This document shows positions 1 through 64,000 of a DNA stretch of 64,000 bases, in pieces. Under the pieces are notes generated by a model. It saw only the letters and a program-made list of their open reading frames with translations. It ran no database searches and was not told the DNA's origin. Position 1 is the stretch's first letter, and every line of letters starts with the position of its first letter. The DNA comes from Epilithonimonas zeae (GTDB taxonomy: Bacteria > Bacteroidota > Bacteroidia > Flavobacteriales > Weeksellaceae), in contig NZ_FSRK01000001.1 in the NCBI RefSeq assembly GCF_900141765.1, positions 868,001-932,000 of the forward strand. Reading direction: 5' to 3'. The position numbers and the translations under genes are program-made.

Positions 1-1104
1 TATATTTTCAATTACGGAAGACCGGAAGTCAAATCTTTCCTGATTTCAAATGCAATATTTTGGCTTGACCGTTATCACGCCGATGGTTTACGTGTGGATG
101 CTGTAACATCTATGCTTCATCTCGACTACTCCAGAAACGATGGTGAATGGGAACCAAATATCTACGGCGGAAACGTCAATCTAGAAGCAAAACAGTTTTT
201 GCAGGATTTCAATACGGCAGTTTATAAAGAATTTCCAGATGTTCAGACGATTGCAGAAGAAAGTTCCGATTTTCCAAAATTAACCAAACCAGTTCACGAT
301 GACGGAATTGGTTTTGGGATGAAATGGATGATGGGCTGGATGCACGATACATTGGATTATTTCAAAGAAGATCCGATCAACCGGAAATATCATCACAACA
401 AAATCACGTTCACGAGCACCTATATGTATAATGAAAATTATATGATGCCGTTGTCTCACGACGAGGTGGTGCACGGAAAAAGCAGTCTGATCTACAAAAT
501 GCCGGGCGACGAATGGCAGAAATTTGCCAATCTACGCGCAATGTATGTTTATATGTTCACGAATCCGGGAGCGAAATTGCTTTTTATGGGAGATGAGTTT
601 GCCCAAACCAACGAATGGAATTTCACAAGTTCTCTCGATTGGCACTTGCTTCAGTATCCAGTTCATAAGAATCTTCAAGAGTTTGTTCGGGATTTGAATT
701 TCTTATACAAAACACATCCTGCTTTATATGAATTGCAATTTTCGCCTTATGGTTATGAATGGGTTGATGGCGACGATAGTGATAACTCGATTTTTATTTA
801 TCTCAGAAAAAGCAAATACGACAAAGAAGTTCTGATGACTGTTCTGAATTTAACACCCAATAGTTTCGATTACAGAATTGGCGTGGATGAAAATACAGAT
901 TGGAAAGTAATCCTGAATTCCGACGAAGAAAAATACAGCGGAAGTGGAGTAGAAGCCGTCATTTCCCAAAGATTAGATGAAGGCTGGAATAACAGAAAGA
1001 ACTCAATCATTATAAAATTACCACCCTTATCAGGTTTGGTATTGAAACAAAGTAAACTAATAAAGAAATCTAAAATTGCAGATTTCCTGAAACGTAAAAA
1101 ATAA
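1..1104 (+). CDS. glgB: 1,4-alpha-glucan branching enzyme, 5'-truncated by the window edge
   Basis: C-terminal part of the glycogen branching enzyme, which makes alpha-1,6 branches in glycogen in the cytoplasm. The reading frame is open from base 1, so the start lies outside the window. GH13 motifs are visible: the nucleophile Asp in RVDAV (codon 97-99), the general acid Glu in TIAEES, and LSHDEVVHG carrying the conserved His-Asp. The C-terminal all-beta domain follows and ends in a Lys-rich tail. glgA starts 12 nt downstream and glgC follows, giving a glycogen synthesis operon. The identification is firm; only the missing N-terminus limits it. Confidence 0.95.
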
Positions 1105-1116
1105 ACTAAGAAATAT

Positions 1117-2523
1117 ATGAAAGTATTTCACCTTTCTATGGAATGCTATCCTGTCGCAAAAGTCGGTGGACTGGCGGACGTGGTGGGCGCTTTACCCAAA
1201 TATCAAAACAAAATGGGATTGGATGCCAGCGTGATAATGCCTTGGTACAACAAGCCGTTTTTCTACAATCACGACTTCGATATTGTGTTTGATGGTTTCA
1301 TTCATCAATCGTCACACATGTATCAGGTTCAGGTTTTCAAAGAGAAGGATAAATCTTTAGGTTTTGATTTGTATTTGGTTAAAATTCCGGGACTTTTGGA
1401 TAGAGAAAATGTCTATGGTTATTGGGATGAAAGTGAACAGTTCATTGCTTTTCAGCACGGGGTTTTGCATTGGCTGAGTGCGATGCAGATTCGTCCGGAT
1501 GTCTTTCATTGCCATGATTATCATACAGGATTAGTCCCTTTTATGATTGATAACTGTTATGAATTCAGATTCCTGAAAGGTGTCAAAACCATCGGAACGA
1601 TTCATAATGGTGAGTATCAAGGAAGTATGAATTGGCAGATGTCCAGTTTTCTTCCCCATTTCGATGGTCAAAACTCTGGATTATTGGATTGGAACGGAAG
1701 AATCAATCCGATGGCTACGATGATTAAGACTTGTAATGCTTTCAATGCGGTTTCGGGTGGTTATCTGGAAGAGTTATTTTACAGCTTCCAGGGTCTTGAG
1801 CCATTGATGAATCAGGAACGCCAAAAAGCTTTCGGAATCATCAACGGAATTGATACCGAAGTTTGGGATCCGCAAACTGATGATATGTTGAAATTCAATT
1901 TCAACAGAGATTATGCAGAAGAAGGAAAGTGGGAAAACAAAAAAGCCATTTGCGCAGAATATGGACTCAATCCCAATCTTCCGCTTTTCGGTTTCATAGG
2001 ACGATTTGCTGGTGAAAAAGGTGCTGACCTTTTACCAGAGATTGTTGAAAAAAGTATTCAGGAAACCAATGGCTCTTTGAACATTATTGTCTTAGGTTCC
2101 GGAAATCCAAAAATTGAGAACAGACTGAAGGAATTACAATATCAATTTAATATTAATTTTGCGATAGATTTGGGTTACAAAGAATATTTGTCACATCAGA
2201 TTTACGCTTCGGCAGATTTCTTGCTAATGCCAAGTCGGGTAGAGCCTTGTGGACTGAACCAAATGTACTCTATGAGATATGGAACGATTCCTATTGTGAG
2301 ATATACAGGCGGTTTACGAGATACGGTTCAGGATATTTCAACCGGTGGTAGTGGACTCAATTTTACCAATGCTGGTGCGGAAGATGCTGTTCACGCAATA
2401 AAAAGAGCGTTACACATTTACAGTCAGAAAGATTTGATGAAAGGTTTGATTTTTAGTAATATGTCTTTTGATTTTTCTTGGGAGAAATCAGCACAGAATT
2501 ATTCTCAGCTTTATAACTACTAA
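1117..2523 (+). CDS. glgA: Glycogen synthase (ADP-glucose type, GT5)
   Basis: Transfers glucose from ADP-glucose to the non-reducing end of glycogen. The 468 residues match the family length. The N-terminal KVGGLADVVGALP is the ADP-glucose binding KxGGL motif. The C-terminal GT-B half has FIGRFAGEKGADLL and the SRVEPCGLNQMYSMRYG signature of starch/glycogen synthases. It lies 12 nt after glgB and 76 nt before glgC, so all three steps from glucose-1-phosphate to branched glycogen are encoded together. Confidence 0.95.
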   Translation: MKVFHLSMECYPVAKVGGLADVVGALPKYQNKMGLDASVIMPWYNKPFFYNHDFDIVFDGFIHQSSHMYQVQVFKEKDKSLGFDLYLVKIPGLLDRENVYGYWDESEQFIAFQHGVLHWLSAMQIRPDVFHCHDYHTGLVPFMIDNCYEFRFLKGVKTIGTIHNGEYQGSMNWQMSSFLPHFDGQNSGLLDWNGRINPMATMIKTCNAFNAVSGGYLEELFYSFQGLEPLMNQERQKAFGIINGIDTEVWDPQTDDMLKFNFNRDYAEEGKWENKKAICAEYGLNPNLPLFGFIGRFAGEKGADLLPEIVEKSIQETNGSLNIIVLGSGNPKIENRLKELQYQFNINFAIDLGYKEYLSHQIYASADFLLMPSRVEPCGLNQMYSMRYGTIPIVRYTGGLRDTVQDISTGGSGLNFTNAGAEDAVHAIKRALHIYSQKDLMKGLIFSNMSFDFSWEKSAQNYSQLYNY

Positions 2524-2538
2524 ATTTTTTTGTTAACA

Positions 2539-2572
2539 TTGGCTTAATATTTGAAAACTATCATTAACTTTA
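2539..2572 (+). promoter_or_regulatory. Candidate Bacteroidetes-type promoter of glgC
   Basis: TTG at 2539-2541 is followed after 23 nt by TAACTTTA at 2565-2572, close to the TTG-N17-23-TAnnTTTG pattern of Bacteroidetes vegetative promoters. The glgC start codon is 28 nt downstream. An internal promoter would let glgC be expressed separately from glgBA. Confidence 0.4.
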
Positions 2573-2599
2573 ATAAATATATATAACTAAAAACATATT

Positions 2600-3868
2600 A
2601 TGAATGAAAGCGTAATTTCTATCGTTTTAGGAGGTGGACGTGGAAGCAGATTATTCCCTTTAACATATACGAGGTCCAAACCCGCAGTTCCAATTGCAGG
2701 TAAATACCGTTTGGTAGATATTCCTATTTCCAATTGTCTCAACTCGGGACTTAACAGGATTTTGGTGTTGACTCAGTTCAATTCTGCATCACTGAATTCT
2801 CATATCAAGAATTCTTATCACTTTGATATTTTCAGCAAAGGATTTGTAGATATTTTGGCGGCTGAGCAGAATGTGGAGAATGAAAACTGGTATCAAGGAA
2901 CGGCAGATGCAGTTCGCCAGACAATGAAACACCTTGAAAAATATGAATATGAATATATTCTGATTCTTTCCGGTGATCAACTTTATCAGATGGATTTCAA
3001 GAAAATGATAGATTTCCACAAAGAAAAAGGGGGCGATATCACCATTGCAACAATTCCTGTGGTTGCGAAAGATGCTACTGGATTCGGGATTATGAAAGCG
3101 GATGAAGATAGCAATATTACAGCTTTTACAGAAAAACCAAGTCTGGATGTTCTATCAGATTGGACTTCTGAAACCAGTGATGCAAGCAAAGCTCAAGGCA
3201 AAGAATATTTAGCTTCGATGGGAATCTATGTGTTTACCAAAAATGTTTTGAGAAAGCTTTTTGCAGATTATGAAGGCGATGATTTCGGCAAAGATTTCAT
3301 TCCTGCATCTATCGGAAACTTAAATGTTTTAAGTTATCAATACGATGGTTATTGGACAGATATCGGAACAATTGAGTCTTTTTATGAGGCTAATTTAGAT
3401 TTGGCTCAGGATTTACCACAATTCAATTTATTCAGCTCTAATCCTATTTATACAAGAGCGAGAATGCTTCCTCCAACAAAAATCAATGGTTCGTATGTGA
3501 GCAAAACGATTTTCGGCGATGGATGTATTATTTTAGCTGATAAAATTGAGAATTGCATTATCGGAAACAGAACGAGAGTGGATAGAGGTTCTACGATTGT
3601 GAATTCCTATGTGATGGGAGCCGATTACTATCAGACTGCTCAGCAAGTTTCTCAGAATGAGAAAGATGGAATCACGAGTATGGGGATTGGGAAATACTGT
3701 TATATTGATATGGCAATTCTGGATAAAAACTGTTACATTGGAAATAATGTAAGAATCATTGGTGGAAAACATCATCCGGATGGAGATTACGACACGCACT
3801 CTATCAAGGATGGAATTGTTGTAGTAAAGAAAAATGCAGTGATTCCAGACGGTACAAATATTATGTAA
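2600..3868 (+). CDS. glgC: Glucose-1-phosphate adenylyltransferase
   Basis: Makes ADP-glucose and pyrophosphate from ATP and glucose-1-phosphate, the committed step of glycogen synthesis. The N-terminal nucleotidyltransferase motif VLGGGRGSRLFPLT is at residues 9-22, followed by SKPAVPIAGKYRLVDIPISN. The C-terminal part has left-handed beta-helix repeats typical of GlgC. The length (422) is normal. It ends just before a strong terminator, so it closes the glycogen cluster. Confidence 0.95.
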   Translation: MNESVISIVLGGGRGSRLFPLTYTRSKPAVPIAGKYRLVDIPISNCLNSGLNRILVLTQFNSASLNSHIKNSYHFDIFSKGFVDILAAEQNVENENWYQGTADAVRQTMKHLEKYEYEYILILSGDQLYQMDFKKMIDFHKEKGGDITIATIPVVAKDATGFGIMKADEDSNITAFTEKPSLDVLSDWTSETSDASKAQGKEYLASMGIYVFTKNVLRKLFADYEGDDFGKDFIPASIGNLNVLSYQYDGYWTDIGTIESFYEANLDLAQDLPQFNLFSSNPIYTRARMLPPTKINGSYVSKTIFGDGCIILADKIENCIIGNRTRVDRGSTIVNSYVMGADYYQTAQQVSQNEKDGITSMGIGKYCYIDMAILDKNCYIGNNVRIIGGKHHPDGDYDTHSIKDGIVVVKKNAVIPDGTNIM

Positions 3869-3883
3869 TTTTATACATACTTT

Positions 3884-3909
3884 AAAACCCTTCGGAAACG
3901 GAGGGTTTT
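3884..3909 (+). terminator. Rho-independent terminator after glgC
   Basis: AAAACCCT (3884-3891) pairs with AGGGTTTT (3902-3909) around a 10-nt loop and is followed by a T-rich stretch. It separates the glycogen cluster from the next gene. Confidence 0.8.
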
Positions 3910-3964
3910 ATTTTTTAAATTTGGCAAATAATTTGTCTTAGACTTAGCCTATAAATAATAATTA

Positions 3965-4732
3965 ATGAAGAATCTGTTATTTCTAATCAGTTTTTTATGG
4001 TTCACATCAGCTTCAGCACAATTTGATAATATCAATGCTGGCGAGGTTTTGAGCTATAGAATTCACTATGGTTTTATTACGGCTGGAAACGCTACTTTAT
4101 CAACTACAAAAACTTCTTACAAAGGGCAACCGGCTTTCTACGTTCGAGGTGTTGGGAAAACAAGTGGTGCAGCGAAGGCATTTTTCAAGGTAGAAGATGT
4201 TTACGAAAGTTATATCAATGAAAATAAAGAACCACTTTTCTATGTAAGAAATGTTTCTGAAGGAAGTTATACTCAGCATTTGCAAAGTACCTTTAATCCA
4301 GCTAACAACTCTTTGGTTTTAGTAGATAAAAAACATACGGACAGACCTGCAAAAACAATTAAAGTTCCAAATGATATTCAGGATATGTTGTCTTGTTTTT
4401 ATTATTTGAGAAGCCAGACTGCAGATAATTTGAAAGTAGGTAGCGTGTTGAAAATGAATGTCTGGATTGATGACGAATTATTTCCCTTTCAATTGAAAGT
4501 GGTCGGAACAGAGAACTTGTCAACCAAATTTGGTAAAATTAATTGCCTCAAAATTATTCCTTCTGTTATCAGCGGAAGAGTTTTTAAACAGAAAGAAGGC
4601 GTTACAATGTGGGTGACAAATGACCAAAACAGAGTACCAATTCTTATAAAAGCTGAACTCGCGGTTGGGTCGCTCAAAGCAAGTATTGATAGTTACAGCA
4701 ATGTAAAATATCCATTGAACTTTAAAAAATAA
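3965..4732 (+). CDS. Secreted DUF3108 family protein
   Basis: A 255-residue protein with a clean N-terminal signal peptide (hydrophobic core ending in SASAQ). The rest is beta-rich and looks like the DUF3108 family: a LSYRIHYGFITAGNATL start, a central segment about ester or sugar-like recognition of unknown nature, and KEGVTMWVTNDQNRVP near the end. The family is found in the periplasm or on the outer membrane of Gram-negative bacteria; its molecular role is unknown. It stands alone between two terminators. Confidence 0.75.
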   Translation: MKNLLFLISFLWFTSASAQFDNINAGEVLSYRIHYGFITAGNATLSTTKTSYKGQPAFYVRGVGKTSGAAKAFFKVEDVYESYINENKEPLFYVRNVSEGSYTQHLQSTFNPANNSLVLVDKKHTDRPAKTIKVPNDIQDMLSCFYYLRSQTADNLKVGSVLKMNVWIDDELFPFQLKVVGTENLSTKFGKINCLKIIPSVISGRVFKQKEGVTMWVTNDQNRVPILIKAELAVGSLKASIDSYSNVKYPLNFKK

Positions 4733-4740
4733 ATATATTG

Positions 4741-4766
4741 AAAATCACTCTTTTAAGAGTGATTTT
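4741..4766 (+). terminator. Terminator after the DUF3108 gene
   Basis: AAAATCACTC (4741-4750) pairs perfectly with GAGTGATTTT (4757-4766) around a 6-nt loop and runs into T residues. Its position inside the longer possible reading frame that begins at 4738 argues that the next gene starts downstream, at 4846. Confidence 0.85.
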
Positions 4767-4845
4767 TTGTTTTATGACCAATTATTGTCCTAAGACAAGT
4801 CGAGCATATCAGAATAAAATTAACTTTGATTTAAAAGAAATTCAA

Positions 4846-5259
4846 ATGAATAAAATTAAAGTAACAGCAGAAATCAATAAACCAATTAATGAGGTTTGGA
4901 ACGCATTCAATAATCCGGAACATATTGTCAATTGGAACTTTGCCCACGAAAGTTGGGAATGTCCTTCTGCTAAAAATGATTTAACAGTTGGCGGTAAATT
5001 AGAAGTAAGAATGCAGGCAAAGGACGGAAGTTTTGGTTTTGACTTTGTTGGGATTTATGATGATGTTAAAGAAAATCAATCAATCCAATATCATATGGAA
5101 GATGGACGAGAAGTTGAAATTATTTTCGAAAAATTGTCTGATGACAAAACAAAAGTGACTGAAAGCTTTGACCCGGAAAATCAAAATCCTTTGGAATTCC
5201 AAAAAGACGGTTGGCAAGCAATTTTGGATAATTTTAAGTCTTATTCAGAAAGTATTTAG
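4846..5259 (+). CDS. SRPBCC (AHSA1/START-like) domain protein
   Basis: A 137-residue single-domain protein of the SRPBCC fold, a hydrophobic-ligand-binding beta-grip. It begins MNKIKVTAEINKPINEVWNAF and contains the characteristic W-x-GG-x-(L/F) turn (TVGGKLEVRM) and the closing helix with GWQAILDNFKSY. An upstream ATG at 4738 is in frame, but it overlaps a terminator hairpin, so 4846 is the better start. This is the first of four SRPBCC genes in a cluster up to 9739. The ligand is unknown. Confidence 0.8.
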   Translation: MNKIKVTAEINKPINEVWNAFNNPEHIVNWNFAHESWECPSAKNDLTVGGKLEVRMQAKDGSFGFDFVGIYDDVKENQSIQYHMEDGREVEIIFEKLSDDKTKVTESFDPENQNPLEFQKDGWQAILDNFKSYSESI

Positions 5260-5263
5260 AATC

Positions 5264-5320
5264 AACCACAAAAGTCACAAAAGATTATATAAACTTAAGC
5301 GCCTTTGTGACTTAAAAATA
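5264..5320. repeat. Short inverted-repeat element, copy 1
   Basis: The left arm AACCACAAAAGTCACAAAAG (5264-5283) faces a right arm containing CTTTGTGACTT (5303-5313). The same arm sequences recur at 8159-8244, so this is a dispersed palindromic repeat rather than a unique terminator. Confidence 0.6.
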
Positions 5321-5401
5321 GCTTGTACAAAAAACTTTGTCGTCTTTGTGTTAAAACTTGGAAGATTACAAAATTTTAAATCTAATTTCTAAAATAAAAT
5401 A

Positions 5402-6256
5402 ATGAACAATAATATATTTCCCTGTTTTTGGTTCAACCAAAATGGCGTTGAAGCAGCAGAGTTTTACACTTCTGTTTTCAGAAATACAGAGATTACAGTT
5501 AATACGCCAATGGTTATTAACATAGAAATCGAAGGTCAGAAATTAATGTTCCTGAATGCTGGTCCAATGTTCAAACCTAATATGACTTTATCATTAATGA
5601 TGATGTGTGATTCTGCTGAAGAAGTAGAAAGCTATTATCACAGACTTGCTGAAAAAGGAAAAGTAATGATGGAATTGGACGCTTATCCATGGAGCGAAAA
5701 ATATGCTTGGGTAGAAGACCAATATGGGATTTCCTGGCAATTATATTTTACAGCTGAAAAAGCCAAGCAAAAAGTTTCTCCGGTAATGATGTTTACTGGG
5801 AATAATGCCGGAAAATGTAAAGAAGCCCTGAATTATTATACAAGCATTTTCCCGGATTCTGAGATAGAGGGCATTATGGAATATGAAGAAGGACAAGGTG
5901 ATGTGGTTGGAAATGTAGCGCATTCTCAGTTTATCATCAATGATTATGTGATGATGGCAATGGACAGTTCACACGATCATAAAGCTCAATTTACAGAAGG
6001 GACTTCTATAACCGTAATGACCAAGGACCAAGACGAAACCGATTATTATTGGGACGAATTCACAAAAGAAGGCTCGGAAAGTATGTGCGGTTGGCTCAAG
6101 GATAAATATGGCTTCAGCTGGCAGATTGTTCCGCATAAATTAATAGAATTGACAAATACTCACGAAGTTGAGAAAGCTCAAAAAGCATTTGGAGCAATGA
6201 TGAAAATGAAAAAAATTATCATCAAAGATATAGAAGACGCTTATTACAACTCATAA
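5402..6256 (+). CDS. Tandem VOC/PhnB-like protein
   Basis: A 284-residue protein made of two PhnB-like (glyoxalase/VOC superfamily) domains, roughly residues 1-120 and 130-250. Each begins with a F-x-x-A/C-x-E-x-Y-Y-x-S-I/V-F pattern and ends with DxYGxSWQ (EDQYGISWQLYF; DKYGFSWQIVP). VOC domains bind metals and small molecules; members of this branch are often mislabelled 3-demethylubiquinone methyltransferase. Nothing fixes the substrate. It lies 12 nt upstream of an SRPBCC gene. Confidence 0.8.
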   Translation: MNNNIFPCFWFNQNGVEAAEFYTSVFRNTEITVNTPMVINIEIEGQKLMFLNAGPMFKPNMTLSLMMMCDSAEEVESYYHRLAEKGKVMMELDAYPWSEKYAWVEDQYGISWQLYFTAEKAKQKVSPVMMFTGNNAGKCKEALNYYTSIFPDSEIEGIMEYEEGQGDVVGNVAHSQFIINDYVMMAMDSSHDHKAQFTEGTSITVMTKDQDETDYYWDEFTKEGSESMCGWLKDKYGFSWQIVPHKLIELTNTHEVEKAQKAFGAMMKMKKIIIKDIEDAYYNS

Positions 6257-6267
6257 ATTAAAAAGTT

Positions 6268-6708
6268 ATGGAAACATTAAGATATCAAATAGAGATTGAT
6301 GCACCAGCGGAAAAAGTTTGGGATATTTTGTGGAATGACAAAACTTATTCTCAATGGACACATTATTTCAGCCCGGGTTCTGTGATGAAAACAGATTGGG
6401 AAGTTGGAGGGAAAACGTATTTTACTGAAGCAAGTGGGCAAAACGGAATGGTAAGTACAATAGAACGTATCGAGAAGCCAAAACATTTGGTGTTTAAACA
6501 TCTTGGCGAGCTAACTGATGGAGTGGAAGATGTTGACAGTGAAAAAGTAAAAGCTTGGAACGGAAGTCTGGAGGCTTACTATCTCGAAAACAATAATGGA
6601 AAAACAACCCTGAAAGTTGAAGTCGGTGTCGACAATAGCTACAAAGATATGATGGATGAAGGCTTCAACAAAGGCTTAGAAGTCGTAAAGAATCTTTCTG
6701 AAAATTAA
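6268..6708 (+). CDS. SRPBCC domain protein
   Basis: A 146-residue SRPBCC protein with the start EIDAPAEKVWDILWNDKTYSQW, the W-x-V-GG-K turn, and a C-terminal helix. It follows the tandem VOC gene by 12 nt and precedes a DinB-like gene by 13 nt, so co-transcription is likely. No ligand can be named. Confidence 0.8.
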   Translation: METLRYQIEIDAPAEKVWDILWNDKTYSQWTHYFSPGSVMKTDWEVGGKTYFTEASGQNGMVSTIERIEKPKHLVFKHLGELTDGVEDVDSEKVKAWNGSLEAYYLENNNGKTTLKVEVGVDNSYKDMMDEGFNKGLEVVKNLSEN

Positions 6709-6721
6709 TTTAAAAACATAA

Positions 6722-7249
6722 ATGATGGATAAACCAACCTCAAAAAAATTAGAAGTAATCATTCCTGCATTCCGTGCCCATTCGCAGACATTTGTGATGG
6801 TTTTGGACGGAATTTCTGAAGAAGATGCAAAGAAAAGAATCGATGGGAAAACCAATCATATCATTTGGATGGTTGGGAATTTTATCAATATGCGTTACAG
6901 CCTGGGCTGGGTTTTGGAACTCAAAGAAGAAGACCCTTTCAGCGACTTATTTTTCCAGGGAAAAGCTTTGGATGAGAATTTCATTTATCCCACATTAGCG
7001 CAATTGAAAGAAAGTTTCCACAAGATTTCGCCTTTGGTTTATCAAAAGTTATTGGAAGCTACAGACGAAGATTTAGACAAAGATTTCCCAATGGGAATGG
7101 GCGTTGATTTTTTCAAAGAAGATGTTCTTAATTTTGTTGGAATGTGCATTGGACGGGAAGATTATTTGTCAGGACAATTAGGTTTGATGCGAAAAATCCT
7201 TGACTATGAAGGAATGAAATATAACTTCGATAAAGATTTGAAATATTGA
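6722..7249 (+). CDS. DinB-like four-helix protein
   Basis: A 175-residue helical protein resembling the DinB/YfiT-like putative metalloenzyme superfamily. NHIIWMVGN near residue 45 carries the first metal-ligand His of the family. GREDYLSGQLGLMRKILD and GMKY near the end match the usual H-x3-H-x-GQL-x3-R pattern, but the usual His positions are replaced (E/D and S), so metal binding may be lost. Adjacent ATG codons at 6722 and 6725 are both possible starts. The next gene begins 1 nt after its stop. Confidence 0.65.
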   Translation: MMDKPTSKKLEVIIPAFRAHSQTFVMVLDGISEEDAKKRIDGKTNHIIWMVGNFINMRYSLGWVLELKEEDPFSDLFFQGKALDENFIYPTLAQLKESFHKISPLVYQKLLEATDEDLDKDFPMGMGVDFFKEDVLNFVGMCIGREDYLSGQLGLMRKILDYEGMKYNFDKDLKY

Positions 7250-7250
7250 A

Positions 7251-7685
7251 ATGGAAACGGATAAAAACTTTGAATATCGTTTTCACTCCAAAAGATCTGC
7301 AAGTGAGATTTTTCAATTCTTACAAAATGTACAAAATTGGTGGAGCGGTTTTTTCGGAGAAATAATTTCAGGAAAGAGTGATCAAATCGGAGACGAATTT
7401 TCTTTTTCAGCAGGCGATGGAGTTCATTTTTCAAAACAAATATTGATAGAATCTAATCCAGGCAAAGAATTAGTCTGGCTGGTTACAGAAAGTAATCTGT
7501 CTTTTCTTCAAGACACTCACGAATGGGAAAACACCAAGATAAAATTCAATCTGAAAGCTGTCGATGATGGGACACAGGTCACGTTTACGCACGAAGGTCT
7601 GATTCCCAAAATCGAATGTTATGAAAATTGTTCAGGCGCTTGGACTCAATATTTGGAAAATCTGGAGAAATCTTTAAACTCATAA
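7251..7685 (+). CDS. SRPBCC domain protein
   Basis: A 144-residue SRPBCC-fold protein. It shows the hydrophobic beta strands and W-rich core (NVQNWWSGFFGEII, KELVWLVTES), with SGAWTQYLENLEKSL forming the C-terminal ligand-covering helix. It starts 1 nt after the DinB-like gene, so translation is probably coupled. Function unknown beyond the fold. Confidence 0.75.
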   Translation: METDKNFEYRFHSKRSASEIFQFLQNVQNWWSGFFGEIISGKSDQIGDEFSFSAGDGVHFSKQILIESNPGKELVWLVTESNLSFLQDTHEWENTKIKFNLKAVDDGTQVTFTHEGLIPKIECYENCSGAWTQYLENLEKSLNS

Positions 7686-7703
7686 ACAAACGACTATAAA
7701 ACT

Positions 7704-8150
7704 ATGGCAGCAGTCAATCCTTACTTAACATTCCACGGACAGTGCGAAGAGGCTTTTAAATTTTATGAATCTGCATTCGGGACCAAAGTTCCTTTCTGGA
7801 GCCGTTTTGGTGATATGCCAGCTCAGGAAGGAATGCCTCCGTTGGCAGACGAATACAAAAACCAAATAATGCATGTTTCACTTCCAATTTCTGCAGAAAC
7901 TGTGATTATGGGCAGCGACTCTCTTCCGGGAATGGGCGAATACAAAAACGGAAACGATTTTTCAGTCGCAATCAAGGCCGAGTCAAAAGATGAAGCTAAA
8001 AATTTGTTCGAGAAACTTTCCGAAGGTGGAAAGGTCACAATGGAACTTCAGGACACCTTTTGGGGCGCTTATTTCGGGATGTGGGAAGACAAATTCGGAA
8101 TCCAATGGATGATTAATTATGACGACCCAGAGAAAGTTCAGGAACATTAA
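7704..8150 (+). CDS. PhnB-like VOC protein
   Basis: A 148-residue single VOC domain. It begins NPYLTFHGQCEEAFKFYESAF, carries the middle IMHVSLPI strand, and ends FGMWEDKFGIQWMINYD, the family's DxFGxxW signature. It closely resembles the protein encoded at 8278 (FGSFKDKYGVCWMVNY), suggesting local duplication. Role unknown. Confidence 0.8.
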   Translation: MAAVNPYLTFHGQCEEAFKFYESAFGTKVPFWSRFGDMPAQEGMPPLADEYKNQIMHVSLPISAETVIMGSDSLPGMGEYKNGNDFSVAIKAESKDEAKNLFEKLSEGGKVTMELQDTFWGAYFGMWEDKFGIQWMINYDDPEKVQEH

Positions 8151-8158
8151 ATCATATC

Positions 8159-8244
8159 AACCATAAAGTCACAAAAGTTAAGAAACATCTTTTTTTATCT
8201 TTTTAAATATTTTATAAAAAAATTCTTTTGTGACTTTTGTGGTT
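8159..8244. repeat. Short inverted-repeat element, copy 2
   Basis: AACCATAAAGTCACAAAAG (8159-8177) pairs with CTTTTGTGACTTTTGTGGTT (8225-8244) across an AT-rich spacer. The arms match those at 5264-5320. Both copies sit between genes of the SRPBCC/VOC cluster, consistent with a MITE- or REP-like repeat. Confidence 0.65.
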
Positions 8245-8277
8245 TTAATTAACAATACAATTCAAAATAAATAGAAA

Positions 8278-8715
8278 ATGCCAAAATTAAATTCATACCT
8301 CAATTTTGATGGTACAGCAGAAGAAGCTTTCAAATTTTATCAATCCGTTTTCGGTGGCGAATTCGTAGGCGGAGTAATGAAAATGGGAAACGCTCCAGGA
8401 ACAGAACATCTTTCCGAAGATGAGAAAAACCGTGTGATGCACATCGCATTGCCAATAGGAAAAGATCTCTTGATGGCTTCGGACATCGTTCCTTCTATGG
8501 GCCACAAACTGAATCAAGGAAATGGGAATTATATTTCGATTTTCCCTGAAAGTAGGGAAGAAGCAGACCGAATCTTCAATGGACTTTCTGCGGGTGGAGA
8601 AATAGAAATGCCAATGGAAGATCAGTTTTGGGGCGACTATTTCGGAAGTTTCAAAGACAAATATGGTGTTTGCTGGATGGTCAATTACAGCAAAGATTCT
8701 GGTTACGAAGGATAA
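8278..8715 (+). CDS. PhnB-like VOC protein
   Basis: A 145-residue single VOC domain paralogous to the 7704 gene product: NSYLNFDGTAEEAFKFYQSVF at the start, VMHIALPI in the middle, and FGSFKDKYGVCWMVNY at the end. It is followed 6 nt later by the RibD/DHFR-like gene. A long frame on the other strand (8293-8973) is only a shadow of this and the next gene. Confidence 0.8.
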   Translation: MPKLNSYLNFDGTAEEAFKFYQSVFGGEFVGGVMKMGNAPGTEHLSEDEKNRVMHIALPIGKDLLMASDIVPSMGHKLNQGNGNYISIFPESREEADRIFNGLSAGGEIEMPMEDQFWGDYFGSFKDKYGVCWMVNYSKDSGYEG

Positions 8716-8721
8716 ATAAGA

Positions 8722-9291
8722 ATGAGAAAGATAATTTCTTTTATGCATATCTCTCTCGATGGTTTTGTTGCAGGTCCAAACGGAGAAATGGATTGGATAA
8801 AAGTTGATGAAGAGATTTTTGATTTTGTAGCTAAACGCATTGGTAAGAGTGATACAGCAATGTATGGTCGCGTGACTTATCAGATGATGGAAAGTTATTG
8901 GCCAACAGCGGCTGACAAACCGAATGCAAGTAAGCACGATGTTGAACATTCGAGATGGTACAAAGATGTACACAAAATTGTTTTATCCAAATCAGTTGAG
9001 AGTCAAGATTCAAACAAAACAACAATTATCAATGAGAATCTTGTAGATAAAATCAATGAGATAAAACGACAAAAGGGAAAAGATATTTTACTCTTTGGTA
9101 GTCCGTCAGCTACTCACTCGCTGATTCAACAGAATTTGATTGATGGCTTTTGGCTCTTTGTAAATCCAATTGTTCTTGGTCAAGGTATTCCATTATTTGT
9201 GGATATTAAGGAAAGAATTAATCTGAAACTTTTGAACACGCAGCAATTCACTAATGGCGTGACTGAACTGAATTTTATCACAGAAAAATAA
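8722..9291 (+). CDS. Dihydrofolate reductase / RibD C-terminal-like reductase
   Basis: A 189-residue protein of the DHFR superfamily branch that resembles the C-terminal reductase domain of RibD. Visible signatures are the N-terminal HISLDGFVAGPNGEMDWI, the cofactor-binding TAMYGRVTYQMMESYW, and GKDILLFGSPSATHSLIQ. Such proteins bind NADPH; the substrate is unknown and it is not the housekeeping folA. It starts 6 nt after a VOC gene and ends 4 nt before an SRPBCC gene. Confidence 0.8.
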   Translation: MRKIISFMHISLDGFVAGPNGEMDWIKVDEEIFDFVAKRIGKSDTAMYGRVTYQMMESYWPTAADKPNASKHDVEHSRWYKDVHKIVLSKSVESQDSNKTTIINENLVDKINEIKRQKGKDILLFGSPSATHSLIQQNLIDGFWLFVNPIVLGQGIPLFVDIKERINLKLLNTQQFTNGVTELNFITEK

Positions 9292-9295
9292 CTCT

Positions 9296-9739
9296 ATGGA
9301 AAAAGTAACAGCAAAAGCTTCTATCGGAATTCAGAAGCCTGTTTCAGAAGTTTTTGAAGCGATTATCAATCCGGAAATAATGCAGAATTATTTCATTTCC
9401 AAAGGTTCCGGAAGAATGGAAACCAGTAAGGAAATCTTCTGGTCTTTCCCAGAGTTTGATGGTTCCTATCCGTTGACAACGAAAGAAATAATTCCCAATG
9501 AAAAAATTGTTTTTGTGTGGGATCCAAAATCTGTTGTGACAATAGAGTTACAACAATTATCTGAAAATAATACAGTGATAAAAGTTGCGGAAGAAGGGCA
9601 TAACACAGACGAGAAAGGTATAAAGTGGGCAATAGGTCAAACAGAAGGCTGGGCCAATTTTCTGGCTTGTATGAAGGCTTGGCTGGAATATGGAATCCAT
9701 TTACGGAAAGGCGCTTTTGACTTTATGAAAACTAACTAA
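9296..9739 (+). CDS. SRPBCC domain protein
   Basis: The last SRPBCC member of the cluster (147 residues), with IGIQKPVSEVFEAIINPEIM at the start and EGWANFLACMKAWLEYG as the closing helix. It lies 4 nt after the RibD-like gene and directly before a terminator shared with the convergent gene at 9771. Confidence 0.8.
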   Translation: MEKVTAKASIGIQKPVSEVFEAIINPEIMQNYFISKGSGRMETSKEIFWSFPEFDGSYPLTTKEIIPNEKIVFVWDPKSVVTIELQQLSENNTVIKVAEEGHNTDEKGIKWAIGQTEGWANFLACMKAWLEYGIHLRKGAFDFMKTN

Positions 9740-9743
9740 AATT

Positions 9744-9767
9744 AAAGCTTTGTGATTGCAAAGCTTT
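9744..9767. terminator. Terminator between convergent genes
   Basis: AAAGCTTTG (9744-9752) pairs with CAAAGCTTT (9759-9767) around a 6-nt loop, followed by T residues on the plus strand. It closes the SRPBCC/VOC cluster and may also serve the opposing gene. Confidence 0.8.
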
Positions 9768-9770
9768 TTT

Positions 9771-10397
9771 CTATTCTTTGATAGGATCAAAATCTGAAAA
9801 GAATACTGCGGAGTCAGAAGATTGATAAGGCTTCTTCTTTAGCAGTATCTGTTCATTATTTTTAATTTTATAACTGTAAACACTATCGTTATAGAATTCG
9901 ACTTTTGCAAAGTTTTCCAATTTGTTATTTCTGAGTTTGAAAAATAACGTAGTGTTGCTCCCCGAAAACATATAAGAATTAATACAGTTTCTCGTAGGAT
10001 TGTAATGGAGATTAGGATATTCTTGAGAATTAGTTATGTCTATTAATTTTTGCTGTTTTGGATCAAATATCAACAGCTTTTCTATTTCATTAGAACCTCG
10101 AGCTGCTTGAGCAAAAGAAATTTTGATGTCATTATAGCCATCGTTATTCAGGTCTTCATCGGTTGTTACATATAGATTGCTTTCCTCTTTTCTGAAATTT
10201 CCCAATTGGATTTGAATCCATTGATTAGCAGATTTCTTGTATAAAATGAAATCTACAACGGGTTGTTTGCCTTTATTGTTTTGTGTGATATTGATTTTGT
10301 ATTGATTAGCTTTTATAACTGTTTTTGAATCAGAAAAATATTCATTTTTTTGACTGAAGCAAATGCTGGAAATTAAAAGAAATAATAATTTGTACAT
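9771..10397 (-). CDS. Secreted XAC2610-like protein
   Basis: A 208-residue exported protein with a short signal peptide (LLFLLISSICFSQ). A calcium-loop-like DEDLNNDGYNDI motif and surrounding beta strands resemble XAC2610-related/VCBS-like proteins of unknown function. It stands alone and converges on the cluster above. Confidence 0.6.
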   Translation of the reverse strand: MYKLLFLLISSICFSQKNEYFSDSKTVIKANQYKINITQNNKGKQPVVDFILYKKSANQWIQIQLGNFRKEESNLYVTTDEDLNNDGYNDIKISFAQAARGSNEIEKLLIFDPKQQKLIDITNSQEYPNLHYNPTRNCINSYMFSGSNTTLFFKLRNNKLENFAKVEFYNDSVYSYKIKNNEQILLKKKPYQSSDSAVFFSDFDPIKE

Positions 10398-10458
10398 AAA
10401 GGTGTTTTCGACAAAGTAATGAAAACTTGTTTTAATGGAAAAATGTTTCTATTGTGCG

Positions 10459-10542
10459 CAGCGCGCCCCGGCTTGAACGGAGCTCTTTTTTGTTTTTGCT
10501 AAAAACAAAAAAAGCGGGAGTGGAAGACGGATAAAGGCGCCC
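10459..10542. repeat. REP-like intergenic element
   Basis: A GC-rich island in an AT-rich gap: GCAGCGCGCCCCGGC, then GAACGGAGCTC, a perfect T/A hairpin (TTTTTTGTTTTT-gct-AAAAACAAAAAAA), and GCGGGAGTGGAAGACGG ending in GGCGCCC. The layout (GCCCC...GGAGC, A/T hairpin, GCGGGA) resembles the repeated intergenic elements common in flavobacterial genomes. A related element is at 16855-16946. Confidence 0.6.
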
Positions 10543-10632
10543 AAACCTAACGAAGTGGTTAGTCAATAATTATTTAAAGTAAAAGATTTAGGTCTGCGTC
10601 TTCCTAAATGTAAAACGTAAAACTTTAAAAAA

Positions 10633-10872
10633 ATGAAAAAAGGAATTTTAGCCATCGCAGGTTTAGCAGCTATCGCAATCATCGCCAAAAAAGCGCAAAA
10701 AAGAAAAGCATTCGTAAGAGGAATCTTCGACGAATATGATGTGAAAGAAAGAACACCGTTCGGTTTTGCAGACAGAATCAGAACGATGAATGATGAAGAT
10801 TACAACTCTTTGAAGGAGAAAGTGAGAGCGCAATTTGGAAGAGGATGCTGCAAACCAAGAACTGCAGAATAA
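10633..10872 (+). CDS. Small hypothetical protein
   Basis: A 79-residue basic protein with an N-terminal hydrophobic helix (residues 4-18), then KKAQKRK and a charged remainder that ends in RGCCKPRT. It could be a membrane-anchored or exported small protein. It has its own strong terminator and lies downstream of the REP-like element. No family recognised. Confidence 0.65.
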   Translation: MKKGILAIAGLAAIAIIAKKAQKRKAFVRGIFDEYDVKERTPFGFADRIRTMNDEDYNSLKEKVRAQFGRGCCKPRTAE

Positions 10873-10902
10873 TTTTTTAAAAAATTAAATTAAATTGTTA
10901 AG

Positions 10903-10932
10903 AAAAACGGAAAGTGATTGCTTTCCGTTTTT
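10903..10932 (+). terminator. Rho-independent terminator
   Basis: AAAAACGGAAAG (10903-10914) pairs with CTTTCCGTTTTT (10921-10932), loop TGATTG, with a T run after it. Confidence 0.9.
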
Positions 10933-11043
10933 TTTGCTTTTATTTCTCGCAAACCGGGCAAGTTTTGCTGATTTTCTATTCGCATAATCTATGAAATCGG
11001 TGAGAAATTAATTTTTGAGTGTTATTAAAATAAACGGAATCAT

Positions 11044-11051
11044 TAAATTTG
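11044..11051 (+). promoter_or_regulatory. -7 promoter box directly before the J-domain gene
   Basis: TAAATTTG matches the TAnnTTTG consensus and ends 4 nt before the GTG start at 11056. Transcription would then begin at or very near the start codon, giving a leaderless message. No TTG box at ideal spacing was found. Confidence 0.45.
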
Positions 11052-11055
11052 CTTT

Positions 11056-11700
11056 GTGAAGGATTACTATTACTTTCTCGGAATTCCTCAAAATGCTTCT
11101 GCAGAAGACATCAAAAAAGCCTACAGAAAATTGTCTCTGAAATATCATCCGGATAAAAATGATAATGATGAGTTCTTTTCAGATAGATTCAAAGAGATCA
11201 AGGAAGCTTATGAAACTTTGATGGATGATGGACGACGAAAGTTGTATGACCAAAATCTCTCCAGCCAGCAAAGAAATGTGAAGAGTATTCTTCCTCCGAA
11301 AATCAAGAATTTTTCTGCTAGTAAAATCCGAGCAATAAAAGGTGAGGAAATTACTATTTATTGGAATACTTATGATGCGGACTTGGTGAAAATTGTTCCT
11401 TTTGGATTAGAAAAACCGAACGGTGAAAGGACGATTAGAATAAAAGAATTTGATTCTCAAGGGAAATTCCAGATTTTGCTCCACGCGACAAATACTGTTC
11501 TTCATAAAACAATTGTTCAGGGAATTACAATTACAGAATTAGCAGAATCTGAATCGGGTTCTGAAGAAAAAGAGTCGTTAAACAACCCAACTGAATCTTT
11601 CCAAAAATTGCCCAAAAAAGAAAACCAATCTAAAAGACTGGTTTCTGTTCTTATATTTTTAGCATTAGTTGCTATGATTATCTGGATAATGTTTAGCTGA
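11056..11700 (+). CDS. Membrane-anchored J-domain protein
   Basis: A 214-residue protein. Residues 1-65 are a J-domain ([21 protein letters not shown], then HPDKN), which stimulates Hsp70 ATPase. A middle beta-rich segment (about 80-160) has no clear family. Residues about 193-213 form a C-terminal transmembrane helix, so the J-domain faces the cytoplasm as a tail-anchored Hsp70 recruiter. The start codon is GTG, immediately after a -7 box. The 3' end overlaps the convergent small gene at 11693 by 8 nt. Confidence 0.8.
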
Positions 11701-11845
11701 TCTTTGCACGGCCAGGACATTTTTTGCAACGCTTTCCTTTCTTGAATTTTTTGCAGCAATTTTTTTTGCCACAATACATTTCTTCTGTATTTCCAAATGC
11801 TGGTGTAAGAGGTGCAATTCTAAATGCGATAACTGGCTGATTCAT
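11693..11845 (-). CDS. Small Cys-rich protein, 50 residues
   Basis: A short frame running from ATG at 11845 to TAA at 11693. It encodes an N-terminal segment [17 protein letters not shown] and then a Lys/Cys-rich tail, [20 protein letters not shown], closed by CPG. The five or six clustered Cys suggest metal binding. Short proteins ending in such a [19 protein letters not shown] tail recur in flavobacteria as far as I recall. It is tail-to-tail with the J-domain gene, overlapping by 8 nt. Confidence 0.6.
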
Positions 11846-11901
11846 ATCGCAAATATAAAGTAATTTAGACTAATTACAAATAGAAACTGAAATAAATCAT
11901 A

Positions 11902-12570
11902 TTATTTTAAATAAGGCTCCATCACTTTTGCCCAAAGTCGATAACCTACAGGCTTCATATGCAACATATCTTCTTTGAAAATGTCGGTTCTTACTTTTCC
12001 GTTTTCGTCATTCATTACTTTTGTAATATCAATATATTTTGCTCTTTTTTGAGTTTTAAGGTAAGCTTGTATTGATTGATTAAGTTCTTTCATCTGCGGC
12101 CAAAACTGTTCACGGCTTGGTGAATATTTGATAGAAACATAGGCTACCGGAACTTTCGGATATTTAGCTCTGATTTTTCCAAAGAATGTTTTGAATCTTT
12201 CTAAAACTTCGGCTGAAGAAGGATTGTCTGTAGCAATATCATTTTCTCCACAATAGATAACGATTTGTTTAGGATTGTAAGGTGTGAGAAGTTCCTCGGA
12301 ATAATTATTAAGATCCAATAATCTGGAACCTCCAAAACCTCTGTTGATAATCGTTTTTCCTGGAAAATAATCATTCACGTCTTTCCAATAAGTAAAAGAT
12401 GAACTTCCTACAAATAGAATTGGTTTCTTCGTAATTCCGTTGGTTTGGTCAAGTTTTTTGAATTCCTGAATCTCTTTCCAATAAGGTTTTTCCTGAGCAA
12501 AGAATAGGAGAGAGTTGAGAATCATTGCCAAGAAAAAAAGCTTTTTGAAAAGCTGTCCGTTGTATTTCAT
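11902..12570 (-). CDS. Secreted SGNH/GDSL-type hydrolase
   Basis: A 222-residue SGNH hydrolase with an N-terminal signal peptide. Blocks in order: catalytic Ser in FVGSSSFTYW, GGSRL (Gly block), GENDIA (Asn block), and DMLHMKPVGY carrying the Asp-His pair. Such enzymes act as esterases or carbohydrate deacetylases in the periplasm or outside. The frame extends upstream to 12615, but MKYNGQLFKKLFFLAM at 12570 gives a proper signal peptide and is chosen. Confidence 0.8.
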   Translation of the reverse strand: MKYNGQLFKKLFFLAMILNSLLFFAQEKPYWKEIQEFKKLDQTNGITKKPILFVGSSSFTYWKDVNDYFPGKTIINRGFGGSRLLDLNNYSEELLTPYNPKQIVIYCGENDIATDNPSSAEVLERFKTFFGKIRAKYPKVPVAYVSIKYSPSREQFWPQMKELNQSIQAYLKTQKRAKYIDITKVMNDENGKVRTDIFKEDMLHMKPVGYRLWAKVMEPYLK

Positions 12571-12601
12571 TTTTAAATTTTTTGAAGTTTCAAGGTAAAA
12601 A

Positions 12602-12627
12602 AAATCAGCTGCCAAAGCAACTGATTT
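12602..12627 (-). terminator. Terminator of the endonuclease gene
   Basis: AAATCAG (12602-12608) with TGC pairs with GCA and CTGATTT (12621-12627) around CAAA, with A/T tracts on both sides. On the minus strand it lies just beyond the 12655 stop codon. Confidence 0.65.
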
Positions 12628-12654
12628 CAGGTTTTTAATATTTGTTTAAGACAA

Positions 12655-13716
12655 TTAATCCACGATAAATTTCGTGTTCAATTCACCTGTTTTCAAGATG
12701 TAAATACCTTTTGGAAGATTTTTTAAAGTAATTGTATTTCCGTTTTGAAACGGATTTTCAATTGTTTGTACATTCTGTCCAACAGTATTGTAAATAAACG
12801 CTTTTTTGAATTGTTTCAAGTCTTTATCTCCTGTTACCTGAATTGTATTTCCTTTTACAGGGTTTGGAGCGATTGTCAAGTTCTTAGAGAAAGAAGCATC
12901 ATCTACAGCCATTACAGTTCCCCAGATTTGAGCAATATATTCTGGATGATCAATGAATGGATTTCTGTTTCCTTGGTATGCATAAACTGCATTATTCCTG
13001 TCAATTTCTTTTTGAGATAGAGGATCTTGCTGATGCCATCTTAGCAACATACTTAGGAAAGGCTCTCCAAAAACTTTAAAAGTGCTTCCGTCATACATAT
13101 CATAATTAAATCCGGTAATTAACGATTGATATCTTGTAGCAAAATAGAAATAGATTCTTGCAATATCACCTTTGAACTCATTAATTGGTTCGAAAACGGT
13201 TCCGCCATAACCATTCAGTTTACTACTTCCTAATTTTGAGCCATTTCTGGAAGTCCAAGTTGCAGTTCCAACTTCTCCATAAGGCCAGTTGCTTCTTCTA
13301 CCATTCACATAACCGTCAGTTGGTAAAAGGTGGTGGTAGTCATTATGCATTGGTGTTCTATCGTCGAACGTCGATTTTGGAATCGTATGCTCTCTGTTAT
13401 AACAAGATGCTTCTCCGCTGTAATTACCGCATTGATTAGCTCCCATTGTATAATTGTAAGGATCTGGTCCGGTCGGATTTTCAGAATAAATATCTAAAAC
13501 AGTATTATCTTTTTCATAATATTTGTCTCTGTCAGCAGAAGAAAAAACATTCCAATTATAACCTTTGTCCTGATGACCTCTTGTAGCGATTTCGCTTAGT
13601 TTGGTTTTAAGTGCAGCTCCGGTAAGTCCATCAGTTCCATCATAATAACCGGTTGGAATTTGCGCATTTGTAATACCAAACATCCCAACCAAAAGAATAA
13701 AAATATTTTTTTTCAT
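12655..13716 (-). CDS. Secreted endonuclease I family nuclease with type IX tail (copy A)
   Basis: A 353-residue exported protein. A signal peptide is followed by an endonuclease I (EndA/NucM-like) domain with CYNREHTIPKS (catalytic His in the beta-beta-alpha-Me core) and DYHHLLPTDGYVNGRRSNWPYGEV. The C-terminal ~75 residues (NLTIAPNPVKG...LPKGIYILKTGELNTKFIVD) are a type IX secretion sorting domain. It probably digests extracellular DNA for nutrients. It is a tandem paralogue of the gene at 13912 and shares an identical 34-nt leader with it. Confidence 0.9.
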   Translation of the reverse strand: MKKNIFILLVGMFGITNAQIPTGYYDGTDGLTGAALKTKLSEIATRGHQDKGYNWNVFSSADRDKYYEKDNTVLDIYSENPTGPDPYNYTMGANQCGNYSGEASCYNREHTIPKSTFDDRTPMHNDYHHLLPTDGYVNGRRSNWPYGEVGTATWTSRNGSKLGSSKLNGYGGTVFEPINEFKGDIARIYFYFATRYQSLITGFNYDMYDGSTFKVFGEPFLSMLLRWHQQDPLSQKEIDRNNAVYAYQGNRNPFIDHPEYIAQIWGTVMAVDDASFSKNLTIAPNPVKGNTIQVTGDKDLKQFKKAFIYNTVGQNVQTIENPFQNGNTITLKNLPKGIYILKTGELNTKFIVD

Positions 13717-13750
13717 TTCAAAAAATTAAGGGCGCTAAAGGTATAAAATA
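13717..13750 (-). promoter_or_regulatory. 5' leader and promoter of endonuclease copy A
   Basis: These 34 nt directly before the start codon are identical to 14986-15019 before copy B. On the minus strand they contain TACCTTTA (13743 to 13736), close to the TAnnTTTG -7 box. Joint regulation of the two paralogues is likely. Confidence 0.5.
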
Positions 13751-13863
13751 TTATGATTGATTAATGTTATTAATTATTAACATTGTAGCTGTAATTTATT
13801 ATTAATTAAATATTGTATCTTCTATGTGATAATATATTAGATTTTTAATATTAAGAAATAAAA

Positions 13864-13889
13864 AAAGACAGAAAATATTTTCTGTCTTT
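13864..13889 (-). terminator. Terminator after endonuclease copy B
   Basis: A perfect palindrome: AAAGACAGAAAAT pairs with ATTTTCTGTCTTT, with an A run on the plus strand (a T run for the minus-strand transcript). It follows the stop codon of the 13912 gene. Confidence 0.8.
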
Positions 13890-13911
13890 CATTGAAATAA
13901 ATTTGTTTTGA

Positions 13912-14985
13912 TTACTCAATTATAAATTTGGTGTTTAATTCTCCAGTTTTAAGAATATATACGCCTTTAGGTAGATTTTTCAGAGTAATTGTATTTCCAC
14001 CCTGGAACGGATTTTCAATTGTTTGAACATTTTGTCCTACCATGTTGTAGATAAATGCTTTTTTGAATTGCTTCAAATCTTTATCTCCAGTGATGCTGAT
14101 AACATTACCTTTTACAGGGTTTGGAGCAATAGTCAAATTCTTAGAAAAAGAAGCGTCATCTACAGCCATTACAGTTCCCCAGATTTGAGCAACATATTCT
14201 GGATGATCGATGTATGGATTTCTATTTTTTTGGTAATTGTAAGCCGCATTGTTTCTTGTAATTTCTCTTTCAGAAACTGGATCTTGCTGATGCCAAAGCA
14301 ACATAAGATTTAATTCCCAAGTCGTCAAGCCTTGATTAACATTACTTGTGTTAAGCATATTGCCACTGGAGAAACCGGAAAGTCTTGTTTGGTATCTTGT
14401 AACAAAATAGAACATTACTCTCGCAACATCACCTTTGAACTCATTAATCGGCTCGAAAACAGTTCCTGAATAACCAGAAGAAGCATTGGGACCAACTTTA
14501 GATCCATTCTTAGAAGTCCAAGTCGGGTTATTCACTTTCCCATAAGGATAGTTACTTCTCATTCCGTTTACTTTTCCATCTGTAGGAAGAATGTGCTGGA
14601 TGTCAGAAACCATCGGGCTTGCTTCGTTAAAAAGACTTTGCGGAATAGAGTGTTCTCTGTTGTAGCAATCACCTTCTACAGAATAATTACCACATTTTTT
14701 TACACCGTGCTGATAGTTGTAAGGATCTGTACCAGTAGGATTTTCAGAATAGATATCCAGAACACTGCCATCATTTTCGTAGAATTTGTCAGTATCTGTT
14801 GTAGGATAACCATTGTAAAGATTATCATAGCTTTTGGTTTGGTAACCAGCAGTTATGATTTCTCCAAGCTTTGTTTTAAGTGCATATCCGGTCAATCCGG
14901 CTGCACTGTCATAATAACCTGTCGGGATCTGCGCATTTGTAATGCCGAACATTCCAACAGCAAGAATAAAAATACATTTTTTCAT
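13912..14985 (-). CDS. Secreted endonuclease I family nuclease with type IX tail (copy B)
   Basis: A 357-residue paralogue of the 12655 gene product with the same order: signal peptide, endonuclease I domain (CYNREHSIPQS; DIQHILPTDGKVNG) and a nearly identical type IX sorting tail. The catalytic core differs from copy A more than the tail does, as expected for an older duplication or tail homogenisation. It is presumed to degrade extracellular DNA. Confidence 0.9.
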   Translation of the reverse strand: MKKCIFILAVGMFGITNAQIPTGYYDSAAGLTGYALKTKLGEIITAGYQTKSYDNLYNGYPTTDTDKFYENDGSVLDIYSENPTGTDPYNYQHGVKKCGNYSVEGDCYNREHSIPQSLFNEASPMVSDIQHILPTDGKVNGMRSNYPYGKVNNPTWTSKNGSKVGPNASSGYSGTVFEPINEFKGDVARVMFYFVTRYQTRLSGFSSGNMLNTSNVNQGLTTWELNLMLLWHQQDPVSEREITRNNAAYNYQKNRNPYIDHPEYVAQIWGTVMAVDDASFSKNLTIAPNPVKGNVISITGDKDLKQFKKAFIYNMVGQNVQTIENPFQGGNTITLKNLPKGVYILKTGELNTKFIIE

Positions 14986-15019
14986 TTCAAAAAATTAAGG
15001 GCGCTAAAGGTATAAAATA
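14986..15019 (-). promoter_or_regulatory. 5' leader and promoter of endonuclease copy B
   Basis: The 34-nt sequence is identical to the one before copy A, including the TACCTTTA -7-like box (15012 to 15005). Sequence identity is lost just upstream, so the duplicated unit or the selected control region ends here. The rest of the gap to 15242 is AT-rich with no gene seen. Confidence 0.5.
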
Positions 15020-15242
15020 ATTTTATAAATAAAGTATTTAATTATTAACATTATACATTGATTTGCTACTATTCAGATGATTTTTTTTAATAATCTGTAA
15101 AATGCTAATGTTATAATTGCAAAATTCTAAAATGCAGATAAATTTATCTGTATTTTTTATTTTATCAGTATGTTAAATATTTAACAACAGGTCTTTGCTG
15201 TTTAACTATCACGAATTTTGTCAAATCAGACTAATAATATTC

Positions 15243-16445
15243 CTAATTATCCGAAATATATTTTTTATTGATTTTAGAAAAAATCCAGGAAATAGAAAGC
15301 CCAAAGAATAGAGCTGTAACTGAAACAATAATATAATTTATCATTTCTATTTTAACTGGGAAAGGCAAGGTCTCACTGGCACGGAACAACCCTGTTCTGA
15401 TTTGCAGAAAACATATAATAGAACCAATCACAAGTCCCATCATAATCCCAAAGAAGACAATCAAAAATCCGGTGAAGAAATAAATCATCCGAAGATTCTT
15501 TTTGTTAAATCCTAAAGCAACTAAGGATTTCGCCTGATCTTTTTTGTCCAATTGCAAAATAGTAATCGCTCCAGCCAAATTGAATGTCGTAATGAAAATC
15601 ACCAAACCAAAAATCAAATAAATCATCAGTTTCTCGGTGTTAATCATCTTCCAAAATGCTGCATTTTCTTCAGATTTTGTATTGATGACTATTTTGTCTC
15701 CAAATTCTTTAGACAAATTAAACTTAACGATTTCTGCATTGGCAGGATTTTTCAGCTTAATCACGATTTGATAACAAGCCGATTTTGGAAGTCCAAGAAG
15801 TTGTTGCGTTAATTCTATCGGAGCAATTATGTAATTATCCAATTGGTCATTGCCTGGGAAAATTCCGCTAACGAAAATATCTTTCTTATTGAAAATATCG
15901 TTCTCTTGCTGAATAATTCCTTTTCCGGGTTTCGGCATCAGAATCGTTGCAAAATCTTGACTAGAATTCACAGGAAGTGAAAGTCTGTTGTCCAGACTAT
16001 TTTCCATAATCACCTCATTGCTGTATTTGAAATCGGGATATTTGCCGTAGAAAATATTCTCATTGATAGGATTCACGCTTGTGTAAGCAGAATCTACGCC
16101 TCTCAGGTAGGCAATTTCGCCATTATTTTTATAACTCAGATAGACTTTTTCCTCTATCAATTTAGAGAAATGAGCAATATCAGAATTCTTCTTTAGCGAG
16201 TTTTGGATTTTATCAATATCCGGTAAAATCTTTCCGGTTTTGCTTTTGATAGTAAGGTCTGCGTGCAGATTGGCAATCATTTGCTTGTTCATTTCCTCCA
16301 ATCCGGAAAAAACCGAAATGATAATGAACATCGCTGCTACAGCCGCCACCATCGCAAGAGCCGCCAGCCAAGTGATGAAGGTAACTGCTGTACTTCCTTT
16401 TTTAGAAATCAGATATCGAGATGCTATGTAAAAAGCATTTTTCAA
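15243..16445 (-). CDS. LolC/LolE-like ABC transporter permease
   Basis: A 400-residue inner-membrane protein of the FtsX/MacB-like permease family. It has one N-terminal transmembrane helix (about 22-48), a large periplasmic domain (about 50-270), and three C-terminal helices. Proteins of this type extract lipoproteins or drive other envelope work with a separate ATPase, which is not encoded next to it. The start codon is TTG at 16445, 12 nt after the rbfA stop; no ATG fits the conserved MKNAFYIASRYLISKK start, so translation is probably coupled to rbfA. Confidence 0.8.
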   Translation of the reverse strand: MKNAFYIASRYLISKKGSTAVTFITWLAALAMVAAVAAMFIIISVFSGLEEMNKQMIANLHADLTIKSKTGKILPDIDKIQNSLKKNSDIAHFSKLIEEKVYLSYKNNGEIAYLRGVDSAYTSVNPINENIFYGKYPDFKYSNEVIMENSLDNRLSLPVNSSQDFATILMPKPGKGIIQQENDIFNKKDIFVSGIFPGNDQLDNYIIAPIELTQQLLGLPKSACYQIVIKLKNPANAEIVKFNLSKEFGDKIVINTKSEENAAFWKMINTEKLMIYLIFGLVIFITTFNLAGAITILQLDKKDQAKSLVALGFNKKNLRMIYFFTGFLIVFFGIMMGLVIGSIICFLQIRTGLFRASETLPFPVKIEMINYIIVSVTALFFGLSISWIFSKINKKYISDN

Positions 16446-16457
16446 TACAGTCGCAGG

Positions 16458-16817
16458 TTATAGAATTGGGTTGTCGCCTTCGCCTTTTAGTTCTCTTTCG
16501 ATGCGTTCCACGTCGTCCAGACTTGTGTCGATGTAAAAAGACAATTGCGGAATGATGCGCACTTGCTTAGACATTTTTTGTCCAATATAGTTGCGGTAAA
16601 AAGCATTATTGGTGTTGATTTCTTTCATTATCGGCTTTCTCAGTTCAGCCGGAAAGATGCTCAAATATATTTTTGCGATACTCAAATCGGCAGTTACTTT
16701 CACGTCAGAAACCGATACCAAAAAGCTCTCTTTACTTTCCGATGCCTGTTTGCGGAAGATTTCTGCCATATCTTCCTGAATAATTTGCGCTACTTTTCTT
16801 TGTCTGTTGCTTTCCAT
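16458..16817 (-). CDS. rbfA: 30S ribosome-binding factor A
   Basis: A 119-residue KH-fold protein that binds the 30S subunit for 16S rRNA 5' end maturation and cold adaptation. It starts MESNRQRKVAQIIQEDMAEI and contains VSVSDVKVTADLSIAKIYLS and LSFYIDTSLDDVERIE, all typical of RbfA. Length is normal. It lies upstream of the LolC/E-like permease, an arrangement common in this phylum. Confidence 0.9.
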   Translation of the reverse strand: MESNRQRKVAQIIQEDMAEIFRKQASESKESFLVSVSDVKVTADLSIAKIYLSIFPAELRKPIMKEINTNNAFYRNYIGQKMSKQVRIIPQLSFYIDTSLDDVERIERELKGEGDNPIL

Positions 16818-16854
16818 AAATGCTGCAAATTTAGTGTTTTTATTTTGAATTTTT

Positions 16855-16946
16855 TGGAGCTATTTCCCGCTTTTCGTTCATACTCCTCACGCCCAGGCTT
16901 TTCCCAAAGCTAGTTGCGGGGTAACCACTACAATCGGGGCTGGGGA
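16855..16946 (-). repeat. REP-like intergenic element
   Basis: Read on the minus strand this has AGCCCCGATTGTAGTGG near one end and AACGAAAAGCGGGAAATAG near the other, with GC-rich blocks between. That is the layout of repeated intergenic elements abundant in flavobacteria. It fills much of the gap upstream of rbfA. The rest of the gap to 17024 holds no gene. Confidence 0.6.
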
Positions 16947-17024
16947 TTTTGTCATCCTATTATCCGTTTTCGTAAAAAATACAAGATTTGTCATTCCAAA
17001 GAATACATATAGAAGTAAAAATTA

Positions 17025-18170
17025 TTACTTCAACAACCAAATCAAAGCTTGCTTCAGTTCTCTTTTCCAGTAATTTTCAGAATGCGTTCCATCTTCATCT
17101 ATTTTCACGACGATATTTTTTTCCGGAACCGATTTCTTTAATAATGATTCATTCACAGTTTCGATTTCCGGAGCCATTGTTTCATCTTCATTTTTTCCTG
17201 CTACAAAATAGAATTTGGAATTTTTGAGATTGCTTTTGTTTTTGTTCAGATAGGCTTTCAGATCCTTGGAAACAAACCAAAAAGCAGGACTGAAGATTCC
17301 GGCTTTTCCAAAGACAGTCGGATATTTCACCGATGCATAGAGTGAAATCAAACCACCCATAGAACTTCCCATAACCAAGGTTTTAGAAGCCTGTTTCTGA
17401 GTTCTGTAAGTTTTATCAATATAAGGTTTTAAATTTTTTGTAAGAAATTCCAGATACAAATTTCCTTCGCCTTTCGTCTTATATTTTTCATTATTCCACG
17501 GCGAATATTCTGCCAGTCGCGTCTCTCCACCATTATCAATTCCGATGACGATTGCAGATTCTCCGGTTTCAGAAAAGATTTCATTCAGTGTTTCATCAAC
17601 GCTCCATTCTCCCGAAAAACTCGTGAATTCATCAAAAAGATTTTGTCCGTCGTGCATATAGATCACAGGATATTTCTTATTGGATTTCTCGTAATCGGGT
17701 GGGAGATAAATCCAGATTTTTCTCGTCGTATTAAGCTGTGGAATTTTAAAATTCTCACTTAATATTTTGACATTAGAAGCCGCAGTATGTTTCTTCTCTT
17801 TTGGTTGCGTCCAGTTTTGGATTTTTAATTCAACAGTTTTTGAAGAATTAGAAACTTCCAAAGTTCTGTTTGGAGAATCTTCAGCTGTTTCCCAATTGCC
17901 TTGCGTGATTTTATATTCTACTTTCTGGGATGGAGTAGGAATCGTCAATATTAATGAACCTTCCGAATCTTTTTTGAACTCAAACTGGCTATCATTCGGA
18001 TTCCAATTGTTAAGATTAGAAGCCAGAAATAACTTTGGATTTTGATTTGTATTCCTAGGAAGTTCTACAATTTTAAAAGTAATCTGTGCATCCAAAACAA
18101 CAGTCATCAAAACTGAAAATAAAAATAATGATTTTCTGAAGAGAAAAAATTTAAAGCACTTAATCCACAT
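17025..18170 (-). CDS. Secreted esterase with N-terminal carbohydrate-binding-like domain
   Basis: A 381-residue exported protein: signal peptide, then an E-set/CBM-like beta domain (about 30-115; FLASNLNNWNPNDSQFEFKK resembles starch-binding modules). An enterochelin-esterase-type alpha/beta hydrolase follows (about 125-380) with YMHDGQNLFDE and the nucleophile elbow GSSMGG. The C-terminal DGTHSENYW supplies the His. It probably acts on sugar esters or siderophores. Its start overlaps the stop of the 18160 gene by 11 nt, so the two are one transcript. Confidence 0.8.
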   Translation of the reverse strand: MWIKCFKFFLFRKSLFLFSVLMTVVLDAQITFKIVELPRNTNQNPKLFLASNLNNWNPNDSQFEFKKDSEGSLILTIPTPSQKVEYKITQGNWETAEDSPNRTLEVSNSSKTVELKIQNWTQPKEKKHTAASNVKILSENFKIPQLNTTRKIWIYLPPDYEKSNKKYPVIYMHDGQNLFDEFTSFSGEWSVDETLNEIFSETGESAIVIGIDNGGETRLAEYSPWNNEKYKTKGEGNLYLEFLTKNLKPYIDKTYRTQKQASKTLVMGSSMGGLISLYASVKYPTVFGKAGIFSPAFWFVSKDLKAYLNKNKSNLKNSKFYFVAGKNEDETMAPEIETVNESLLKKSVPEKNIVVKIDEDGTHSENYWKRELKQALIWLLK

Positions 18171-19149
18171 ATTTGGTCTGTGACTTTATAAATTCCAAAG
18201 TTTTTTTGGCAACATCTTTAGCTTCATCCAAATTGATATTACTAAAAGTATGTTTCGCATTATCCAAAACAAAATATTGGTGATAAACTTTGTTTTTTTC
18301 TAAAGCATCTGCCAATAATTGAGATTGTGAAATATCCACAGTACTATCGCTGGTTCCGTGAAAAATCAAAGTTGGTACAGTTTGTTTCGTAATATAAGTC
18401 ACCGGAGAAAATTCTTTACTTTTCTTGATTGCCTCTTCTTTTTGAGTATTGATATCGAAACCTGTCAACTGCTTTATTTTTTGTTTTCTTATGTTGTAAG
18501 TTTTCGGATAAGACATTTTAAAAGCTTTCAAAAGTAATTTATTAGCATCAGTTTTGAAAAGTTCATTAAGGTCAGACGGTCCGAAAAAGTTAATCACATA
18601 TTTCAGTTTTGGAAATCCGGAGTTGGTATGGTTCTGTTGATTATAAGCGGTCAACATTGCAATATGAGCACCGGAAGATCCGCCCCAAACGCCAATATTA
18701 TTAATGTCTAATTGATATTCTTCAGAATTGTCTTTGATCCATTTCAGAACATCTTTACAATCCTGCAAAGTTTTATCTAGATGCGTTTCATTATTAATAT
18801 TTGTAAAATTGATACTGATAACCGTGTAATTGTTGTCAACAAGTTCTTCCAAAACATACGCTCTGTAATTTTGTGCAACAATTTCTTTATCACCAATAAC
18901 CCAGGCACCACCGTGGATGAAAATAACAACAGGAGATTTGATTTTAAGATTTTTAGGCTGATAAATGTCCAGTTTTAATGGCTGATTTTCAGACGTATTC
19001 TTGTAAATAATATCTTTTTGGAGATTATAATTAAGGGCGAGTTTGGGCAGCTTTATATCCGAATTGACTTTTTCAGTACTCAATTTGTAGCTAAGAAAAC
19101 TAAGGATAATCAAAGAAAAAACAAGTATGACTCGGTATTTTACTTTCAT
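18160..19149 (-). CDS. Alpha/beta hydrolase (carboxylesterase-like)
   Basis: A 329-residue hydrolase with an N-terminal membrane anchor or signal peptide. It has the HGGAW oxyanion motif, the nucleophile elbow WGGSSGAH, and a C-terminal catalytic Asp (FHGTSDSTVD) and His (NAKHTF). This matches the hormone-sensitive-lipase/carboxylesterase group. It is co-transcribed with the downstream esterase (11-nt overlap). Confidence 0.8.
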   Translation of the reverse strand: MKVKYRVILVFSLIILSFLSYKLSTEKVNSDIKLPKLALNYNLQKDIIYKNTSENQPLKLDIYQPKNLKIKSPVVIFIHGGAWVIGDKEIVAQNYRAYVLEELVDNNYTVISINFTNINNETHLDKTLQDCKDVLKWIKDNSEEYQLDINNIGVWGGSSGAHIAMLTAYNQQNHTNSGFPKLKYVINFFGPSDLNELFKTDANKLLLKAFKMSYPKTYNIRKQKIKQLTGFDINTQKEEAIKKSKEFSPVTYITKQTVPTLIFHGTSDSTVDISQSQLLADALEKNKVYHQYFVLDNAKHTFSNINLDEAKDVAKKTLEFIKSQTKYVD

Positions 19150-19241
19150 CTAGAATATATTGCATTCCAAATATAAGTAAAAATGCTGTGAATATTATGT
19201 TAAATCGCATTTTATGAAAAATTTAAGGTTTAGTTTCTCCT

Positions 19242-19267
19242 TTGCACAGCTATGTTTTGTAAATTTG
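19242..19267 (+). promoter_or_regulatory. Candidate promoter of the aminopeptidase gene
   Basis: TTG at 19242-19244 and TAAATTTG at 19260-19267 resemble the Bacteroidetes promoter, although the 15-nt spacing is slightly short. The start codon is 57 nt downstream. Confidence 0.4.
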
Positions 19268-19324
19268 GGTCACTTTAATTGATTTCTTATTTGATAGGAA
19301 ATTGTAATTCAAATCCATTTTATA

Positions 19325-20623
19325 ATGACAACAAAATACGAACAGATTCCAAGTTCTCTTTTTGTGAAAAACAGAAAGAAGTTTGCAGAACAATTGTTAC
19401 CAAAATCTTTAGCCGTTTTCAATTCCAACGATATTTATCCGATCAGTGCAGATTCTACAATGCCTTTCCAGCAGCATCGTGATATTTTTTATCTGAGTGG
19501 AGTAGACCAGGAAGAAAGTATTTTGGTGATTTTTCCTGATGCTTATTTGGAAGAAAATCGTGAGATATTATTTTTAAGAGAAACCAACGACCATATTGCG
19601 GTTTGGGAAGGTGAAAAATTAGACAAAAATCAAGCTTTTGAAACTTCCGGAATCAAAACGGTTTATTGGTTGAGCGATTTTGATAAAGTCTTCAAAAATC
19701 TAATGTACGAAGCAGAAAATGTTTATCTGAACAAGAATGAGCATTACAGGAATGCTGTAGAAACGGAACTCAGAGAAGACCGCTTCATTAAAAAAGTACA
19801 GGCGGATTTTCCGATGCATAATTATAAAAGAAGCAATCCAATTCTTCAGCGTTTGAGAAGCATCAAAGAACCGGAAGAATTAGCATTAATTCAAAATGCT
19901 TGTAATATTACAGAAAAAGGAATCAGAAGATTGCTGAATTTCATCAAGCCAAATGTTTGGGAATACGAAATCGAAGCGGAACTAATCCACGAGTTTGTAA
20001 GAAACAGAAGCAGAGGTTTTGCTTACACGCCAATCATCGCAAGCGGAAACAACGCTAATGTTCTTCATTACATTGCGAATAATATGCAGTGTAAAGAAGG
20101 TGATGTTATTCTTTTGGATGTTGGCGCAGAATATGCGAATTATTCAAGTGATTTGACCAGAACAATTCCTGTAAACGGAAGATATTCCAATAGACAAAAA
20201 GAAGTTTACAACTCTGTGTTAAGATGTAAAGTAGAAGCAGAACAGCGTTTGGTTGCAGGAAATAACTGGCACAGATTCCACAAAGAAATGGGCGAAGTTT
20301 ATACTGTGGAATTGTTGCAATTAGGTTTGATTGATAAAGCTGATGTTCAGAATGAAGATCCAAAATGGCCTGCTTACAAGAAGTTTATGATGCACGGAAC
20401 TTCTCATCATATGGGATTGGATACGCACGATTATGGAATTTTGACCGATGATTTTGTAGAGAATATGGTATTTACAAACGAACCTGGTTTCTATATTCCG
20501 GCAGAAGGATTTGGAGTGAGAATTGAGGACGATTATGTGATTCAATCTTCAGGAAAACCATTTAATTTGATGGCGAATATCCCAATTACTGTGGAAGAAA
20601 TCGAAGACCTGATGAATTCTTAA
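19325..20623 (+). CDS. Xaa-Pro aminopeptidase (aminopeptidase P, M24B)
   Basis: A 432-residue cytoplasmic metallopeptidase that removes N-terminal residues preceding proline. The N-terminal AMP_N domain (about 1-150) precedes a pita-bread catalytic domain. Metal ligands are visible: LLDVGAEYANYSSDLTRT (two Asp), MHGTSHHMGLDTHD (His), TNEPGFY and GVRIEDDYV (two Glu). Length is as expected for the family. Confidence 0.9.
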   Translation: MTTKYEQIPSSLFVKNRKKFAEQLLPKSLAVFNSNDIYPISADSTMPFQQHRDIFYLSGVDQEESILVIFPDAYLEENREILFLRETNDHIAVWEGEKLDKNQAFETSGIKTVYWLSDFDKVFKNLMYEAENVYLNKNEHYRNAVETELREDRFIKKVQADFPMHNYKRSNPILQRLRSIKEPEELALIQNACNITEKGIRRLLNFIKPNVWEYEIEAELIHEFVRNRSRGFAYTPIIASGNNANVLHYIANNMQCKEGDVILLDVGAEYANYSSDLTRTIPVNGRYSNRQKEVYNSVLRCKVEAEQRLVAGNNWHRFHKEMGEVYTVELLQLGLIDKADVQNEDPKWPAYKKFMMHGTSHHMGLDTHDYGILTDDFVENMVFTNEPGFYIPAEGFGVRIEDDYVIQSSGKPFNLMANIPITVEEIEDLMNS

Positions 20624-20645
20624 TTTGAAATTTATTTCAAAACAT

Positions 20646-20681
20646 AAAAAATCCCGAACAGAATTAATGTTCGGGATTTTT
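20646..20681. terminator. Bidirectional terminator between convergent genes
   Basis: AAAAATCCCGAACA pairs with TGTTCGGGATTTTT across a short loop, with T runs on either strand. It serves the aminopeptidase gene and the convergent esterase gene. Confidence 0.85.
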
Positions 20682-20684
20682 ATT

Positions 20685-21323
20685 TTATTTCTTAAAAAAT
20701 TCCATCAAGTCGAGATAGTTTTTCTGATTCACGCCGTGTCCGGACATATATTCTCTAAACGAAAAATAAGCGCTCAAATCATATAAAAGATCTGCTGCTT
20801 TTCTGCCCCAATCCAAAGGAATCACCGCGTCGTCTGTTCCGTGAGAAATAAAAAAACGCAGATTTTCTAATTTCTTTTTTTCTTTCACAATGTTTTTCAG
20901 AAGCTTCTCTTCTGGATAAGAACTTAGACAAGCTACTTTCGAGAACAAATCCGGATATTGTAAAGCCAGAGAATAAGCAATCATTCCGCCTTGGCTAAAA
21001 CCGCAAAGATGCGTCTTGTTATCCGTCAAACCATATCTGTTGGTAACGGTCATAATATTTTCCAAAACCAGTTTTACAGCTTCATTAGCTTCATTTTCGT
21101 CCACAAAATTTTCAGCATTATTGAAATCGATATCAAACCAAGCATAGCCTCCGTAGCTGGAATTCTTCGGTGCTCGGAAACTGATGACCAACCAATCTTC
21201 CGGTAAAGTTGGAACAAAACTAAAAAGGTCTTCTTCATTGCTTCCATAACCGTGAAGCAAAAACAAAACGGGCGTTTCTGGTGTGATATTTTGAGGTTCT
21301 CTTACGAGATATTGTAAATCCAT
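20685..21323 (-). CDS. Phospholipase/carboxylesterase family hydrolase
   Basis: A 212-residue single-domain alpha/beta hydrolase without a signal peptide. Motifs are FLLHGYGSNEEDLFSF, the nucleophile elbow GFSQGG, catalytic Asp in GTDDAVIP, and His in SGHGVN. This is the YpfH/acyl-protein-thioesterase-like group. Substrate unknown. Confidence 0.8.
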   Translation of the reverse strand: MDLQYLVREPQNITPETPVLFLLHGYGSNEEDLFSFVPTLPEDWLVISFRAPKNSSYGGYAWFDIDFNNAENFVDENEANEAVKLVLENIMTVTNRYGLTDNKTHLCGFSQGGMIAYSLALQYPDLFSKVACLSSYPEEKLLKNIVKEKKKLENLRFFISHGTDDAVIPLDWGRKAADLLYDLSAYFSFREYMSGHGVNQKNYLDLMEFFKK

Positions 21324-21425
21324 TGTGCAAAGATAAATAACAGAACTTAGAATTTTGAATAGTTTTTATCTATAAGTTTTGTGTGCTATAAAAAACGTAT
21401 TTTAGCACCACGAAAAATTTCTAAA

Positions 21426-22376
21426 ATGGATAAAATACCTAGTGTAGACCTGCGTGATTTCCTTTCGGACAACCCGGAACGCAAACAGAAATTTGTAAAT
21501 GAAATCGGAAAAGCTTACGAAGAAATTGGTTTTGTAGCCCTGAAAGGACATTTCCTGGATGACCAACTCGTAGACAATCTTTATGGAGAAGTCAAAAACT
21601 TCTTTCAACTCCCAACAGAAACCAAATTAAAGTACGAGATTCCCGGAATCGGAGGACAAAGAGGTTATGTTGGTTTTGGTAAAGAAACCGCAAAAGGCTT
21701 TAAAAAAGGAGATTTGAAAGAATTTTGGCACTTCGGACAGTATGTTTCGGATGATTCAAAATACAAAAGCGAATATCCTGACAATGTAATTGTGGAAGAA
21801 CTTCCAAAGTTCAATGAAGTTGGTAAAGAAACTTACAAGATGCTTGAAAAAACTGGGAAATATGTTTTGAGAGCTTTGGCTTTGTATCTTAATTTGGATG
21901 AGTTTTATTTTGATGATAAAATTGCTGAGGGGAATTCTATCCTTAGACCAATTCATTACCCGCCAATTACCGAAGAACCGAATGATGCGGTAAGAGCTGC
22001 TGCTCACGGAGATATTAATTTGATTACGCTTTTGATGGGTTCTCAAGGTAAAGGCCTTCAGGTTCAAAACCACAAAGGTGAATGGATTGATGCGATTGCA
22101 GAACCCGATGAATTGATGATTAATGTTGGCGATATGTTATCAAGACACACGAACAATAAATTGAAATCCACGATTCACAGAGTGGTCAATCCGCCAAGAG
22201 AATTATGGGGAACTTCAAGATATTCTATTCCATTTTTTATGCATCCGGTGAGCGATATGCCTTTGAATGCACTTGAAAATTGTGTTGATGAAAATAATCC
22301 GAAATTGTACCCTGATGCAACAGCGGGAGAATTTTTAAGAGAAAGATTGATTGAATTAGGTTTGATAAAAATCTAA
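21426..22376 (+). CDS. 2-oxoglutarate/Fe(II)-dependent oxygenase (isopenicillin N synthase-like)
   Basis: A 316-residue oxygenase with the N-terminal DIOX_N region (VDLRDFLSDNPERKQKF; EIGFVALKGH) and a jelly-roll core. Fe ligands are in AAHGDINLITLL (H-x-D) and STIHRVVNP (distal His), and RYSIPFF holds the 2-oxoglutarate-binding Arg. The frame opens at 21381, but ATG at 21426 gives the conserved start MDKIPSVDL. The substrate cannot be told from sequence. Confidence 0.85.
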   Translation: MDKIPSVDLRDFLSDNPERKQKFVNEIGKAYEEIGFVALKGHFLDDQLVDNLYGEVKNFFQLPTETKLKYEIPGIGGQRGYVGFGKETAKGFKKGDLKEFWHFGQYVSDDSKYKSEYPDNVIVEELPKFNEVGKETYKMLEKTGKYVLRALALYLNLDEFYFDDKIAEGNSILRPIHYPPITEEPNDAVRAAAHGDINLITLLMGSQGKGLQVQNHKGEWIDAIAEPDELMINVGDMLSRHTNNKLKSTIHRVVNPPRELWGTSRYSIPFFMHPVSDMPLNALENCVDENNPKLYPDATAGEFLRERLIELGLIKI

Positions 22377-22396
22377 TTGAAATTATATCCTAAACA

Positions 22397-22424
22397 AAAT
22401 ACCGTTGATTTTCAGCGGTATTTT
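22397..22424 (+). terminator. Rho-independent terminator
   Basis: AAAATACCG with TTGA pairs with TCAG and CGGTATTTT, followed by a T run. It follows the oxygenase gene. Confidence 0.8.
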
Positions 22425-22458
22425 TTTTATTAGTAAGATTTATTAAGATAATCTAAAA

Positions 22459-23307
22459 TTATAATTCCTGATTTTTATTCATTTTTGATAATTTCTTTTT
22501 CTTCTTTTTACGCTTTTTGGTAAATAGACTTTTTATCAATCCAAATAAGCAAAGCAACAAGAAGATTCCTAAAGCGGAAACTCCAATTGCTGTATTTTTA
22601 CCCGTGTATCTTTTACCAAGGAAAAAATAATCATAACCAATATTTAAAAATAGATAAATAAGAACACAAAAAGCGATAGGAAAAATTACATATCCGAATA
22701 TTACCAAAGCAAAGTTCCCTATGTTTTCTAAGGATTGAGTTTTTGCATAACTGTAAAGGATATAGTAGAAAATAATCGTAAAGCAAACCGTAACGATGTT
22801 TACTATAAAAGTAAAAGTCTTGATTGGCGTAATCATCCTTACTTCGCCATCTTCTACAATGATGTCTATCTTTTCGCCAACAGGTTTTTTATTATTGTCG
22901 CTGAAAGATATATCCCCAAAAGAGTTTTTGGTAATTCCCTTTTTATCTTTGTATTCTAATAGTGGTTTGTAGAATGTGTTTCGTCTTGTTCTTGAGCCAA
23001 TACTTCTACTATCTCTGGAAGTGCTTGTGCTGACGAAATTTTCATATTTGATTATCGTAGCAGAATATTTATTGGAATTGAAATTGTCTTTGACTGTTGT
23101 GTAAGAAAATTGAATAATTCCAAAAAAGAAAAGCGCAATATAATATCCGGCAATTCCTCCAATTAACCCAATGATTATGCGTAAAATCAATTTAATGTGA
23201 GAAGAATTATAAATCCAAGTCCCAACAATAAAAAGACCGAGAACAACAGAAATAATTTTGAATACAAGATGGTCAGCTGTGTGAAATGTTATCGAAAAAG
23301 GATGCAT
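22459..23307 (-). CDS. DUF3592-like membrane protein
   Basis: A 282-residue inner-membrane protein with hydrophobic segments near residues 15-30, 35-60, 155-175, 190-215 and 235-260. The soluble part between (about 75-150) is beta-rich and carries YKPLLEYKDKKGITKNSF and VGEKIDIIVEDGEVRMI, the pattern of DUF3592 domains. It ends in a poly-Lys tail. Function unknown. Confidence 0.65.
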   Translation of the reverse strand: MHPFSITFHTADHLVFKIISVVLGLFIVGTWIYNSSHIKLILRIIIGLIGGIAGYYIALFFFGIIQFSYTTVKDNFNSNKYSATIIKYENFVSTSTSRDSRSIGSRTRRNTFYKPLLEYKDKKGITKNSFGDISFSDNNKKPVGEKIDIIVEDGEVRMITPIKTFTFIVNIVTVCFTIIFYYILYSYAKTQSLENIGNFALVIFGYVIFPIAFCVLIYLFLNIGYDYFFLGKRYTGKNTAIGVSALGIFLLLCLFGLIKSLFTKKRKKKKKKLSKMNKNQEL

Positions 23308-23377
23308 AGTTTGTGTTTTGCACGAAGATATTACTAATTTTATAATTAATAGATATTCTTGTTCAACGCAAAAAAAA

Positions 23378-23403
23378 TTAGGTTAGACAAATGCCTAACC
23401 TAA
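23378..23403 (-). terminator. Terminator after the desaturase gene or intergenic hairpin
   Basis: TTAGGTTAG (23378-23386) pairs with CTAACCTAA (23395-23403), with an A run on the plus strand side. On the minus strand it lies just after the desaturase stop codon. Confidence 0.7.
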
Positions 23404-23418
23404 ATATTTATTTTAAAA

Positions 23419-24171
23419 TTAAATTTCTCTTTTTACGACTGCGACAGGATTCAGTTTGATTAATTTCATCTTATCCAAAAGAATCATAATGCAATAAGTA
23501 ACGTCGATTTCGTGCCATCTCACGCCTCCGAAATTAGCTCTCCCACCGTGCTTGTGGTGATTGTTGTGGTAAGCTTCTCCCATCATCAACCAATCAAATC
23601 TTAGAAGATTTTTGGAAGTGTCAGAAACTTTGAAGTTCACATAACCGTAGATGTGACCAAACCAATTGATAATTACGCCATGGATTGGCGCCATCATATA
23701 AGCAACCGGCAACAAAAGCCATTGCCACCAAGCAGTTGCGAAAAAGTAGAAAAATACGGTGTATAAAACTGCCCATCCGATTCTGGAACCCCAAGAACTT
23801 GCAAATCTGTCAAAACCTCTCCATTGCGGTACATTCTTGGTGAATTTTTCTTCTATCTTTGCTTTTTGGTCATTGATTTGTTGATAGATTTTTTTCGTTC
23901 TCCACATCATTGCGAATAAATTAGCATCGTATTTTGGAGAGTGTGGGTCTTTTTCCGTGTCTGCATAAGCGTGATGCAATCTGTGCATTACACCGTAACC
24001 ATAAGCTGAAAGATAGTTAGAACCTTGTGTAACCCACGTTAAAACATAACATAATTTTTCACCAAATTTTGACATCTTAAATGTTTGATGCGCTGCATAA
24101 CGATGAAGAAAAAATGTCTGAAAAAATAAACCGGAGTACCAAAGTACTATGATAAAAATGATAACTGCCAT
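23419..24171 (-). CDS. Acyl-CoA/acyl-lipid desaturase
   Basis: A 250-residue membrane di-iron desaturase that introduces a double bond into fatty acyl chains. The three His boxes are HRYAAH, HRLHHAY and HNNHH. Hydrophobic segments at the N-terminus and around residues 125-165 give the usual four membrane spans. It is slightly shorter than many homologues but keeps all the boxes. Confidence 0.9.
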   Translation of the reverse strand: MAVIIFIIVLWYSGLFFQTFFLHRYAAHQTFKMSKFGEKLCYVLTWVTQGSNYLSAYGYGVMHRLHHAYADTEKDPHSPKYDANLFAMMWRTKKIYQQINDQKAKIEEKFTKNVPQWRGFDRFASSWGSRIGWAVLYTVFFYFFATAWWQWLLLPVAYMMAPIHGVIINWFGHIYGYVNFKVSDTSKNLLRFDWLMMGEAYHNNHHKHGGRANFGGVRWHEIDVTYCIMILLDKMKLIKLNPVAVVKREI

Positions 24172-24212
24172 TTAATAAAAATGTAATTGAACTAATTAAT
24201 GATTGTTGAAAT

Positions 24213-25508
24213 TTAGATTCCTTTTACAATGAAATAATTTTTCTTTCCTTTTTGTAGAAGAAGGAATTTTCCATCAATCAAATCACTTTCTGAAACCGAA
24301 TAATCTTCGCCAACTTTGGTTTTGTTAACGGAGATGGCATTGCCTGTTAATTCTCTTTTAGCTTCACCTTTAGATTTTAAGAAACCTGTTTTTTCAGAAA
24401 TCAAATCAACAATATTGCTACCAACTAATTCAGATTTTGAAACTTCTTTTTGTGGAACGCCGTCAAAAATTTGAAGGAACAATTCCTCATCAAGACTTAC
24501 CAAATCCTCAGCTGTAGATTGTCCAAAAAGAATTTGAGACGCCTTCAATGCTTTCTCATATTCAGCTTGTCCGTGAACCCAAACGGTTACTTCTTCGGCT
24601 AGTTTTTTCTGAAGTTTTCTTTCGTGAGCAGCTATTTTATGTTCTTCAACCAAAGCTTCAATTTCTTCTTTTGGAAGAAAAGTGTAGAACTTGATGAATC
24701 TTTCTGCATCGTCATCGGTGGCATTCAACCAGAATTGGTAGAATTTGTAAGGCGAAGTTTTTTTGGCATCTAACCAATAATTCTCGCCACTTTCAGATTT
24801 TCCAAATTTAGAGCCATCTGCTTTTGTAATCAAAGGAACGGTTAAAGCGTAGGCTTCACCTTGTGCTTTTCTTCTGATTAATTCTGTTCCTGTTGTGATA
24901 TTTCCCCATTGGTCAGAACCTCCCATTTGAAGCTTCACACCGTCATTTTGGTAAAGATGAAGATAATCATAACCTTGTAAAAGTTGGTAAGTGAATTCGG
25001 TAAAACTCATTCCATCCACACCAGAATCTCCGGAGAAACGTTTTTTCACAGAATCTTTTGCCATCATATAATTGACTGTGATGTGCTTTCCGATATTCTT
25101 AGCGAAATCCAGGAAAGTAAAATTCTTCATCCAATCGTAATTATTGACAAGAATGGCTTTATTATCACCATCACCATCAAATTCTAGGAATCTGGATAAT
25201 TGATTTTTCAGACAATCAACATAATAGAGTAGCGTTTCCTCGCTCAAAAGATTACGTTCTGCTGATTTGCCGGAAGGGTCTCCAATCATTCCTGTTGCGC
25301 CTCCAACCAAAGCAATCGGCTGATGACCGTGTTGCTGAAAGTGAGCCAGAATTTTGATTTGAATAAGGCTTCCGATATGCAAAGAATCTGCAGTTGGGTC
25401 AAACCCGATGTAAGCTTTTGTCATTTCTTTATCCAGTTGTTCCTCCGTTCCCGGCGTCATATCAGAAAAAAGTCCGCGCCATTTTAGCTCTTCTATAAAT
25501 GCATTCAT
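24213..25508 (-). CDS. tyrS: Tyrosyl-tRNA synthetase
   Basis: A 431-residue class I aminoacyl-tRNA synthetase that charges tRNA-Tyr. The HIGH motif is HIGSL in [10 protein letters not shown], the tyrosine-binding site includes [10 protein letters not shown], and KFGKSE is the KMSKS equivalent. A C-terminal S4-like domain ends [16 protein letters not shown]. Minus-strand TATATTTG at 25536 to 25529 is a good -7 box about 20 nt before the start. Confidence 0.95.
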
Positions 25509-25528
25509 TATCTTAAAAAAATTAGCTG

Positions 25529-25536
25529 CAAATATA
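25529..25536 (-). promoter_or_regulatory. -7 box of tyrS
   Basis: On the minus strand this is TATATTTG, a perfect TAnnTTTG box, about 21 nt before the tyrS start. A TTG at the right distance upstream was not found, so this is a partial match. Confidence 0.45.
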
Positions 25537-25667
25537 GGAAATTACTATCTGTAATAGATTTGTAATTATAAATTAATGATAATGTAATTTAAAAAGATTA
25601 TACATATAAAATTATTAATAATAATCAAATTTTTGTCAATAGTTATGATATAAATCAGTGTTATATG

Positions 25668-25695
25668 TTGTGATTGGCAAATTTATATATATTTG
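25668..25695 (+). promoter_or_regulatory. Consensus Bacteroidetes promoter
   Basis: TTG (25668-25670), 17 nt, then TATATTTG (25688-25695): an exact TTG-N17-TAnnTTTG match upstream of the secreted protein gene at 25743. Confidence 0.65.
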
Positions 25696-25742
25696 TTGCA
25701 GAACATACGGGTTGGTTGGTATGAAAATGAAAATTGTTTTAA

Positions 25743-26912
25743 ATGGATATGATATTTTATAAAAAAGCTTTTGTTTTGATTGCTTTTTTTACCGGTTATT
25801 TTTTTGACTCTCAGGTTCGGCCAGATGTAATCTATGGAGATTATAATACATTCTGGACATCGCAGAATAATTCAGGGAGCTATGTTACAGCACAAGATAC
25901 TAATAACCTTTTAGGTTTCTCGGTGGGAGGTGTTAATTATTCTTCAGGCGTTAATCCAACATTGTTTGGATCCAGAGTCGGAACTTATGTTAATGAAAAT
26001 TATAGAGCGTTTCCCACATCTTTTTCTGTTGGAAGCACCTCTACAAATTACCTTATTGGAATTCCAAGATATGTGAATGGTGTTTTACAGGATCAGACCA
26101 ACAGACCATCCTTGAGTTGCGATACTTCACTTGGATATTATTTGCGAGATGGGCTAAATGGTCTTGATCTTAGTACGGCGGTTTTCAATATTCCAAGACA
26201 GGACTTAAGTTTCTACGTGAATGTTTTGGCGGATATTAATCCTAATTGTATTACAGATAATATTCCGGATATTATTGTAACTCAGGTTGGTGCGCCCAGT
26301 ACAACCTTTGATGTTTTTAAGTTTACTGACATCAATGGCAACACTGTTGGTGTTCAAAAGGATGTTAATTTTTCTTCAGTAACGCCTTCCGGAACGGCAC
26401 TCTGGAGTTTTTATTTTGCTGGAAATTGTCCCCACAACTATAATAGCGGAAGTGGTTTCTCTGGAACAACAAGAGACGTGAGAGTTTTGACTTTCAAATT
26501 AAGCGATTTTGGGATTACACTTGCTAATTATCAAAGTGCGGTCAAATTTGTACAAGTATTATCTGGTGATAGTGATGTGGCGTTTTCTGCGTACAGTACC
26601 AACTCTTTGTCTCTTTACTGTTTAGAAAATGCAGTAACATCGGGAACTGTTCAGGATACCAAAATCGGAATTACATCTCAGGGAAGAGCCGCAGCTGCGG
26701 ATAATTGGCCAATGGTGAGAAAAGGCGGTTTCCTGGCTTTAGAATCCAATCGAAAAGCTTTTGTACCAACTAGGGTTTCTACCGCTGGACTTGCCAATAT
26801 TACCAATCCTGTAGAAGGAATGATGGTTTATGACACTACAGAAAACTGTTTGAAGGTTTACGTGAATTCATCAGTCGGATGGAAATGTTTCAACAGAAAA
26901 ACTTGCCCTTAA
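25743..26912 (+). CDS. Secreted hypothetical surface protein
   Basis: A 389-residue exported protein. A signal peptide (MDMIFYKKAFVLIAFFTGYFF) is followed by a Ser/Thr/Gly/Asn-rich, beta-strand-rich body. The C-terminal part (RAAAADNWPMVRKGGFLALES...GMMVYDTTENCLKVYVNSSVGWKCF) matches a tail often seen on flavobacterial surface proteins. A second ATG at 25749 could also be the start. It precedes a related gene by 2 nt. Function unknown. Confidence 0.65.
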   Translation: MDMIFYKKAFVLIAFFTGYFFDSQVRPDVIYGDYNTFWTSQNNSGSYVTAQDTNNLLGFSVGGVNYSSGVNPTLFGSRVGTYVNENYRAFPTSFSVGSTSTNYLIGIPRYVNGVLQDQTNRPSLSCDTSLGYYLRDGLNGLDLSTAVFNIPRQDLSFYVNVLADINPNCITDNIPDIIVTQVGAPSTTFDVFKFTDINGNTVGVQKDVNFSSVTPSGTALWSFYFAGNCPHNYNSGSGFSGTTRDVRVLTFKLSDFGITLANYQSAVKFVQVLSGDSDVAFSAYSTNSLSLYCLENAVTSGTVQDTKIGITSQGRAAAADNWPMVRKGGFLALESNRKAFVPTRVSTAGLANITNPVEGMMVYDTTENCLKVYVNSSVGWKCFNRKTCP

Positions 26913-26914
26913 AA

Positions 26915-27451
26915 ATGAAAAAATTATTATTGCTAGTTGTTCTTATTACTTGTAAGAACCATATATCTGCACAGGTTATTTTTGGTGATGCAGTAGGGAG
27001 TGCGGCGGACAAAACATCTGTTTTGATGGAGTTTTCTACAGCGGGCAATCGTGGACTTATTTTGCCTTATGTGACAGATAAAACCGCCATAACAACGGCA
27101 GGAAGTATAATTTTTGATGCATCCACAGCGTCGGCTGCAAAGGCAAAATATTACAATGGAACAGCCTGGATAGATCTGAGTGTCCAGCCTGCTAATGCAA
27201 CTTCTTATTTAACCATTCAGCCTACAGCAAGAGAAAATACCAATTCTAAAGTAATTATTGGAAGTAATACTTCTTCAGCTGATGGAATTCTGGTTCTGGA
27301 ATCTTCTTCCAAGGCGATGGTTTTGCCAATCGCAACTTCTTATCAGAATATCATCAACCCAGCTCCCGGAACAATGGTTTTGTTATCCAATGGGCCACTC
27401 AAAACCCTTGCTGTTTATAATGGCGAACAGTGGAGTTTTTGGAGTTATTGA
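26915..27451 (+). CDS. Secreted hypothetical protein sharing the same C-terminal tail
   Basis: A 178-residue exported protein: signal peptide MKKLLLLVVLITCKNHISAQ, then a beta-rich region. LESSSKAMVLPIA, PAPGTMVLLSNGPLKTLAVYNGEQW resembles the tail of the 25743 product (EGMMVYDTTENCLKVYVN...W). The start at 26915 fits the signal peptide better than the in-frame 26879. The pair is probably co-transcribed. Confidence 0.65.
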   Translation: MKKLLLLVVLITCKNHISAQVIFGDAVGSAADKTSVLMEFSTAGNRGLILPYVTDKTAITTAGSIIFDASTASAAKAKYYNGTAWIDLSVQPANATSYLTIQPTARENTNSKVIIGSNTSSADGILVLESSSKAMVLPIATSYQNIINPAPGTMVLLSNGPLKTLAVYNGEQWSFWSY

Positions 27452-27506
27452 TGATTTCAAAATTCGTATTTTACTTTTTCTAAAGTTAATTTGAATATTA
27501 ATCACG

Positions 27507-27514
27507 TAACTTTG
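27507..27514 (+). promoter_or_regulatory. -7 box directly before mnmE
   Basis: TAACTTTG matches TAnnTTTG exactly and ends 5 nt before the ATG at 27520, implying a leaderless or nearly leaderless mnmE message. Confidence 0.5.
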
Positions 27515-27519
27515 CGGGC

Positions 27520-28905
27520 ATGAATCAGGATACTATTTGTGCGCTGGCAACAGCTAACGGAATTGGGGCGATTGGAATCATCAGGGTTTCCGGAAATCAA
27601 TCTTTTGAAATTGTCAATAAAATCTTTGAAGGAAAAAATCTGGAAAAGGTGGAATCGCACACGGTTCATTATGGTTTTATCAAGGATGAAGATGAAACGA
27701 TTGATGAAGTAATGATTTCTGTTTTTCACGCACCAAAAACTTTCACGACAGAAAATTCTGTAGAAATTTCTTTCCACGGTTCACCTTACATTGGTAAAAA
27801 AATTCTTGAAACCTTAATTAAAAATGGCGCAAGAATGGCGCAAGCGGGAGAGTTCACAATGCGCGCTTTTATGAATGGCAGAATCGATTTGTCTCAAGCT
27901 GAATCTATTGCAGACCTGATTGCGTCTGAAAACGAAGCGTCAAGAAAAGTAGCTTTGAATCAATTAAAAGGTGGAATTTCGAACGAAATTTCATTCCTGA
28001 GAAATGATTTGCTGAACTTCACTTCTTTAATAGAATTAGAACTTGATTTTGCTGAAGAAGATGTGGAATTTGCTGACAGAACAGCACTTAAATCATTACT
28101 TTATAAAATTGAAGATAAATTAAATTCTTTGATTGAAAGTTTCCAATACGGAAATGCAATTAAAAATGGAACAGCAGTCGCAATTATTGGAAAACCGAAT
28201 GCTGGAAAATCTACACTTCTCAACGCACTGTTAAAAGAAGAGAGAGCAATTGTAAGCAATATAGCAGGAACAACTCGTGATACGATTGAAGAAATTCTCC
28301 ATATCAAAGGTCACGCTTTCCGATTAATCGATACAGCCGGCTTACGCGAAACAGCTGACGAAATTGAAGCGATTGGTGTAAAAAAAGCTAAAGAAAAAGT
28401 AGAAAATGCTGAGATTTTAGTTTATCTTGCTGATGCTGGAACTGAGGATTTTTCTGAAGATATAGAAATGATAAAGTCTCTATTGAGAGATGATCTAAAA
28501 CTGATTATCTGCGCCACAAAAATCGATGAAGTCATCCCGACTCAGTATGAAAAGTTAGAGCAAATTTTTAGAAATGAAATCTCCACTGATTTTGATTTTA
28601 TAAAAATATCAGCCGTTGAAAACCAAAACCTTCAAGATTTGAAAAATGAGTTGTCTTCATACATAGAACATCTGAAATCTGAAGAGGGAAATGTTGTCAT
28701 CACAAACCAACGTCATTACGAAGCTTTGCAAAAGTCTCTGAATTCAGTTAAACGAGTAGATGAAGCGGTGAGTTCGCAAATCACAACAGAACTTTTGGCT
28801 TATGAACTTCGTAATGCTTTGGAATATCTTGGTGAAATATCTGGAGAGTTCAGCAATGATGAGGTTTTGGGGAATATTTTTAGCAAGTTTTGTATCGGGA
28901 AATAA
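27520..28905 (+). CDS. mnmE: tRNA uridine-5-carboxymethylaminomethyl modification GTPase
   Basis: MnmE (TrmE) works with MnmG to modify U34 of tRNA anticodons. The N-terminal tetrahydrofolate-binding domain (about 1-115) is followed by the helical domain and an inserted G domain with GKPNAGKST (G1), GTTRDT (G2) and DTAGLR (G3). The protein ends in the invariant FCIGK whose Cys is catalytic. The ICE begins immediately after the stop codon, and the coding sequence is intact. Confidence 0.95.
   Translation: MNQDTICALATANGIGAIGIIRVSGNQSFEIVNKIFEGKNLEKVESHTVHYGFIKDEDETIDEVMISVFHAPKTFTTENSVEISFHGSPYIGKKILETLIKNGARMAQAGEFTMRAFMNGRIDLSQAESIADLIASENEASRKVALNQLKGGISNEISFLRNDLLNFTSLIELELDFAEEDVEFADRTALKSLLYKIEDKLNSLIESFQYGNAIKNGTAVAIIGKPNAGKSTLLNALLKEERAIVSNIAGTTRDTIEEILHIKGHAFRLIDTAGLRETADEIEAIGVKKAKEKVENAEILVYLADAGTEDFSEDIEMIKSLLRDDLKLIICATKIDEVIPTQYEKLEQIFRNEISTDFDFIKISAVENQNLQDLKNELSSYIEHLKSEEGNVVITNQRHYEALQKSLNSVKRVDEAVSSQITTELLAYELRNALEYLGEISGEFSNDEVLGNIFSKFCIGK
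28888..28905 (+). other. Candidate attachment site (attL) at the 3' end of mnmE
   Basis: TTTTGTATCGGGAAATAA encodes the last residues FCIGK and the stop. The 3' end of mnmE is the known integration site of some genomic islands (for example SGI1 in Salmonella). Here the recombinase gene starts 169 nt later. The other end of the element is outside the window, so the flanking repeat cannot be tested. Confidence 0.45.
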
Positions 28906-29000
28906 TTTAGCTTTTCTTTGATTTCTTTTTCTTTCTTTTATTTGATTATCAATCATTTATAAAAAATTTATTTTCTCTTTTTGGAGTTTATTTATATATT

Positions 29001-29062
29001 TGTACACCTGTTGTACACCTCGAACTACAAAAAGTAGTACAAAGGTGTACAAATGTACACCT
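29001..29062. repeat. TGTACACCT repeat cluster before the integrase
   Basis: Direct copies of TGTACACCT lie at 29001-29009, 29012-29020 and 29054-29062, with the inverted AGGTGTACA at 29043-29051 and GTAGTACAAA between. The integrase start is 12 nt after the last copy. They could be arm-type sites for the recombinase or operators. The same sequence core recurs at 48888 and 49020. Confidence 0.6.
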
Positions 29063-29074
29063 CAAATAAAAGAT

Positions 29075-30214
29075 ATGAATATTACTTTAAAACAGAAAAA
29101 TTTAGCTGATGGAAGGATTAGTCTTTTCATTGAGTATTACAAAGGCTCTTCTACTAATGCACAGGGAAGAAGAGTTCACCTGCGGAATTTTGAGTATTTG
29201 AAACTGTATTTGCACCCCGATCCAAAGTCGACTAAGGAAAAAAAAGAGAATAAAGAAACTATGGCTCTTGCCGAAAGTATTTTGGCAATCAAAAAAGCTG
29301 AATATGTCCAAGGTCGTTACGATTTAAAAGATACCGTAAAAAGTAAAAGGACTTTTTTAACATACTTTGAGGAGTTGACTGAAGAAAAGCAAAAGCAAGA
29401 TACTTCTAATAATTACGGTAACTGGTTTTCTACGCTACAACATCTTAATAAGATTGTTCCAAAAAATATGACTTTCGATGAAATTGATGAAAGCTTCGTC
29501 AAGAAAGTTCACCGATATTTCGAAAAAGATGCTCTCACAAAAAGTGAGCTGCCACTTTCTCAGAACTCAAAATATTCATATTTCAACAAGTTTAAAGCTG
29601 CTCTAAGAAGTGCTTTCGATAATGGATATTTGACTATAAATTACGCATCAAAAGTCAAATCCTTTGAACAGGCTGAAAGCCAAAGAGAATATCTAATTTT
29701 TGATGAATTACAACGTTTAGCCAAAGCTGAATGTAAATATCCGGTTTTGAAAAAAGCTTTTCTTTTTTCTTGTTTATCAGGACTACGTTGGTCAGATATT
29801 AATACGTTGACCTGGAAAGAAGTTCGTGATGAAGGTGATGTTTCCAGAGTCAATTTCCGACAAGAAAAAACTGAGGGTGTAGAATATCTTTATATTTCAA
29901 AACAAGCCAGAGAATTGCTGGGCGAAAGACAAGATCCGCAAGAAAGAGTTTTCAAAGGCTTAAAATATGGAATGACCTATAATACTGAAATTATCCGTTG
30001 GTGCAATCGTGCGGCGGTTCCCAAACATATTACTTTTCATTCCGCCCGACATACGAATGCTGTCTTACTTCTGGAAAATGGCGCTGATATTTACACAGTT
30101 TCAAAAAGACTGGGACACCGGGAATTAAGAACAACGCAGATTTACGCAAAAATTGTGGATAGCAAAATGAAAGAAGCTGCTGAGATTATTCCAGAATTAA
30201 ATATCGAGTTGTGA
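29075..30214 (+). CDS. int: ICE tyrosine recombinase (integrase)
   Basis: A 379-residue tyrosine recombinase that integrates and excises the element. The N-terminal Arm-DNA-binding-like region (MNITLKQKNLADGRISLFI) is typical of Bacteroidetes ICE integrases. A SAM-like domain follows, then the catalytic domain with GLRWSDI (Arg), HSARHTNA (H-x-x-R), and GHRELRTTQIYAKI (His and nucleophile Tyr). The frame extends upstream to 29000 through the TGTACACCT repeats; ATG at 29075 is the homology-based start. Confidence 0.9.
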   Translation: MNITLKQKNLADGRISLFIEYYKGSSTNAQGRRVHLRNFEYLKLYLHPDPKSTKEKKENKETMALAESILAIKKAEYVQGRYDLKDTVKSKRTFLTYFEELTEEKQKQDTSNNYGNWFSTLQHLNKIVPKNMTFDEIDESFVKKVHRYFEKDALTKSELPLSQNSKYSYFNKFKAALRSAFDNGYLTINYASKVKSFEQAESQREYLIFDELQRLAKAECKYPVLKKAFLFSCLSGLRWSDINTLTWKEVRDEGDVSRVNFRQEKTEGVEYLYISKQARELLGERQDPQERVFKGLKYGMTYNTEIIRWCNRAAVPKHITFHSARHTNAVLLLENGADIYTVSKRLGHRELRTTQIYAKIVDSKMKEAAEIIPELNIEL

Positions 30215-30408
30215 AAATTCCGTTTTCTATTTTTAAACTAAATGAAAATCGCTTGCGAATTCAGTTGAATCCAGATTAATCTTTTTTAACCTTTTGACAG
30301 ATAAAATCAATCCAAAATATTCTTATTTAGCCCACAAGCTATTGGTAGTCTTTTATTTATGGTTTTTATTGTTGACTTTTGTTTCATTAAATCAATTAAA
30401 AGAAACAG

Positions 30409-30693
30409 ATGGAAAATAACGAGATTATCATTCACAAACTCAACCGAATTGAAAAACATATTTTCGGGCTCAAAGCAATTCTTAATGTAGAAGAGCTTTC
30501 AGATTACACAGGTTTCAAGAAATCCTATATCTACAAATTGGTTCATACCAACTCTATCCCATTTTCAAAACCTTCCGGAAAAATTCTATTCTTTGAACGA
30601 AAAAAAATTGACGAATGGTTGCTGAAAAACAGTCATAAATCAAATGACGAGATCCAACAAGAAGCAATAGAATTTTCTTTACACAAAAAATAA
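30409..30693 (+). CDS. Excisionase-like helix-turn-helix protein
   Basis: A 94-residue protein with a MerR/excisionase-type winged helix: KAILNVEELSDYTGFKKSYIYKLVHTNSIPF is the DNA-contacting part and KPSGKILFFERKKIDEWLL the wing. In Bacteroidetes ICEs such proteins are found beside the integrase and control excision or the downstream genes. It is followed by a strong hairpin. Confidence 0.75.
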   Translation: MENNEIIIHKLNRIEKHIFGLKAILNVEELSDYTGFKKSYIYKLVHTNSIPFSKPSGKILFFERKKIDEWLLKNSHKSNDEIQQEAIEFSLHKK

Positions 30694-30720
30694 AACCTAA
30701 CTACTGCCATAGTTAGGTTT
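30693..30720. terminator. Hairpin after the excisionase-like gene
   Basis: AAACCTAACTA (30693-30703) pairs with TAGTTAGGTTT (30710-30720) around CTGCCA. It lacks a clean T run on the plus strand, so it may be a weak terminator or an RNA-stabilising hairpin. Confidence 0.6.
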
Positions 30721-30789
30721 AAATGTTTGTTTTACTGGAAGTAAAGAGCAAATATAAAAATTATTTGTGACTTCTTCCAAAATCAAAAA

Positions 30790-31953
30790 ATGCTTATGGA
30801 AGAGAATAAAATTCTGTATCAAATCGAGACAGAAACGAAAACCATATTCGACAGAGCGATTAATTATTTATATTCAAAATATTCAATTAGATACAATACA
30901 ATATCACTAGAGTTCGAAATTAAACTTGTATCGGATAAAAAATGGTCAGCACTCAATTTGAATTCTTTATTTATAGAACTTGTCAGATCAGGAATTGATA
31001 TTCCGATTAATAAATTGGAGATTCTGGTCAGAAGTCATTTGATTCAGCAGTACAATCCGATTCGGGAATATTTCGAAAACTTGGAAAATTGGGACAACGA
31101 TAACCATATCAGTAAGCTTTGCAGTTATGTAAAGACAACCGATGATAAATCCTTCCAAAAGTATTTCGAGAAGTGGATAACCAGGACTGTAATTTGTGCC
31201 TTGAAACCTGGCTACATCAACAAACAGTGTTTTGTGCTGTTCAATACTAAGCAGAATAGTGGAAAGACGAGTTTTCTGCGATTTCTCATTCCTGCAAATC
31301 TTGAACAGTATTACACAGAAGACATTGGTGTTGATAAAGATGGCTTAATTTCCTTATGCAAAAACCTTCTGGTTAATATTGATGAGCTTTCGGTAATGTC
31401 AAAAACGGATGTCAATATTCTTAAGTCTTTCATTTCAAAAAATACCGTCAATGCACGTTTGCCTTACGATCGCAAATCGTCATTGATGCAACGAACGGCG
31501 TCGTTTTGTGGTTCTACCAACCGGTCGGATTTTTTAACCGATGAAACCGGAAGTGTACGTTGGCAGATTTTTGAGGTTTTAGAGATTGATTTCAATTATT
31601 CTAAGGAAATCAATATTGAAAAAGTTTGGTCACAAGCATACTATAATGCTTTTGAAAGAAAAAATTATAATCCGGAACTCACGGCTGAAGATATCCAGGA
31701 AAATGAAAAACGGAATGAAAAATTCAAACAGGTATCCCTAGAACAGGAAATTATCCTTAATCATTTCGAAAAATCCAAACTGCAAAGTGAATTTCTGACG
31801 CCTTCGGACATTATGCTTGCGATGAACAATGCGCTTGGTGTACGGCTGAACATTATAAAAATTGGTAAAGCCTTGACCGCAATGGACTACGAAAGAATAA
31901 AACATCCGAAAAGACAAGTCTATGGATATTTGATCCGAAGGAAAATTGACTAA
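30790..31953 (+). CDS. VapE-like P-loop ATPase (primase/helicase family)
   Basis: A 387-residue protein of the virulence-associated E/superfamily III-like helicase group found in ICEs and phages. Walker A is NTKQNSGKTSF (about residues 151-161) and Walker B LLVNIDELS (about 196-204). A region near the end has winged-helix features (TPSDIMLAMNNALGVRLNIIKIGKAL). It is followed by Toprim and HTH genes, suggesting a DNA replication or mobilisation module. A second in-frame ATG lies at 30796. Confidence 0.75.
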   Translation: MLMEENKILYQIETETKTIFDRAINYLYSKYSIRYNTISLEFEIKLVSDKKWSALNLNSLFIELVRSGIDIPINKLEILVRSHLIQQYNPIREYFENLENWDNDNHISKLCSYVKTTDDKSFQKYFEKWITRTVICALKPGYINKQCFVLFNTKQNSGKTSFLRFLIPANLEQYYTEDIGVDKDGLISLCKNLLVNIDELSVMSKTDVNILKSFISKNTVNARLPYDRKSSLMQRTASFCGSTNRSDFLTDETGSVRWQIFEVLEIDFNYSKEINIEKVWSQAYYNAFERKNYNPELTAEDIQENEKRNEKFKQVSLEQEIILNHFEKSKLQSEFLTPSDIMLAMNNALGVRLNIIKIGKALTAMDYERIKHPKRQVYGYLIRRKID

Positions 31954-31970
31954 TGAAATAATTTAAAATT

Positions 31971-32150
31971 ACTTACCACCTACCTGAAAATTGCTGAAAC
32001 CATCATTAACAAAAAGTTTACGATAAGGTAACTGAAAAAAAGTAAACTTACCTAATTACCTGAGATAAATTAAGGTAACCAGGTAATAAAAGGTAGGACG
32101 TAAAATCCGTAGAAACCTCGATGAATAAAGGCATAGGTAATAAGGTAGGC
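31971..32150. repeat. Iteron-like AGGTAA/AGGTAG cluster
   Basis: About ten copies of AGGTA[AG], on both strands, occur within 180 bp (for example TTACCTAATTACCT at 32047-32060, AAGGTAACCAGGTAA at 32072-32086 and AGGTAATAAGGTAGG at 32135-32149). They lie between the VapE-like and Toprim genes. Repeats of this kind are typical of replication origins or of clustered regulator-binding sites. Confidence 0.45.
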
Positions 32151-32191
32151 GAATTAAAAACTTTATAAACAAAACACAAAAATAAAATTCT

Positions 32192-33073
32192 ATGAACTGC
32201 AAACAATTCAACAGCATATCGTTGGAAGAAGTCCTCCTTTGCCTCGGACACCTTCCCACGAAACAAAATGAAAAAGAAGCCTGGTATCTCAATCCTTTTG
32301 CCAGCGAATCCCAGGCCTCTTTTAAAATCAATAAAAGCCTAAACTATTGGTACCTCTTTTCAGAAGGAATTGGTGGGAATAATACAGACTTTATGAAGAA
32401 ATATCTGAATACCTCCATCAATGGGGTTTTGAATTGGGCTGAAAATCAAAATTTTTCTTCTTTTCAAAAGCAAAACATTCCTAGTCTGAAGTGTGATGAC
32501 CAAAGCAGAAATTATGAGATAACTAACGTGAAAGCTGTCAGGCATTCTGCACTATTAGAATATTTAAAGAGCAGGAAAGTTGAAGATCAAACAGAATTTC
32601 TACAAGAGATTCATTATCGGATAGACGATAAGAATTATTTTGGGATAGGTTTTAAAAATGATTCTGGTGGTTATGAAATCCGCAATAAATACTCTAAGAT
32701 TTGTTTGGGTAAAAAAGATGTTTCAACAATTAAAAACAATTCAAATTTCGTTAGGATTTTTGAAGGTTTTTTTGATTTTCTTTCATTTAAAACTGTGGAG
32801 AATCAATTGGCAAAAGAACCGTCTGATTATCTCATTTTGAACTCTGTTTCGATGATCCAAAATATTAAAAATTCTCTTGAAAAATACGAAAATATTGAGC
32901 TTTATTTTGATAATGACCAAGCCGGGAATCTTGCTGTAGAAATCATCAGTGATGTATTACAAAACGTAAAAGACTGTCGAGCTCTCTATTCTAATTTTAA
33001 AGACTTGAATGAATATCTTAGTAAGAAAACTGAAGAAGTTCAAAAGCAATATAAATCTTCATTTAAAAGATGA
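32192..33073 (+). CDS. Toprim domain protein (primase-like)
   Basis: A 293-residue protein. The N-terminal region (about 1-95) resembles the CHC2 zinc-finger domain of DnaG-type primases but lacks the zinc-binding residues. The C-terminal Toprim domain has the Glu motif in IFEGFFDFLSF (about residue 190) and the DxD motif in LYFDNDQAGN (about 236-245). It is a common ICE protein that probably primes or nicks element DNA. It overlaps the next gene by 4 nt. Confidence 0.75.
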   Translation: MNCKQFNSISLEEVLLCLGHLPTKQNEKEAWYLNPFASESQASFKINKSLNYWYLFSEGIGGNNTDFMKKYLNTSINGVLNWAENQNFSSFQKQNIPSLKCDDQSRNYEITNVKAVRHSALLEYLKSRKVEDQTEFLQEIHYRIDDKNYFGIGFKNDSGGYEIRNKYSKICLGKKDVSTIKNNSNFVRIFEGFFDFLSFKTVENQLAKEPSDYLILNSVSMIQNIKNSLEKYENIELYFDNDQAGNLAVEIISDVLQNVKDCRALYSNFKDLNEYLSKKTEEVQKQYKSSFKR

Positions 33074-33708
33074 GAAATTCAAAAACTTTTGATGTGAACT
33101 TATTAGAGAAAATGTTTGATTTAAATTCAAAAAATAAAATTGGCGCAAATACTATAGCTGTTTTTACTTTTATCCTGTACAAATGTGAAGATCCACGAAA
33201 AGAAATTGTTTTATCAGACTATCAAATGGCAAAAGAGCTTGGGCTTTCCAGGCAAACCGTCATTACTGCAAAAAATAAGCTCAAACTTTTAGGACTTTTA
33301 GATTACAATAGAAATCGGGGTTTTCCAAATCGTTTTATTTTAAATGGAAACCCAATGCCAAAAGTAACACCAAACACCTATGAAATAAAAGATAAACCTA
33401 TTGATGAATTAAAAACCATTGTGGAATCGGAAATTAATACCAATAGCTCATTTTCAAAATATCCGAACTTAAAACAGTTTATGGATTTTGCAAAAACTTT
33501 AAAAGACTATTCAGAAAAACTAGATGATTTATTGATTCAAAAATTTCAGAAATGGAAAGAAGCAGATTGGAAAAATTCACTTGGAAGACCTATTTTGAAT
33601 TGGCAATCTACTCTTGAAAAAAATATAAATACACTTGATGTTTCACATTATAATAAAGGTTCTTCGCTAATTAATCTTCCAATTATCAAGAGACCTAAGC
33701 TAGACTAA
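33070..33708 (+). CDS. Helix-turn-helix protein, replication-initiator or regulator-like
   Basis: A 212-residue protein whose first ~95 residues form a winged helix (MAKELGLSRQTVITAKNKLKLLGLLDYNRNR), similar to replication-initiator or DnaD-like N-terminal domains. The rest is charged and helical. It overlaps the Toprim gene by 4 nt (ATGA), so the two are translationally coupled. Together with VapE-like and Toprim proteins it suggests an element-replication module. The exact function is not established. Confidence 0.6.
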   Translation: MRNSKTFDVNLLEKMFDLNSKNKIGANTIAVFTFILYKCEDPRKEIVLSDYQMAKELGLSRQTVITAKNKLKLLGLLDYNRNRGFPNRFILNGNPMPKVTPNTYEIKDKPIDELKTIVESEINTNSSFSKYPNLKQFMDFAKTLKDYSEKLDDLLIQKFQKWKEADWKNSLGRPILNWQSTLEKNINTLDVSHYNKGSSLINLPIIKRPKLD

Positions 33709-33777
33709 ATTCAGCCATTCCGACTGGTATAAATTAAGGTAGACTAAATAAAATTTCTGACTCATGAAAACTCTATA

Positions 33778-33836
33778 GCAAGATGTGTCTTTGTATATAC
33801 AAAATTTACATTTTGTACCTCCAAAGACTCTCTTGC
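33778..33836. ncRNA. Bulged hairpin, possible structured RNA
   Basis: Three nested perfect stems: GCAAGA (33778) with TCTTGC (33836), GTCTTTG (33787) with CAAAGAC (33828), and ACAAAAT (33799) with ATTTTGT (33816), loop TTAC. Small internal loops separate them. This is far more pairing than expected for 59 nt of AT-rich DNA. It could be a small RNA, an oriT-type structure or an attachment structure; which strand is transcribed is not known. Confidence 0.5.
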
Positions 33837-33859
33837 CATTTCTGCGAAAAGGTTGAAAA

Positions 33860-33879
33860 AACTGCGGAACTTGTTTTTT
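33860..33879 (+). repeat. 20-nt direct repeat, left copy
   Basis: AACTGCGGAACTTGTTTTTT is found here and again, identical, at 49148-49167. The two copies bracket the cargo region. Confidence 0.7.
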
Positions 33880-34321
33880 CTACTCCGCCAAATTTTACTA
33901 CCGAGAAGTATATGAATCCTTTGTTAAAGGAATTTTTGGTTGTAAGAAAAGACTTATTGTGAAATTACACGGAAAAAATTGCTATAAAAATCTTTAGCCT
34001 ATTCGGATTAAAGTAATTATATATGGTGGGAGAATATCTAGCTTATATAATAGGAAAAAGACATTTTTTAATTATAAATTATTAACTACTCTCTTAAAAA
34101 GTGCAATTAATTTATCTGTTTTTTTTTTCATAAAACAAAAAATTTTGAAACCAAGAAAAAATAAAGATAAAAAAAATTATAAACGGCTAACAATCAATGA
34201 TAAAATAACTTTATATTAGTGTTAGAAATAGTTCGTGCTACATTTGTTAGTCGGATTTTAACAATGCTCAAATTTAAAATGTAAAAAAGCATTAAGAGTA
34301 GCATATAAAAAATTAGTTTAT

Positions 34322-34561
34322 ATGGAGGGAAAAAATAAGATACCAGCCGTTTTTAAGGAAGATTTGAAGAAATTGCTTCAATCTATCGATGAATTGGAAT
34401 CTATCGAGAAAGGAGAACGGCTTTGCAAAGTTTGTTCGAAAGTAGTTTCATTGGAAAACATTCAACTAATCATTCCAAGAAAAGATAAGACCTATGATTT
34501 CATTTGTGATAGTCCTGTTTGTGTAGAAGAGTATAACCGTAAAAACGAATTAAAGAAATGA
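34322..34561 (+). CDS. Small zinc-ribbon-like protein
   Basis: A 79-residue protein with a helical N-terminus and then CKVC (Cys-x2-Cys) and CDSPVC, a possible zinc-binding arrangement. Its last codons overlap the start of the 34558 gene by 4 nt, so the pair is likely to be co-translated and to work together. No known family recognised. Confidence 0.6.
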   Translation: MEGKNKIPAVFKEDLKKLLQSIDELESIEKGERLCKVCSKVVSLENIQLIIPRKDKTYDFICDSPVCVEEYNRKNELKK

Positions 34562-37110
34562 ACGAGTTGCTAAAAATGATTTTGGTTTTTGGTGTCACAC
34601 CTTTGTTAATTGCTTTTGGCTATATATATCTTTTTGGCGAAGTATGGTCAAAAGGTAAAATCGTTTTGGCAGATATTGCTGCCTTCTTCGGATGGATTGG
34701 AAAAGGAGTTAGAAAGTTTAGTGTTGAACAAGAATATCAAGGAACGATAAACAGTATTATCCAAAATTATAATCAAAATTTTGAAAGTCCAATTTTGCCA
34801 AAATGTAAAATTGAGTGGGTAACTGCTGAAAATCAGCAGAATATATTAAAAGAGGGTGAAGCAATTATTTGTTTGAGCTTTAATAAAAAGGACCATAATC
34901 TAAATTTCTATAATGCCACCTTAAACTTTGTTCAAACTGGTTTAATCGCCACTGCAAAGGATTACTTAGACAAACAATCTTCGAAAGCAATTGATTTGCT
35001 TACAACTCATATTATATTAAGAAATAATCGCAAAGAAGTACTGACAACATTTCGCAGAAAACTCAATGAATTTGATGATGAAACAAAGAAGGAATTTGAA
35101 ACGCTTGTACCAACAAATGACAAAGGACTTTTCCTCAATATCCTTTTACCAGAATTTCATTTTTATGGTGAACTTATTGATACTTTACCACCAAGTTCGG
35201 AATTTAATATAGAAGCAAATGGATTATTTAATTGGTTCAAGGAATTAGCAACCAGAGAGTTTGACGAAAGAACCAATCTAAAATACATTTCAAAGAACCT
35301 TAAAGTAGGTGTTATACTCGTTGCGAAAGATGAAACTTGGGAAAGTCAGGGTGCACCAGCATATACAAAATGGGCTGATTATTATGCTACAGAAAATTAC
35401 AATTCTGTATATATTTTGGCTAGAGGTAGCAATGGTTATGAAAGAGCAACAACAGTTACTAAAATTTTAACCCACTCAAAAGGATTTGACCAGATAAACA
35501 AAAATCCTAAAATCAAATGTGTTTCAGCTGAAGGCCAAGAATATATTGTCACCTGTTATTCCTTGAGACCTAACAAAGCAACAATTGAATACTTAGCTTG
35601 GGAAAGTCTCAATGAGCACAGTAAAAACGGAAGATTGGTTCCTGCGATTGTTGATAGTGTTCAAAAAGATACGGTTGTTGTAAACGCGTTTGGACTTAAG
35701 TTTGAACTTGTCAACAATCTACTTTCAGATATTGAAATTCCAGATGCACGGAAAGTATTCAAGATTGAAGATGAGTTATATCTAACTATCATAGAGTTTG
35801 ATAATAATACCCACAATATAATTCTATCAAACAAAGGAACTATATCTGATCCTAAACATTTTATTGAAGCCGTCTTAAATGCGGATAAAGTTTACCTTTG
35901 CAAGGTTGAAAAAATACAAGTTGACAAACAGGGTTTACAAAGAGGACTTAAAGTGTCAACCCCCGAATTAAATCACTGGATTTACATTCCTAGGTATAAA
36001 GCTACGCCAAGCCGATTTCTTGACCTAACTTCTAAATTTCCAATTGGAACAGAATTAGATGTTGTTATTGATAACTATACTTCACATTCATCAAATTTTA
36101 TTGGTCATTTACAAATCCTTTCAAACCCTTGGGAAAACAATACTTTCAAAAAGTTGAAGCCCAATGATATCATTAATGTAACCGTTAAGCAGATTAATGA
36201 GTTTTCGGTTATCTGTGAAATTGAAGAGGGGCTTGAATGTGGATTTCCTAAACAAGAAATTTCGTGGGATTACGCAGAATGCTACACATCCAAATTTAAG
36301 GTTGATGACAAAATTGAAGTACTTATTGTTGCGATTGATGCTAACAAAAAGCGGATAGATGTTTCTATAAAACGACTTTCCAAAACGCCAGAACTTGAGT
36401 ACTTTGACATGAATTCCAAAAAAGTGGTTGATGTGGAAATTACTGAAATAATTCCCGAAAAAGGACTTGTTGTGAAATATCTGGAAGGAAGAAATACTGG
36501 CTTTATTCATTGGTCTGAAATTGGTTATGGTTCAGTGGGACGTTTTGAAAAAATTTACCAAAAAGGGCATAAGATTAAAGCAATGGTGTCAGAATTTGAT
36601 GCTGATAAGAACGGTCTGAAGTTTAGTATTAAAAGACAGTTTGCTCACCAATTCGATGATTGGTCGGAGGCAATAGATGTAGATTCTCCTCTAATGGGAA
36701 AAGTAATTGGTTATTTTGAAAACAGTGCTCAGATTGAATTATATCAAAATGGGAAAACGGTACAGGCATTTATTTTAAGAAAAAATGTTTCGAATTTTGC
36801 CTTTGTTGAAAGAGATGATTTACATAATTATTTACCAATTGACAGCAGTTTTCATTTTTATATTTATGAAATTAATGAGGATAGAAAAACTATTTCCTTG
36901 ACACGAGCAAGATATCTAAAGGATTTTGAACATCCCCAGTATGGAGAAAAAGTTAAAGTTAAATACGTAAAAGAAAATCAAGTCAAAGGTTATTTCTATT
37001 CTGATGAATTGGAAGGTTGGACAAATATTCCCGAAAAAGACATAAAATTTGGTACAACAATCGAAGTTATACCAATTTCACATTCAACAGGGGAATATGA
37101 AATTGTTTGA
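34558..37110 (+). CDS. Membrane-anchored protein with C-terminal S1-like RNA-binding repeats
   Basis: An 850-residue protein. A single transmembrane helix (about residues 5-28) is followed by a large unrecognised region (about 60-520). Then there are two clear S1-like OB domains: about 532-607 (IINVTVKQINEFSVICEIEE to KKRIDVSIKRL) and about 621-694 (VVDVEITEIIPEKGLVVKYL to KNGLKFSIKRQ). A third degenerate one is at about 710-785, ending RKTISLTRARYL. S1 domains bind RNA, so an inner-face membrane protein that captures RNA is suggested. It overlaps the zinc-ribbon gene, and its 3' end faces the dCas12f gene. Confidence 0.65.
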   Translation: MNELLKMILVFGVTPLLIAFGYIYLFGEVWSKGKIVLADIAAFFGWIGKGVRKFSVEQEYQGTINSIIQNYNQNFESPILPKCKIEWVTAENQQNILKEGEAIICLSFNKKDHNLNFYNATLNFVQTGLIATAKDYLDKQSSKAIDLLTTHIILRNNRKEVLTTFRRKLNEFDDETKKEFETLVPTNDKGLFLNILLPEFHFYGELIDTLPPSSEFNIEANGLFNWFKELATREFDERTNLKYISKNLKVGVILVAKDETWESQGAPAYTKWADYYATENYNSVYILARGSNGYERATTVTKILTHSKGFDQINKNPKIKCVSAEGQEYIVTCYSLRPNKATIEYLAWESLNEHSKNGRLVPAIVDSVQKDTVVVNAFGLKFELVNNLLSDIEIPDARKVFKIEDELYLTIIEFDNNTHNIILSNKGTISDPKHFIEAVLNADKVYLCKVEKIQVDKQGLQRGLKVSTPELNHWIYIPRYKATPSRFLDLTSKFPIGTELDVVIDNYTSHSSNFIGHLQILSNPWENNTFKKLKPNDIINVTVKQINEFSVICEIEEGLECGFPKQEISWDYAECYTSKFKVDDKIEVLIVAIDANKKRIDVSIKRLSKTPELEYFDMNSKKVVDVEITEIIPEKGLVVKYLEGRNTGFIHWSEIGYGSVGRFEKIYQKGHKIKAMVSEFDADKNGLKFSIKRQFAHQFDDWSEAIDVDSPLMGKVIGYFENSAQIELYQNGKTVQAFILRKNVSNFAFVERDDLHNYLPIDSSFHFYIYEINEDRKTISLTRARYLKDFEHPQYGEKVKVKYVKENQVKGYFYSDELEGWTNIPEKDIKFGTTIEVIPISHSTGEYEIV

Positions 37111-37119
37111 TGAAGGTAG

Positions 37120-37129
37120 TATCTCACTA
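37120..37129 (+). repeat. 10-bp direct repeat, right of the S1-protein gene
   Basis: TATCTCACTA here and at 39272-39281 bracket the dead-Cas12f/sigma module. On the minus strand it reads TAGTGAGATA. A partial inverted copy (TTAGTGAG) is at 37224-37231. Confidence 0.5.
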
Positions 37130-37278
37130 ACTGTGTAAGTTAAAAAGTTATTCTGGAAAATTTTGAGCCCTTATAGCTTTAGAGAAAAAAGAGCCCACGC
37201 CGTTGTATATACTACGAGAGTATTTAGTGAGTGTATCAAGACCTCACCCTGCGGGTGTACAAGCACCCTCGTTATTTT
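37123..37278 (-). other. Hairpin-rich region directly 3' of the dCas12f-like gene
   Basis: Read on the minus strand, the sequence after the stop codon has GGGTG-cttgta-CACCC-gca-GGGTG (37268 to 37245), which can form alternative hairpins. CTCACTAA pairs with TTAGTGAG over 100 nt, and two GAGCCC copies lie between. TnpB-family genes commonly carry the scaffold RNA or transposon-end hairpins at this place. It may be a remnant of that, a second guide-RNA source, or a terminator. Confidence 0.45.
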
Positions 37279-38373
37279 TTATCCAATAATCAATTCAATT
37301 CCGGCTTTTTCAGCTTTGTATTTTATTTTGTTTTGCAACTCATAATAACTCCAATTACGAAGTACAAACTCCTGTTCTTTTGCAATCCCAATTTTGTCCT
37401 CCTGATTTTTAAGAACGAGTGTGCCTGCCTGCTGGCGGATGCAAAAATCAATAAGTTGCCGACTGTACACGTGAAGCCGATTACTTACATATCTGCTTTC
37501 AAGATTTTCTGTTTTATACAATGCCTTCTGTTTGCGTTTAGCTCCATTTGCTGAACGGGCATAGGCTATGCCATCTTGAATCCTTTTTTGACTTGCCTGA
37601 ATTGCAAGTCTGCGATATAAAAACTCCTCCTTTGATCCTATATTCATTCGGATATTATTGACTTTTACAACTATTGGATGTTCCAAAGATAGGGAAGCTT
37701 CCGCAATGATTTCGGGTTTTAAATGATTCTCTTCCTTTTCAAATTCAAAAACTGCAAGCCAGAATATTTTCCTGTCTTTCAGTTGTATCTGTGAAGTGCA
37801 AAGTTTTATTTCATCTTTTAGCAGGCGTTCCATTATTAGTCGCTTATCAGTATAGTCTTTTCCTAAATATGTTTTAACAGGTATCGCAAACATATTGAAG
37901 CAAAATGCTTTCTTATCAGGATCATACCTTAACTTGCTAATACATTTGATCGGAAGCGGGATTGGAATATCTTTTCTAAAATTCCTTAAAGATTTTAAGC
38001 CTTTCCAATATTCGGCTTTATTTTTAGAAAAAGTAGATTGAATTGTATTGTTGAGGCTTCCAAGAATATCTGTCGGGATTTCCCCTTTGAAGCGGTCAAA
38101 CACCATTCGTGCTGTAGTGCCAGTTTTCGAACGGTTAAACATTCCCGTCTGATCTTTTTTTTCATCAGCTAACTTATATTGTATTTCTTCTGTGAGGTAG
38201 AAGAAATCTTTGATCATTTCCTGAACATACAAATGGGAAACGATTAAGTTTGCCGCTCGGAAGCATCGGTTCTGATATTGGTAGAGTTTTTCCCAAACTT
38301 CTTTTTTTTGATCTGATGGAACATCAATAAGTAACTGAATTTTTCGGGTCAGTGTTATTGTGGATTTTTCCAT
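37279..38373 (-). CDS. Nuclease-dead TnpB/Cas12f-like RNA-guided protein
   Basis: A 364-residue protein from ATG at 38373 (MEKSTITLTRKIQLLID). Its C-terminal half has the TnpB/Cas12f RuvC layout: the first strand (HPIVVKVNN, about 232-240), a Lys/Arg-rich helix with SANGAKRKQKALYKTENLESRY, the second strand (GTLVLKNQED, about 317-326), and the closing SYYELQNKIKYKAEKAGIEL (342-361). The usual catalytic Asp of strand 1 is replaced (KVNN), the usual Glu of strand 2 is Lys (VLKNQ), and the protein stops before the zinc ribbon and third catalytic Asp. It therefore should bind guide RNA and DNA but not cut. It starts 1 nt after the sigma-factor stop (TGATATG). The frame is open further upstream to 38589, but that overlaps the sigma gene and lacks homology. 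Confidence 0.8.
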   Translation of the reverse strand: MEKSTITLTRKIQLLIDVPSDQKKEVWEKLYQYQNRCFRAANLIVSHLYVQEMIKDFFYLTEEIQYKLADEKKDQTGMFNRSKTGTTARMVFDRFKGEIPTDILGSLNNTIQSTFSKNKAEYWKGLKSLRNFRKDIPIPLPIKCISKLRYDPDKKAFCFNMFAIPVKTYLGKDYTDKRLIMERLLKDEIKLCTSQIQLKDRKIFWLAVFEFEKEENHLKPEIIAEASLSLEHPIVVKVNNIRMNIGSKEEFLYRRLAIQASQKRIQDGIAYARSANGAKRKQKALYKTENLESRYVSNRLHVYSRQLIDFCIRQQAGTLVLKNQEDKIGIAKEQEFVLRNWSYYELQNKIKYKAEKAGIELIIG

Positions 38374-38374
38374 A

Positions 38375-39190
38375 TCAAACAGGTATTTCAGAGTTTTTCC
38401 GATTCTGCAAAAATTGATAGGCATAAAGAAACTCCTGATGGACTTCTTTTTCAGAAAGTTTGAGTTCTCTTGCAATGAGTGCAAATGAAGATTTATGTTC
38501 AAATCTTCTGCTGACAATTTCAATTTGTTGACTGCTGAGTTCATCTTGGTGAACCTCATTTGTCTGAGATTTAATAGGTGGCTTGTCATTACAATTTTCC
38601 TTTAGGATTTTTCTTAAATCATCTATTGCTCTACTTACCTCATTGCTTATATCTTTGACACTGCTTCCCATTACTTCTGCAATAGGTTTGTACCGAAAGC
38701 CATATTGAAGACAAAGCTCGATCAAGTGTTTTCTTTTGGGATTAATCACCTTCAAGACCTTATTAACTTCATCAAAATCTTTCTGATCGGATTCCTGACG
38801 AAGAAGATGTTCTTTGTCTTGCATTGGATCGTATCCGACAAGATAATCTTGATAATTTTCAAAACTTTCAAGTGAAGCTGTTAATCTTGCGAATTTATTT
38901 TTCGGAGTATTGAAATACGTTATGCAATCTCTTTTTAGAACAAAACGTAGAAACCCAAGAATATGATTTGGAGTTTCAATGGAGTCACGGTGTAGCCAAA
39001 GCTTAAGAAATGTATCCTGCACAAGGGTTTCCACTACAAAATCATCATCGAGCATTTGTTTTCCAAGCCAGAAAAGGAGTCTTTTGTAGCGTAAATGAAT
39101 ATGTTCTAATGAAGTTGGATTACCTTTTTTCAGCAGTTCATACAGTTGAAAATCAGTAAGCTTTCGGGGCAGTGAGTTTGTTCTTTTCAT
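38375..39190 (-). CDS. ECF-type sigma factor with extra C-terminal helix-turn-helix
   Basis: A 271-residue sigma-70-family protein. Region 2 is at about 30-95 (YKRLLFWLGKQMLDDDFVVE, QDTFLKLWLHRDSI) and region 4 at about 145-197 (KRKHLIELCLQYGFRYKPIA with VKDISNEVSRAIDDLRKIL). An additional region-4-like HTH lies at about 217-263 (SSQQIEIVSRRF, ALIARELKLSEKEVHQEFLYAY). Ordinary ECF factors have about 180-200 residues, so this tail is extra. No anti-sigma gene is next to it. It is 1 nt upstream of the dead Cas12f-like gene, so the two are surely one operon. Confidence 0.8.
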   Translation of the reverse strand: MKRTNSLPRKLTDFQLYELLKKGNPTSLEHIHLRYKRLLFWLGKQMLDDDFVVETLVQDTFLKLWLHRDSIETPNHILGFLRFVLKRDCITYFNTPKNKFARLTASLESFENYQDYLVGYDPMQDKEHLLRQESDQKDFDEVNKVLKVINPKRKHLIELCLQYGFRYKPIAEVMGSSVKDISNEVSRAIDDLRKILKENCNDKPPIKSQTNEVHQDELSSQQIEIVSRRFEHKSSFALIARELKLSEKEVHQEFLYAYQFLQNRKNSEIPV

Positions 39191-39264
39191 AAGCGGTATT
39201 TTTTCAGCTTAATCATTGCTAAAAGAAACTGCTTAGATTACCAAATGAAGTATCTGTACCAATT

Positions 39265-39493
39265 TATGCACTATCTCACTACATCTTGCCTTCAAATAAA
39301 TGGCATGAAACTCAACATATCCGAACTGGGGCACTGGTATACCTTATATGCAGATAAGTGAGCTCACGCCTAGGTCGTGAGCTACTTTACTTATCCTCTC
39401 GCATATTAAAAATTACCAGTTTTCAGTTCGAGATTCTAAGCAATAGCTTCTATATTTCTTTGAAGTATCGCAAAGTTACATTTCAATAACTTA
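39265..39493 (-). ncRNA. Candidate guide RNA upstream of the sigma/dCas12f operon
   Basis: Read on the minus strand: CTTTG/CAAAG hairpin (39475 to 39458); then one long nested structure pairing CGAACTG/CAGTTCG (39430, 39322), ACTGGTA/TACCAGT (39420, 39333), GATAAGT/ACTTATC (39395, 39353) and a perfect 8-bp stem AGCTCACG/CGTGAGCT (39383, 39361) around ACCTAGG. GCATAT strands also face each other, and a TGCC/GGCA hairpin follows. The 3' end GAAGGCAAG resembles the repeat tail of Cas12f guides, and ATGTAGTGAGATAGTGCATA (39284 to 39265) could be the guide. Upstream, a TATATTTG box (39506 to 39499) is in position to start it. Alternatively it is a structured leader of the sigma gene. Confidence 0.65.
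39272..39281 (+). repeat. 10-bp direct repeat, upstream of the sigma gene
   Basis: TATCTCACTA, identical to 37120-37129. It lies inside the predicted guide segment of the candidate RNA. Confidence 0.5.
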
Positions 39494-39498
39494 TTTTA

Positions 39499-39506
39499 CA
39501 AATATA
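39499..39506 (-). promoter_or_regulatory. -7 box for the candidate guide RNA or sigma operon
   Basis: On the minus strand this reads TATATTTG, matching TAnnTTTG. Transcription would begin near 39493, just before the structured region. The -33 TTG is at unusual spacing (11 nt), so control may be unusual. Confidence 0.4.
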
Positions 39507-39522
39507 AATATATTTTACAAAA

Positions 39523-39540
39523 TATGTACTATAGTACATA
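39523..39540. promoter_or_regulatory. 18-bp palindromic operator
   Basis: TATGTACTATAGTACATA is a perfect palindrome 33 nt before the XRE-family gene and between it and the divergent sigma operon. It lies just upstream of the minus-strand -7 box. An XRE dimer site is the obvious reading. Confidence 0.6.
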
Positions 39541-39573
39541 ATATTTTTTAATGTTTTTCATTCACTTTGATTT

Positions 39574-39855
39574 ATGAATGAATCATTAGACGAAATAGAA
39601 AGATATGTTATCAAACGTGTTAAAGAAATACGAGAATCAAAAGGTATTACCCAAGAGGAGCTCTCTCTTTCTATTGGGAAGAATATTGGATTTATTTCAC
39701 AGATAGAAGCACCATCTAAAAAAGCAAAATATAATTTAATTCACCTAAATTTAATTGCAATGGCCTTAGGATGCTCCATAAAAGATTTTCTTCCTGATGA
39801 ACCAATCCGAGATAAGAAATACGATATTAAAGAAATTAAAAATAAGAAATCCTAA
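39574..39855 (+). CDS. XRE-family transcriptional regulator
   Basis: A 93-residue Cro/C1-type helix-turn-helix protein: IRESKGITQEELSLSIGKNIGFISQIEA is the HTH and IAMALGCSIKDFLP the usual fifth-helix region. It is divergent from the sigma/dCas12f operon and faces an 18-bp palindrome, so it may repress both itself and that operon. A perfect terminator hairpin covers its stop codon. Confidence 0.8.
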   Translation: MNESLDEIERYVIKRVKEIRESKGITQEELSLSIGKNIGFISQIEAPSKKAKYNLIHLNLIAMALGCSIKDFLPDEPIRDKKYDIKEIKNKKS

Positions 39856-39876
39856 TTAGAGTTAGGATTTCTTATT
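39841..39876 (+). terminator. Terminator overlapping the XRE gene stop
   Basis: AATAAGAAATCCTAA (39841-39855) pairs perfectly over 15 bp with TTAGGATTTCTTATT (39862-39876), loop TTAGAG, followed by T residues. Confidence 0.8.
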
Positions 39877-39947
39877 TTTAAAGAAGACATCAATAATAAA
39901 TAAAATAATCTAAATAATATTTAAAGCCTTTTTTAATATTTATTCAG

Positions 39948-40210
39948 AAATATGTTGATAAAGGCATTATAATAAAAGATCTAATAGATGGTTTAAATAC
40001 TTCAACTATTAATGGTCGGCTATTTTTGAATCTTATGGCTTATCTTTCTGAGTACGATAGGGAGTTGATAAGAGAAAGAACCAATCCAGAATTATAATCT
40101 GCAAGAACAATAGGCTAAATTGGAGTCGTACTAAAGGGCCATACAGCAGAAACAATTTCTAAAGCGTTACATCTTCGTTCTATTTATAAGGAAGTAATTA
40201 AACGTCCGGA
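39948..40210 (+). pseudogene. Serine recombinase (resolvase/invertase) remnant
   Basis: In frame from 39948 the translation reads KYVDKGIIIKDLIDGLNTST, then RLFLNLMAYLSEYDRELIRE and RTNPEL followed by a stop, and after it SARTIG and another stop. This matches the middle of Hin/resolvase-type serine recombinases (the DGLNTST, AYLSEYDRELIRERT segment) but lacks the N-terminal catalytic Ser region and is broken by two stops. The remaining 270 nt to 40488 show no convincing gene. Confidence 0.65.
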
Positions 40211-40488
40211 AGAAATTTACAAGTCATTTGCATCAACGAGAGTGTATTTAATAGGTATTCTAAAATTCGCCATAATCAGACAGATGAAGAAGTAAATACT
40301 ATGAAGGCTATGGTAAGTTTATATTTATTGTATGTTTTAAATGCTACATAACAATAAATTACTATTTTAGTAAAAAGATAATGCTTTCTACATTATAGCA
40401 TATCACTATTATATTTGGTGTATATGTGTAATGATTAGCGAATGTAAACAAATTAGGTTAAAGCTTAAATAAAACCAAGTATAATCGG

Positions 40489-41709
40489 ATGGTAAATGTT
40501 TTAAACAATAACGAGAAATTAACGCCTTATGTTTTTTACTCAAGATTTTTAAAAGAAGTAGCTGCTGAAATACAAAAAAATAATGATATCAATTTCAAGC
40601 TTGCTGAAAATGGAGATAATTATATTTTTGATTCAAATTATACTTTAGAACCAATTACAATACCTTTAATTTTAAGTTTAACAGAACAACTTAGTAAGTT
40701 TTATTCAAAACCTATAAATCTTAATTTGTATAATAATCACGCAACTAAAAAAGTTCTAAACTTTTTATACAAGAGTGATTTCTTTCATGTTTCTGGCTCG
40801 AATAAAAATCCTTCTTTTCCAATTGGAAGAAATATCTTGAAATTCAACGATGAATATCTGGGAGATTTTATAAATAAGTCTCTAAGACCTGAACATAAAG
40901 TTAGATGTTACTCACTAAATGATAGAAATCATTATCAAGAACTACAAAAATATAAAAACGATGATGAAAGACGTGATTATCTCATTTCTGAATACATCTA
41001 TATTGTAAAAGAGCATTTTCAAGAATTGCTTTTTGATAATGAAAGTACTAATGAAAACTTAGACCTATATATTGAAATACTTTCAGAATTAATAACAAAT
41101 GGAATTTTACATTCAAAGTCTAATACATATGCATTGATGTTTGTTAATAAATTTGGAACAAAGTTTTCCATTTCCGATAATGGTATAGGATTTACTGAGT
41201 CAATTAAAAATAAAAGTGCAGACTTTTTATATCAACCTTTTGAGCTAAAAAATGAAATTGACAAGATCAATAGTTTAAATATTAATGAAAAAATATTACA
41301 AAATCTTAATTTTATTATTGAAACGTTATATTTCTCTTCACTAAAAAACAGAAAAGGATTATTTGATTTAATGGTCTCGGTTGTTTTGAATGCCAATGGT
41401 TATTTTAGACTTCATTCAGAAAACTCACAAATAATAGTTTCTAGTCGAATGACAAAAGAACTTAATATATTAAGTGAATTAAGAACACGTCTATTCAAAT
41501 TACATAGAAAAACTCTCATAAATGGAGGGGGACAAGATATTACAAGTGAAATGGTTATGATTAAAAATGAGATTAAAAATAATTTCATTTCACTTTATAA
41601 AAACATTTGTAATAAGTATAATGAGGATTACAGATTTTCATCCTTACGTTTTTTTAATGTAAAATTTAGAGGTGTTCATATTGAAGTTGAAATGCCTAAT
41701 AAGATATGA
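40489..41709 (+). CDS. GHKL-family ATPase-like protein with STAS-like N-terminus
   Basis: A 406-residue protein. The C-terminal half has the GHKL ATP-binding fold: N box EILSELITNGILHS (about 196-209, Glu and Asn present) and G1 box DNGIGF (230-235), as in HSP90/histidine-kinase/anti-sigma-type ATPases. The N-terminal ~115 residues (NYTLEPITIPLILSLTEQL) look like a STAS-like or substrate domain. It opens a three-gene operon, overlapping the next gene by 4 nt. Very AT-rich, clearly acquired. Partner-switch regulator or defence sensor are possible; not established. Confidence 0.65.
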   Translation: MVNVLNNNEKLTPYVFYSRFLKEVAAEIQKNNDINFKLAENGDNYIFDSNYTLEPITIPLILSLTEQLSKFYSKPINLNLYNNHATKKVLNFLYKSDFFHVSGSNKNPSFPIGRNILKFNDEYLGDFINKSLRPEHKVRCYSLNDRNHYQELQKYKNDDERRDYLISEYIYIVKEHFQELLFDNESTNENLDLYIEILSELITNGILHSKSNTYALMFVNKFGTKFSISDNGIGFTESIKNKSADFLYQPFELKNEIDKINSLNINEKILQNLNFIIETLYFSSLKNRKGLFDLMVSVVLNANGYFRLHSENSQIIVSSRMTKELNILSELRTRLFKLHRKTLINGGGQDITSEMVMIKNEIKNNFISLYKNICNKYNEDYRFSSLRFFNVKFRGVHIEVEMPNKI

Positions 41710-42734
41710 TAGTTTCATTAATAAAAAATGTAAACTATATGTACTTTAGTTTACACGCGGAAGAGGTAATTAATTCAAATTATATTAAAGATAATAATGA
41801 CGGAATATTTGTTTCAAGCTTACAATTTGAAACTGTTGAGCGATTATATATGTTTTTAGAAAACTCTTCATTTGAAGAACAAAAATATATTGTATTAGAC
41901 TTTCGCCACATTAGACATATACAAGCAAATATTATTGCAAAAATAATTGATATAAGAGATTTAGGATATAAATTAGTCTTTAGAAATATTGCATTAGAAG
42001 TACATGAACCATTATCAATTAATGTAATAGTTAATCCGAAGAATTTAGCTAATGAAATGAATGGTTATGATACATTCTATTATTTTACGAGTGATACTGA
42101 AGAAATTTATTCGATTAATTTGGATGAAAAAATGCTATTTAATCAAGAATTTGAAAGAATATTAAAAGAGAAGAATTATATAGTTGAGTACGGTAAAAAA
42201 CATTCATCATCATTCGTTTACTTACATTCATTTATAGATTTAAAGAAGCTTATTAGCCTTGAGAACCCTTTCATCTATTTTGCATTGTATAAGTTAGCTA
42301 TGAAGATTAGATATAAATGGAAAAATGAGATTAATAATAATCCTATTCTAGTTTCTCAAAGTCTAACTAGTACTTTTATTGTTTCTGTTTTATCAAAACT
42401 TCTAAAATTAGATATTTTAGTTTTTGATAAAATCGGTCCTATAACAAAGTTATATAATAAGTTAGAAAAGCACAATTTTGATAAGAGAAAATATATTGTA
42501 GTATCAGACTTGGTCTGCCTCGGTACAGAAGTAAAAATAACAAAAAGTTTAATTGAATTTTCTGGAGGCCATTATTTAGGAAATGTTTCCCTAGTAAAAA
42601 TTGAAACACTAAGTAGAGAGGATTTAAAACTTGAAAATAAGGATAGAACTTTATCAATATTTTCAATTACAGATGAAAATAATAGAGAATTAAATTATTA
42701 TATATACACAAATCTTAACCCGAAACCTATTTAA
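41706..42734 (+). CDS. STAS-like/phosphoribosyltransferase-like protein
   Basis: A 342-residue protein. The N-terminal ~110 residues (YIVLDFRHIRHIQANIIAKI) resemble STAS domains. The C-terminal region around 265-290 (RKYIVVSDLVCLGTEVKITK) has the hydrophobic-D-x-V-x-x-G-T layout of the PRPP loop of phosphoribosyltransferases, though the second acidic residue is not evident, so PRPP binding may be altered. It overlaps the GHKL gene by 4 nt and the phosphoesterase gene by 1 nt (TAATG), so all three are translated together. Confidence 0.55.
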   Translation: MIVSLIKNVNYMYFSLHAEEVINSNYIKDNNDGIFVSSLQFETVERLYMFLENSSFEEQKYIVLDFRHIRHIQANIIAKIIDIRDLGYKLVFRNIALEVHEPLSINVIVNPKNLANEMNGYDTFYYFTSDTEEIYSINLDEKMLFNQEFERILKEKNYIVEYGKKHSSSFVYLHSFIDLKKLISLENPFIYFALYKLAMKIRYKWKNEINNNPILVSQSLTSTFIVSVLSKLLKLDILVFDKIGPITKLYNKLEKHNFDKRKYIVVSDLVCLGTEVKITKSLIEFSGGHYLGNVSLVKIETLSREDLKLENKDRTLSIFSITDENNRELNYYIYTNLNPKPI

Positions 42735-44560
42735 TGAGTAATATAATTTTACATATTTCTGATCTCCATGTTTCACTTGATGAAAAGTTTACTGGTGAAG
42801 TAAAAAATCATGACTCATATTTATCTGCTACAGAAGAAAATGACAGTAGTTTATTATATATCGAGCGTTTCATTGACTTCGTTAAAAGGCAGATTGAAGG
42901 AAAGACAATTTATTTACTAATTACAGGAGACATCACTGATTGGGGAGAACAAACAGAGTTTGAATACGCTGAAATTTATCTCAACAAGATAATTACCGAA
43001 TTAAATATATCGAAAGAAAATATATTACTTATTCCTGGAGACCATGACTTAAACAGAAGAGCCATTGAGAATCGTTTAGCAGAGGATCCTAATAGCCAAT
43101 TAGAATCTATAAATGAGGCTAAGTTTTATAACTTTAAAAATTTTTATAATTCTTTTTTAGGTAAAGAGTTTCATCCTAATTCAGTAGTTTTTGAAAATCT
43201 AATCATCGATGAAAAACTGCAATTAATTGGAATTAATTCATCTTACAAAATAGATTTAAAACAAACAGAAGGTCTAATCTCAATAGAGAAATTTGAAGAG
43301 GAAATCAAGCCTTATTTATTAAATAAAGAATTAAAGAGCGTTATTTGTTGTCATCATAATGTAGTTTCAGTACATGAAAATAAAAAATCAGGTCAATGGA
43401 AGATTGACAATAGAACTAGATTTCTGAACAAACTACAAGAACTTGAAATTAATTTTATATTTTCTGGCAACGAACATACAAGTAGCTTAGAAAAACATAG
43501 CCAAAGTGAAATTTTAATTTCAGATTCCGGACCAATATCTTCCAAAAAAAATGATTCAGCTTTTAAAATTTACGACGTTGAAATAGCCGATAACATTACA
43601 TTAAAAAATAATATTTATGGATTAATTAAAACAGGTGCTTTTGATAACCCTTATCATTGGGAACAAAGAAATAATACTCTTTGTAAACAAGATGATGAAA
43701 TCGAAATTAAAACAACTACAATTCCAAACATTACAGAGGAAGTAACTGAAATTTTATCAGAAGTAAATTCTTCCAATGATGAATTAACCGATGTCTCAAT
43801 TTCAGTACCAGAAGAAAATGAAAAAAACATTTATGAAAATCAATTTTATACAGAAGAGTTGTATAAAAAAGTTAAAGATCTTAATTTATTTCATTCAGGA
43901 CATTTTCATTGGAGCGAGACATCAAGGGCACACAATTGGATTGATATTTCAAAATTAATTGAAAATAAAGAAAATCTTAATTTTCTTAAAAATGCTATAA
44001 TTGATGTTTTAGAGGCAAAAATTCAACCTGAAAGCATTGACTTAATTATAGGTTTAGGTTATGAAGGAAATATCCTTGCAACCAAAACAGCAATTAAATT
44101 TAATAAACCTTATACTTTTTTACCTTATTCTTACAGACATAATGAACATCACTATACAGAAACAGAGCTAAATTTCAATAACGAAGAAAAAAAATTTAAG
44201 GTGGTTCTAATTATTACTGATGTCGTAAATGATGGTAGGACCATAAGAAAGTTAATAAAAAAACGTCAAAATGATTTTTTCTCAAATGTCGATAAAGTAT
44301 ATGTTATATCACTTTTTTATACAGGAGATTCTATATTAAACAACAATATTCTTAATATTGATTTCATGAAAACAAAAACAAACTATGATTTAACAACTGA
44401 CGAAGAAGTTAATAATATAGAATTTTATACTGTAAAAAGTCTCAAAGTAGAAAAATGTCCTTACGGAAAAAATTTCAGAAATGAGTGTTTTATTTATAAA
44501 GACGAACTAAACTGTGTAAATCTATTTTACGACGAAAAAAATACTTTTCTCTCTAAATAA
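42734..44560 (+). CDS. Metallophosphoesterase fused to a phosphoribosyltransferase-like domain
   Basis: A 608-residue fusion. Residues 1-280 are a calcineurin-like phosphoesterase: ISDLHVS (Asp10, His12), LLITGDITDWG (Asp66), IPGDHDL (instead of the usual GNHD/E), ICCHHNVVS, and FSGNEHTSS (instead of GHxH). Residues about 380-608 look like a phosphoribosyltransferase with the PRPP loop VLIITDVVNDGRT (about 491-504). Phosphoesterases act on nucleotides, nucleic acids or phosphoproteins; the fusion suggests a nucleotide-signalling or nucleotide-destroying output. The last gene of the operon. Confidence 0.65.
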   Translation: MSNIILHISDLHVSLDEKFTGEVKNHDSYLSATEENDSSLLYIERFIDFVKRQIEGKTIYLLITGDITDWGEQTEFEYAEIYLNKIITELNISKENILLIPGDHDLNRRAIENRLAEDPNSQLESINEAKFYNFKNFYNSFLGKEFHPNSVVFENLIIDEKLQLIGINSSYKIDLKQTEGLISIEKFEEEIKPYLLNKELKSVICCHHNVVSVHENKKSGQWKIDNRTRFLNKLQELEINFIFSGNEHTSSLEKHSQSEILISDSGPISSKKNDSAFKIYDVEIADNITLKNNIYGLIKTGAFDNPYHWEQRNNTLCKQDDEIEIKTTTIPNITEEVTEILSEVNSSNDELTDVSISVPEENEKNIYENQFYTEELYKKVKDLNLFHSGHFHWSETSRAHNWIDISKLIENKENLNFLKNAIIDVLEAKIQPESIDLIIGLGYEGNILATKTAIKFNKPYTFLPYSYRHNEHHYTETELNFNNEEKKFKVVLIITDVVNDGRTIRKLIKKRQNDFFSNVDKVYVISLFYTGDSILNNNILNIDFMKTKTNYDLTTDEEVNNIEFYTVKSLKVEKCPYGKNFRNECFIYKDELNCVNLFYDEKNTFLSK

Positions 44561-44789
44561 GTCTACACTGAAAATCGGCTTAATAAAAGAGCGGATTAAA
44601 CACAAAATTCAAAATTTGTGCTTTATAAACCACAAAAACCATCTTTTTTTCCTTTTTGTAATTTAGTAAAAACAAAAAATGGTTTTGCTTAATTCATGCA
44701 AAGATGAACATTCGGTCTATCTATTCCGCTCCTTCGCATAGCCGTTTCCCACTTTGACCAAGTTAACTGAAATAAAATAAAATGAAGAA

Positions 44790-45935
44790 ATGACAATATT
44801 TTTCTCGTGGCAATCGGATTTGAATTTAAAAAACAACAAAAACTTCATTGAAGGTTGCATAAAGACGGCACTTGGCGAATTCAATAATGAAAATAAGGTA
44901 CTAGTTGATTTCACTTTGGACAAGGATACTTCTGGAGAACCTGGCAATCCAGAAATAATTAATACCATCTTGAATAAGATTGACAATTCAAGAATGTTCA
45001 TTTGTGACCTATCAATAATTAACTCAGATTACTATGGTCGTAAAACGCCTAATCCCAACGTAATATTTGAACTCGGCTATGCCATTAAATCATTAGGCTG
45101 GGAAAAAATTGTATGCATTTTTAATCAAGAATTCGGATTGGCTGAAGATTTACCGTTTGATATTAAACACAGGCGCCTCATAGGATACAATCTCAACTCG
45201 AAGGACAAGCAAGTTGAAAAGAAGAAAATAGTAGCAGCTATAAAAGCAAACTTAACCATTTTAAGAGACCGAGGTTTACTTCACGATGAGTTGGAAGACT
45301 ATTTCAAAAGAGACATAGATACTGAATTTTTAACTATTACAAATCATTTTAGGAAAATAGTTTTGAATACTTCAAGTAGCAATCTTTTATCGGATACAGG
45401 GTTGGTCTTAAGTCTATCAGAAGAGGTGCTGAAATGCAATATAGCAAACAGAAACATACTTGGATTTCATCTATTCAAAAATTTTGAATTGAACGCACAG
45501 TCACTCAAGAAGCAAATTGATAATATCATTTCTGTTTCCAATTTTAAAAAGGAAAAGATAGTCACGCTTGTAAAGTTTAAAGAATGGTTAGATTGGTATA
45601 ACGCATTTACAAACGGAAGAAATTGTTATGATCTATTTATCAAGGGCAATGAAGCAGTTGGATTTAAAATAATCTCTTCCAATAATCCTGAGTTACCTGA
45701 CAGGATGATGTTGGGCAAACTGCTGCCCAACGATAAATTGATGGTGGCTGACTTTGGTGATATCAAACTAAAAGAGAGAATTCAACATTCAACCCATTTG
45801 CATCAGGTTAATCAAAAATATATAGATAACTATTCAAAACTATTATTTGGTTTCATTGAAATAACAAATGAATGGCTTGACAAAACAGGAGGTGAATTTA
45901 TTGTGGATACATTTAATAAATTTGAGATGAAATAA
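44790..45935 (+). CDS. TIR-like domain protein
   Basis: A 381-residue protein. The N-terminal ~140 residues are a TIR-like/nucleotide-hydrolase fold: MTIFFSWQSDLNLKNNKNFI at the start, DNSRMFICDLSI, PNPNVIFELGYAI (the Glu is the usual catalytic position), and LPFDIKHRRLIGYNL. The C-terminal ~230 residues are helical and unrecognised and may sense the trigger. TIR-type proteins hydrolyse NAD+ in several anti-phage systems; that is a family-level inference. Confidence 0.65.
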   Translation: MTIFFSWQSDLNLKNNKNFIEGCIKTALGEFNNENKVLVDFTLDKDTSGEPGNPEIINTILNKIDNSRMFICDLSIINSDYYGRKTPNPNVIFELGYAIKSLGWEKIVCIFNQEFGLAEDLPFDIKHRRLIGYNLNSKDKQVEKKKIVAAIKANLTILRDRGLLHDELEDYFKRDIDTEFLTITNHFRKIVLNTSSSNLLSDTGLVLSLSEEVLKCNIANRNILGFHLFKNFELNAQSLKKQIDNIISVSNFKKEKIVTLVKFKEWLDWYNAFTNGRNCYDLFIKGNEAVGFKIISSNNPELPDRMMLGKLLPNDKLMVADFGDIKLKERIQHSTHLHQVNQKYIDNYSKLLFGFIEITNEWLDKTGGEFIVDTFNKFEMK

Positions 45936-46059
45936 TCTGGGTATAATCCGGATACAGCACTAGCGGAGCGAAATTGCATAGTTTAATATTCGTTCTTCGT
46001 TTGCTTCATCTTTGCAGTACGATCCGTTAGCTACAGATAAAACTTAATCTTAAAAAACG

Positions 46060-46722
46060 ATGATAGAAAAAACTATAACTAGAATTATTAAAGTTGGAAA
46101 ATTTGAACACATTTATTCACTGTACGAAGATGGTTTAGTATATTGTAATCCAATGGAATTTTTTAAAATTTGTGAAAAGGAAGATGCCCGATTCGATAAA
46201 TCTGAAGGTGCAACAAATATTACGCAAGTTTCTAAAATTATCTTGCAAGCAAATAATGGTCAAGAATTCAATTTTTCTAAAGAGCCAAAGGAGGGGGAAA
46301 TAAAATTAAAATCGGCTTTTAAATATGATCATATACATGATTTCAATGGAAATTTGTTTTGTTGTACTGCAGTCTATCAACATAATACAAAAGATTTTAT
46401 TGTATTTGATGAAAGATTTGCTGAATTTGGAGATACAATCTTGTTAATCGAAAAACCAATGAAATTTGTTCTCGCCGTACAAGATTGTCTGAAGGGTATG
46501 AACCTAAGTTATAAAATGGATATAGTAAAATATTATGATAAGAAAAGCCATGATGGAAAACTTGATTTTTTTTCAAAACCTGATGAGTATTCATTTCAAA
46601 ATGAATTAAGATTATTTATCCAAAATGATCATAATGAGCCTATCACATTACAACTTCCACCATTAAAGGAGTATAGTTCACTTTTCAAACTAGAGGATAT
46701 TTTGTTATTAAATAAAAAATAA
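46060..46722 (+). CDS. Hypothetical protein, weakly DUF2971-like
   Basis: A 220-residue protein with the phrase LYEDGLVYCNPMEFFK near the start, DARFDKSEGATNI, and YSFQNELRLFIQN near the end. That pattern (Lyx-x-G-x-x-Y-x-n-x-x-x-F ... E-x-R) resembles proteins distantly related to DUF2971, found in defence-rich regions. Nothing firm can be said of the function. It stands alone between the TIR-like and DUF4365 genes. Confidence 0.45.
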   Translation: MIEKTITRIIKVGKFEHIYSLYEDGLVYCNPMEFFKICEKEDARFDKSEGATNITQVSKIILQANNGQEFNFSKEPKEGEIKLKSAFKYDHIHDFNGNLFCCTAVYQHNTKDFIVFDERFAEFGDTILLIEKPMKFVLAVQDCLKGMNLSYKMDIVKYYDKKSHDGKLDFFSKPDEYSFQNELRLFIQNDHNEPITLQLPPLKEYSSLFKLEDILLLNKK

Positions 46723-46805
46723 TAAATTAAACTGTGATTTCACTCGATGAAAAAGACTGAATGAAATTTAAGCTCATCATTAATTGAGTAAATAACTTCA
46801 CGCCC

Positions 46806-48791
46806 ATGAACAAACCTAACAGACATAAGAATCACATATTAGAAACAGAATCCAATAAGTTTTATAGCAATTGTTTGCCAAACGAATGGTTTGCAGATAA
46901 GCCAGACCATGATTATGGAATAGACTATATAACGCACATATCTGTAAATGGGCAAGTGACAGGATTAAATTTTTCTGTGCAACTAAAAAGCAAAGAGAAA
47001 GAGTCTAACAAACAACATGTTTCAATATCTATTAAACAGTCTACATTAGGGTTGTTCAATACAAAGCTTGAACCTGTTTTGCTGGTTGCATATGTGCAGG
47101 AGGACAAGGAAGCTTATTGGTACTGGTACAACGACCTAAATCTCGACCTAACTAAAATACAAAAAATGGTTAGGATAAATATTCCAAGGGCTAATAAATT
47201 AAGTCAGATTGATTGGAATGTTGTCACAAAATATGTTCAAGATATTTTTAGCATAAAAACATTAATTGATGGTATAAGGGCATTAGAATATACAGAATTG
47301 TCAAATACAGAGGTTTTAGCTTGGCGAAATTATTATGCTGGTAAATACGAGGACGCTTCTTTCTATTTTAAAAGCCTGTTAAAGGAAAAACAGAAAAATC
47401 AGGTAGTAATACTTGAAGGTTTGGCACATAGTCAATATATGTCCTTTAATTACAAGGATGCATTACAAACGATAAATAAATGTATTGAAAATGCAGGTAC
47501 AGAAAATCATTATTTAACCAAAGCTTGTATTCTGGCAGAAGACGGTGTTGTAACAAGAAGCAAAGGCAAGCTCATTGAAGCAAAAAATATTTTTTATCAG
47601 TATCTTTTAGAGGGGAATGATAACGAAATCGGACATTATAATTTCGCCAATACTTTAAAAAGTCTGGGTGATTTGGAAGAAGCTGTTAAACAATATAAGC
47701 TATGCTTACAGATAAACCCAAATAATGCCCAAGCATGGAAAAATTTAGGTTCAATATACTATGACTTACATAACCATGAGGAAGAAATTGTTTGTTATGA
47801 TAAAGCTTTAAAAATTAATCCCAATCTTCCACAGGCATTATTTAGTAAAGGTGTAACACTCTCTCATATTTATAAAAAACATACAGAGGGGTTATCCCTT
47901 ATGCTAAAATCAAATGAGTATGAAGAAGAAATGATGAATGGATTTCCGATTGGATATTTTTGGATTGCATATACTTATGAGAAACTTGATAAGATTGATG
48001 AATCATTACGCTATATTGATAAAGGCTTAAGTATTGATCCCGAAAATTTATTTATGCTTGACTTTAAAACTAATTTATTAGCTTTTAATTTCGACAAAAA
48101 TGATAAATTAAAGAATATTGCTACTGCATTTTTTGAATATCGACTTGAATTAGATAATCATTTCAAAAGCTTATACTATTTTATTAAAGCCAAAGAAATT
48201 CATGACGAAAACACAATTCTTGAATTGCTTAAAAAATATACTGCAATAGTCAAATTTGCTGATTTAGGTACATTTACAAAATGTGAGTTAAAATTACCGG
48301 ACTTATTAAAATTTCTATTACACTATGATAAATACTTAACCCTTCGGCAAACTTATCCATTAAGTAGGTATCTGAATCATCTTATATCCTCAAATCACTC
48401 AATATCATCAGAGTTTTATGAGATAATGGATTTGATTTTTGCAAAAAGTTTCAGTGATGCCATTGAAGAATACTATAAGGCTGGAAATATGAAGCTAATT
48501 GGCGAAGCGATACTTAACGGTCTTTCCGTTTTGCCTAACGCTATTTTTGAATTGATTCCCAATGAAGAATATACTCAAGATGAAGCAGTAGCAATAATGG
48601 CGCATACTTATTTAGAATATCCGAATATAGCTGTTCGCGAATTTGGTATTCAAATCGGATTAATTACGGGGAATTTTGGACTTGAAAAAGTAGACCCTGC
48701 AGATATATTGTCTGATTCTTGGTATGAAGAGTTTAGAGAAAATACTTTAATATACATAAACCGAAAACTCAAACTTTTAAATGAGGAATAA
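46806..48791 (+). CDS. DUF4365 domain protein with TPR repeats
   Basis: A 661-residue protein. The N-terminal ~140 residues match DUF4365, a PD-(D/E)xK nuclease-like fold: DYGIDY (Asp36, Asp40) and SVQLKS (Gln59-x-Lys61) supply the active-site pattern. From about 155 to 430 come TPR repeats (for example DLEEAVKQYKLCLQINPNN; NHEEEIVCYDKALKINPN). The C-terminus is helical. DUF4365 proteins are frequent in defence islands; a sensor-nuclease fusion is plausible. Confidence 0.7.
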   Translation: MNKPNRHKNHILETESNKFYSNCLPNEWFADKPDHDYGIDYITHISVNGQVTGLNFSVQLKSKEKESNKQHVSISIKQSTLGLFNTKLEPVLLVAYVQEDKEAYWYWYNDLNLDLTKIQKMVRINIPRANKLSQIDWNVVTKYVQDIFSIKTLIDGIRALEYTELSNTEVLAWRNYYAGKYEDASFYFKSLLKEKQKNQVVILEGLAHSQYMSFNYKDALQTINKCIENAGTENHYLTKACILAEDGVVTRSKGKLIEAKNIFYQYLLEGNDNEIGHYNFANTLKSLGDLEEAVKQYKLCLQINPNNAQAWKNLGSIYYDLHNHEEEIVCYDKALKINPNLPQALFSKGVTLSHIYKKHTEGLSLMLKSNEYEEEMMNGFPIGYFWIAYTYEKLDKIDESLRYIDKGLSIDPENLFMLDFKTNLLAFNFDKNDKLKNIATAFFEYRLELDNHFKSLYYFIKAKEIHDENTILELLKKYTAIVKFADLGTFTKCELKLPDLLKFLLHYDKYLTLRQTYPLSRYLNHLISSNHSISSEFYEIMDLIFAKSFSDAIEEYYKAGNMKLIGEAILNGLSVLPNAIFELIPNEEYTQDEAVAIMAHTYLEYPNIAVREFGIQIGLITGNFGLEKVDPADILSDSWYEEFRENTLIYINRKLKLLNEE

Positions 48792-48887
48792 TATGTTAGG
48801 TCAAAAGAAAATCAACCCAATCATCAATTATCACTTCCGCATTCGGGAAATGCTAATTGTTTGATTTGTAGTAATTTAAAAGGATGT

Positions 48888-48908
48888 AGGTGTACAAAAG
48901 TAGTACAA
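48888..48908 (+). repeat. 21-bp inverted repeat, left arm
   Basis: Contains AGGTGTACAAAAGTAGTACA. Its inverted partner is at 49020-49040 and differs at one base. Both contain the AGGTGTACA core seen at 29001-29062. Confidence 0.65.
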
Positions 48909-49019
48909 ATGTATTTTTAAATTTATTTTAAAATGTTTTAAAATGCTGGTTTACAAGTGTTTAATCTGACGAGATTCGAGCGGAAAAGTAGAAAAAAAAG
49001 ATGTTGCAGCATTTTAATC

Positions 49020-49040
49020 TTGTACCACTTTTGTACACCT
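49020..49040 (-). repeat. 21-bp inverted repeat, right arm
   Basis: Read on the minus strand it matches 48888-48908 at 20 of 21 positions. The arms are 111 bp apart, in the region before the conjugation genes. Confidence 0.65.
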
Positions 49041-49147
49041 TGTATGGTATAAACCACCATCAATAAAGACTTCTATAGATACTGTATCGTTATATACTTC
49101 GAATTTTGATATCTAATCATTTTTTTCCTTTTATACAAAAGAAAAAC

Positions 49148-49168
49148 AACTGCGGAACTTGTTTTTTT
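49148..49168 (+). repeat. 20-nt direct repeat, right copy
   Basis: AACTGCGGAACTTGTTTTTT again, plus one T. Together with 33860-33879 it brackets about 15.3 kb of cargo. Confidence 0.7.
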
Positions 49169-49337
49169 GATTATTCAACTAATGAGTATTTCTAAATTAT
49201 GCGAATTTAACTTTTTTTAATCTTCCCAAATTTCATAAGATTCGTAATAGGTCTGTTTTATTCCAAAGCCTTTAAATACTATTGTTTTGTAGGTTTTTTA
49301 CACTCAATTTTGTCTCAGAAATTTTAATCAAACACTG

Positions 49338-50435
49338 ATGAAAAAATTAAGTTATTTTTTATTGATCTTGTCAATAACTTTGATTCATGGTCAAGTAGGA
49401 ATTAATACTGACACTCCTCAAGCGACTCTCGAAGTTGTTGGAAAACCAAACGATGTCAATCATTATGATGGGATAATACCTCCAAGAATTTCAGGCGACC
49501 TACTTTCTGCCAAAACTTACACTTTATCAAAGAAAGGTTGTTTTGTGTATGTGACCGAGCCTTTTGATGCAATTACTAGTAATCCTCAGACTGCATTACT
49601 CACGGAACAAGGATACTACTTTTTTGATGGTGATATATGGAGATCTTTTACTCAAGACGGTGACCTAAATTCAGTAGCTCTTCGTGGAAATTCTTCAACT
49701 GTTGAACTCGTTGTTAAAAATAGTTTGCATCTAGATTTTGACAAGAAGGAAAATTATGTTCTTGGAAATTCCAGAAGTCCAATATCAGGAGAATACAATT
49801 CTATTGTTGCTTCAGATTCTAATATTACTTCAGGAAAAGGAAACTCTGCAAGTGCTTATGCAATGTCTCAGGGAACTGTTATAGGCAAACTGAATTATGC
49901 GGCTGGCGTTTCTGCATTAAATGGAATCGTAAACGGAACCATATCAGGTAGTAGAAATATTGGAATTGGTGCAGGCGCAATGTCATATATCACTTCAGGT
50001 AATGATAATATCTCAATTGGTTACTTATCTGGTACAGGTAATCGAACAGGTTCTAATAATATTTTTATTGGAATTGGTGCCGGAGGTCCGGCTACAGGAA
50101 ATAGAAGCGTCAGTAATAAACTAGCAATACATTCAACCCCCGTTACAACAAGTTCAACCAACTTTTGGGATAGTATCACAAATAATTATACGGATTACAA
50201 ATTTGCATTGATTTCGGGGGATTTTTCTGAACGATGGCTTAATATCAACGGGAAATTAAGTGTTACGCCTTCTCAAATGCCAAATGCTGACGGTGATTCA
50301 TCTTATAATAAAAAAGTGGTTGCGAAGGATGATGGTTCTTTTGGCTTTGCTAGTGAAACTGTACCGCCACCTCCAGCTACGGGAACATACATTTTGAAAA
50401 GTGTAAATGGAGTGACAAGCTGGGTTAACAATTGA
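49338..50435 (+). CDS. Secreted YadA-head-like beta-roll protein
   Basis: A 365-residue exported protein. A signal peptide and QVGINTDTPQATLEV are typical of flavobacterial secreted proteins. Residues about 150-255 carry repeated short strands (NSIVASDSNITSGKGNSASA, SGSRNIGIGAGAM, GNDNISIGYLSG, GSNNIFIGIGAGG) that read like the trimeric-autotransporter head repeat GSxNxxIGxxAxx. It could act as a surface adhesin that helps mating. It lies at the start of the conjugation region. Confidence 0.65.
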   Translation: MKKLSYFLLILSITLIHGQVGINTDTPQATLEVVGKPNDVNHYDGIIPPRISGDLLSAKTYTLSKKGCFVYVTEPFDAITSNPQTALLTEQGYYFFDGDIWRSFTQDGDLNSVALRGNSSTVELVVKNSLHLDFDKKENYVLGNSRSPISGEYNSIVASDSNITSGKGNSASAYAMSQGTVIGKLNYAAGVSALNGIVNGTISGSRNIGIGAGAMSYITSGNDNISIGYLSGTGNRTGSNNIFIGIGAGGPATGNRSVSNKLAIHSTPVTTSSTNFWDSITNNYTDYKFALISGDFSERWLNINGKLSVTPSQMPNADGDSSYNKKVVAKDDGSFGFASETVPPPPATGTYILKSVNGVTSWVNN

Positions 50436-50457
50436 AGCTTTGATAAAGAATCTAACG

Positions 50458-50781
50458 ATGAAAAAAACGTATTTAATTTTCAGTGTATTGCTGATAATCT
50501 TATTAAATTCTTGCAAATCAATAATTGCTAATCCAGGAAAAGCTTTAGATGATAATTTTTTAGAAATTGGAAAGAGATATGAAATTCAAGATTATGAGGC
50601 TAAAGTTCATCAATTTAAAATTACTTCAGTTGACAGCATTAATGTTTATGGTGTTTCAAAAAAAGGTAAATGCATAGTTATCAATAAAAAGCAGATTAGA
50701 GAAGTAAAAAAGTTAAAAGTCGGAACTTCCATTATTGTAAGTATTTCAGCAATTGCTGCTTTAATCTTTATTCCTATTTGA
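50458..50781 (+). CDS. Small lipoprotein
   Basis: A 107-residue protein with a lipobox (LLIILLNSC) and a C-terminal hydrophobic segment (SIIVSISAIAALIFIPI). ATG at 50458 gives a proper lipoprotein signal; an in-frame ATG at 50440 does not. Its stop codon overlaps the next start (TGATG). It sits between the surface protein and the mob genes, so it may be an entry-exclusion or surface component; this is inference. Confidence 0.6.
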   Translation: MKKTYLIFSVLLIILLNSCKSIIANPGKALDDNFLEIGKRYEIQDYEAKVHQFKITSVDSINVYGVSKKGKCIVINKKQIREVKKLKVGTSIIVSISAIAALIFIPI

Positions 50782-51146
50782 TGGAAAAAAAAGATTCGGC
50801 TAAAGAAGATTTTATTGTTATCAGAATTCAAAAAAGTAGAAAAGACGAATGGAAGCGTAAATGTTTGGAAAAGAAGATTTCTCTAAGCAGTTTAATTGTT
50901 AATTCAGTTGAAAATAGATTGCAGGACAACGAGAGGCGTGAAATTCTTGAATTTATAGAAAAGCAAGATAATATTTTTATCAAAATTGAAACGAATATTA
51001 ATCAAGTAGCCAAGATAGCTAATAATCAAAAATTTATTAGGGCAAATGAGTTACAGAGATTTTCAGAGTTACTCGTAGAAGTGGTTTCTCTAAAGCAGAA
51101 ACAGAACAAAATACTTGAAAGGATCTATTCGCTACTTTCTAAATGA
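50781..51146 (+). CDS. Mobilisation accessory protein (MobC-like)
   Basis: A 121-residue protein with the ribbon-helix-helix-like start (FIVIRIQKSRKDEWKRKCLE KKISLSSLIVNSVENRL) typical of MobC-family relaxosome proteins, then a coiled helix. It overlaps the relaxase gene by 4 nt. It probably binds oriT and loads the relaxase. ATG at 50781 is preferred over the TTG 3 nt before. Confidence 0.75.
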   Translation: MEKKDSAKEDFIVIRIQKSRKDEWKRKCLEKKISLSSLIVNSVENRLQDNERREILEFIEKQDNIFIKIETNINQVAKIANNQKFIRANELQRFSELLVEVVSLKQKQNKILERIYSLLSK

Positions 51147-52600
51147 TTGTCAAAATAATGAGACCGGCAGGTTTCGATTTTCCGGGAGTCAAGTACAACG
51201 ATAAAAAAATAGACAAGGGAAAGGGTGAGCTAATGATGATGAAAAACTTTCCTTCCTTTATCAATGAAAGCAGTGGTAAAGAACAAGTAAGAGACTACTT
51301 AAAAGCTATTTCAATCGGAAATAAGAAAGTTCTGAAGCCACAGTTTCACGCAACGATCTCAACAAATTTCAGGGAACATTCCAAAGAAGAACTTGCCAAG
51401 ATTGCTGAAGATTTTATGGATGAGATGGGATATGGGAAACAACCATTTGTTACGGTTTTCCACAATGATACCGAGAATAATCACATCCATATTGTTACGA
51501 CCCGTGTAGATAAGCATACGGGAAAGAAGATCAATGACAGCTATGAAAAATTGAAGGCTCAAAAAGCTTTGTCTGTTACTCTGGAAAAACTTTACGGTAT
51601 AAAATCAGAGGAAGTATTGAACAAGTTGCTGAACTACAAAATTAGCTCTCTCCCTCAGTTTGAAACTTTACTTAACAGAAATGGCTACAAATTGGGCAAA
51701 AACACAAATGATGAAAAATTTTTAACCATTTTGAAAAACGGCGTAATTCAGCGAACATTATCAGGAGACCAGCTTGTTTATGATAACAGAAAGAATGAAA
51801 GAAGAACAAAACAACTGAAAGCCATTTTTTCCAAGTATAAAGATATTTACTCCAACAAAGTTTTCAAAGTCGAGGATTTTAGAAAACAGGAAGCGATGCT
51901 TCCAAAAGAAAAACAAAAAGCTGATTGGACGCCGAAAATTGAATTTGAAAGTGAATTTCAGAAAAAGCTAAGAGATGTTTTTGGGGTTGACATCGTTTTC
52001 CACCATAAAGATGATTTTCAACCTTTTGGCTATACTGTGATTGATCATAAAACGGGTGCTGTTTTCAAAGGAAGTGAAGTGATAAAAATGAATGAGTTGT
52101 TTGAGTTCACTTCGGAGAAAATGGACAAGAGACTATTTGAAAGTCTTAAGGATTATAATATTCCAAATGATGAAACTAAAGCAGTACTGCAAAGGTTTTT
52201 GAAAGATGCAAATCCAAAAAATGAAATACAAGACTTTATGCTTTTTGGGAATAAAAAGCTGAATAATAAGGAAACATTCAAAGCTATCAGAAGCGACGTA
52301 AAAGAATACCTCAAAAGCCAAAATAAAGAAGATGTCAACATTGTAAAATCAGAAGATGGAAAACATTACGTCATTCATTCGAGACTTCATTACATCGGGG
52401 AACTGCAATCTATGATTGGACAAAAGCAATATCAGGAATTCCTAAACCCTCAATTAGAAACTACTAAAGAAAATAAAGAAGGGAATGAATTGAAAAAAGC
52501 CATCAATGAGATGTTTTTTAAACTGATGAAAAGCTCAGGCAATTCCAAAGACCCGGCAGAAAATGAATTGAAGAAGAGGAGGAAAAAGAAAGGTCGATAA
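51143..52600 (+). CDS. MOBP-type relaxase
   Basis: A 485-residue conjugative relaxase that nicks oriT and leads the DNA into the recipient. The N-terminal domain (about 1-170) has the HUH metal site in FHNDTENNHIHIVTTRV; the catalytic Tyr is expected in the N-terminal 30 residues or shortly after (candidates are not decided here). The C-terminal ~300 residues are lineage-specific, ending in basic KKRRKKKGR. It follows the MobC-like gene with a 4-nt overlap. Confidence 0.85.
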   Translation: MIVKIMRPAGFDFPGVKYNDKKIDKGKGELMMMKNFPSFINESSGKEQVRDYLKAISIGNKKVLKPQFHATISTNFREHSKEELAKIAEDFMDEMGYGKQPFVTVFHNDTENNHIHIVTTRVDKHTGKKINDSYEKLKAQKALSVTLEKLYGIKSEEVLNKLLNYKISSLPQFETLLNRNGYKLGKNTNDEKFLTILKNGVIQRTLSGDQLVYDNRKNERRTKQLKAIFSKYKDIYSNKVFKVEDFRKQEAMLPKEKQKADWTPKIEFESEFQKKLRDVFGVDIVFHHKDDFQPFGYTVIDHKTGAVFKGSEVIKMNELFEFTSEKMDKRLFESLKDYNIPNDETKAVLQRFLKDANPKNEIQDFMLFGNKKLNNKETFKAIRSDVKEYLKSQNKEDVNIVKSEDGKHYVIHSRLHYIGELQSMIGQKQYQEFLNPQLETTKENKEGNELKKAINEMFFKLMKSSGNSKDPAENELKKRRKKKGR

Positions 52601-52642
52601 GATCGCTTCTATTATTCAAAAATCTGTAATCAATGTAAAATT

Positions 52643-53293
52643 ATGATAATCACATTTGCAACTCAAAAAGGAGGAACAGGTAAAACAACATTGGCTATAG
52701 CTTTTGCCAATTATGTTTCTGCCCACTCTAAAAGAAAGATCAATGTATTCGATTTCGATTTTCAAAAGTCGTTTTACCACAAGTGGAAAGAAGATGAGTT
52801 ACTTGATACTCCTAAACTATATGATGTTGAAATCATTGATGAAGAGAATGAGCAACCGTTCTCAGATTTTGATAGTTTGATTGCATTGAAAGAAAGTGAA
52901 GAGATCAACATATTTGACCTTGCAGGCACATTGGATGTAAAGTATAGTGACCTGCTTATTTACAGTGATTTCATTGTTATTCCCTTTGAATATTCCAATG
53001 TCTCAGCAAAATCAAGTTTGGTCTTCATTAATTTTTTGGGACTGTTGGAAAGTCAGGCAGAAAGGGTATTCATACGCTCTCGATATGATAAAGGCTATGT
53101 ATACCAGAATCAGGAAGGAATGGATGCCGAAATCAGCAGGTATGGACTGCTATTGAAGAATCCTGTATTCAAAAGAAATTGTCTGCAAATTCTTGATACC
53201 AGGAAATTAACTAATCAACAGAAATATGCTGTAGAGAAATCATTCAACGAATTAATTGACCACATTAACAGTTGCCTTGAAATTACATTATAA
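52643..53293 (+). CDS. ParA/Soj-like ATPase (TraA-like)
   Basis: A 216-residue P-loop ATPase with the deviant Walker A TQKGGTGKTTLA at the start and the A' motif VFDFDFQKSF. It resembles the first Tra gene (TraA) of CTnDOT-type elements. It likely positions the transfer machinery or stabilises the element. It begins the tra operon. Confidence 0.8.
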   Translation: MIITFATQKGGTGKTTLAIAFANYVSAHSKRKINVFDFDFQKSFYHKWKEDELLDTPKLYDVEIIDEENEQPFSDFDSLIALKESEEINIFDLAGTLDVKYSDLLIYSDFIVIPFEYSNVSAKSSLVFINFLGLLESQAERVFIRSRYDKGYVYQNQEGMDAEISRYGLLLKNPVFKRNCLQILDTRKLTNQQKYAVEKSFNELIDHINSCLEITL

Positions 53294-53320
53294 CCGATCA
53301 CTATAAACTCATTACAAAAT

Positions 53321-53869
53321 ATGATTAAAATAATTACCTCTATCATAGCCATTTATCTGCTTTATTATGCAGGCAATATTGTGTATGATCTTTTTTTGAA
53401 AAAAGACAGTTCAAGAAAAGCAGATGAAACTGAAGAGTATTCTTTAACGGAATTTTCAGAAGAGAACAAAAACGAAGTACATAGAATAGAGATCGATGAT
53501 GTAGAAAATATCAATACTCCTAATTCTTTTAACAAGAAAGAGCTATTTCCGGCTAATGAGGAAGAGCAACAAGATGAAAGCCGTGACCTTGATCACATTC
53601 GAAAGAAGTATGAGTCTGAGCAGGATATTGATGATTTATACAACGTTCCCGAAAAACACGAAAGGCCAAATGATAAAGAACAAAAGGAAACTGTTTCACT
53701 TGATTCCCAACCGGAAAACATTATTCAAGAGCAAGAAAAAAAAGAGATTCCATCTCCAAACCTCGACGCCTTACATAAACAATTTAAAGACTTCCTAAAT
53801 CTCGCCGAGACCAATGTTCAGGTTATTCTAAACCAAGATGGACATAAGGTCTATCAATCAATGATGTAA
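53321..53869 (+). CDS. Tra operon membrane protein, hypothetical
   Basis: A 182-residue protein with one N-terminal transmembrane helix (residues 3-23), followed by a long, acidic and probably disordered segment, and a short C-terminal helix (ALHKQFKDFLNLAETNVQVIL). It is a conserved-position gene between the ParA-like and TraE genes. No function known. Confidence 0.55.
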   Translation: MIKIITSIIAIYLLYYAGNIVYDLFLKKDSSRKADETEEYSLTEFSEENKNEVHRIEIDDVENINTPNSFNKKELFPANEEEQQDESRDLDHIRKKYESEQDIDDLYNVPEKHERPNDKEQKETVSLDSQPENIIQEQEKKEIPSPNLDALHKQFKDFLNLAETNVQVILNQDGHKVYQSMM

Positions 53870-53901
53870 GAGGTTAATCCACACTTTTCACTACTGAAAT
53901 G

Positions 53902-53922
53902 ATCCGCCTATAAAAGGCGGAT
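53902..53922 (+). other. Hairpin upstream of traE
   Basis: ATCCGCC (53902-53908) pairs with GGCGGAT (53916-53922), loop TATAAAA. No T run follows, so it is not a clear terminator. It may stabilise the traE message, whose product is needed in excess. Confidence 0.5.
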
Positions 53923-53988
53923 AGCACACCCCTTATGCCTAATTCTAAGCTAAATAAACACAATTCTAAACATAAATTCTTAATCATT

Positions 53989-54309
53989 ATGAACTACAAA
54001 TCGAAACATTGCAAGTTGTTTAAAAAGTTATTGACTGCTTGTGTAATTCTCCTTGTTGTAACCCCTGCATTTGCACAGGGTGGTGCAACAGCAATTTCCA
54101 ATGCAGCCAATGACATCAAAGATTATTGGGATCCGATCAAGCTTATCCTCAAAGCTGTCGGAGGATTGGTCGGTTTCATCGGCGGTCTGCGAGTGTACAA
54201 CAAATGGACGAATGGCGATCAGGATGTCAACAAGGAAATCTTGGGCTACGGAGGTGCGATGATCTTCTTATTGGTAGTTCCGGAATTCGTAACAGCATTC
54301 TTTGCTTAA
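53989..54309 (+). CDS. traE: Conjugal transfer protein TraE (DUF4134)
   Basis: A 106-residue small pilin-like protein: a signal peptide (LLTACVILLVVTPAFAQ), then two membrane helices (about LILKAVGGLVGFIGG and YGGAMIFLLVVPEFVTAFF). DUF4134 (VirB2-like major pilin) of Bacteroidetes conjugative transposons. The frame is open to 53935, but ATG at 53989 fits the signal peptide. Confidence 0.85.
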   Translation: MNYKSKHCKLFKKLLTACVILLVVTPAFAQGGATAISNAANDIKDYWDPIKLILKAVGGLVGFIGGLRVYNKWTNGDQDVNKEILGYGGAMIFLLVVPEFVTAFFA

Positions 54310-54310
54310 T

Positions 54311-54625
54311 ATGGGGTTCTATCTCTACAAGGGGCTTAAGAAACCCCTTGTATTCTTCGGACTCAAAGGCAAATACATCTTTTACGCAGTAGGCGTCATT
54401 GGAGTCGGTGTCATCGCAGCACTTATATTATCCAAATTCGGATTGCTGGGTTCTCTTTTAGGACTCGCAGTTACAGGAGGAGGGGTCTATTTTATATTCA
54501 AAAGACAGGATAAATACGGTTTGTATGCTAAGACCAAAAACTTCGATCAGGTTTTGATTTTTCCAAAAAAAATAAACAATAAAACACTTTTAGGTTATGT
54601 CCAAAATAAAGAAACAAGCATTTGA
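54311..54625 (+). CDS. traF: Conjugal transfer protein TraF (DUF4133)
   Basis: A 104-residue inner-membrane protein with two hydrophobic helices (YIFYAVGVIGVGVIAALIL and LGLAVTGGGVYFIF), the VirB3-like DUF4133 component. ATG at 54311 is chosen over the TTG at 54302. It overlaps traG by 29 nt. Confidence 0.85.
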   Translation: MGFYLYKGLKKPLVFFGLKGKYIFYAVGVIGVGVIAALILSKFGLLGSLLGLAVTGGGVYFIFKRQDKYGLYAKTKNFDQVLIFPKKINNKTLLGYVQNKETSI

Positions 54626-57600
54626 CATTCCTTTTATCGGTTTTGATATGGGAAAAGATTTCGGGTGGGACTTTGATGTTCTGTTTGGGCAGTACGGAAA
54701 TCCAATCATCGGAATCAAAATAAAAAATCCTGTTGAGCAGTATTCGGCTGATCCTGACAATTACCTGAATTTCCATACGGTTTTAAATCAGACAGTATCT
54801 ATTATAGGAGAGGGCAGAATCGTTCAGAAACTAGATTTCTTTTCCAAGAAAAAATACACTGCTGAAGAGTCAAGCCAATTTCTACAGCAGAAATACTCAG
54901 AACATTTTGAAGGGCGACTTTTTAAAACCATTGAGACTGTACTTCTCTTCACGGATATTGTGGATGATAAGCTGAAAAAGAAAATGAAGCACTACCATTT
55001 CTCTGACAAGAGCTATAAAGAGCTTCGTGATAAATGCCAAAAGGTATTTATGCTTTTAAAACAAAATGACTGTGAACCACAATTTTTATTTGAAAAGGAT
55101 TTTGAACATTACATTTCCGGTGTATTGTCGATGCATTTTTCAGATGTTCCCGCTTTTGATAATATTAAATCAACCAATGAATATCTGCAGATAGGAAATA
55201 AATTCGTCAAAAATATTTCTTACGTAGATGTTGAAAACATTGATCTTCCTTCTGAAATAGAGCCTTATTCCATACTTGGAGGAAATGGTGCAGCGTCAGA
55301 AACGGCTGTTGATAATTTTACATTCATCAATGAATTGGAGGATTATGAAACCATCATTTATAATCAGGTGATTACGATTCCCCTTCAGGCACAGCAACAA
55401 AGAGAACTCGACAAAAAAAAGAAAAAGCACGAAGGTGCAGCCAATAATTCTCCATCCAATGCCATTATAGCGGAAGAAATTCAAACACTTCTGCATAACA
55501 TCGCTATCGATGGGCAATTGGTTGTCAACGCTCATTTTTCGCTGTTATTTTCAACCGACACTCTGGAAAAAATGGAAGGAACTCAGTCTCTGATGGAAAA
55601 CAAACTATTCACGAAAGGCATAATCGTTTCCAAGAATGCTTATAATCAACTGGAACTCTTCCGGTCTGCCATTCCCGGCAATGCCACGGAACTCAGGGAA
55701 TACGATCTATTTATGACGACAAGCGAAGCGGCCTTGTGTTTTTTTTTTAAAGAGAGTTACCCCGTGAACGAAGAATCTAATTTCTATCTGAGGTTTACGG
55801 ACAGGCAAGGTGTTCCATTGAAAGTGGATCCTGCTGATCTGCCTATGAAAATAGGACGGATCAATAACCGAAATAAGTTTGTACTCGGACCCAGTGGATC
55901 AGGTAAGAGTTTTCTAATGAATAATATCATTGAGCAATATCTTACCTACAACTATGATGTTGTTATCGTCGATACCGGTGATTCCTATTCAGGAACCTGT
56001 AAGTACAAAGGTGGTAGATATATTCAATACACTGAAGAAAAGCCAATCACAATGAATCCTTTCCTGATGGATAAGAAAGAGTTCAATATCGAAAAGATCG
56101 AGTTTTTGACCAATTTGATCTTCCTTATCTGGCAAGGCCCTGATGCTTCGATGTCATCTGCCCAGAAATCAATATTGGATAATGTGCTAATGTCCTATTA
56201 TCATCAATATTTCAATTCGGGAACTGAATGGTATGAGAATAAAACTTCAGAAGAATTAATTCTTTATTTGAATAAATATAACGTTCACGAAGAAGATATT
56301 TATGCTCAGTATGAGAATGAAGTTAATGAACAGCGGACTTATTACGATGTTTTAGGAATTACTTTCAATGCAAGTTCTGAAGAGATCAAGGAAGCCGGAA
56401 GGAAACTATTGAAGTTCTATCATCCTGATAAGAACATTAATAATCCTGATTATGACAATGAAAAATTCTATACAGTTTATGAAGCTTATGAAACGTTGGG
56501 TGATGAAGAGAGAAGAAGGATTTATAATGAAACTCAATTGATTCTTATCAAATCCAATGAAATCATTAAACAGGATAAAACAGAAGAAAACTGGAACGAA
56601 TCGTTTAGAAAAACTATCATCAGAAAAATCAAAGAACTGGAAGAAAGGCTTGATGCAAAAGAACTCTCATTTAATGGTTTCTATGATTACTGTGACAAAT
56701 TTCTTCCTCTTTATCTGAATAATAAGAAACACAGGATCACAGAAAGAGAATTCAACCTGCGAACTTTTCTATTTGTTCTAAGGGATTTTTATAAAGGTGG
56801 ACGATATGGAACAACACTCAACGAATCTGCTGATAACACTTTGTTTGATGAATCATTTATCGTGTTTGAGATTGACAACGTAAAGGATAATCCCAAACTT
56901 TTTCCCATTGTGACACTCATCATTATGGACACATTCATTCAGAAAATGCGACTCAGAAAAGACCGAAGGAAAGCTCTGATTATCGAAGAAGCGTGGAAAG
57001 CAATCGCAAGTAAACTGATGGGTGGATATATTTTGTATCTCTACAAAACGGTTAGGAAATTTTGGGGAGAAGCAGTGGTGGTAACACAGGAGCTGGACGA
57101 CATCATTGGAAATGCAGTTGTTAAAGACTCCATTATCAATAATTCGGATACTTTCATTCTTCTTGACCAGACCAAATTCAAGGACAATTTCGATAGGATA
57201 GCCGCATTACTTTCATTGAATAAAGTCGAGCAGAACAAAATATTCACGATCAACAACCTCAATAACAAATCCGGAAGAAGCAGGTTCAAGGAGTTTTATC
57301 TTAAGCGAGGTTCTAAAGGAGAAGTCTATGGTAATGAAGTTTCAATAGAACAGTACTTAACCTATACGACAGAGAAACCTGAAAAATCGGCAGTAGAGTA
57401 TTATGTGCAGAAGTACGGAAGCTATGATGAAGCACTTATGAAAATTGTCTCTGATTTAAAAGTTTTTGGAGACAGCCTTGAAAATCTTGTTTCGCTGGTC
57501 AACCTGTATCAAAATCCTTTAGACCAAAAGATTGTGTCCTATTACCGCAGGATGAAAAATGAGAACAAAGGGAAAAATGTTTTCAAGGTCATTTCACAGA

Positions 57601-57668
57601 AACTTGAAGATCATCAAATCAGTTTTTCAGAATTAATCACTAAAAATTATCAGTATGAAAAAGTTTAG
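54597..57668 (+). CDS. traG: TraG, VirB4-like conjugation ATPase with inserted J-domain
   Basis: A 1023-residue ATPase that powers the type IV secretion apparatus, long compared with the usual ~800-850. The N-terminal VirB4 domain (1-400) is followed by Walker A GPSGSGKSF (about 431-438) and Walker B ALIIEEAWKA (about 793-802). Between them, residues about 578-645, is a J-domain (TYYDVLGITFNASSEEIKEA, HPD at 609-611, EAYETLGDEERRRIYNE). That is an intact Hsp70-recruiting domain inside the ATPase. Overlaps traF and the next gene by 14 nt. Confidence 0.85.
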   Translation: MSKIKKQAFDIPFIGFDMGKDFGWDFDVLFGQYGNPIIGIKIKNPVEQYSADPDNYLNFHTVLNQTVSIIGEGRIVQKLDFFSKKKYTAEESSQFLQQKYSEHFEGRLFKTIETVLLFTDIVDDKLKKKMKHYHFSDKSYKELRDKCQKVFMLLKQNDCEPQFLFEKDFEHYISGVLSMHFSDVPAFDNIKSTNEYLQIGNKFVKNISYVDVENIDLPSEIEPYSILGGNGAASETAVDNFTFINELEDYETIIYNQVITIPLQAQQQRELDKKKKKHEGAANNSPSNAIIAEEIQTLLHNIAIDGQLVVNAHFSLLFSTDTLEKMEGTQSLMENKLFTKGIIVSKNAYNQLELFRSAIPGNATELREYDLFMTTSEAALCFFFKESYPVNEESNFYLRFTDRQGVPLKVDPADLPMKIGRINNRNKFVLGPSGSGKSFLMNNIIEQYLTYNYDVVIVDTGDSYSGTCKYKGGRYIQYTEEKPITMNPFLMDKKEFNIEKIEFLTNLIFLIWQGPDASMSSAQKSILDNVLMSYYHQYFNSGTEWYENKTSEELILYLNKYNVHEEDIYAQYENEVNEQRTYYDVLGITFNASSEEIKEAGRKLLKFYHPDKNINNPDYDNEKFYTVYEAYETLGDEERRRIYNETQLILIKSNEIIKQDKTEENWNESFRKTIIRKIKELEERLDAKELSFNGFYDYCDKFLPLYLNNKKHRITEREFNLRTFLFVLRDFYKGGRYGTTLNESADNTLFDESFIVFEIDNVKDNPKLFPIVTLIIMDTFIQKMRLRKDRRKALIIEEAWKAIASKLMGGYILYLYKTVRKFWGEAVVVTQELDDIIGNAVVKDSIINNSDTFILLDQTKFKDNFDRIAALLSLNKVEQNKIFTINNLNNKSGRSRFKEFYLKRGSKGEVYGNEVSIEQYLTYTTEKPEKSAVEYYVQKYGSYDEALMKIVSDLKVFGDSLENLVSLVNLYQNPLDQKIVSYYRRMKNENKGKNVFKVISQKLEDHQISFSELITKNYQYEKV

Positions 57669-58308
57669 TCTTCTATTTCTAGGATTTGGTAGTCTTTTAT
57701 ATGCTCAGAACACCTACATCGATCCTACGGTAACGGCTGCAATGATTCTGTATTCAGAAAATCTGAAAGCCAAGCAGAACGAGGTCATCGAAGAAACATC
57801 AAAATTAAAGGATGCACAAACCTGGGTAGGAACTCAGATGGTAGCTGCCAATGATATTCAGAATAAAATATTGAAAGGCTTGAAGGAAGTTTCCGGAACA
57901 CTACAAAATGGAATTCAGGTACAACAGATTTACACTGAGCTGAACAAATGCTATGATTATTCTGCTCAGGTTGTTCAATTGGCTTCCCAGCATCCTCAAT
58001 ATGCCATATTTGGAACTAAAGCTTCACAAAAAACCTATGAACAAAGTCTGAAAATAGTCACAGATATCACTGATATTTTGGCATCCGGAGAATTGAATCT
58101 GGCTACTGCAGGAGACCGATATAAAATCCTGCATAACATTTCGGGAAATGTAAAAAACCTAAAACTATGGCTTTTGGCAATAAAGCTAAGACTTGAAAAA
58201 GCCAACCGATTGGGATTCTGGAATTCCATCAATCCTTTAGCAGGCTACATCAATACCGATAAAGGTATTGTAGAAAATATAATGAACAAGTATAAGAGGA
58301 ATTTTTAA
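57655..58308 (+). CDS. traI: TraI-like conjugation protein (DUF4141)
   Basis: A 217-residue exported protein with a signal peptide (FSLLFLGFGSLLYAQ), then a helical body with SQHPQYAIFGTKASQKTYEQ. It ends in NTDKGIVENIMNKYKRNF. It is VirB5-like in position. It shares its C-terminal motif with the next three gene products. It overlaps traG by 14 nt. Confidence 0.75.
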   Translation: MKKFSLLFLGFGSLLYAQNTYIDPTVTAAMILYSENLKAKQNEVIEETSKLKDAQTWVGTQMVAANDIQNKILKGLKEVSGTLQNGIQVQQIYTELNKCYDYSAQVVQLASQHPQYAIFGTKASQKTYEQSLKIVTDITDILASGELNLATAGDRYKILHNISGNVKNLKLWLLAIKLRLEKANRLGFWNSINPLAGYINTDKGIVENIMNKYKRNF

Positions 58309-58318
58309 AAATCAAGAG

Positions 58319-58999
58319 ATGAAGAGGATTTATCTAATTCTGTCAATTCCTATTTATATCGTTATCACTTCTTCCGGTGGCGGTTCTACACCTGCGTGGC
58401 AACAGGAAAATGTTTCCTTTCCAATGATGGATTTAGAGATCAATGCCGCAATGAAAGAGCACGACCGACAAAAAGAAATGAGACAGAAGCAGACTGTAAA
58501 TGCTTCGGTGGAAACTGTCAATCAATCACAATGGAAAGATTTCAAGGAAAAGATTACTAAAGTACAGGACAGGCTGCGCATTGTATCATTTGCTATTCAG
58601 GCAATACCGACAGGAATTGCTATGAGCAGAGAGATAACGAAGATTACGGATAATCAAACTGCGATTATTAATGAGATCAGTACTGCTCCCTATTCAATCA
58701 TAACAGTTCTGCCATCACAAATACAGTTTGTAGATGACCTCCAAATGGTCACTCGGTTAATCGCAGGAATCATCCTGTCTTATGGAGCTATCAACCAGAT
58801 GGAAAAATCGGAGCGTAAAATTTTGCTCGATTATGCATTGGGCGAAATCAAAGCAATCAGTAGAAATTCTACGCATATGCTTTTAAAAATAAAAGATATC
58901 AAGGCAAAGGTTTTACGAAACAAAAGAGCATTCCAGTATTATGTCAACAGAGATAAACAGGTTGTAGAAAGTATAATGAACAATATCAAATCCTTTTAA
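58319..58999 (+). CDS. Tra operon exported helical protein
   Basis: A 226-residue protein with an N-terminal hydrophobic signal (IYLILSIPIYIVITSS) and a coiled, helical body, with one more hydrophobic segment (RLIAGIILSYGAI). The C-terminus NRDKQVVESIMNNIKSF matches the motif of the neighbouring proteins. Function unknown; presumably part of the mating pore. Confidence 0.6.
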   Translation: MKRIYLILSIPIYIVITSSGGGSTPAWQQENVSFPMMDLEINAAMKEHDRQKEMRQKQTVNASVETVNQSQWKDFKEKITKVQDRLRIVSFAIQAIPTGIAMSREITKITDNQTAIINEISTAPYSIITVLPSQIQFVDDLQMVTRLIAGIILSYGAINQMEKSERKILLDYALGEIKAISRNSTHMLLKIKDIKAKVLRNKRAFQYYVNRDKQVVESIMNNIKSF

Positions 59000-59045
59000 A
59001 ATGAAATCGAAGATTCGCGAATTCAATAATGAAATAATAAAAGAA

Positions 59046-59714
59046 ATGAGCAATAAAATATTAACCCTTGGAGTAGCGTTATTATCCGGCATTTTCGCAA
59101 AAAGCCAGCAGATTGTTATCAATGATAAACTGCTTTCACAGATCACACTCAATCATGGTGTTAGAATGGCAAGTGAACAGGCTTTTTTGGATTCCTATGA
59201 AAAACAAAAGGAGCTGTATGATGATATCAACAACAAGACAACTCAAGTTATTGCGATTCAGGAATACATCTACCAGCAGCTTAAAAATGTCAATTCAGCG
59301 CTCACACAAAGCAAAAAATTAGTCTATCTGTATCAGTATTTAGGAAAGATCGTGACGAATTCCAATAAGATGCTGGATCTGTCTACTCAACATCCTGAAT
59401 ATGCAGTATTGGTGTCAAAATACTACACCGAAATAGGCAAACAGGTCATTAAGCTACGGCAGGAAGTTACTCAGGATGTCTTGAACGAAGATAAAGATTT
59501 TCTGATGGATGCAATGGACAGAGAAATGCTCATTGAGAAAATATTTACGAGGGTAAGAAATATCAATGGTAATATCCTGTACATCATTTTAAGATTGGAA
59601 AATGCGAAGAAAATCCCATACCTGTTCCAAGTTCCTGTACTTAAAAATTACCTCAATGTTGACAAAGCCATTATCGGTGATATCATTCAAAAATACAAAC
59701 ACCTATTCGAGTAG
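59046..59714 (+). CDS. Tra operon exported helical protein, TraI paralogue
   Basis: A 222-residue protein with a signal peptide (MSNKILTLGVALLSGIFAKS) and a helical body. STQHPEYAVLVSKYYTEIGK matches the SQHPQYAIFGTK region of the 57655 product, and the end NVDKAIIGDIIQKYKHLFE matches its tail. It is probably a paralogue. An in-frame ATG at 59001 adds 15 residues before the signal and is less likely. Confidence 0.65.
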   Translation: MSNKILTLGVALLSGIFAKSQQIVINDKLLSQITLNHGVRMASEQAFLDSYEKQKELYDDINNKTTQVIAIQEYIYQQLKNVNSALTQSKKLVYLYQYLGKIVTNSNKMLDLSTQHPEYAVLVSKYYTEIGKQVIKLRQEVTQDVLNEDKDFLMDAMDREMLIEKIFTRVRNINGNILYIILRLENAKKIPYLFQVPVLKNYLNVDKAIIGDIIQKYKHLFE

Positions 59715-59718
59715 ACTT

Positions 59719-60549
59719 ATGGAAAATCAATTCAAAAAAGCAAAACTTTTCCTCTTCTTCTTTGCTGTAGCAAATGTTTTTGGACAAGTCAGTGTAAAGA
59801 GATTGAACGACCCTGCAATTGTTGCGCAGCATAAAAGGATGACTTTTGAAAGCTGGGGAGACTGGCGACCCTATCCAAAATACTTTTTAGGTATTCAAAC
59901 CAATTTTGCCTATGCAACGGTCTGGGGAATGTGGGCTCCTAAGATTAACAGGGATTATAAAGATGGTGATGATATAAGACCATTGAAACCAACAGGTGAA
60001 CAGAATCTACGATTAGCCCAGTTAAAATTTCAGGAAGAAGAAGCGAAGAAAATCAAAGCTGCTTCCGATACGATTTATAAAAGAAGTGTTCAGGATCTTG
60101 CCCATTGGACTTCTGCAACTGTCGATGCTGACCCTCTCTGGCTTTTGTACTACAAGCGAATGCTGAAACCAATCACAGAATTTCCTGATACTCCACAGAA
60201 TTTTATTGAATGGAGACTGAAAGATCAGCAGACCTATGAATCGCTCAATACAACTGGTACATTAAAGAGACTTCAGGAAGAACTGGATCTCATTAAAGAT
60301 AAGTACTTAATGTCTCGCTCTATGGATATGCCAAGAGGAAAGCGGTTTGTAATGTATCACGAAACCCTTATCAAATGGAGAAAATTTGTTCAGGAATTAA
60401 GAAAGCATAATAAGAAAACGACTCTACTGCTAGATTATAAAAATATACTGAATAGCCATTTACCCACAGCTTTACCGACACAATGGACGCCTGCTTCAGA
60501 TAAACAGATTGTCCAAAATATGATGCAGCAATACAAACACAAATACTAA
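59719..60549 (+). CDS. Tra operon exported protein
   Basis: A 276-residue protein with a signal peptide (AKLFLFFFAVANVFGQ), a Trp/Tyr-rich domain (TFESWGDWRPYPKYFLGIQT, WGMWAPKINRDYKDG), and a helical C-terminal half ending PASDKQIVQNMMQQYKHKY. The start at 59719 fits the signal; the longer frame from 59602 does not. It lies 1 nt before traJ. Confidence 0.6.
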   Translation: MENQFKKAKLFLFFFAVANVFGQVSVKRLNDPAIVAQHKRMTFESWGDWRPYPKYFLGIQTNFAYATVWGMWAPKINRDYKDGDDIRPLKPTGEQNLRLAQLKFQEEEAKKIKAASDTIYKRSVQDLAHWTSATVDADPLWLLYYKRMLKPITEFPDTPQNFIEWRLKDQQTYESLNTTGTLKRLQEELDLIKDKYLMSRSMDMPRGKRFVMYHETLIKWRKFVQELRKHNKKTTLLLDYKNILNSHLPTALPTQWTPASDKQIVQNMMQQYKHKY

Positions 60550-60550
60550 T

Positions 60551-61786
60551 ATGAATAGAAAACTGACATACTTTTTTTGCCTGTTTGCAATAGGGTTGCC
60601 GATAATGGGCTTTGCTCAGACCGATAGTGATTACAGCAATCTGTTACAGTTTTTAAAAGGTGACGGTGCTTTTGAAAAATGGTTTATGGAAGTCTTCACT
60701 AAACTGGATAACAGTGTACAGGATAGTGCACAAGGTTCAGCATTAGTAGGAAGAGCAATAGGTGGTTTAGGAGCGTTGATGTATCTCGGCTATATGGGAT
60801 GGCAAATGGCAGCCGGAGATCGGGAATGGGAAATTACACCGATGCTCAAACCTATTCTTATTGGATTTACACTCATTTATTGGATGGGATTTGTTAATCT
60901 TTTGCAAGCTCCGTTCGAAGCACTCGCAGAACCGGGAATTGCCATTTTTAGTGACATCGAATCTGAGGTCAATGATTTAAGAATTGAAAGGTTCAAAAAA
61001 CAACAGAAATTGTTGGATGCTGTTATTAAAATCAATGCTGAAGAGGATGCCAAGCAGGAAGTAATCAATAATACCAGCAAGGATGCTGATGATTCGTGGT
61101 TTGATATCAGCGAGGGTATAGATAAATTGTTGCAACCTATTAAGGAATGGCAGATCAGAATGGAATTTCAATTACAAAAATTAGTGGCGGAAGTCATCGA
61201 ATTTATTTGTCTTTCAATTCTAAGAATATGTGTCTACCTCATTTTCTTTATCCAAAAAATCTGGGCATATATATTAATCATTCTTGGACCAATTGCAGTT
61301 GGAATGTCACTGATTCCGGGATTTGAAAATTCTTTATACAGCTGGGTGTCAAAATTCATCAATATTAATCTCTACACTTTTGTTGCCTATACGATCATCA
61401 ACATCGGACAACAACTGATTGCATCGGGCTATACGATGGAAATCGAAAGATATGATACGCTTTTAACCAACGGAACCATTACCGATTTAGATGCTTTGAT
61501 GGTCTATGTTACAAACTCAGGAATGATTTATAATCAGCTCTTTACCTGCGTGGCTTATATCGTCACAGGAATCGGAGTTCTAATGACCCCAACTATTGCC
61601 GATACGATTGTAACCGCAGGTGGAGCAGGAGCGATGACCAAAATGAAAAGTGCAGCAGGCAGAATTGCGAGTGGAGCAAAAACAGCAGTTTTGGCAGTTA
61701 AGACTGGCGGAGCTTCCGCAGCGAAGTCTGCAGCGGCAGCTTCTGCATCAGGAAGGGTGAATGATGCAATGAAAAATAAAAAGTAG
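60551..61786 (+). CDS. traJ: Conjugal transfer protein TraJ (VirB6-like)
   Basis: A 411-residue polytopic inner-membrane protein with a signal peptide, about six hydrophobic helices, and an Ala/Gly-rich C-terminus. It forms part of the inner-membrane channel, like VirB6. The sequence (GRAIGGLGALMYLGYMGWQM, PIAVGMSLIPGFENSLYSW) matches TraJ of Bacteroidetes conjugative transposons. Confidence 0.85.
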   Translation: MNRKLTYFFCLFAIGLPIMGFAQTDSDYSNLLQFLKGDGAFEKWFMEVFTKLDNSVQDSAQGSALVGRAIGGLGALMYLGYMGWQMAAGDREWEITPMLKPILIGFTLIYWMGFVNLLQAPFEALAEPGIAIFSDIESEVNDLRIERFKKQQKLLDAVIKINAEEDAKQEVINNTSKDADDSWFDISEGIDKLLQPIKEWQIRMEFQLQKLVAEVIEFICLSILRICVYLIFFIQKIWAYILIILGPIAVGMSLIPGFENSLYSWVSKFININLYTFVAYTIINIGQQLIASGYTMEIERYDTLLTNGTITDLDALMVYVTNSGMIYNQLFTCVAYIVTGIGVLMTPTIADTIVTAGGAGAMTKMKSAAGRIASGAKTAVLAVKTGGASAAKSAAAASASGRVNDAMKNKK

Positions 61787-61808
61787 TCCAAGTAAAAATC
61801 TTTAAGAA

Positions 61809-62423
61809 ATGCTTATAAAAAATATAGAACAGAGAATCAAGATCAATAAGGTAGTGTCATTGGGCGCTATTGCATTTGCTGTCTTCATCATCATTGCAGG
61901 TTTTTTTTTTTCTTATAAAATGATTCAGGATTCGAGAAAATCAATCTACATTTTGGACAATGGAGTTCCGGTTCTTGCCAAGCAGACCGATGTATTTCTG
62001 AACAGACCTGTGGAATATAAAGCACAGATCGAATTATTCCACAGACTCTTTTTTACGCTGGCTTCTGATGATTCTTATATCAAAGAGAATATCCAAAAGT
62101 CATTGTATCTCATTGATGACAGTGGGAAAAAGGAGTACACCAACCTAAGAGAAAAGGGATTTTATAATCAGATTGTTGCTTCCAGTTCAATGGTCACTAT
62201 CCACACAGATTCCATTAGCCTGGATATGGAAAATAAGAAATTTCAATTTTTTGGAAAACAGATGATAACAAGAAAATCTTCTGTCATTACCCGAAAATTA
62301 TTTACGGAAGGATTTTTTGATGACATCATTAGAAGCCCTAACAATCCTCACGGTGTACTTCTTAAAAACTGGCGAATCATTGATAACGAAGAATTGTCTA
62401 ACCAAAATAAAAACTCTTACTAA
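61809..62423 (+). CDS. traK: Conjugal transfer protein TraK (VirB8-like)
   Basis: A 204-residue protein with one N-terminal membrane helix (VVSLGAIAFAVFIIIAGFFF) and a periplasmic domain (DNGVPVLAKQTDVFLNRPVE). It corresponds to the TraK component of this T4SS family, the VirB8-like assembly factor. Confidence 0.85.
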   Translation: MLIKNIEQRIKINKVVSLGAIAFAVFIIIAGFFFSYKMIQDSRKSIYILDNGVPVLAKQTDVFLNRPVEYKAQIELFHRLFFTLASDDSYIKENIQKSLYLIDDSGKKEYTNLREKGFYNQIVASSSMVTIHTDSISLDMENKKFQFFGKQMITRKSSVITRKLFTEGFFDDIIRSPNNPHGVLLKNWRIIDNEELSNQNKNSY

Positions 62424-62424
62424 G

Positions 62425-62778
62425 ATGAATGCTTTTGTTAAAAAAAACGGACAGAAATGGTTAGGCTGGGCAGTGAGAAATCCTAAGAAGTTTTTTATGT
62501 ATTCGATGGCTTTCTTATCCGTTTCCTTCATCATATCCATTGTACAAGGTGTATTTTTTCCTTCAGATATGACATTCAAAATAAAGCCCCCTGTTATTTA
62601 TTCCAAGAGTTCAGTCATTCAAAATACTTTACCAAATAATGAAAAGGAAATGGAGAAAATAGTAGCTGAGCTCCAATCCCTGAAAGTAAAAAGAGATAGG
62701 CAAGACTTAAAAAAAGAAGACAGCTTGAGAATAGAATATCTGTTTAACCAATACCAACACTTAAAAAATGGACATTAA
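62425..62778 (+). CDS. traL: TraL-like conjugation protein
   Basis: A 117-residue protein with one membrane helix (FFMYSMAFLSVSFIISIVQ) and a coiled tail. It is in the TraL position, between TraK and TraM. The frame is open from 62317, but ATG at 62425, 1 nt after the traK stop, is the proper start. It overlaps traM by 11 nt. Confidence 0.65.
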   Translation: MNAFVKKNGQKWLGWAVRNPKKFFMYSMAFLSVSFIISIVQGVFFPSDMTFKIKPPVIYSKSSVIQNTLPNNEKEMEKIVAELQSLKVKRDRQDLKKEDSLRIEYLFNQYQHLKNGH

Positions 62779-63979
62779 GAAAATCAACTTTAAAGAAAAA
62801 AAATACGTTCTGCCTCTTCTTGCTCTGCCGTTCATTTTACTGTTTGCGTATGTAGGAGCTCAGTTTACAAAGGATGATAAGCCTATGGAAAAACCAAAGG
62901 AGCTTTCCACATTACTGGGTGAATCTCAGGATTCCATTATGACTAAAAATGATGCTTATGATGCATTCTTCAAAAAAGATGATAATAGAACAATGCTTGG
63001 AGGATTAGACAGGGAACAGGACAGTTTTCTAAGCTATGACGACCAGTTGTCATTAGCTCAAAAAAGAAGAATCGATTCAATAAAAGCTGTCAATTCAAGG
63101 CAGAGTCAATATCAGGCAAACGGAAATCCATCATCCTATTATAACCCTAAACAAGGTAAAGAAGATCAGGACTATAAAAGATCGACTGAGATTATTAAAA
63201 TGTTGAATGACAAATCCAACGGAAAAGCAGAAGATAATATTCAGACTGAAAAGCCTAAAACTAAAGAGCAAAATACACAGCAAGATCCTGTAAAATATCT
63301 GAAACAGCAAATGCTGGTGATGGATTCTTTAGAGAAAGCAAGAGATCCCGAGTATCAAAGCAAGTTGGCGGCAGAACAGAAGCTAAAAGCCAATAAAGAA
63401 AAAATGAACGAGTTCCTTAATTCTACTTTCAATGTCAGTAAGTCAGGTATCAATCATGACTTCAATGCCATTTATAAAGACAAGGAAAATAGTTTTATCA
63501 AGGCTGTTATCGATGAAAACAACAAAGGGTTTTTGGGAAGCAGAATAAGATTTCGATTGCTGGAGGACATCTATGTTGGAAACAGGAATATCAGTAAAGG
63601 TTCCATTCTGTATGGTCAAATCTCAGGATTTACAATGCAGAGAGTTGATTTGAAAATCATTTCTGTATTTGCTAAAGGAGAGATTTTTCCCATCAACCTA
63701 TCTATTTACGATGTTGATGGTATGAAAGGCTTGTATGTGCCGCAAAGCGGTTTCAGAGATATGATTCGAGAAATGGGAAGTAATTCAGTTCAGGGAACCC
63801 AAATGGATATGGGTGGAGAAGGATTTTTTACAACGATTGGTTCCAAACTATTTACATCCACTTCCAAGTCGATCGCAAACCTCATTAAAATCAATAAAGC
63901 CAAGTTGAAGTACAATTCTTATGTATTTCTGATTGACGAAAAACAATTGAAAGATTCAAAAAACCAAACAAAACCTTAA
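62768..63979 (+). CDS. traM: Conjugal transfer protein TraM (VirB10-like)
   Basis: A 403-residue protein with one N-terminal membrane helix (YVLPLLALPFILLFAYVG), a long charged linker, and a C-terminal beta domain (SRIRFRLLEDIYVGNRNISK) that links the inner and outer membranes. It matches TraM of conjugative transposons. It overlaps the TraL-like gene by 11 nt. Confidence 0.85.
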   Translation: MDIKKINFKEKKYVLPLLALPFILLFAYVGAQFTKDDKPMEKPKELSTLLGESQDSIMTKNDAYDAFFKKDDNRTMLGGLDREQDSFLSYDDQLSLAQKRRIDSIKAVNSRQSQYQANGNPSSYYNPKQGKEDQDYKRSTEIIKMLNDKSNGKAEDNIQTEKPKTKEQNTQQDPVKYLKQQMLVMDSLEKARDPEYQSKLAAEQKLKANKEKMNEFLNSTFNVSKSGINHDFNAIYKDKENSFIKAVIDENNKGFLGSRIRFRLLEDIYVGNRNISKGSILYGQISGFTMQRVDLKIISVFAKGEIFPINLSIYDVDGMKGLYVPQSGFRDMIREMGSNSVQGTQMDMGGEGFFTTIGSKLFTSTSKSIANLIKINKAKLKYNSYVFLIDEKQLKDSKNQTKP

Positions 63980-63984
63980 AAGCA

Positions 63985-64000
63985 ATGAAATCATTTTTAT
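63985..64000 (+). CDS. Start of the next tra gene (probably traN), cut by the window end
   Basis: ATG at 63985, 5 nt after the traM stop, opens MKSFL. The order suggests TraN (VirB9-like). Only five codons are visible. Confidence 0.5.

Follow-up and report, generated by a model that had tools for sequence, protein, structure and literature searches.

Which genes a sigma factor-linked, nuclease-dead Cas12f (dCas12f) controls in its natural host is the question raised by a locus of Epilithonimonas zeae. Natural dCas12f-sigma pairs are newly reported to drive RNA-guided transcription: dCas12f is said to bind a guide RNA and to recruit sigma and RNA polymerase independently of promoter motifs, with start sites reportedly set by the distance from the bound site. 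A pair of this kind was analyzed in a stretch of 64,000 nucleotides (NZ_FSRK01000001.1, positions 868,001 to 932,000; hereafter the window), and the question of what such pairs naturally control was addressed through its predicted guide and the sites that this guide matches. The reading favored below is that an RNA-guided sigma factor, borne on an integrative conjugative element (ICE), probably activates two SusC-SusD operons through a guide match in their leaders.

A sigma factor and a predicted nuclease-dead Cas12f in one operon

Features of the locus are collected in Table 1. The sigma stop codon and the dCas12f start codon form the junction TGA-T-ATG, leaving 1 nt between the two minus-strand genes, as the first-pass annotation had described. 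In phmmer searches, the Cas12f homologue matched entry 9n9c, "Nuclease-deactivated Cas12f," along its entire length (E = 2.6e-161), followed by the Cas12f nucleases 9nzr and 9nzo, AsCas12f1 (7wju) and others; Pfam gave nothing for it at E ≤ 0.01, so that it may escape automatic annotation. Residues 17-262 of the sigma factor matched 9n9q_C, "RpoE" (E = 4.6e-82), and Pfam placed region 2 at residues 34-93 and region 4 at residues 146-189. A second region-4-like match was seen at residues 216-252, and region 4 thus appears to be duplicated in this sigma factor.

The catalytic acids of AsCas12f1 were taken to be D225, E324 and D401, position 225 presumably being Asp in the wild type; in entry 7wju it is Ala. 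By alignment to this position, the RuvC Asp is replaced in the window protein by Ser227 (in EASLSLEHP) and, by alignment to the nuclease 9nzr, the Glu of RuvC motif II is replaced by Lys322 (in VLKNQ). The protein ends at residue 364; its residue 362 aligns with position 361 of AsCas12f1, which precedes the third Asp. The first-pass annotation had thus been right about motif II and about the end of the protein before the third catalytic Asp, whereas the motif I residues it had named (KVNN) are not at the catalytic position. With Asp and Glu replaced and the third Asp beyond its C-terminal end, the window Cas12f is predicted to be nuclease-dead, and it lacks the intact RuvC nuclease of Type V-F CRISPR-Cas. 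These alignments confirm the gene pair with a Cas12f lacking RuvC acids, and the full-length match to 9n9c with the RpoE match to 9n9q_C supports the proposed membership of the operon in the dCas12f-sigmaE type.

Table 1. Positions of the operon, its RNA and DNA elements and the surrounding mobile-element genes (window coordinates unless given as C1)
Feature	Position	Strand	Basis or remark
Tyrosine integrase	29000..30214	+	At presumed ICE end, adjoining mnmE (27520-28905)
Predicted guide GGCGTGGGCTCTTTTTTCTC	37182..37201	-	Scaffold conservation stops directly 5′ of guide
Guide-RNA scaffold, three predicted hairpins	37202..37270	-	Conserved across loci; begins 8 nt 3′ of dCas12f stop
Cas12f homologue, predicted nuclease-dead, 364 aa	37279..38373	-	ATG at 38373, stop at 37279; match to 9n9c
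ECF sigma factor, 271 aa	38375..39190	-	Match to 9n9q_C RpoE; PF04542, PF08281, PF04545
Conserved structured leader (model R1) 5′ of sigma-dCas12f operon	39290..39437	-	Three strong copies in own genome
Own-operon site GGCGTGAGCTCACTTATCTG	39351..39370	-	15/20 to guide, weaker than the two SusC-leader sites
Promoter-like TTTG-N20-TAACTTTG	39471..39502	-	Upstream of leader; similar in relatives shown
Perfect palindrome TATGTACTATAGTACATA	39523..39540	.	Sequence; between divergent HTH gene and leader promoter
Divergent Cro/C1-type HTH gene	39574..39855	+	HTH_3 match (Pfam)
Relaxase	51143..52600	+	ICE context
TraG-type conjugation ATPase	54597..57668	+	ICE context
Conjugative transposon TraM	62768..63979	+	ICE context
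SusC-operon leader copies	C1:1509775-1509923 and C1:2064158-2064304		Own genome

Relatives of the pair

A scan of GTDB genomes returned 83 relatives of dCas12f, and the best 80 of these 83 were kept, representing 78 distinct loci. A sigma homologue was located upstream of dCas12f, on the same strand and within about 0.5 kb, in 77/78; the exception, L077, is a locus cut at a contig end. Because of this linkage, the pairing of sigma and dCas12f is not a chance arrangement. In the family to which the window belongs, dCas12f was found in 43 of 197 genomes (E ≤ 1e-60). Relatives in plasmids (4 records) and phages (2 records) were all distant and TnpB-like, with identities below 60% and coverage of less than 80% of the dCas12f query. 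The stretch directly 5′ of the sigma start codon is conserved in relatives (e.g., L014 and L029), contains an inverted repeat AAGCAGT...ACTGCTT in several of them, and its 3′ part is retained also in L010, L026 and L027, which are without the leader described below; this stretch may hide a start site.

Mobile-element setting

The tyrosine integrase, relaxase, TraG and TraM genes lie on one stretch with the operon, VapE-like and Toprim replication genes are also present on the element around it, and the far end of the element is beyond the window. The operon is accordingly predicted to be carried on an ICE, in agreement with what had been proposed. At least one homologue of the integrase, VapE or Toprim was found in the fetched flank of up to 10 kb in 34 of the 78 relatives, and the same flanks contained homologues of the relaxase, ParA, TraG or TraM in 0/78. 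Gene content shows carriage on an ICE in the window but does not establish it among the relatives.

The TraG-type ATPase contains a DnaJ domain match at residues 581-644; we know of no earlier instance of this domain in such an ATPase. The gene at 44790-45935 (+) gave a weak, below-cut-off match to the CAP12/Pycsar TIR effector domain and lies near a gene for a protein with phosphoesterase and phosphoribosyltransferase domains (42734-44560); the former is possibly defense cargo.

A probable guide RNA encoded behind dCas12f

A scaffold following the pattern GAGGGTGCTTGTACACCC...GGTGAGG...CTCACTAAATACT...AGTATATACAAC starts 7-15 nt past the dCas12f stop codon in all 79 loci (78 relatives and the window). 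When 24 picked loci were aligned, the scaffold was kept up to ACAAC, with variable sequence beyond. With up to 3 mismatches allowed, its own genome contains one copy of it. A search for CRISPR-like repeat arrays gave none between 34000 and 42000 of the window, where direct repeats of at least 20 nt were two-copy and widely spaced, so that the CRISPR array of Type V-F CRISPR-Cas is absent there. The RNA encoded behind dCas12f is likely its guide RNA (gRNA). The structured leader upstream of the operon was initially taken for the gRNA, since it folds far better than shuffled sequences; this candidate was rejected on the downstream scaffold in 79/79 loci and on the occurrence of the leader in genomes without dCas12f.

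The guide could be read by pattern in 77/79 loci (all but L005 and L072). Among the Weeksellaceae-type loci with a readable guide, the first guide begins with GGCGTGGG in 59/61, and in the two exceptions, L039 and L050, this start was found in a further tandem gRNA, one such gRNA being kept beside one divergent gRNA in L039 and two in L050. The tandem gRNA genes are at 11110 and 11500 in L039, at 11110, 11278 and 11444 in L050 and at 11111-11386 in L063, and multiple gRNA genes (two or three), directly behind dCas12f or farther on, were also seen in L057, L059, L066 and L071; several carry different guides, a natural multi-guide arrangement.

Guide matches in the leaders of two SusC-SusD operons

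When up to 3 mismatches to the 20-nt guide were allowed, the host genome (4,079,566 bases) contained three sites in all: the gRNA gene itself, C1:1509837-1509856 and C1:2064220-2064239. The guide pattern read backwards gave 0 sites under the same conditions. Both chromosomal sites read GGCGTGGGCTCTCTT(G/A)TCTG and are identical to the guide at 17/20 positions; nucleotides 12-17 of the guide are a T run, and mismatches fall at 13 and 16. Against the three leader regions, a single one of 500 shuffled guides reached 16/20 and none 17/20. The two sites lie 434 and 451 nt ahead of the start of a TonB-dependent SusC gene, within a structured leader, and in both cases SusC is followed by SusD and then by an S9 peptidase (Pfam).

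In 40/42 leaders, as at the two SusC sites, GCGTGGG is preceded by a G. The base adjacent to the spacer at the SusC sites is G if the spacer starts at the second base and A if it starts at the first; spacer start permitting, the sites are in line with the minimal 5′-G adjacent motif that targets of dCas12f-sigma systems are said to carry. A fourth, diverged leader match was detected with the covariance model at C1:2042353-2042514 (+) (L235; 46 bits, E = 2e-6) before a 165-aa ORF. Its site is identical to the guide at 15/20 positions, with GGCGTGGGCT exact, and it may be a third chromosomal target.

When each fetched locus (up to 21 kb) was compared with its own guide, mostly nothing was found beyond the sigma leader. 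The SusC-leader sites of the window guide lie far away and came solely from the whole genome. For Allomuricauda (Flagellimonas) taeanensis JCM 17757, the guide matched its own genome at 25 sites at up to 2 mismatches; two of these besides the gRNA itself were read (L112 and L113), and neither is within a leader.

Distribution of the leader and its fit to guides

The leader is present in the host genome in three strong copies (blastn, E ≤ 2.3e-53; next match, 0.05), one before the sigma-dCas12f operon and two before the SusC operons. Upstream of the operon copy, TTTG-N20-TAACTTTG resembles the -33/-7 promoter pattern of Bacteroidota, and the palindrome TATGTACTATAGTACATA is operator-like by its sequence. 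An HTH gene is also divergent from both own SusC leaders (Pfam).

Under stricter filters, which lose weak matches, the leader was counted in 126/197 genomes of the family, including 40/43 with and 86/154 without dCas12f; by this distribution, the leader does not depend on dCas12f. The core of the leader is conserved also where dCas12f was not found, so this conservation is no proof of targeting. Forty copies outside sigma operons were read (L179-L218). Of these, 31/40 had a same-strand SusC gene no more than about 4 kb away, comprising 16/20 copies in dCas12f genomes and 15/20 in others, and seven of the nine copies without SusC are followed by genes for proteins of 174-201 aa that look alike by eye. 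A divergent ORF begins 183-249 nt upstream of the anchor in 37/40; these ORFs are often HTH-like by eye, and Pfam confirmed the HTH at the leader of the window and at those of the two own SusC operons.

The window guide matched those 40 leaders at 14-17 of 20 positions. Other genomes' own guides matched their own leaders at 12-16 of 20 (8 for the first guide of L050), in a comparison that lacks guides for 4 of the 20 dCas12f-genome leaders. In the region of the own sigma leader, the core site was the best guide match in 25 of the 52 loci with readable guide and leader, and in 17 of the other 27 the best match was the antisense arm of the same leader hairpin; the case for self-targeting is therefore weak. 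Guides of Sinomicrobium, Snuella and Flavivirga (L062, L064 and L065) matched their own leader at 16, 15 and 17 of 20, respectively, with matches extending past the stem and a G 5′ of the site. The leader core was not matched by the guides of F. taeanensis (L056), Echinicola (L057, L059 and L071) and L055, nor by the first guides of L061, L063 and L066. Since several guides miss the core, pairing of guide and leader characterizes Weeksellaceae and some others and not the whole dCas12f family. The F. taeanensis genome has the leader both 5′ of its sigma operon and 5′ of a SusC gene.

Two competing helices in the leader

RNAalifold analysis of 30 copies gave 33 pairs, 16 with double changes. The target strand GGCGTGGGCTC can pair with the upstream GCTCACG (helix A) or with the downstream GAG-T-CCCACGCC (helix B). 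Helix A is 100% paired in 43 copies yet nearly invariant, and its pairing is therefore uninformative. Over the same 43 copies, 99.2% of helix B cells are paired, and 8 cells, belonging to three pairs, show double changes; in 500 shuffles, in which relatedness is lost, 0 reached 8 cells and 7 reached three pairs, while slid controls were at most 61% paired. On the 30-copy set, helix B is 98.2% paired, with 4 double-change cells in two pairs. In 43/43 copies, helix B is followed by a T-rich tail, with 5 or more T among 9 nt. Forced folding into A or B gave -44.4 and -41.5 kcal/mol for susC1, -43.0 and -38.5 kcal/mol for susC2, and -47.0 and -33.3 kcal/mol for the window, in whose own leader copy helix B is far less stable. 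The two helices share a strand and are mutually exclusive, and B is terminator-like; because A and B exclude each other, the leader looks like an attenuator. At gathering score, Rfam matched nothing in the window, and in sensitive mode over 37100-39600 it gave one sub-threshold miRNA-family match inside the sigma gene, which was taken as chance.

Proposed activation from inside the leader and its alternatives

If the ICE-borne pair activates the two SusC-SusD operons, as we think probable, dCas12f would load the gRNA encoded downstream of it and bind DNA at the two SusC leaders, where the guide site is the strand shared by the competing helices. Sigma would come with dCas12f and bring RNA polymerase, and transcription would start downstream of the site. 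A start distance of some tens of bases would place the start in the interval that separates the target strand from the 3′ arm of helix B (57 nt in susC1). Because such a start falls 3′ of the target strand, the new transcript would contain no helix B: it would lack the 5′ arm of this terminator-like helix, and the operon would be read through. The outcome at the SusCD operons would then be activation from inside the leader. The weaker match in the leader of the own operon could give feedback.

The strongest rival is an RNA-guided repressor, in which the complex would act as a roadblock downstream of the leader's TTTG/TAnnTTTG promoter, with sigma a mere binding partner. The promoter-like motif is about 100 nt upstream of the sites, which fall inside the transcribed, structured leader, where a bound complex could block polymerase, and the TldR proteins (PMC13418256) provide a precedent. 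Against this stand a dedicated sigma factor linked in 77/78 loci and the solved entry 9n9q, which contains both dCas12f and RpoE; we consider repression unlikely. The guide could also owe its resemblance to the leader merely to descent, its 3′ end having been derived from a leader copy, with the working target elsewhere or the system idle. The leader is indeed more widespread than dCas12f, and some guides have no match to it. Descent by itself accounts poorly for a guide core kept in 59/61 loci, for the arrays of L039 and L050, in which one core gRNA persists beside one and two divergent ones, and for the position of both other genome matches in SusC leaders, and this reading is given little weight.

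An action of the gRNA on RNA appears more improbable still. Here the guide would prevent termination by pairing with GAG-T-CCCACGCC, the 3′ arm of terminator-like helix B, and GGCGTGGG and CTC in the guide are complementary to this arm in copies such as susC1. In L062, L064 and L065, however, sense-strand identity continues past the stem (into CTTATT), where the RNA arm could not pair, and Cas12f relatives bind DNA. Activation of the two SusC-SusD operons by DNA-bound dCas12f and sigma remains the preferred reading. A further-reaching version, that the ICE carries a one-guide master switch that reads a near-invariant leader core and bypasses an attenuator by starting inside the leader, is put forward tentatively, as a possibility more doubtful than activation itself.

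Comparison with known systems

The N-terminus of 9n9c was found in locus L056, the F. taeanensis locus, whose dCas12f-sigmaE system (9n9c/9n9q) is the closest comparison. The window dCas12f is 66% identical to the L056 protein, and the two loci share a linked RpoE homologue of the type in 9n9q, the gRNA scaffold downstream of dCas12f (at the sequence level) and the leader before the sigma gene. They differ in the guide, which begins TTGTGGGATATACGC... there and GGCGTGGG... in the window, in the match of the window guide to the SusC-leader core, and in the location of the window operon on a predicted ICE. The Cas12f nucleases (9nzr, 9nzo and AsCas12f1 7wju) are homologous over roughly residues 84-362, whereas the window protein has Ser227 and Lys322, no C-terminal part and no CRISPR array seen beside it. 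TldRs are TnpB-derived nuclease-dead repressors (PMC13418256); the window system resembles them in its inactivated RuvC, as a mobile-element-borne RNA-guided regulator and in that its predicted targets, too, are host surface genes, and differs in that its protein is Cas12f-like, sigma-linked and expected to activate.

Among the titles and beginnings of abstracts covered, which represent part of the literature, no account was found of this leader or of a regulon linking a guide to SusC leaders; native targets of the type may already be described in the primary F. taeanensis report, which lies outside the literature covered. The dCas12f-sigma system type is already known, and the guide, its two chromosomal matches and the shared leader appear to be new.

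The leader is a second lead in its own right: it has two competing helices and no Rfam match, stands before SusC in most copies read and contains the guide's match. The sequence by itself yields a predicted guide, two candidate chromosomal targets, the genes they would control and a possible feedback site, so that the proposal is testable in one strain. Many Weeksellaceae and some other Flavobacteriia place this leader before SusCD operons and, if the proposal is true, the ICE could plug into the SusCD regulon in almost any new Weeksellaceae host.
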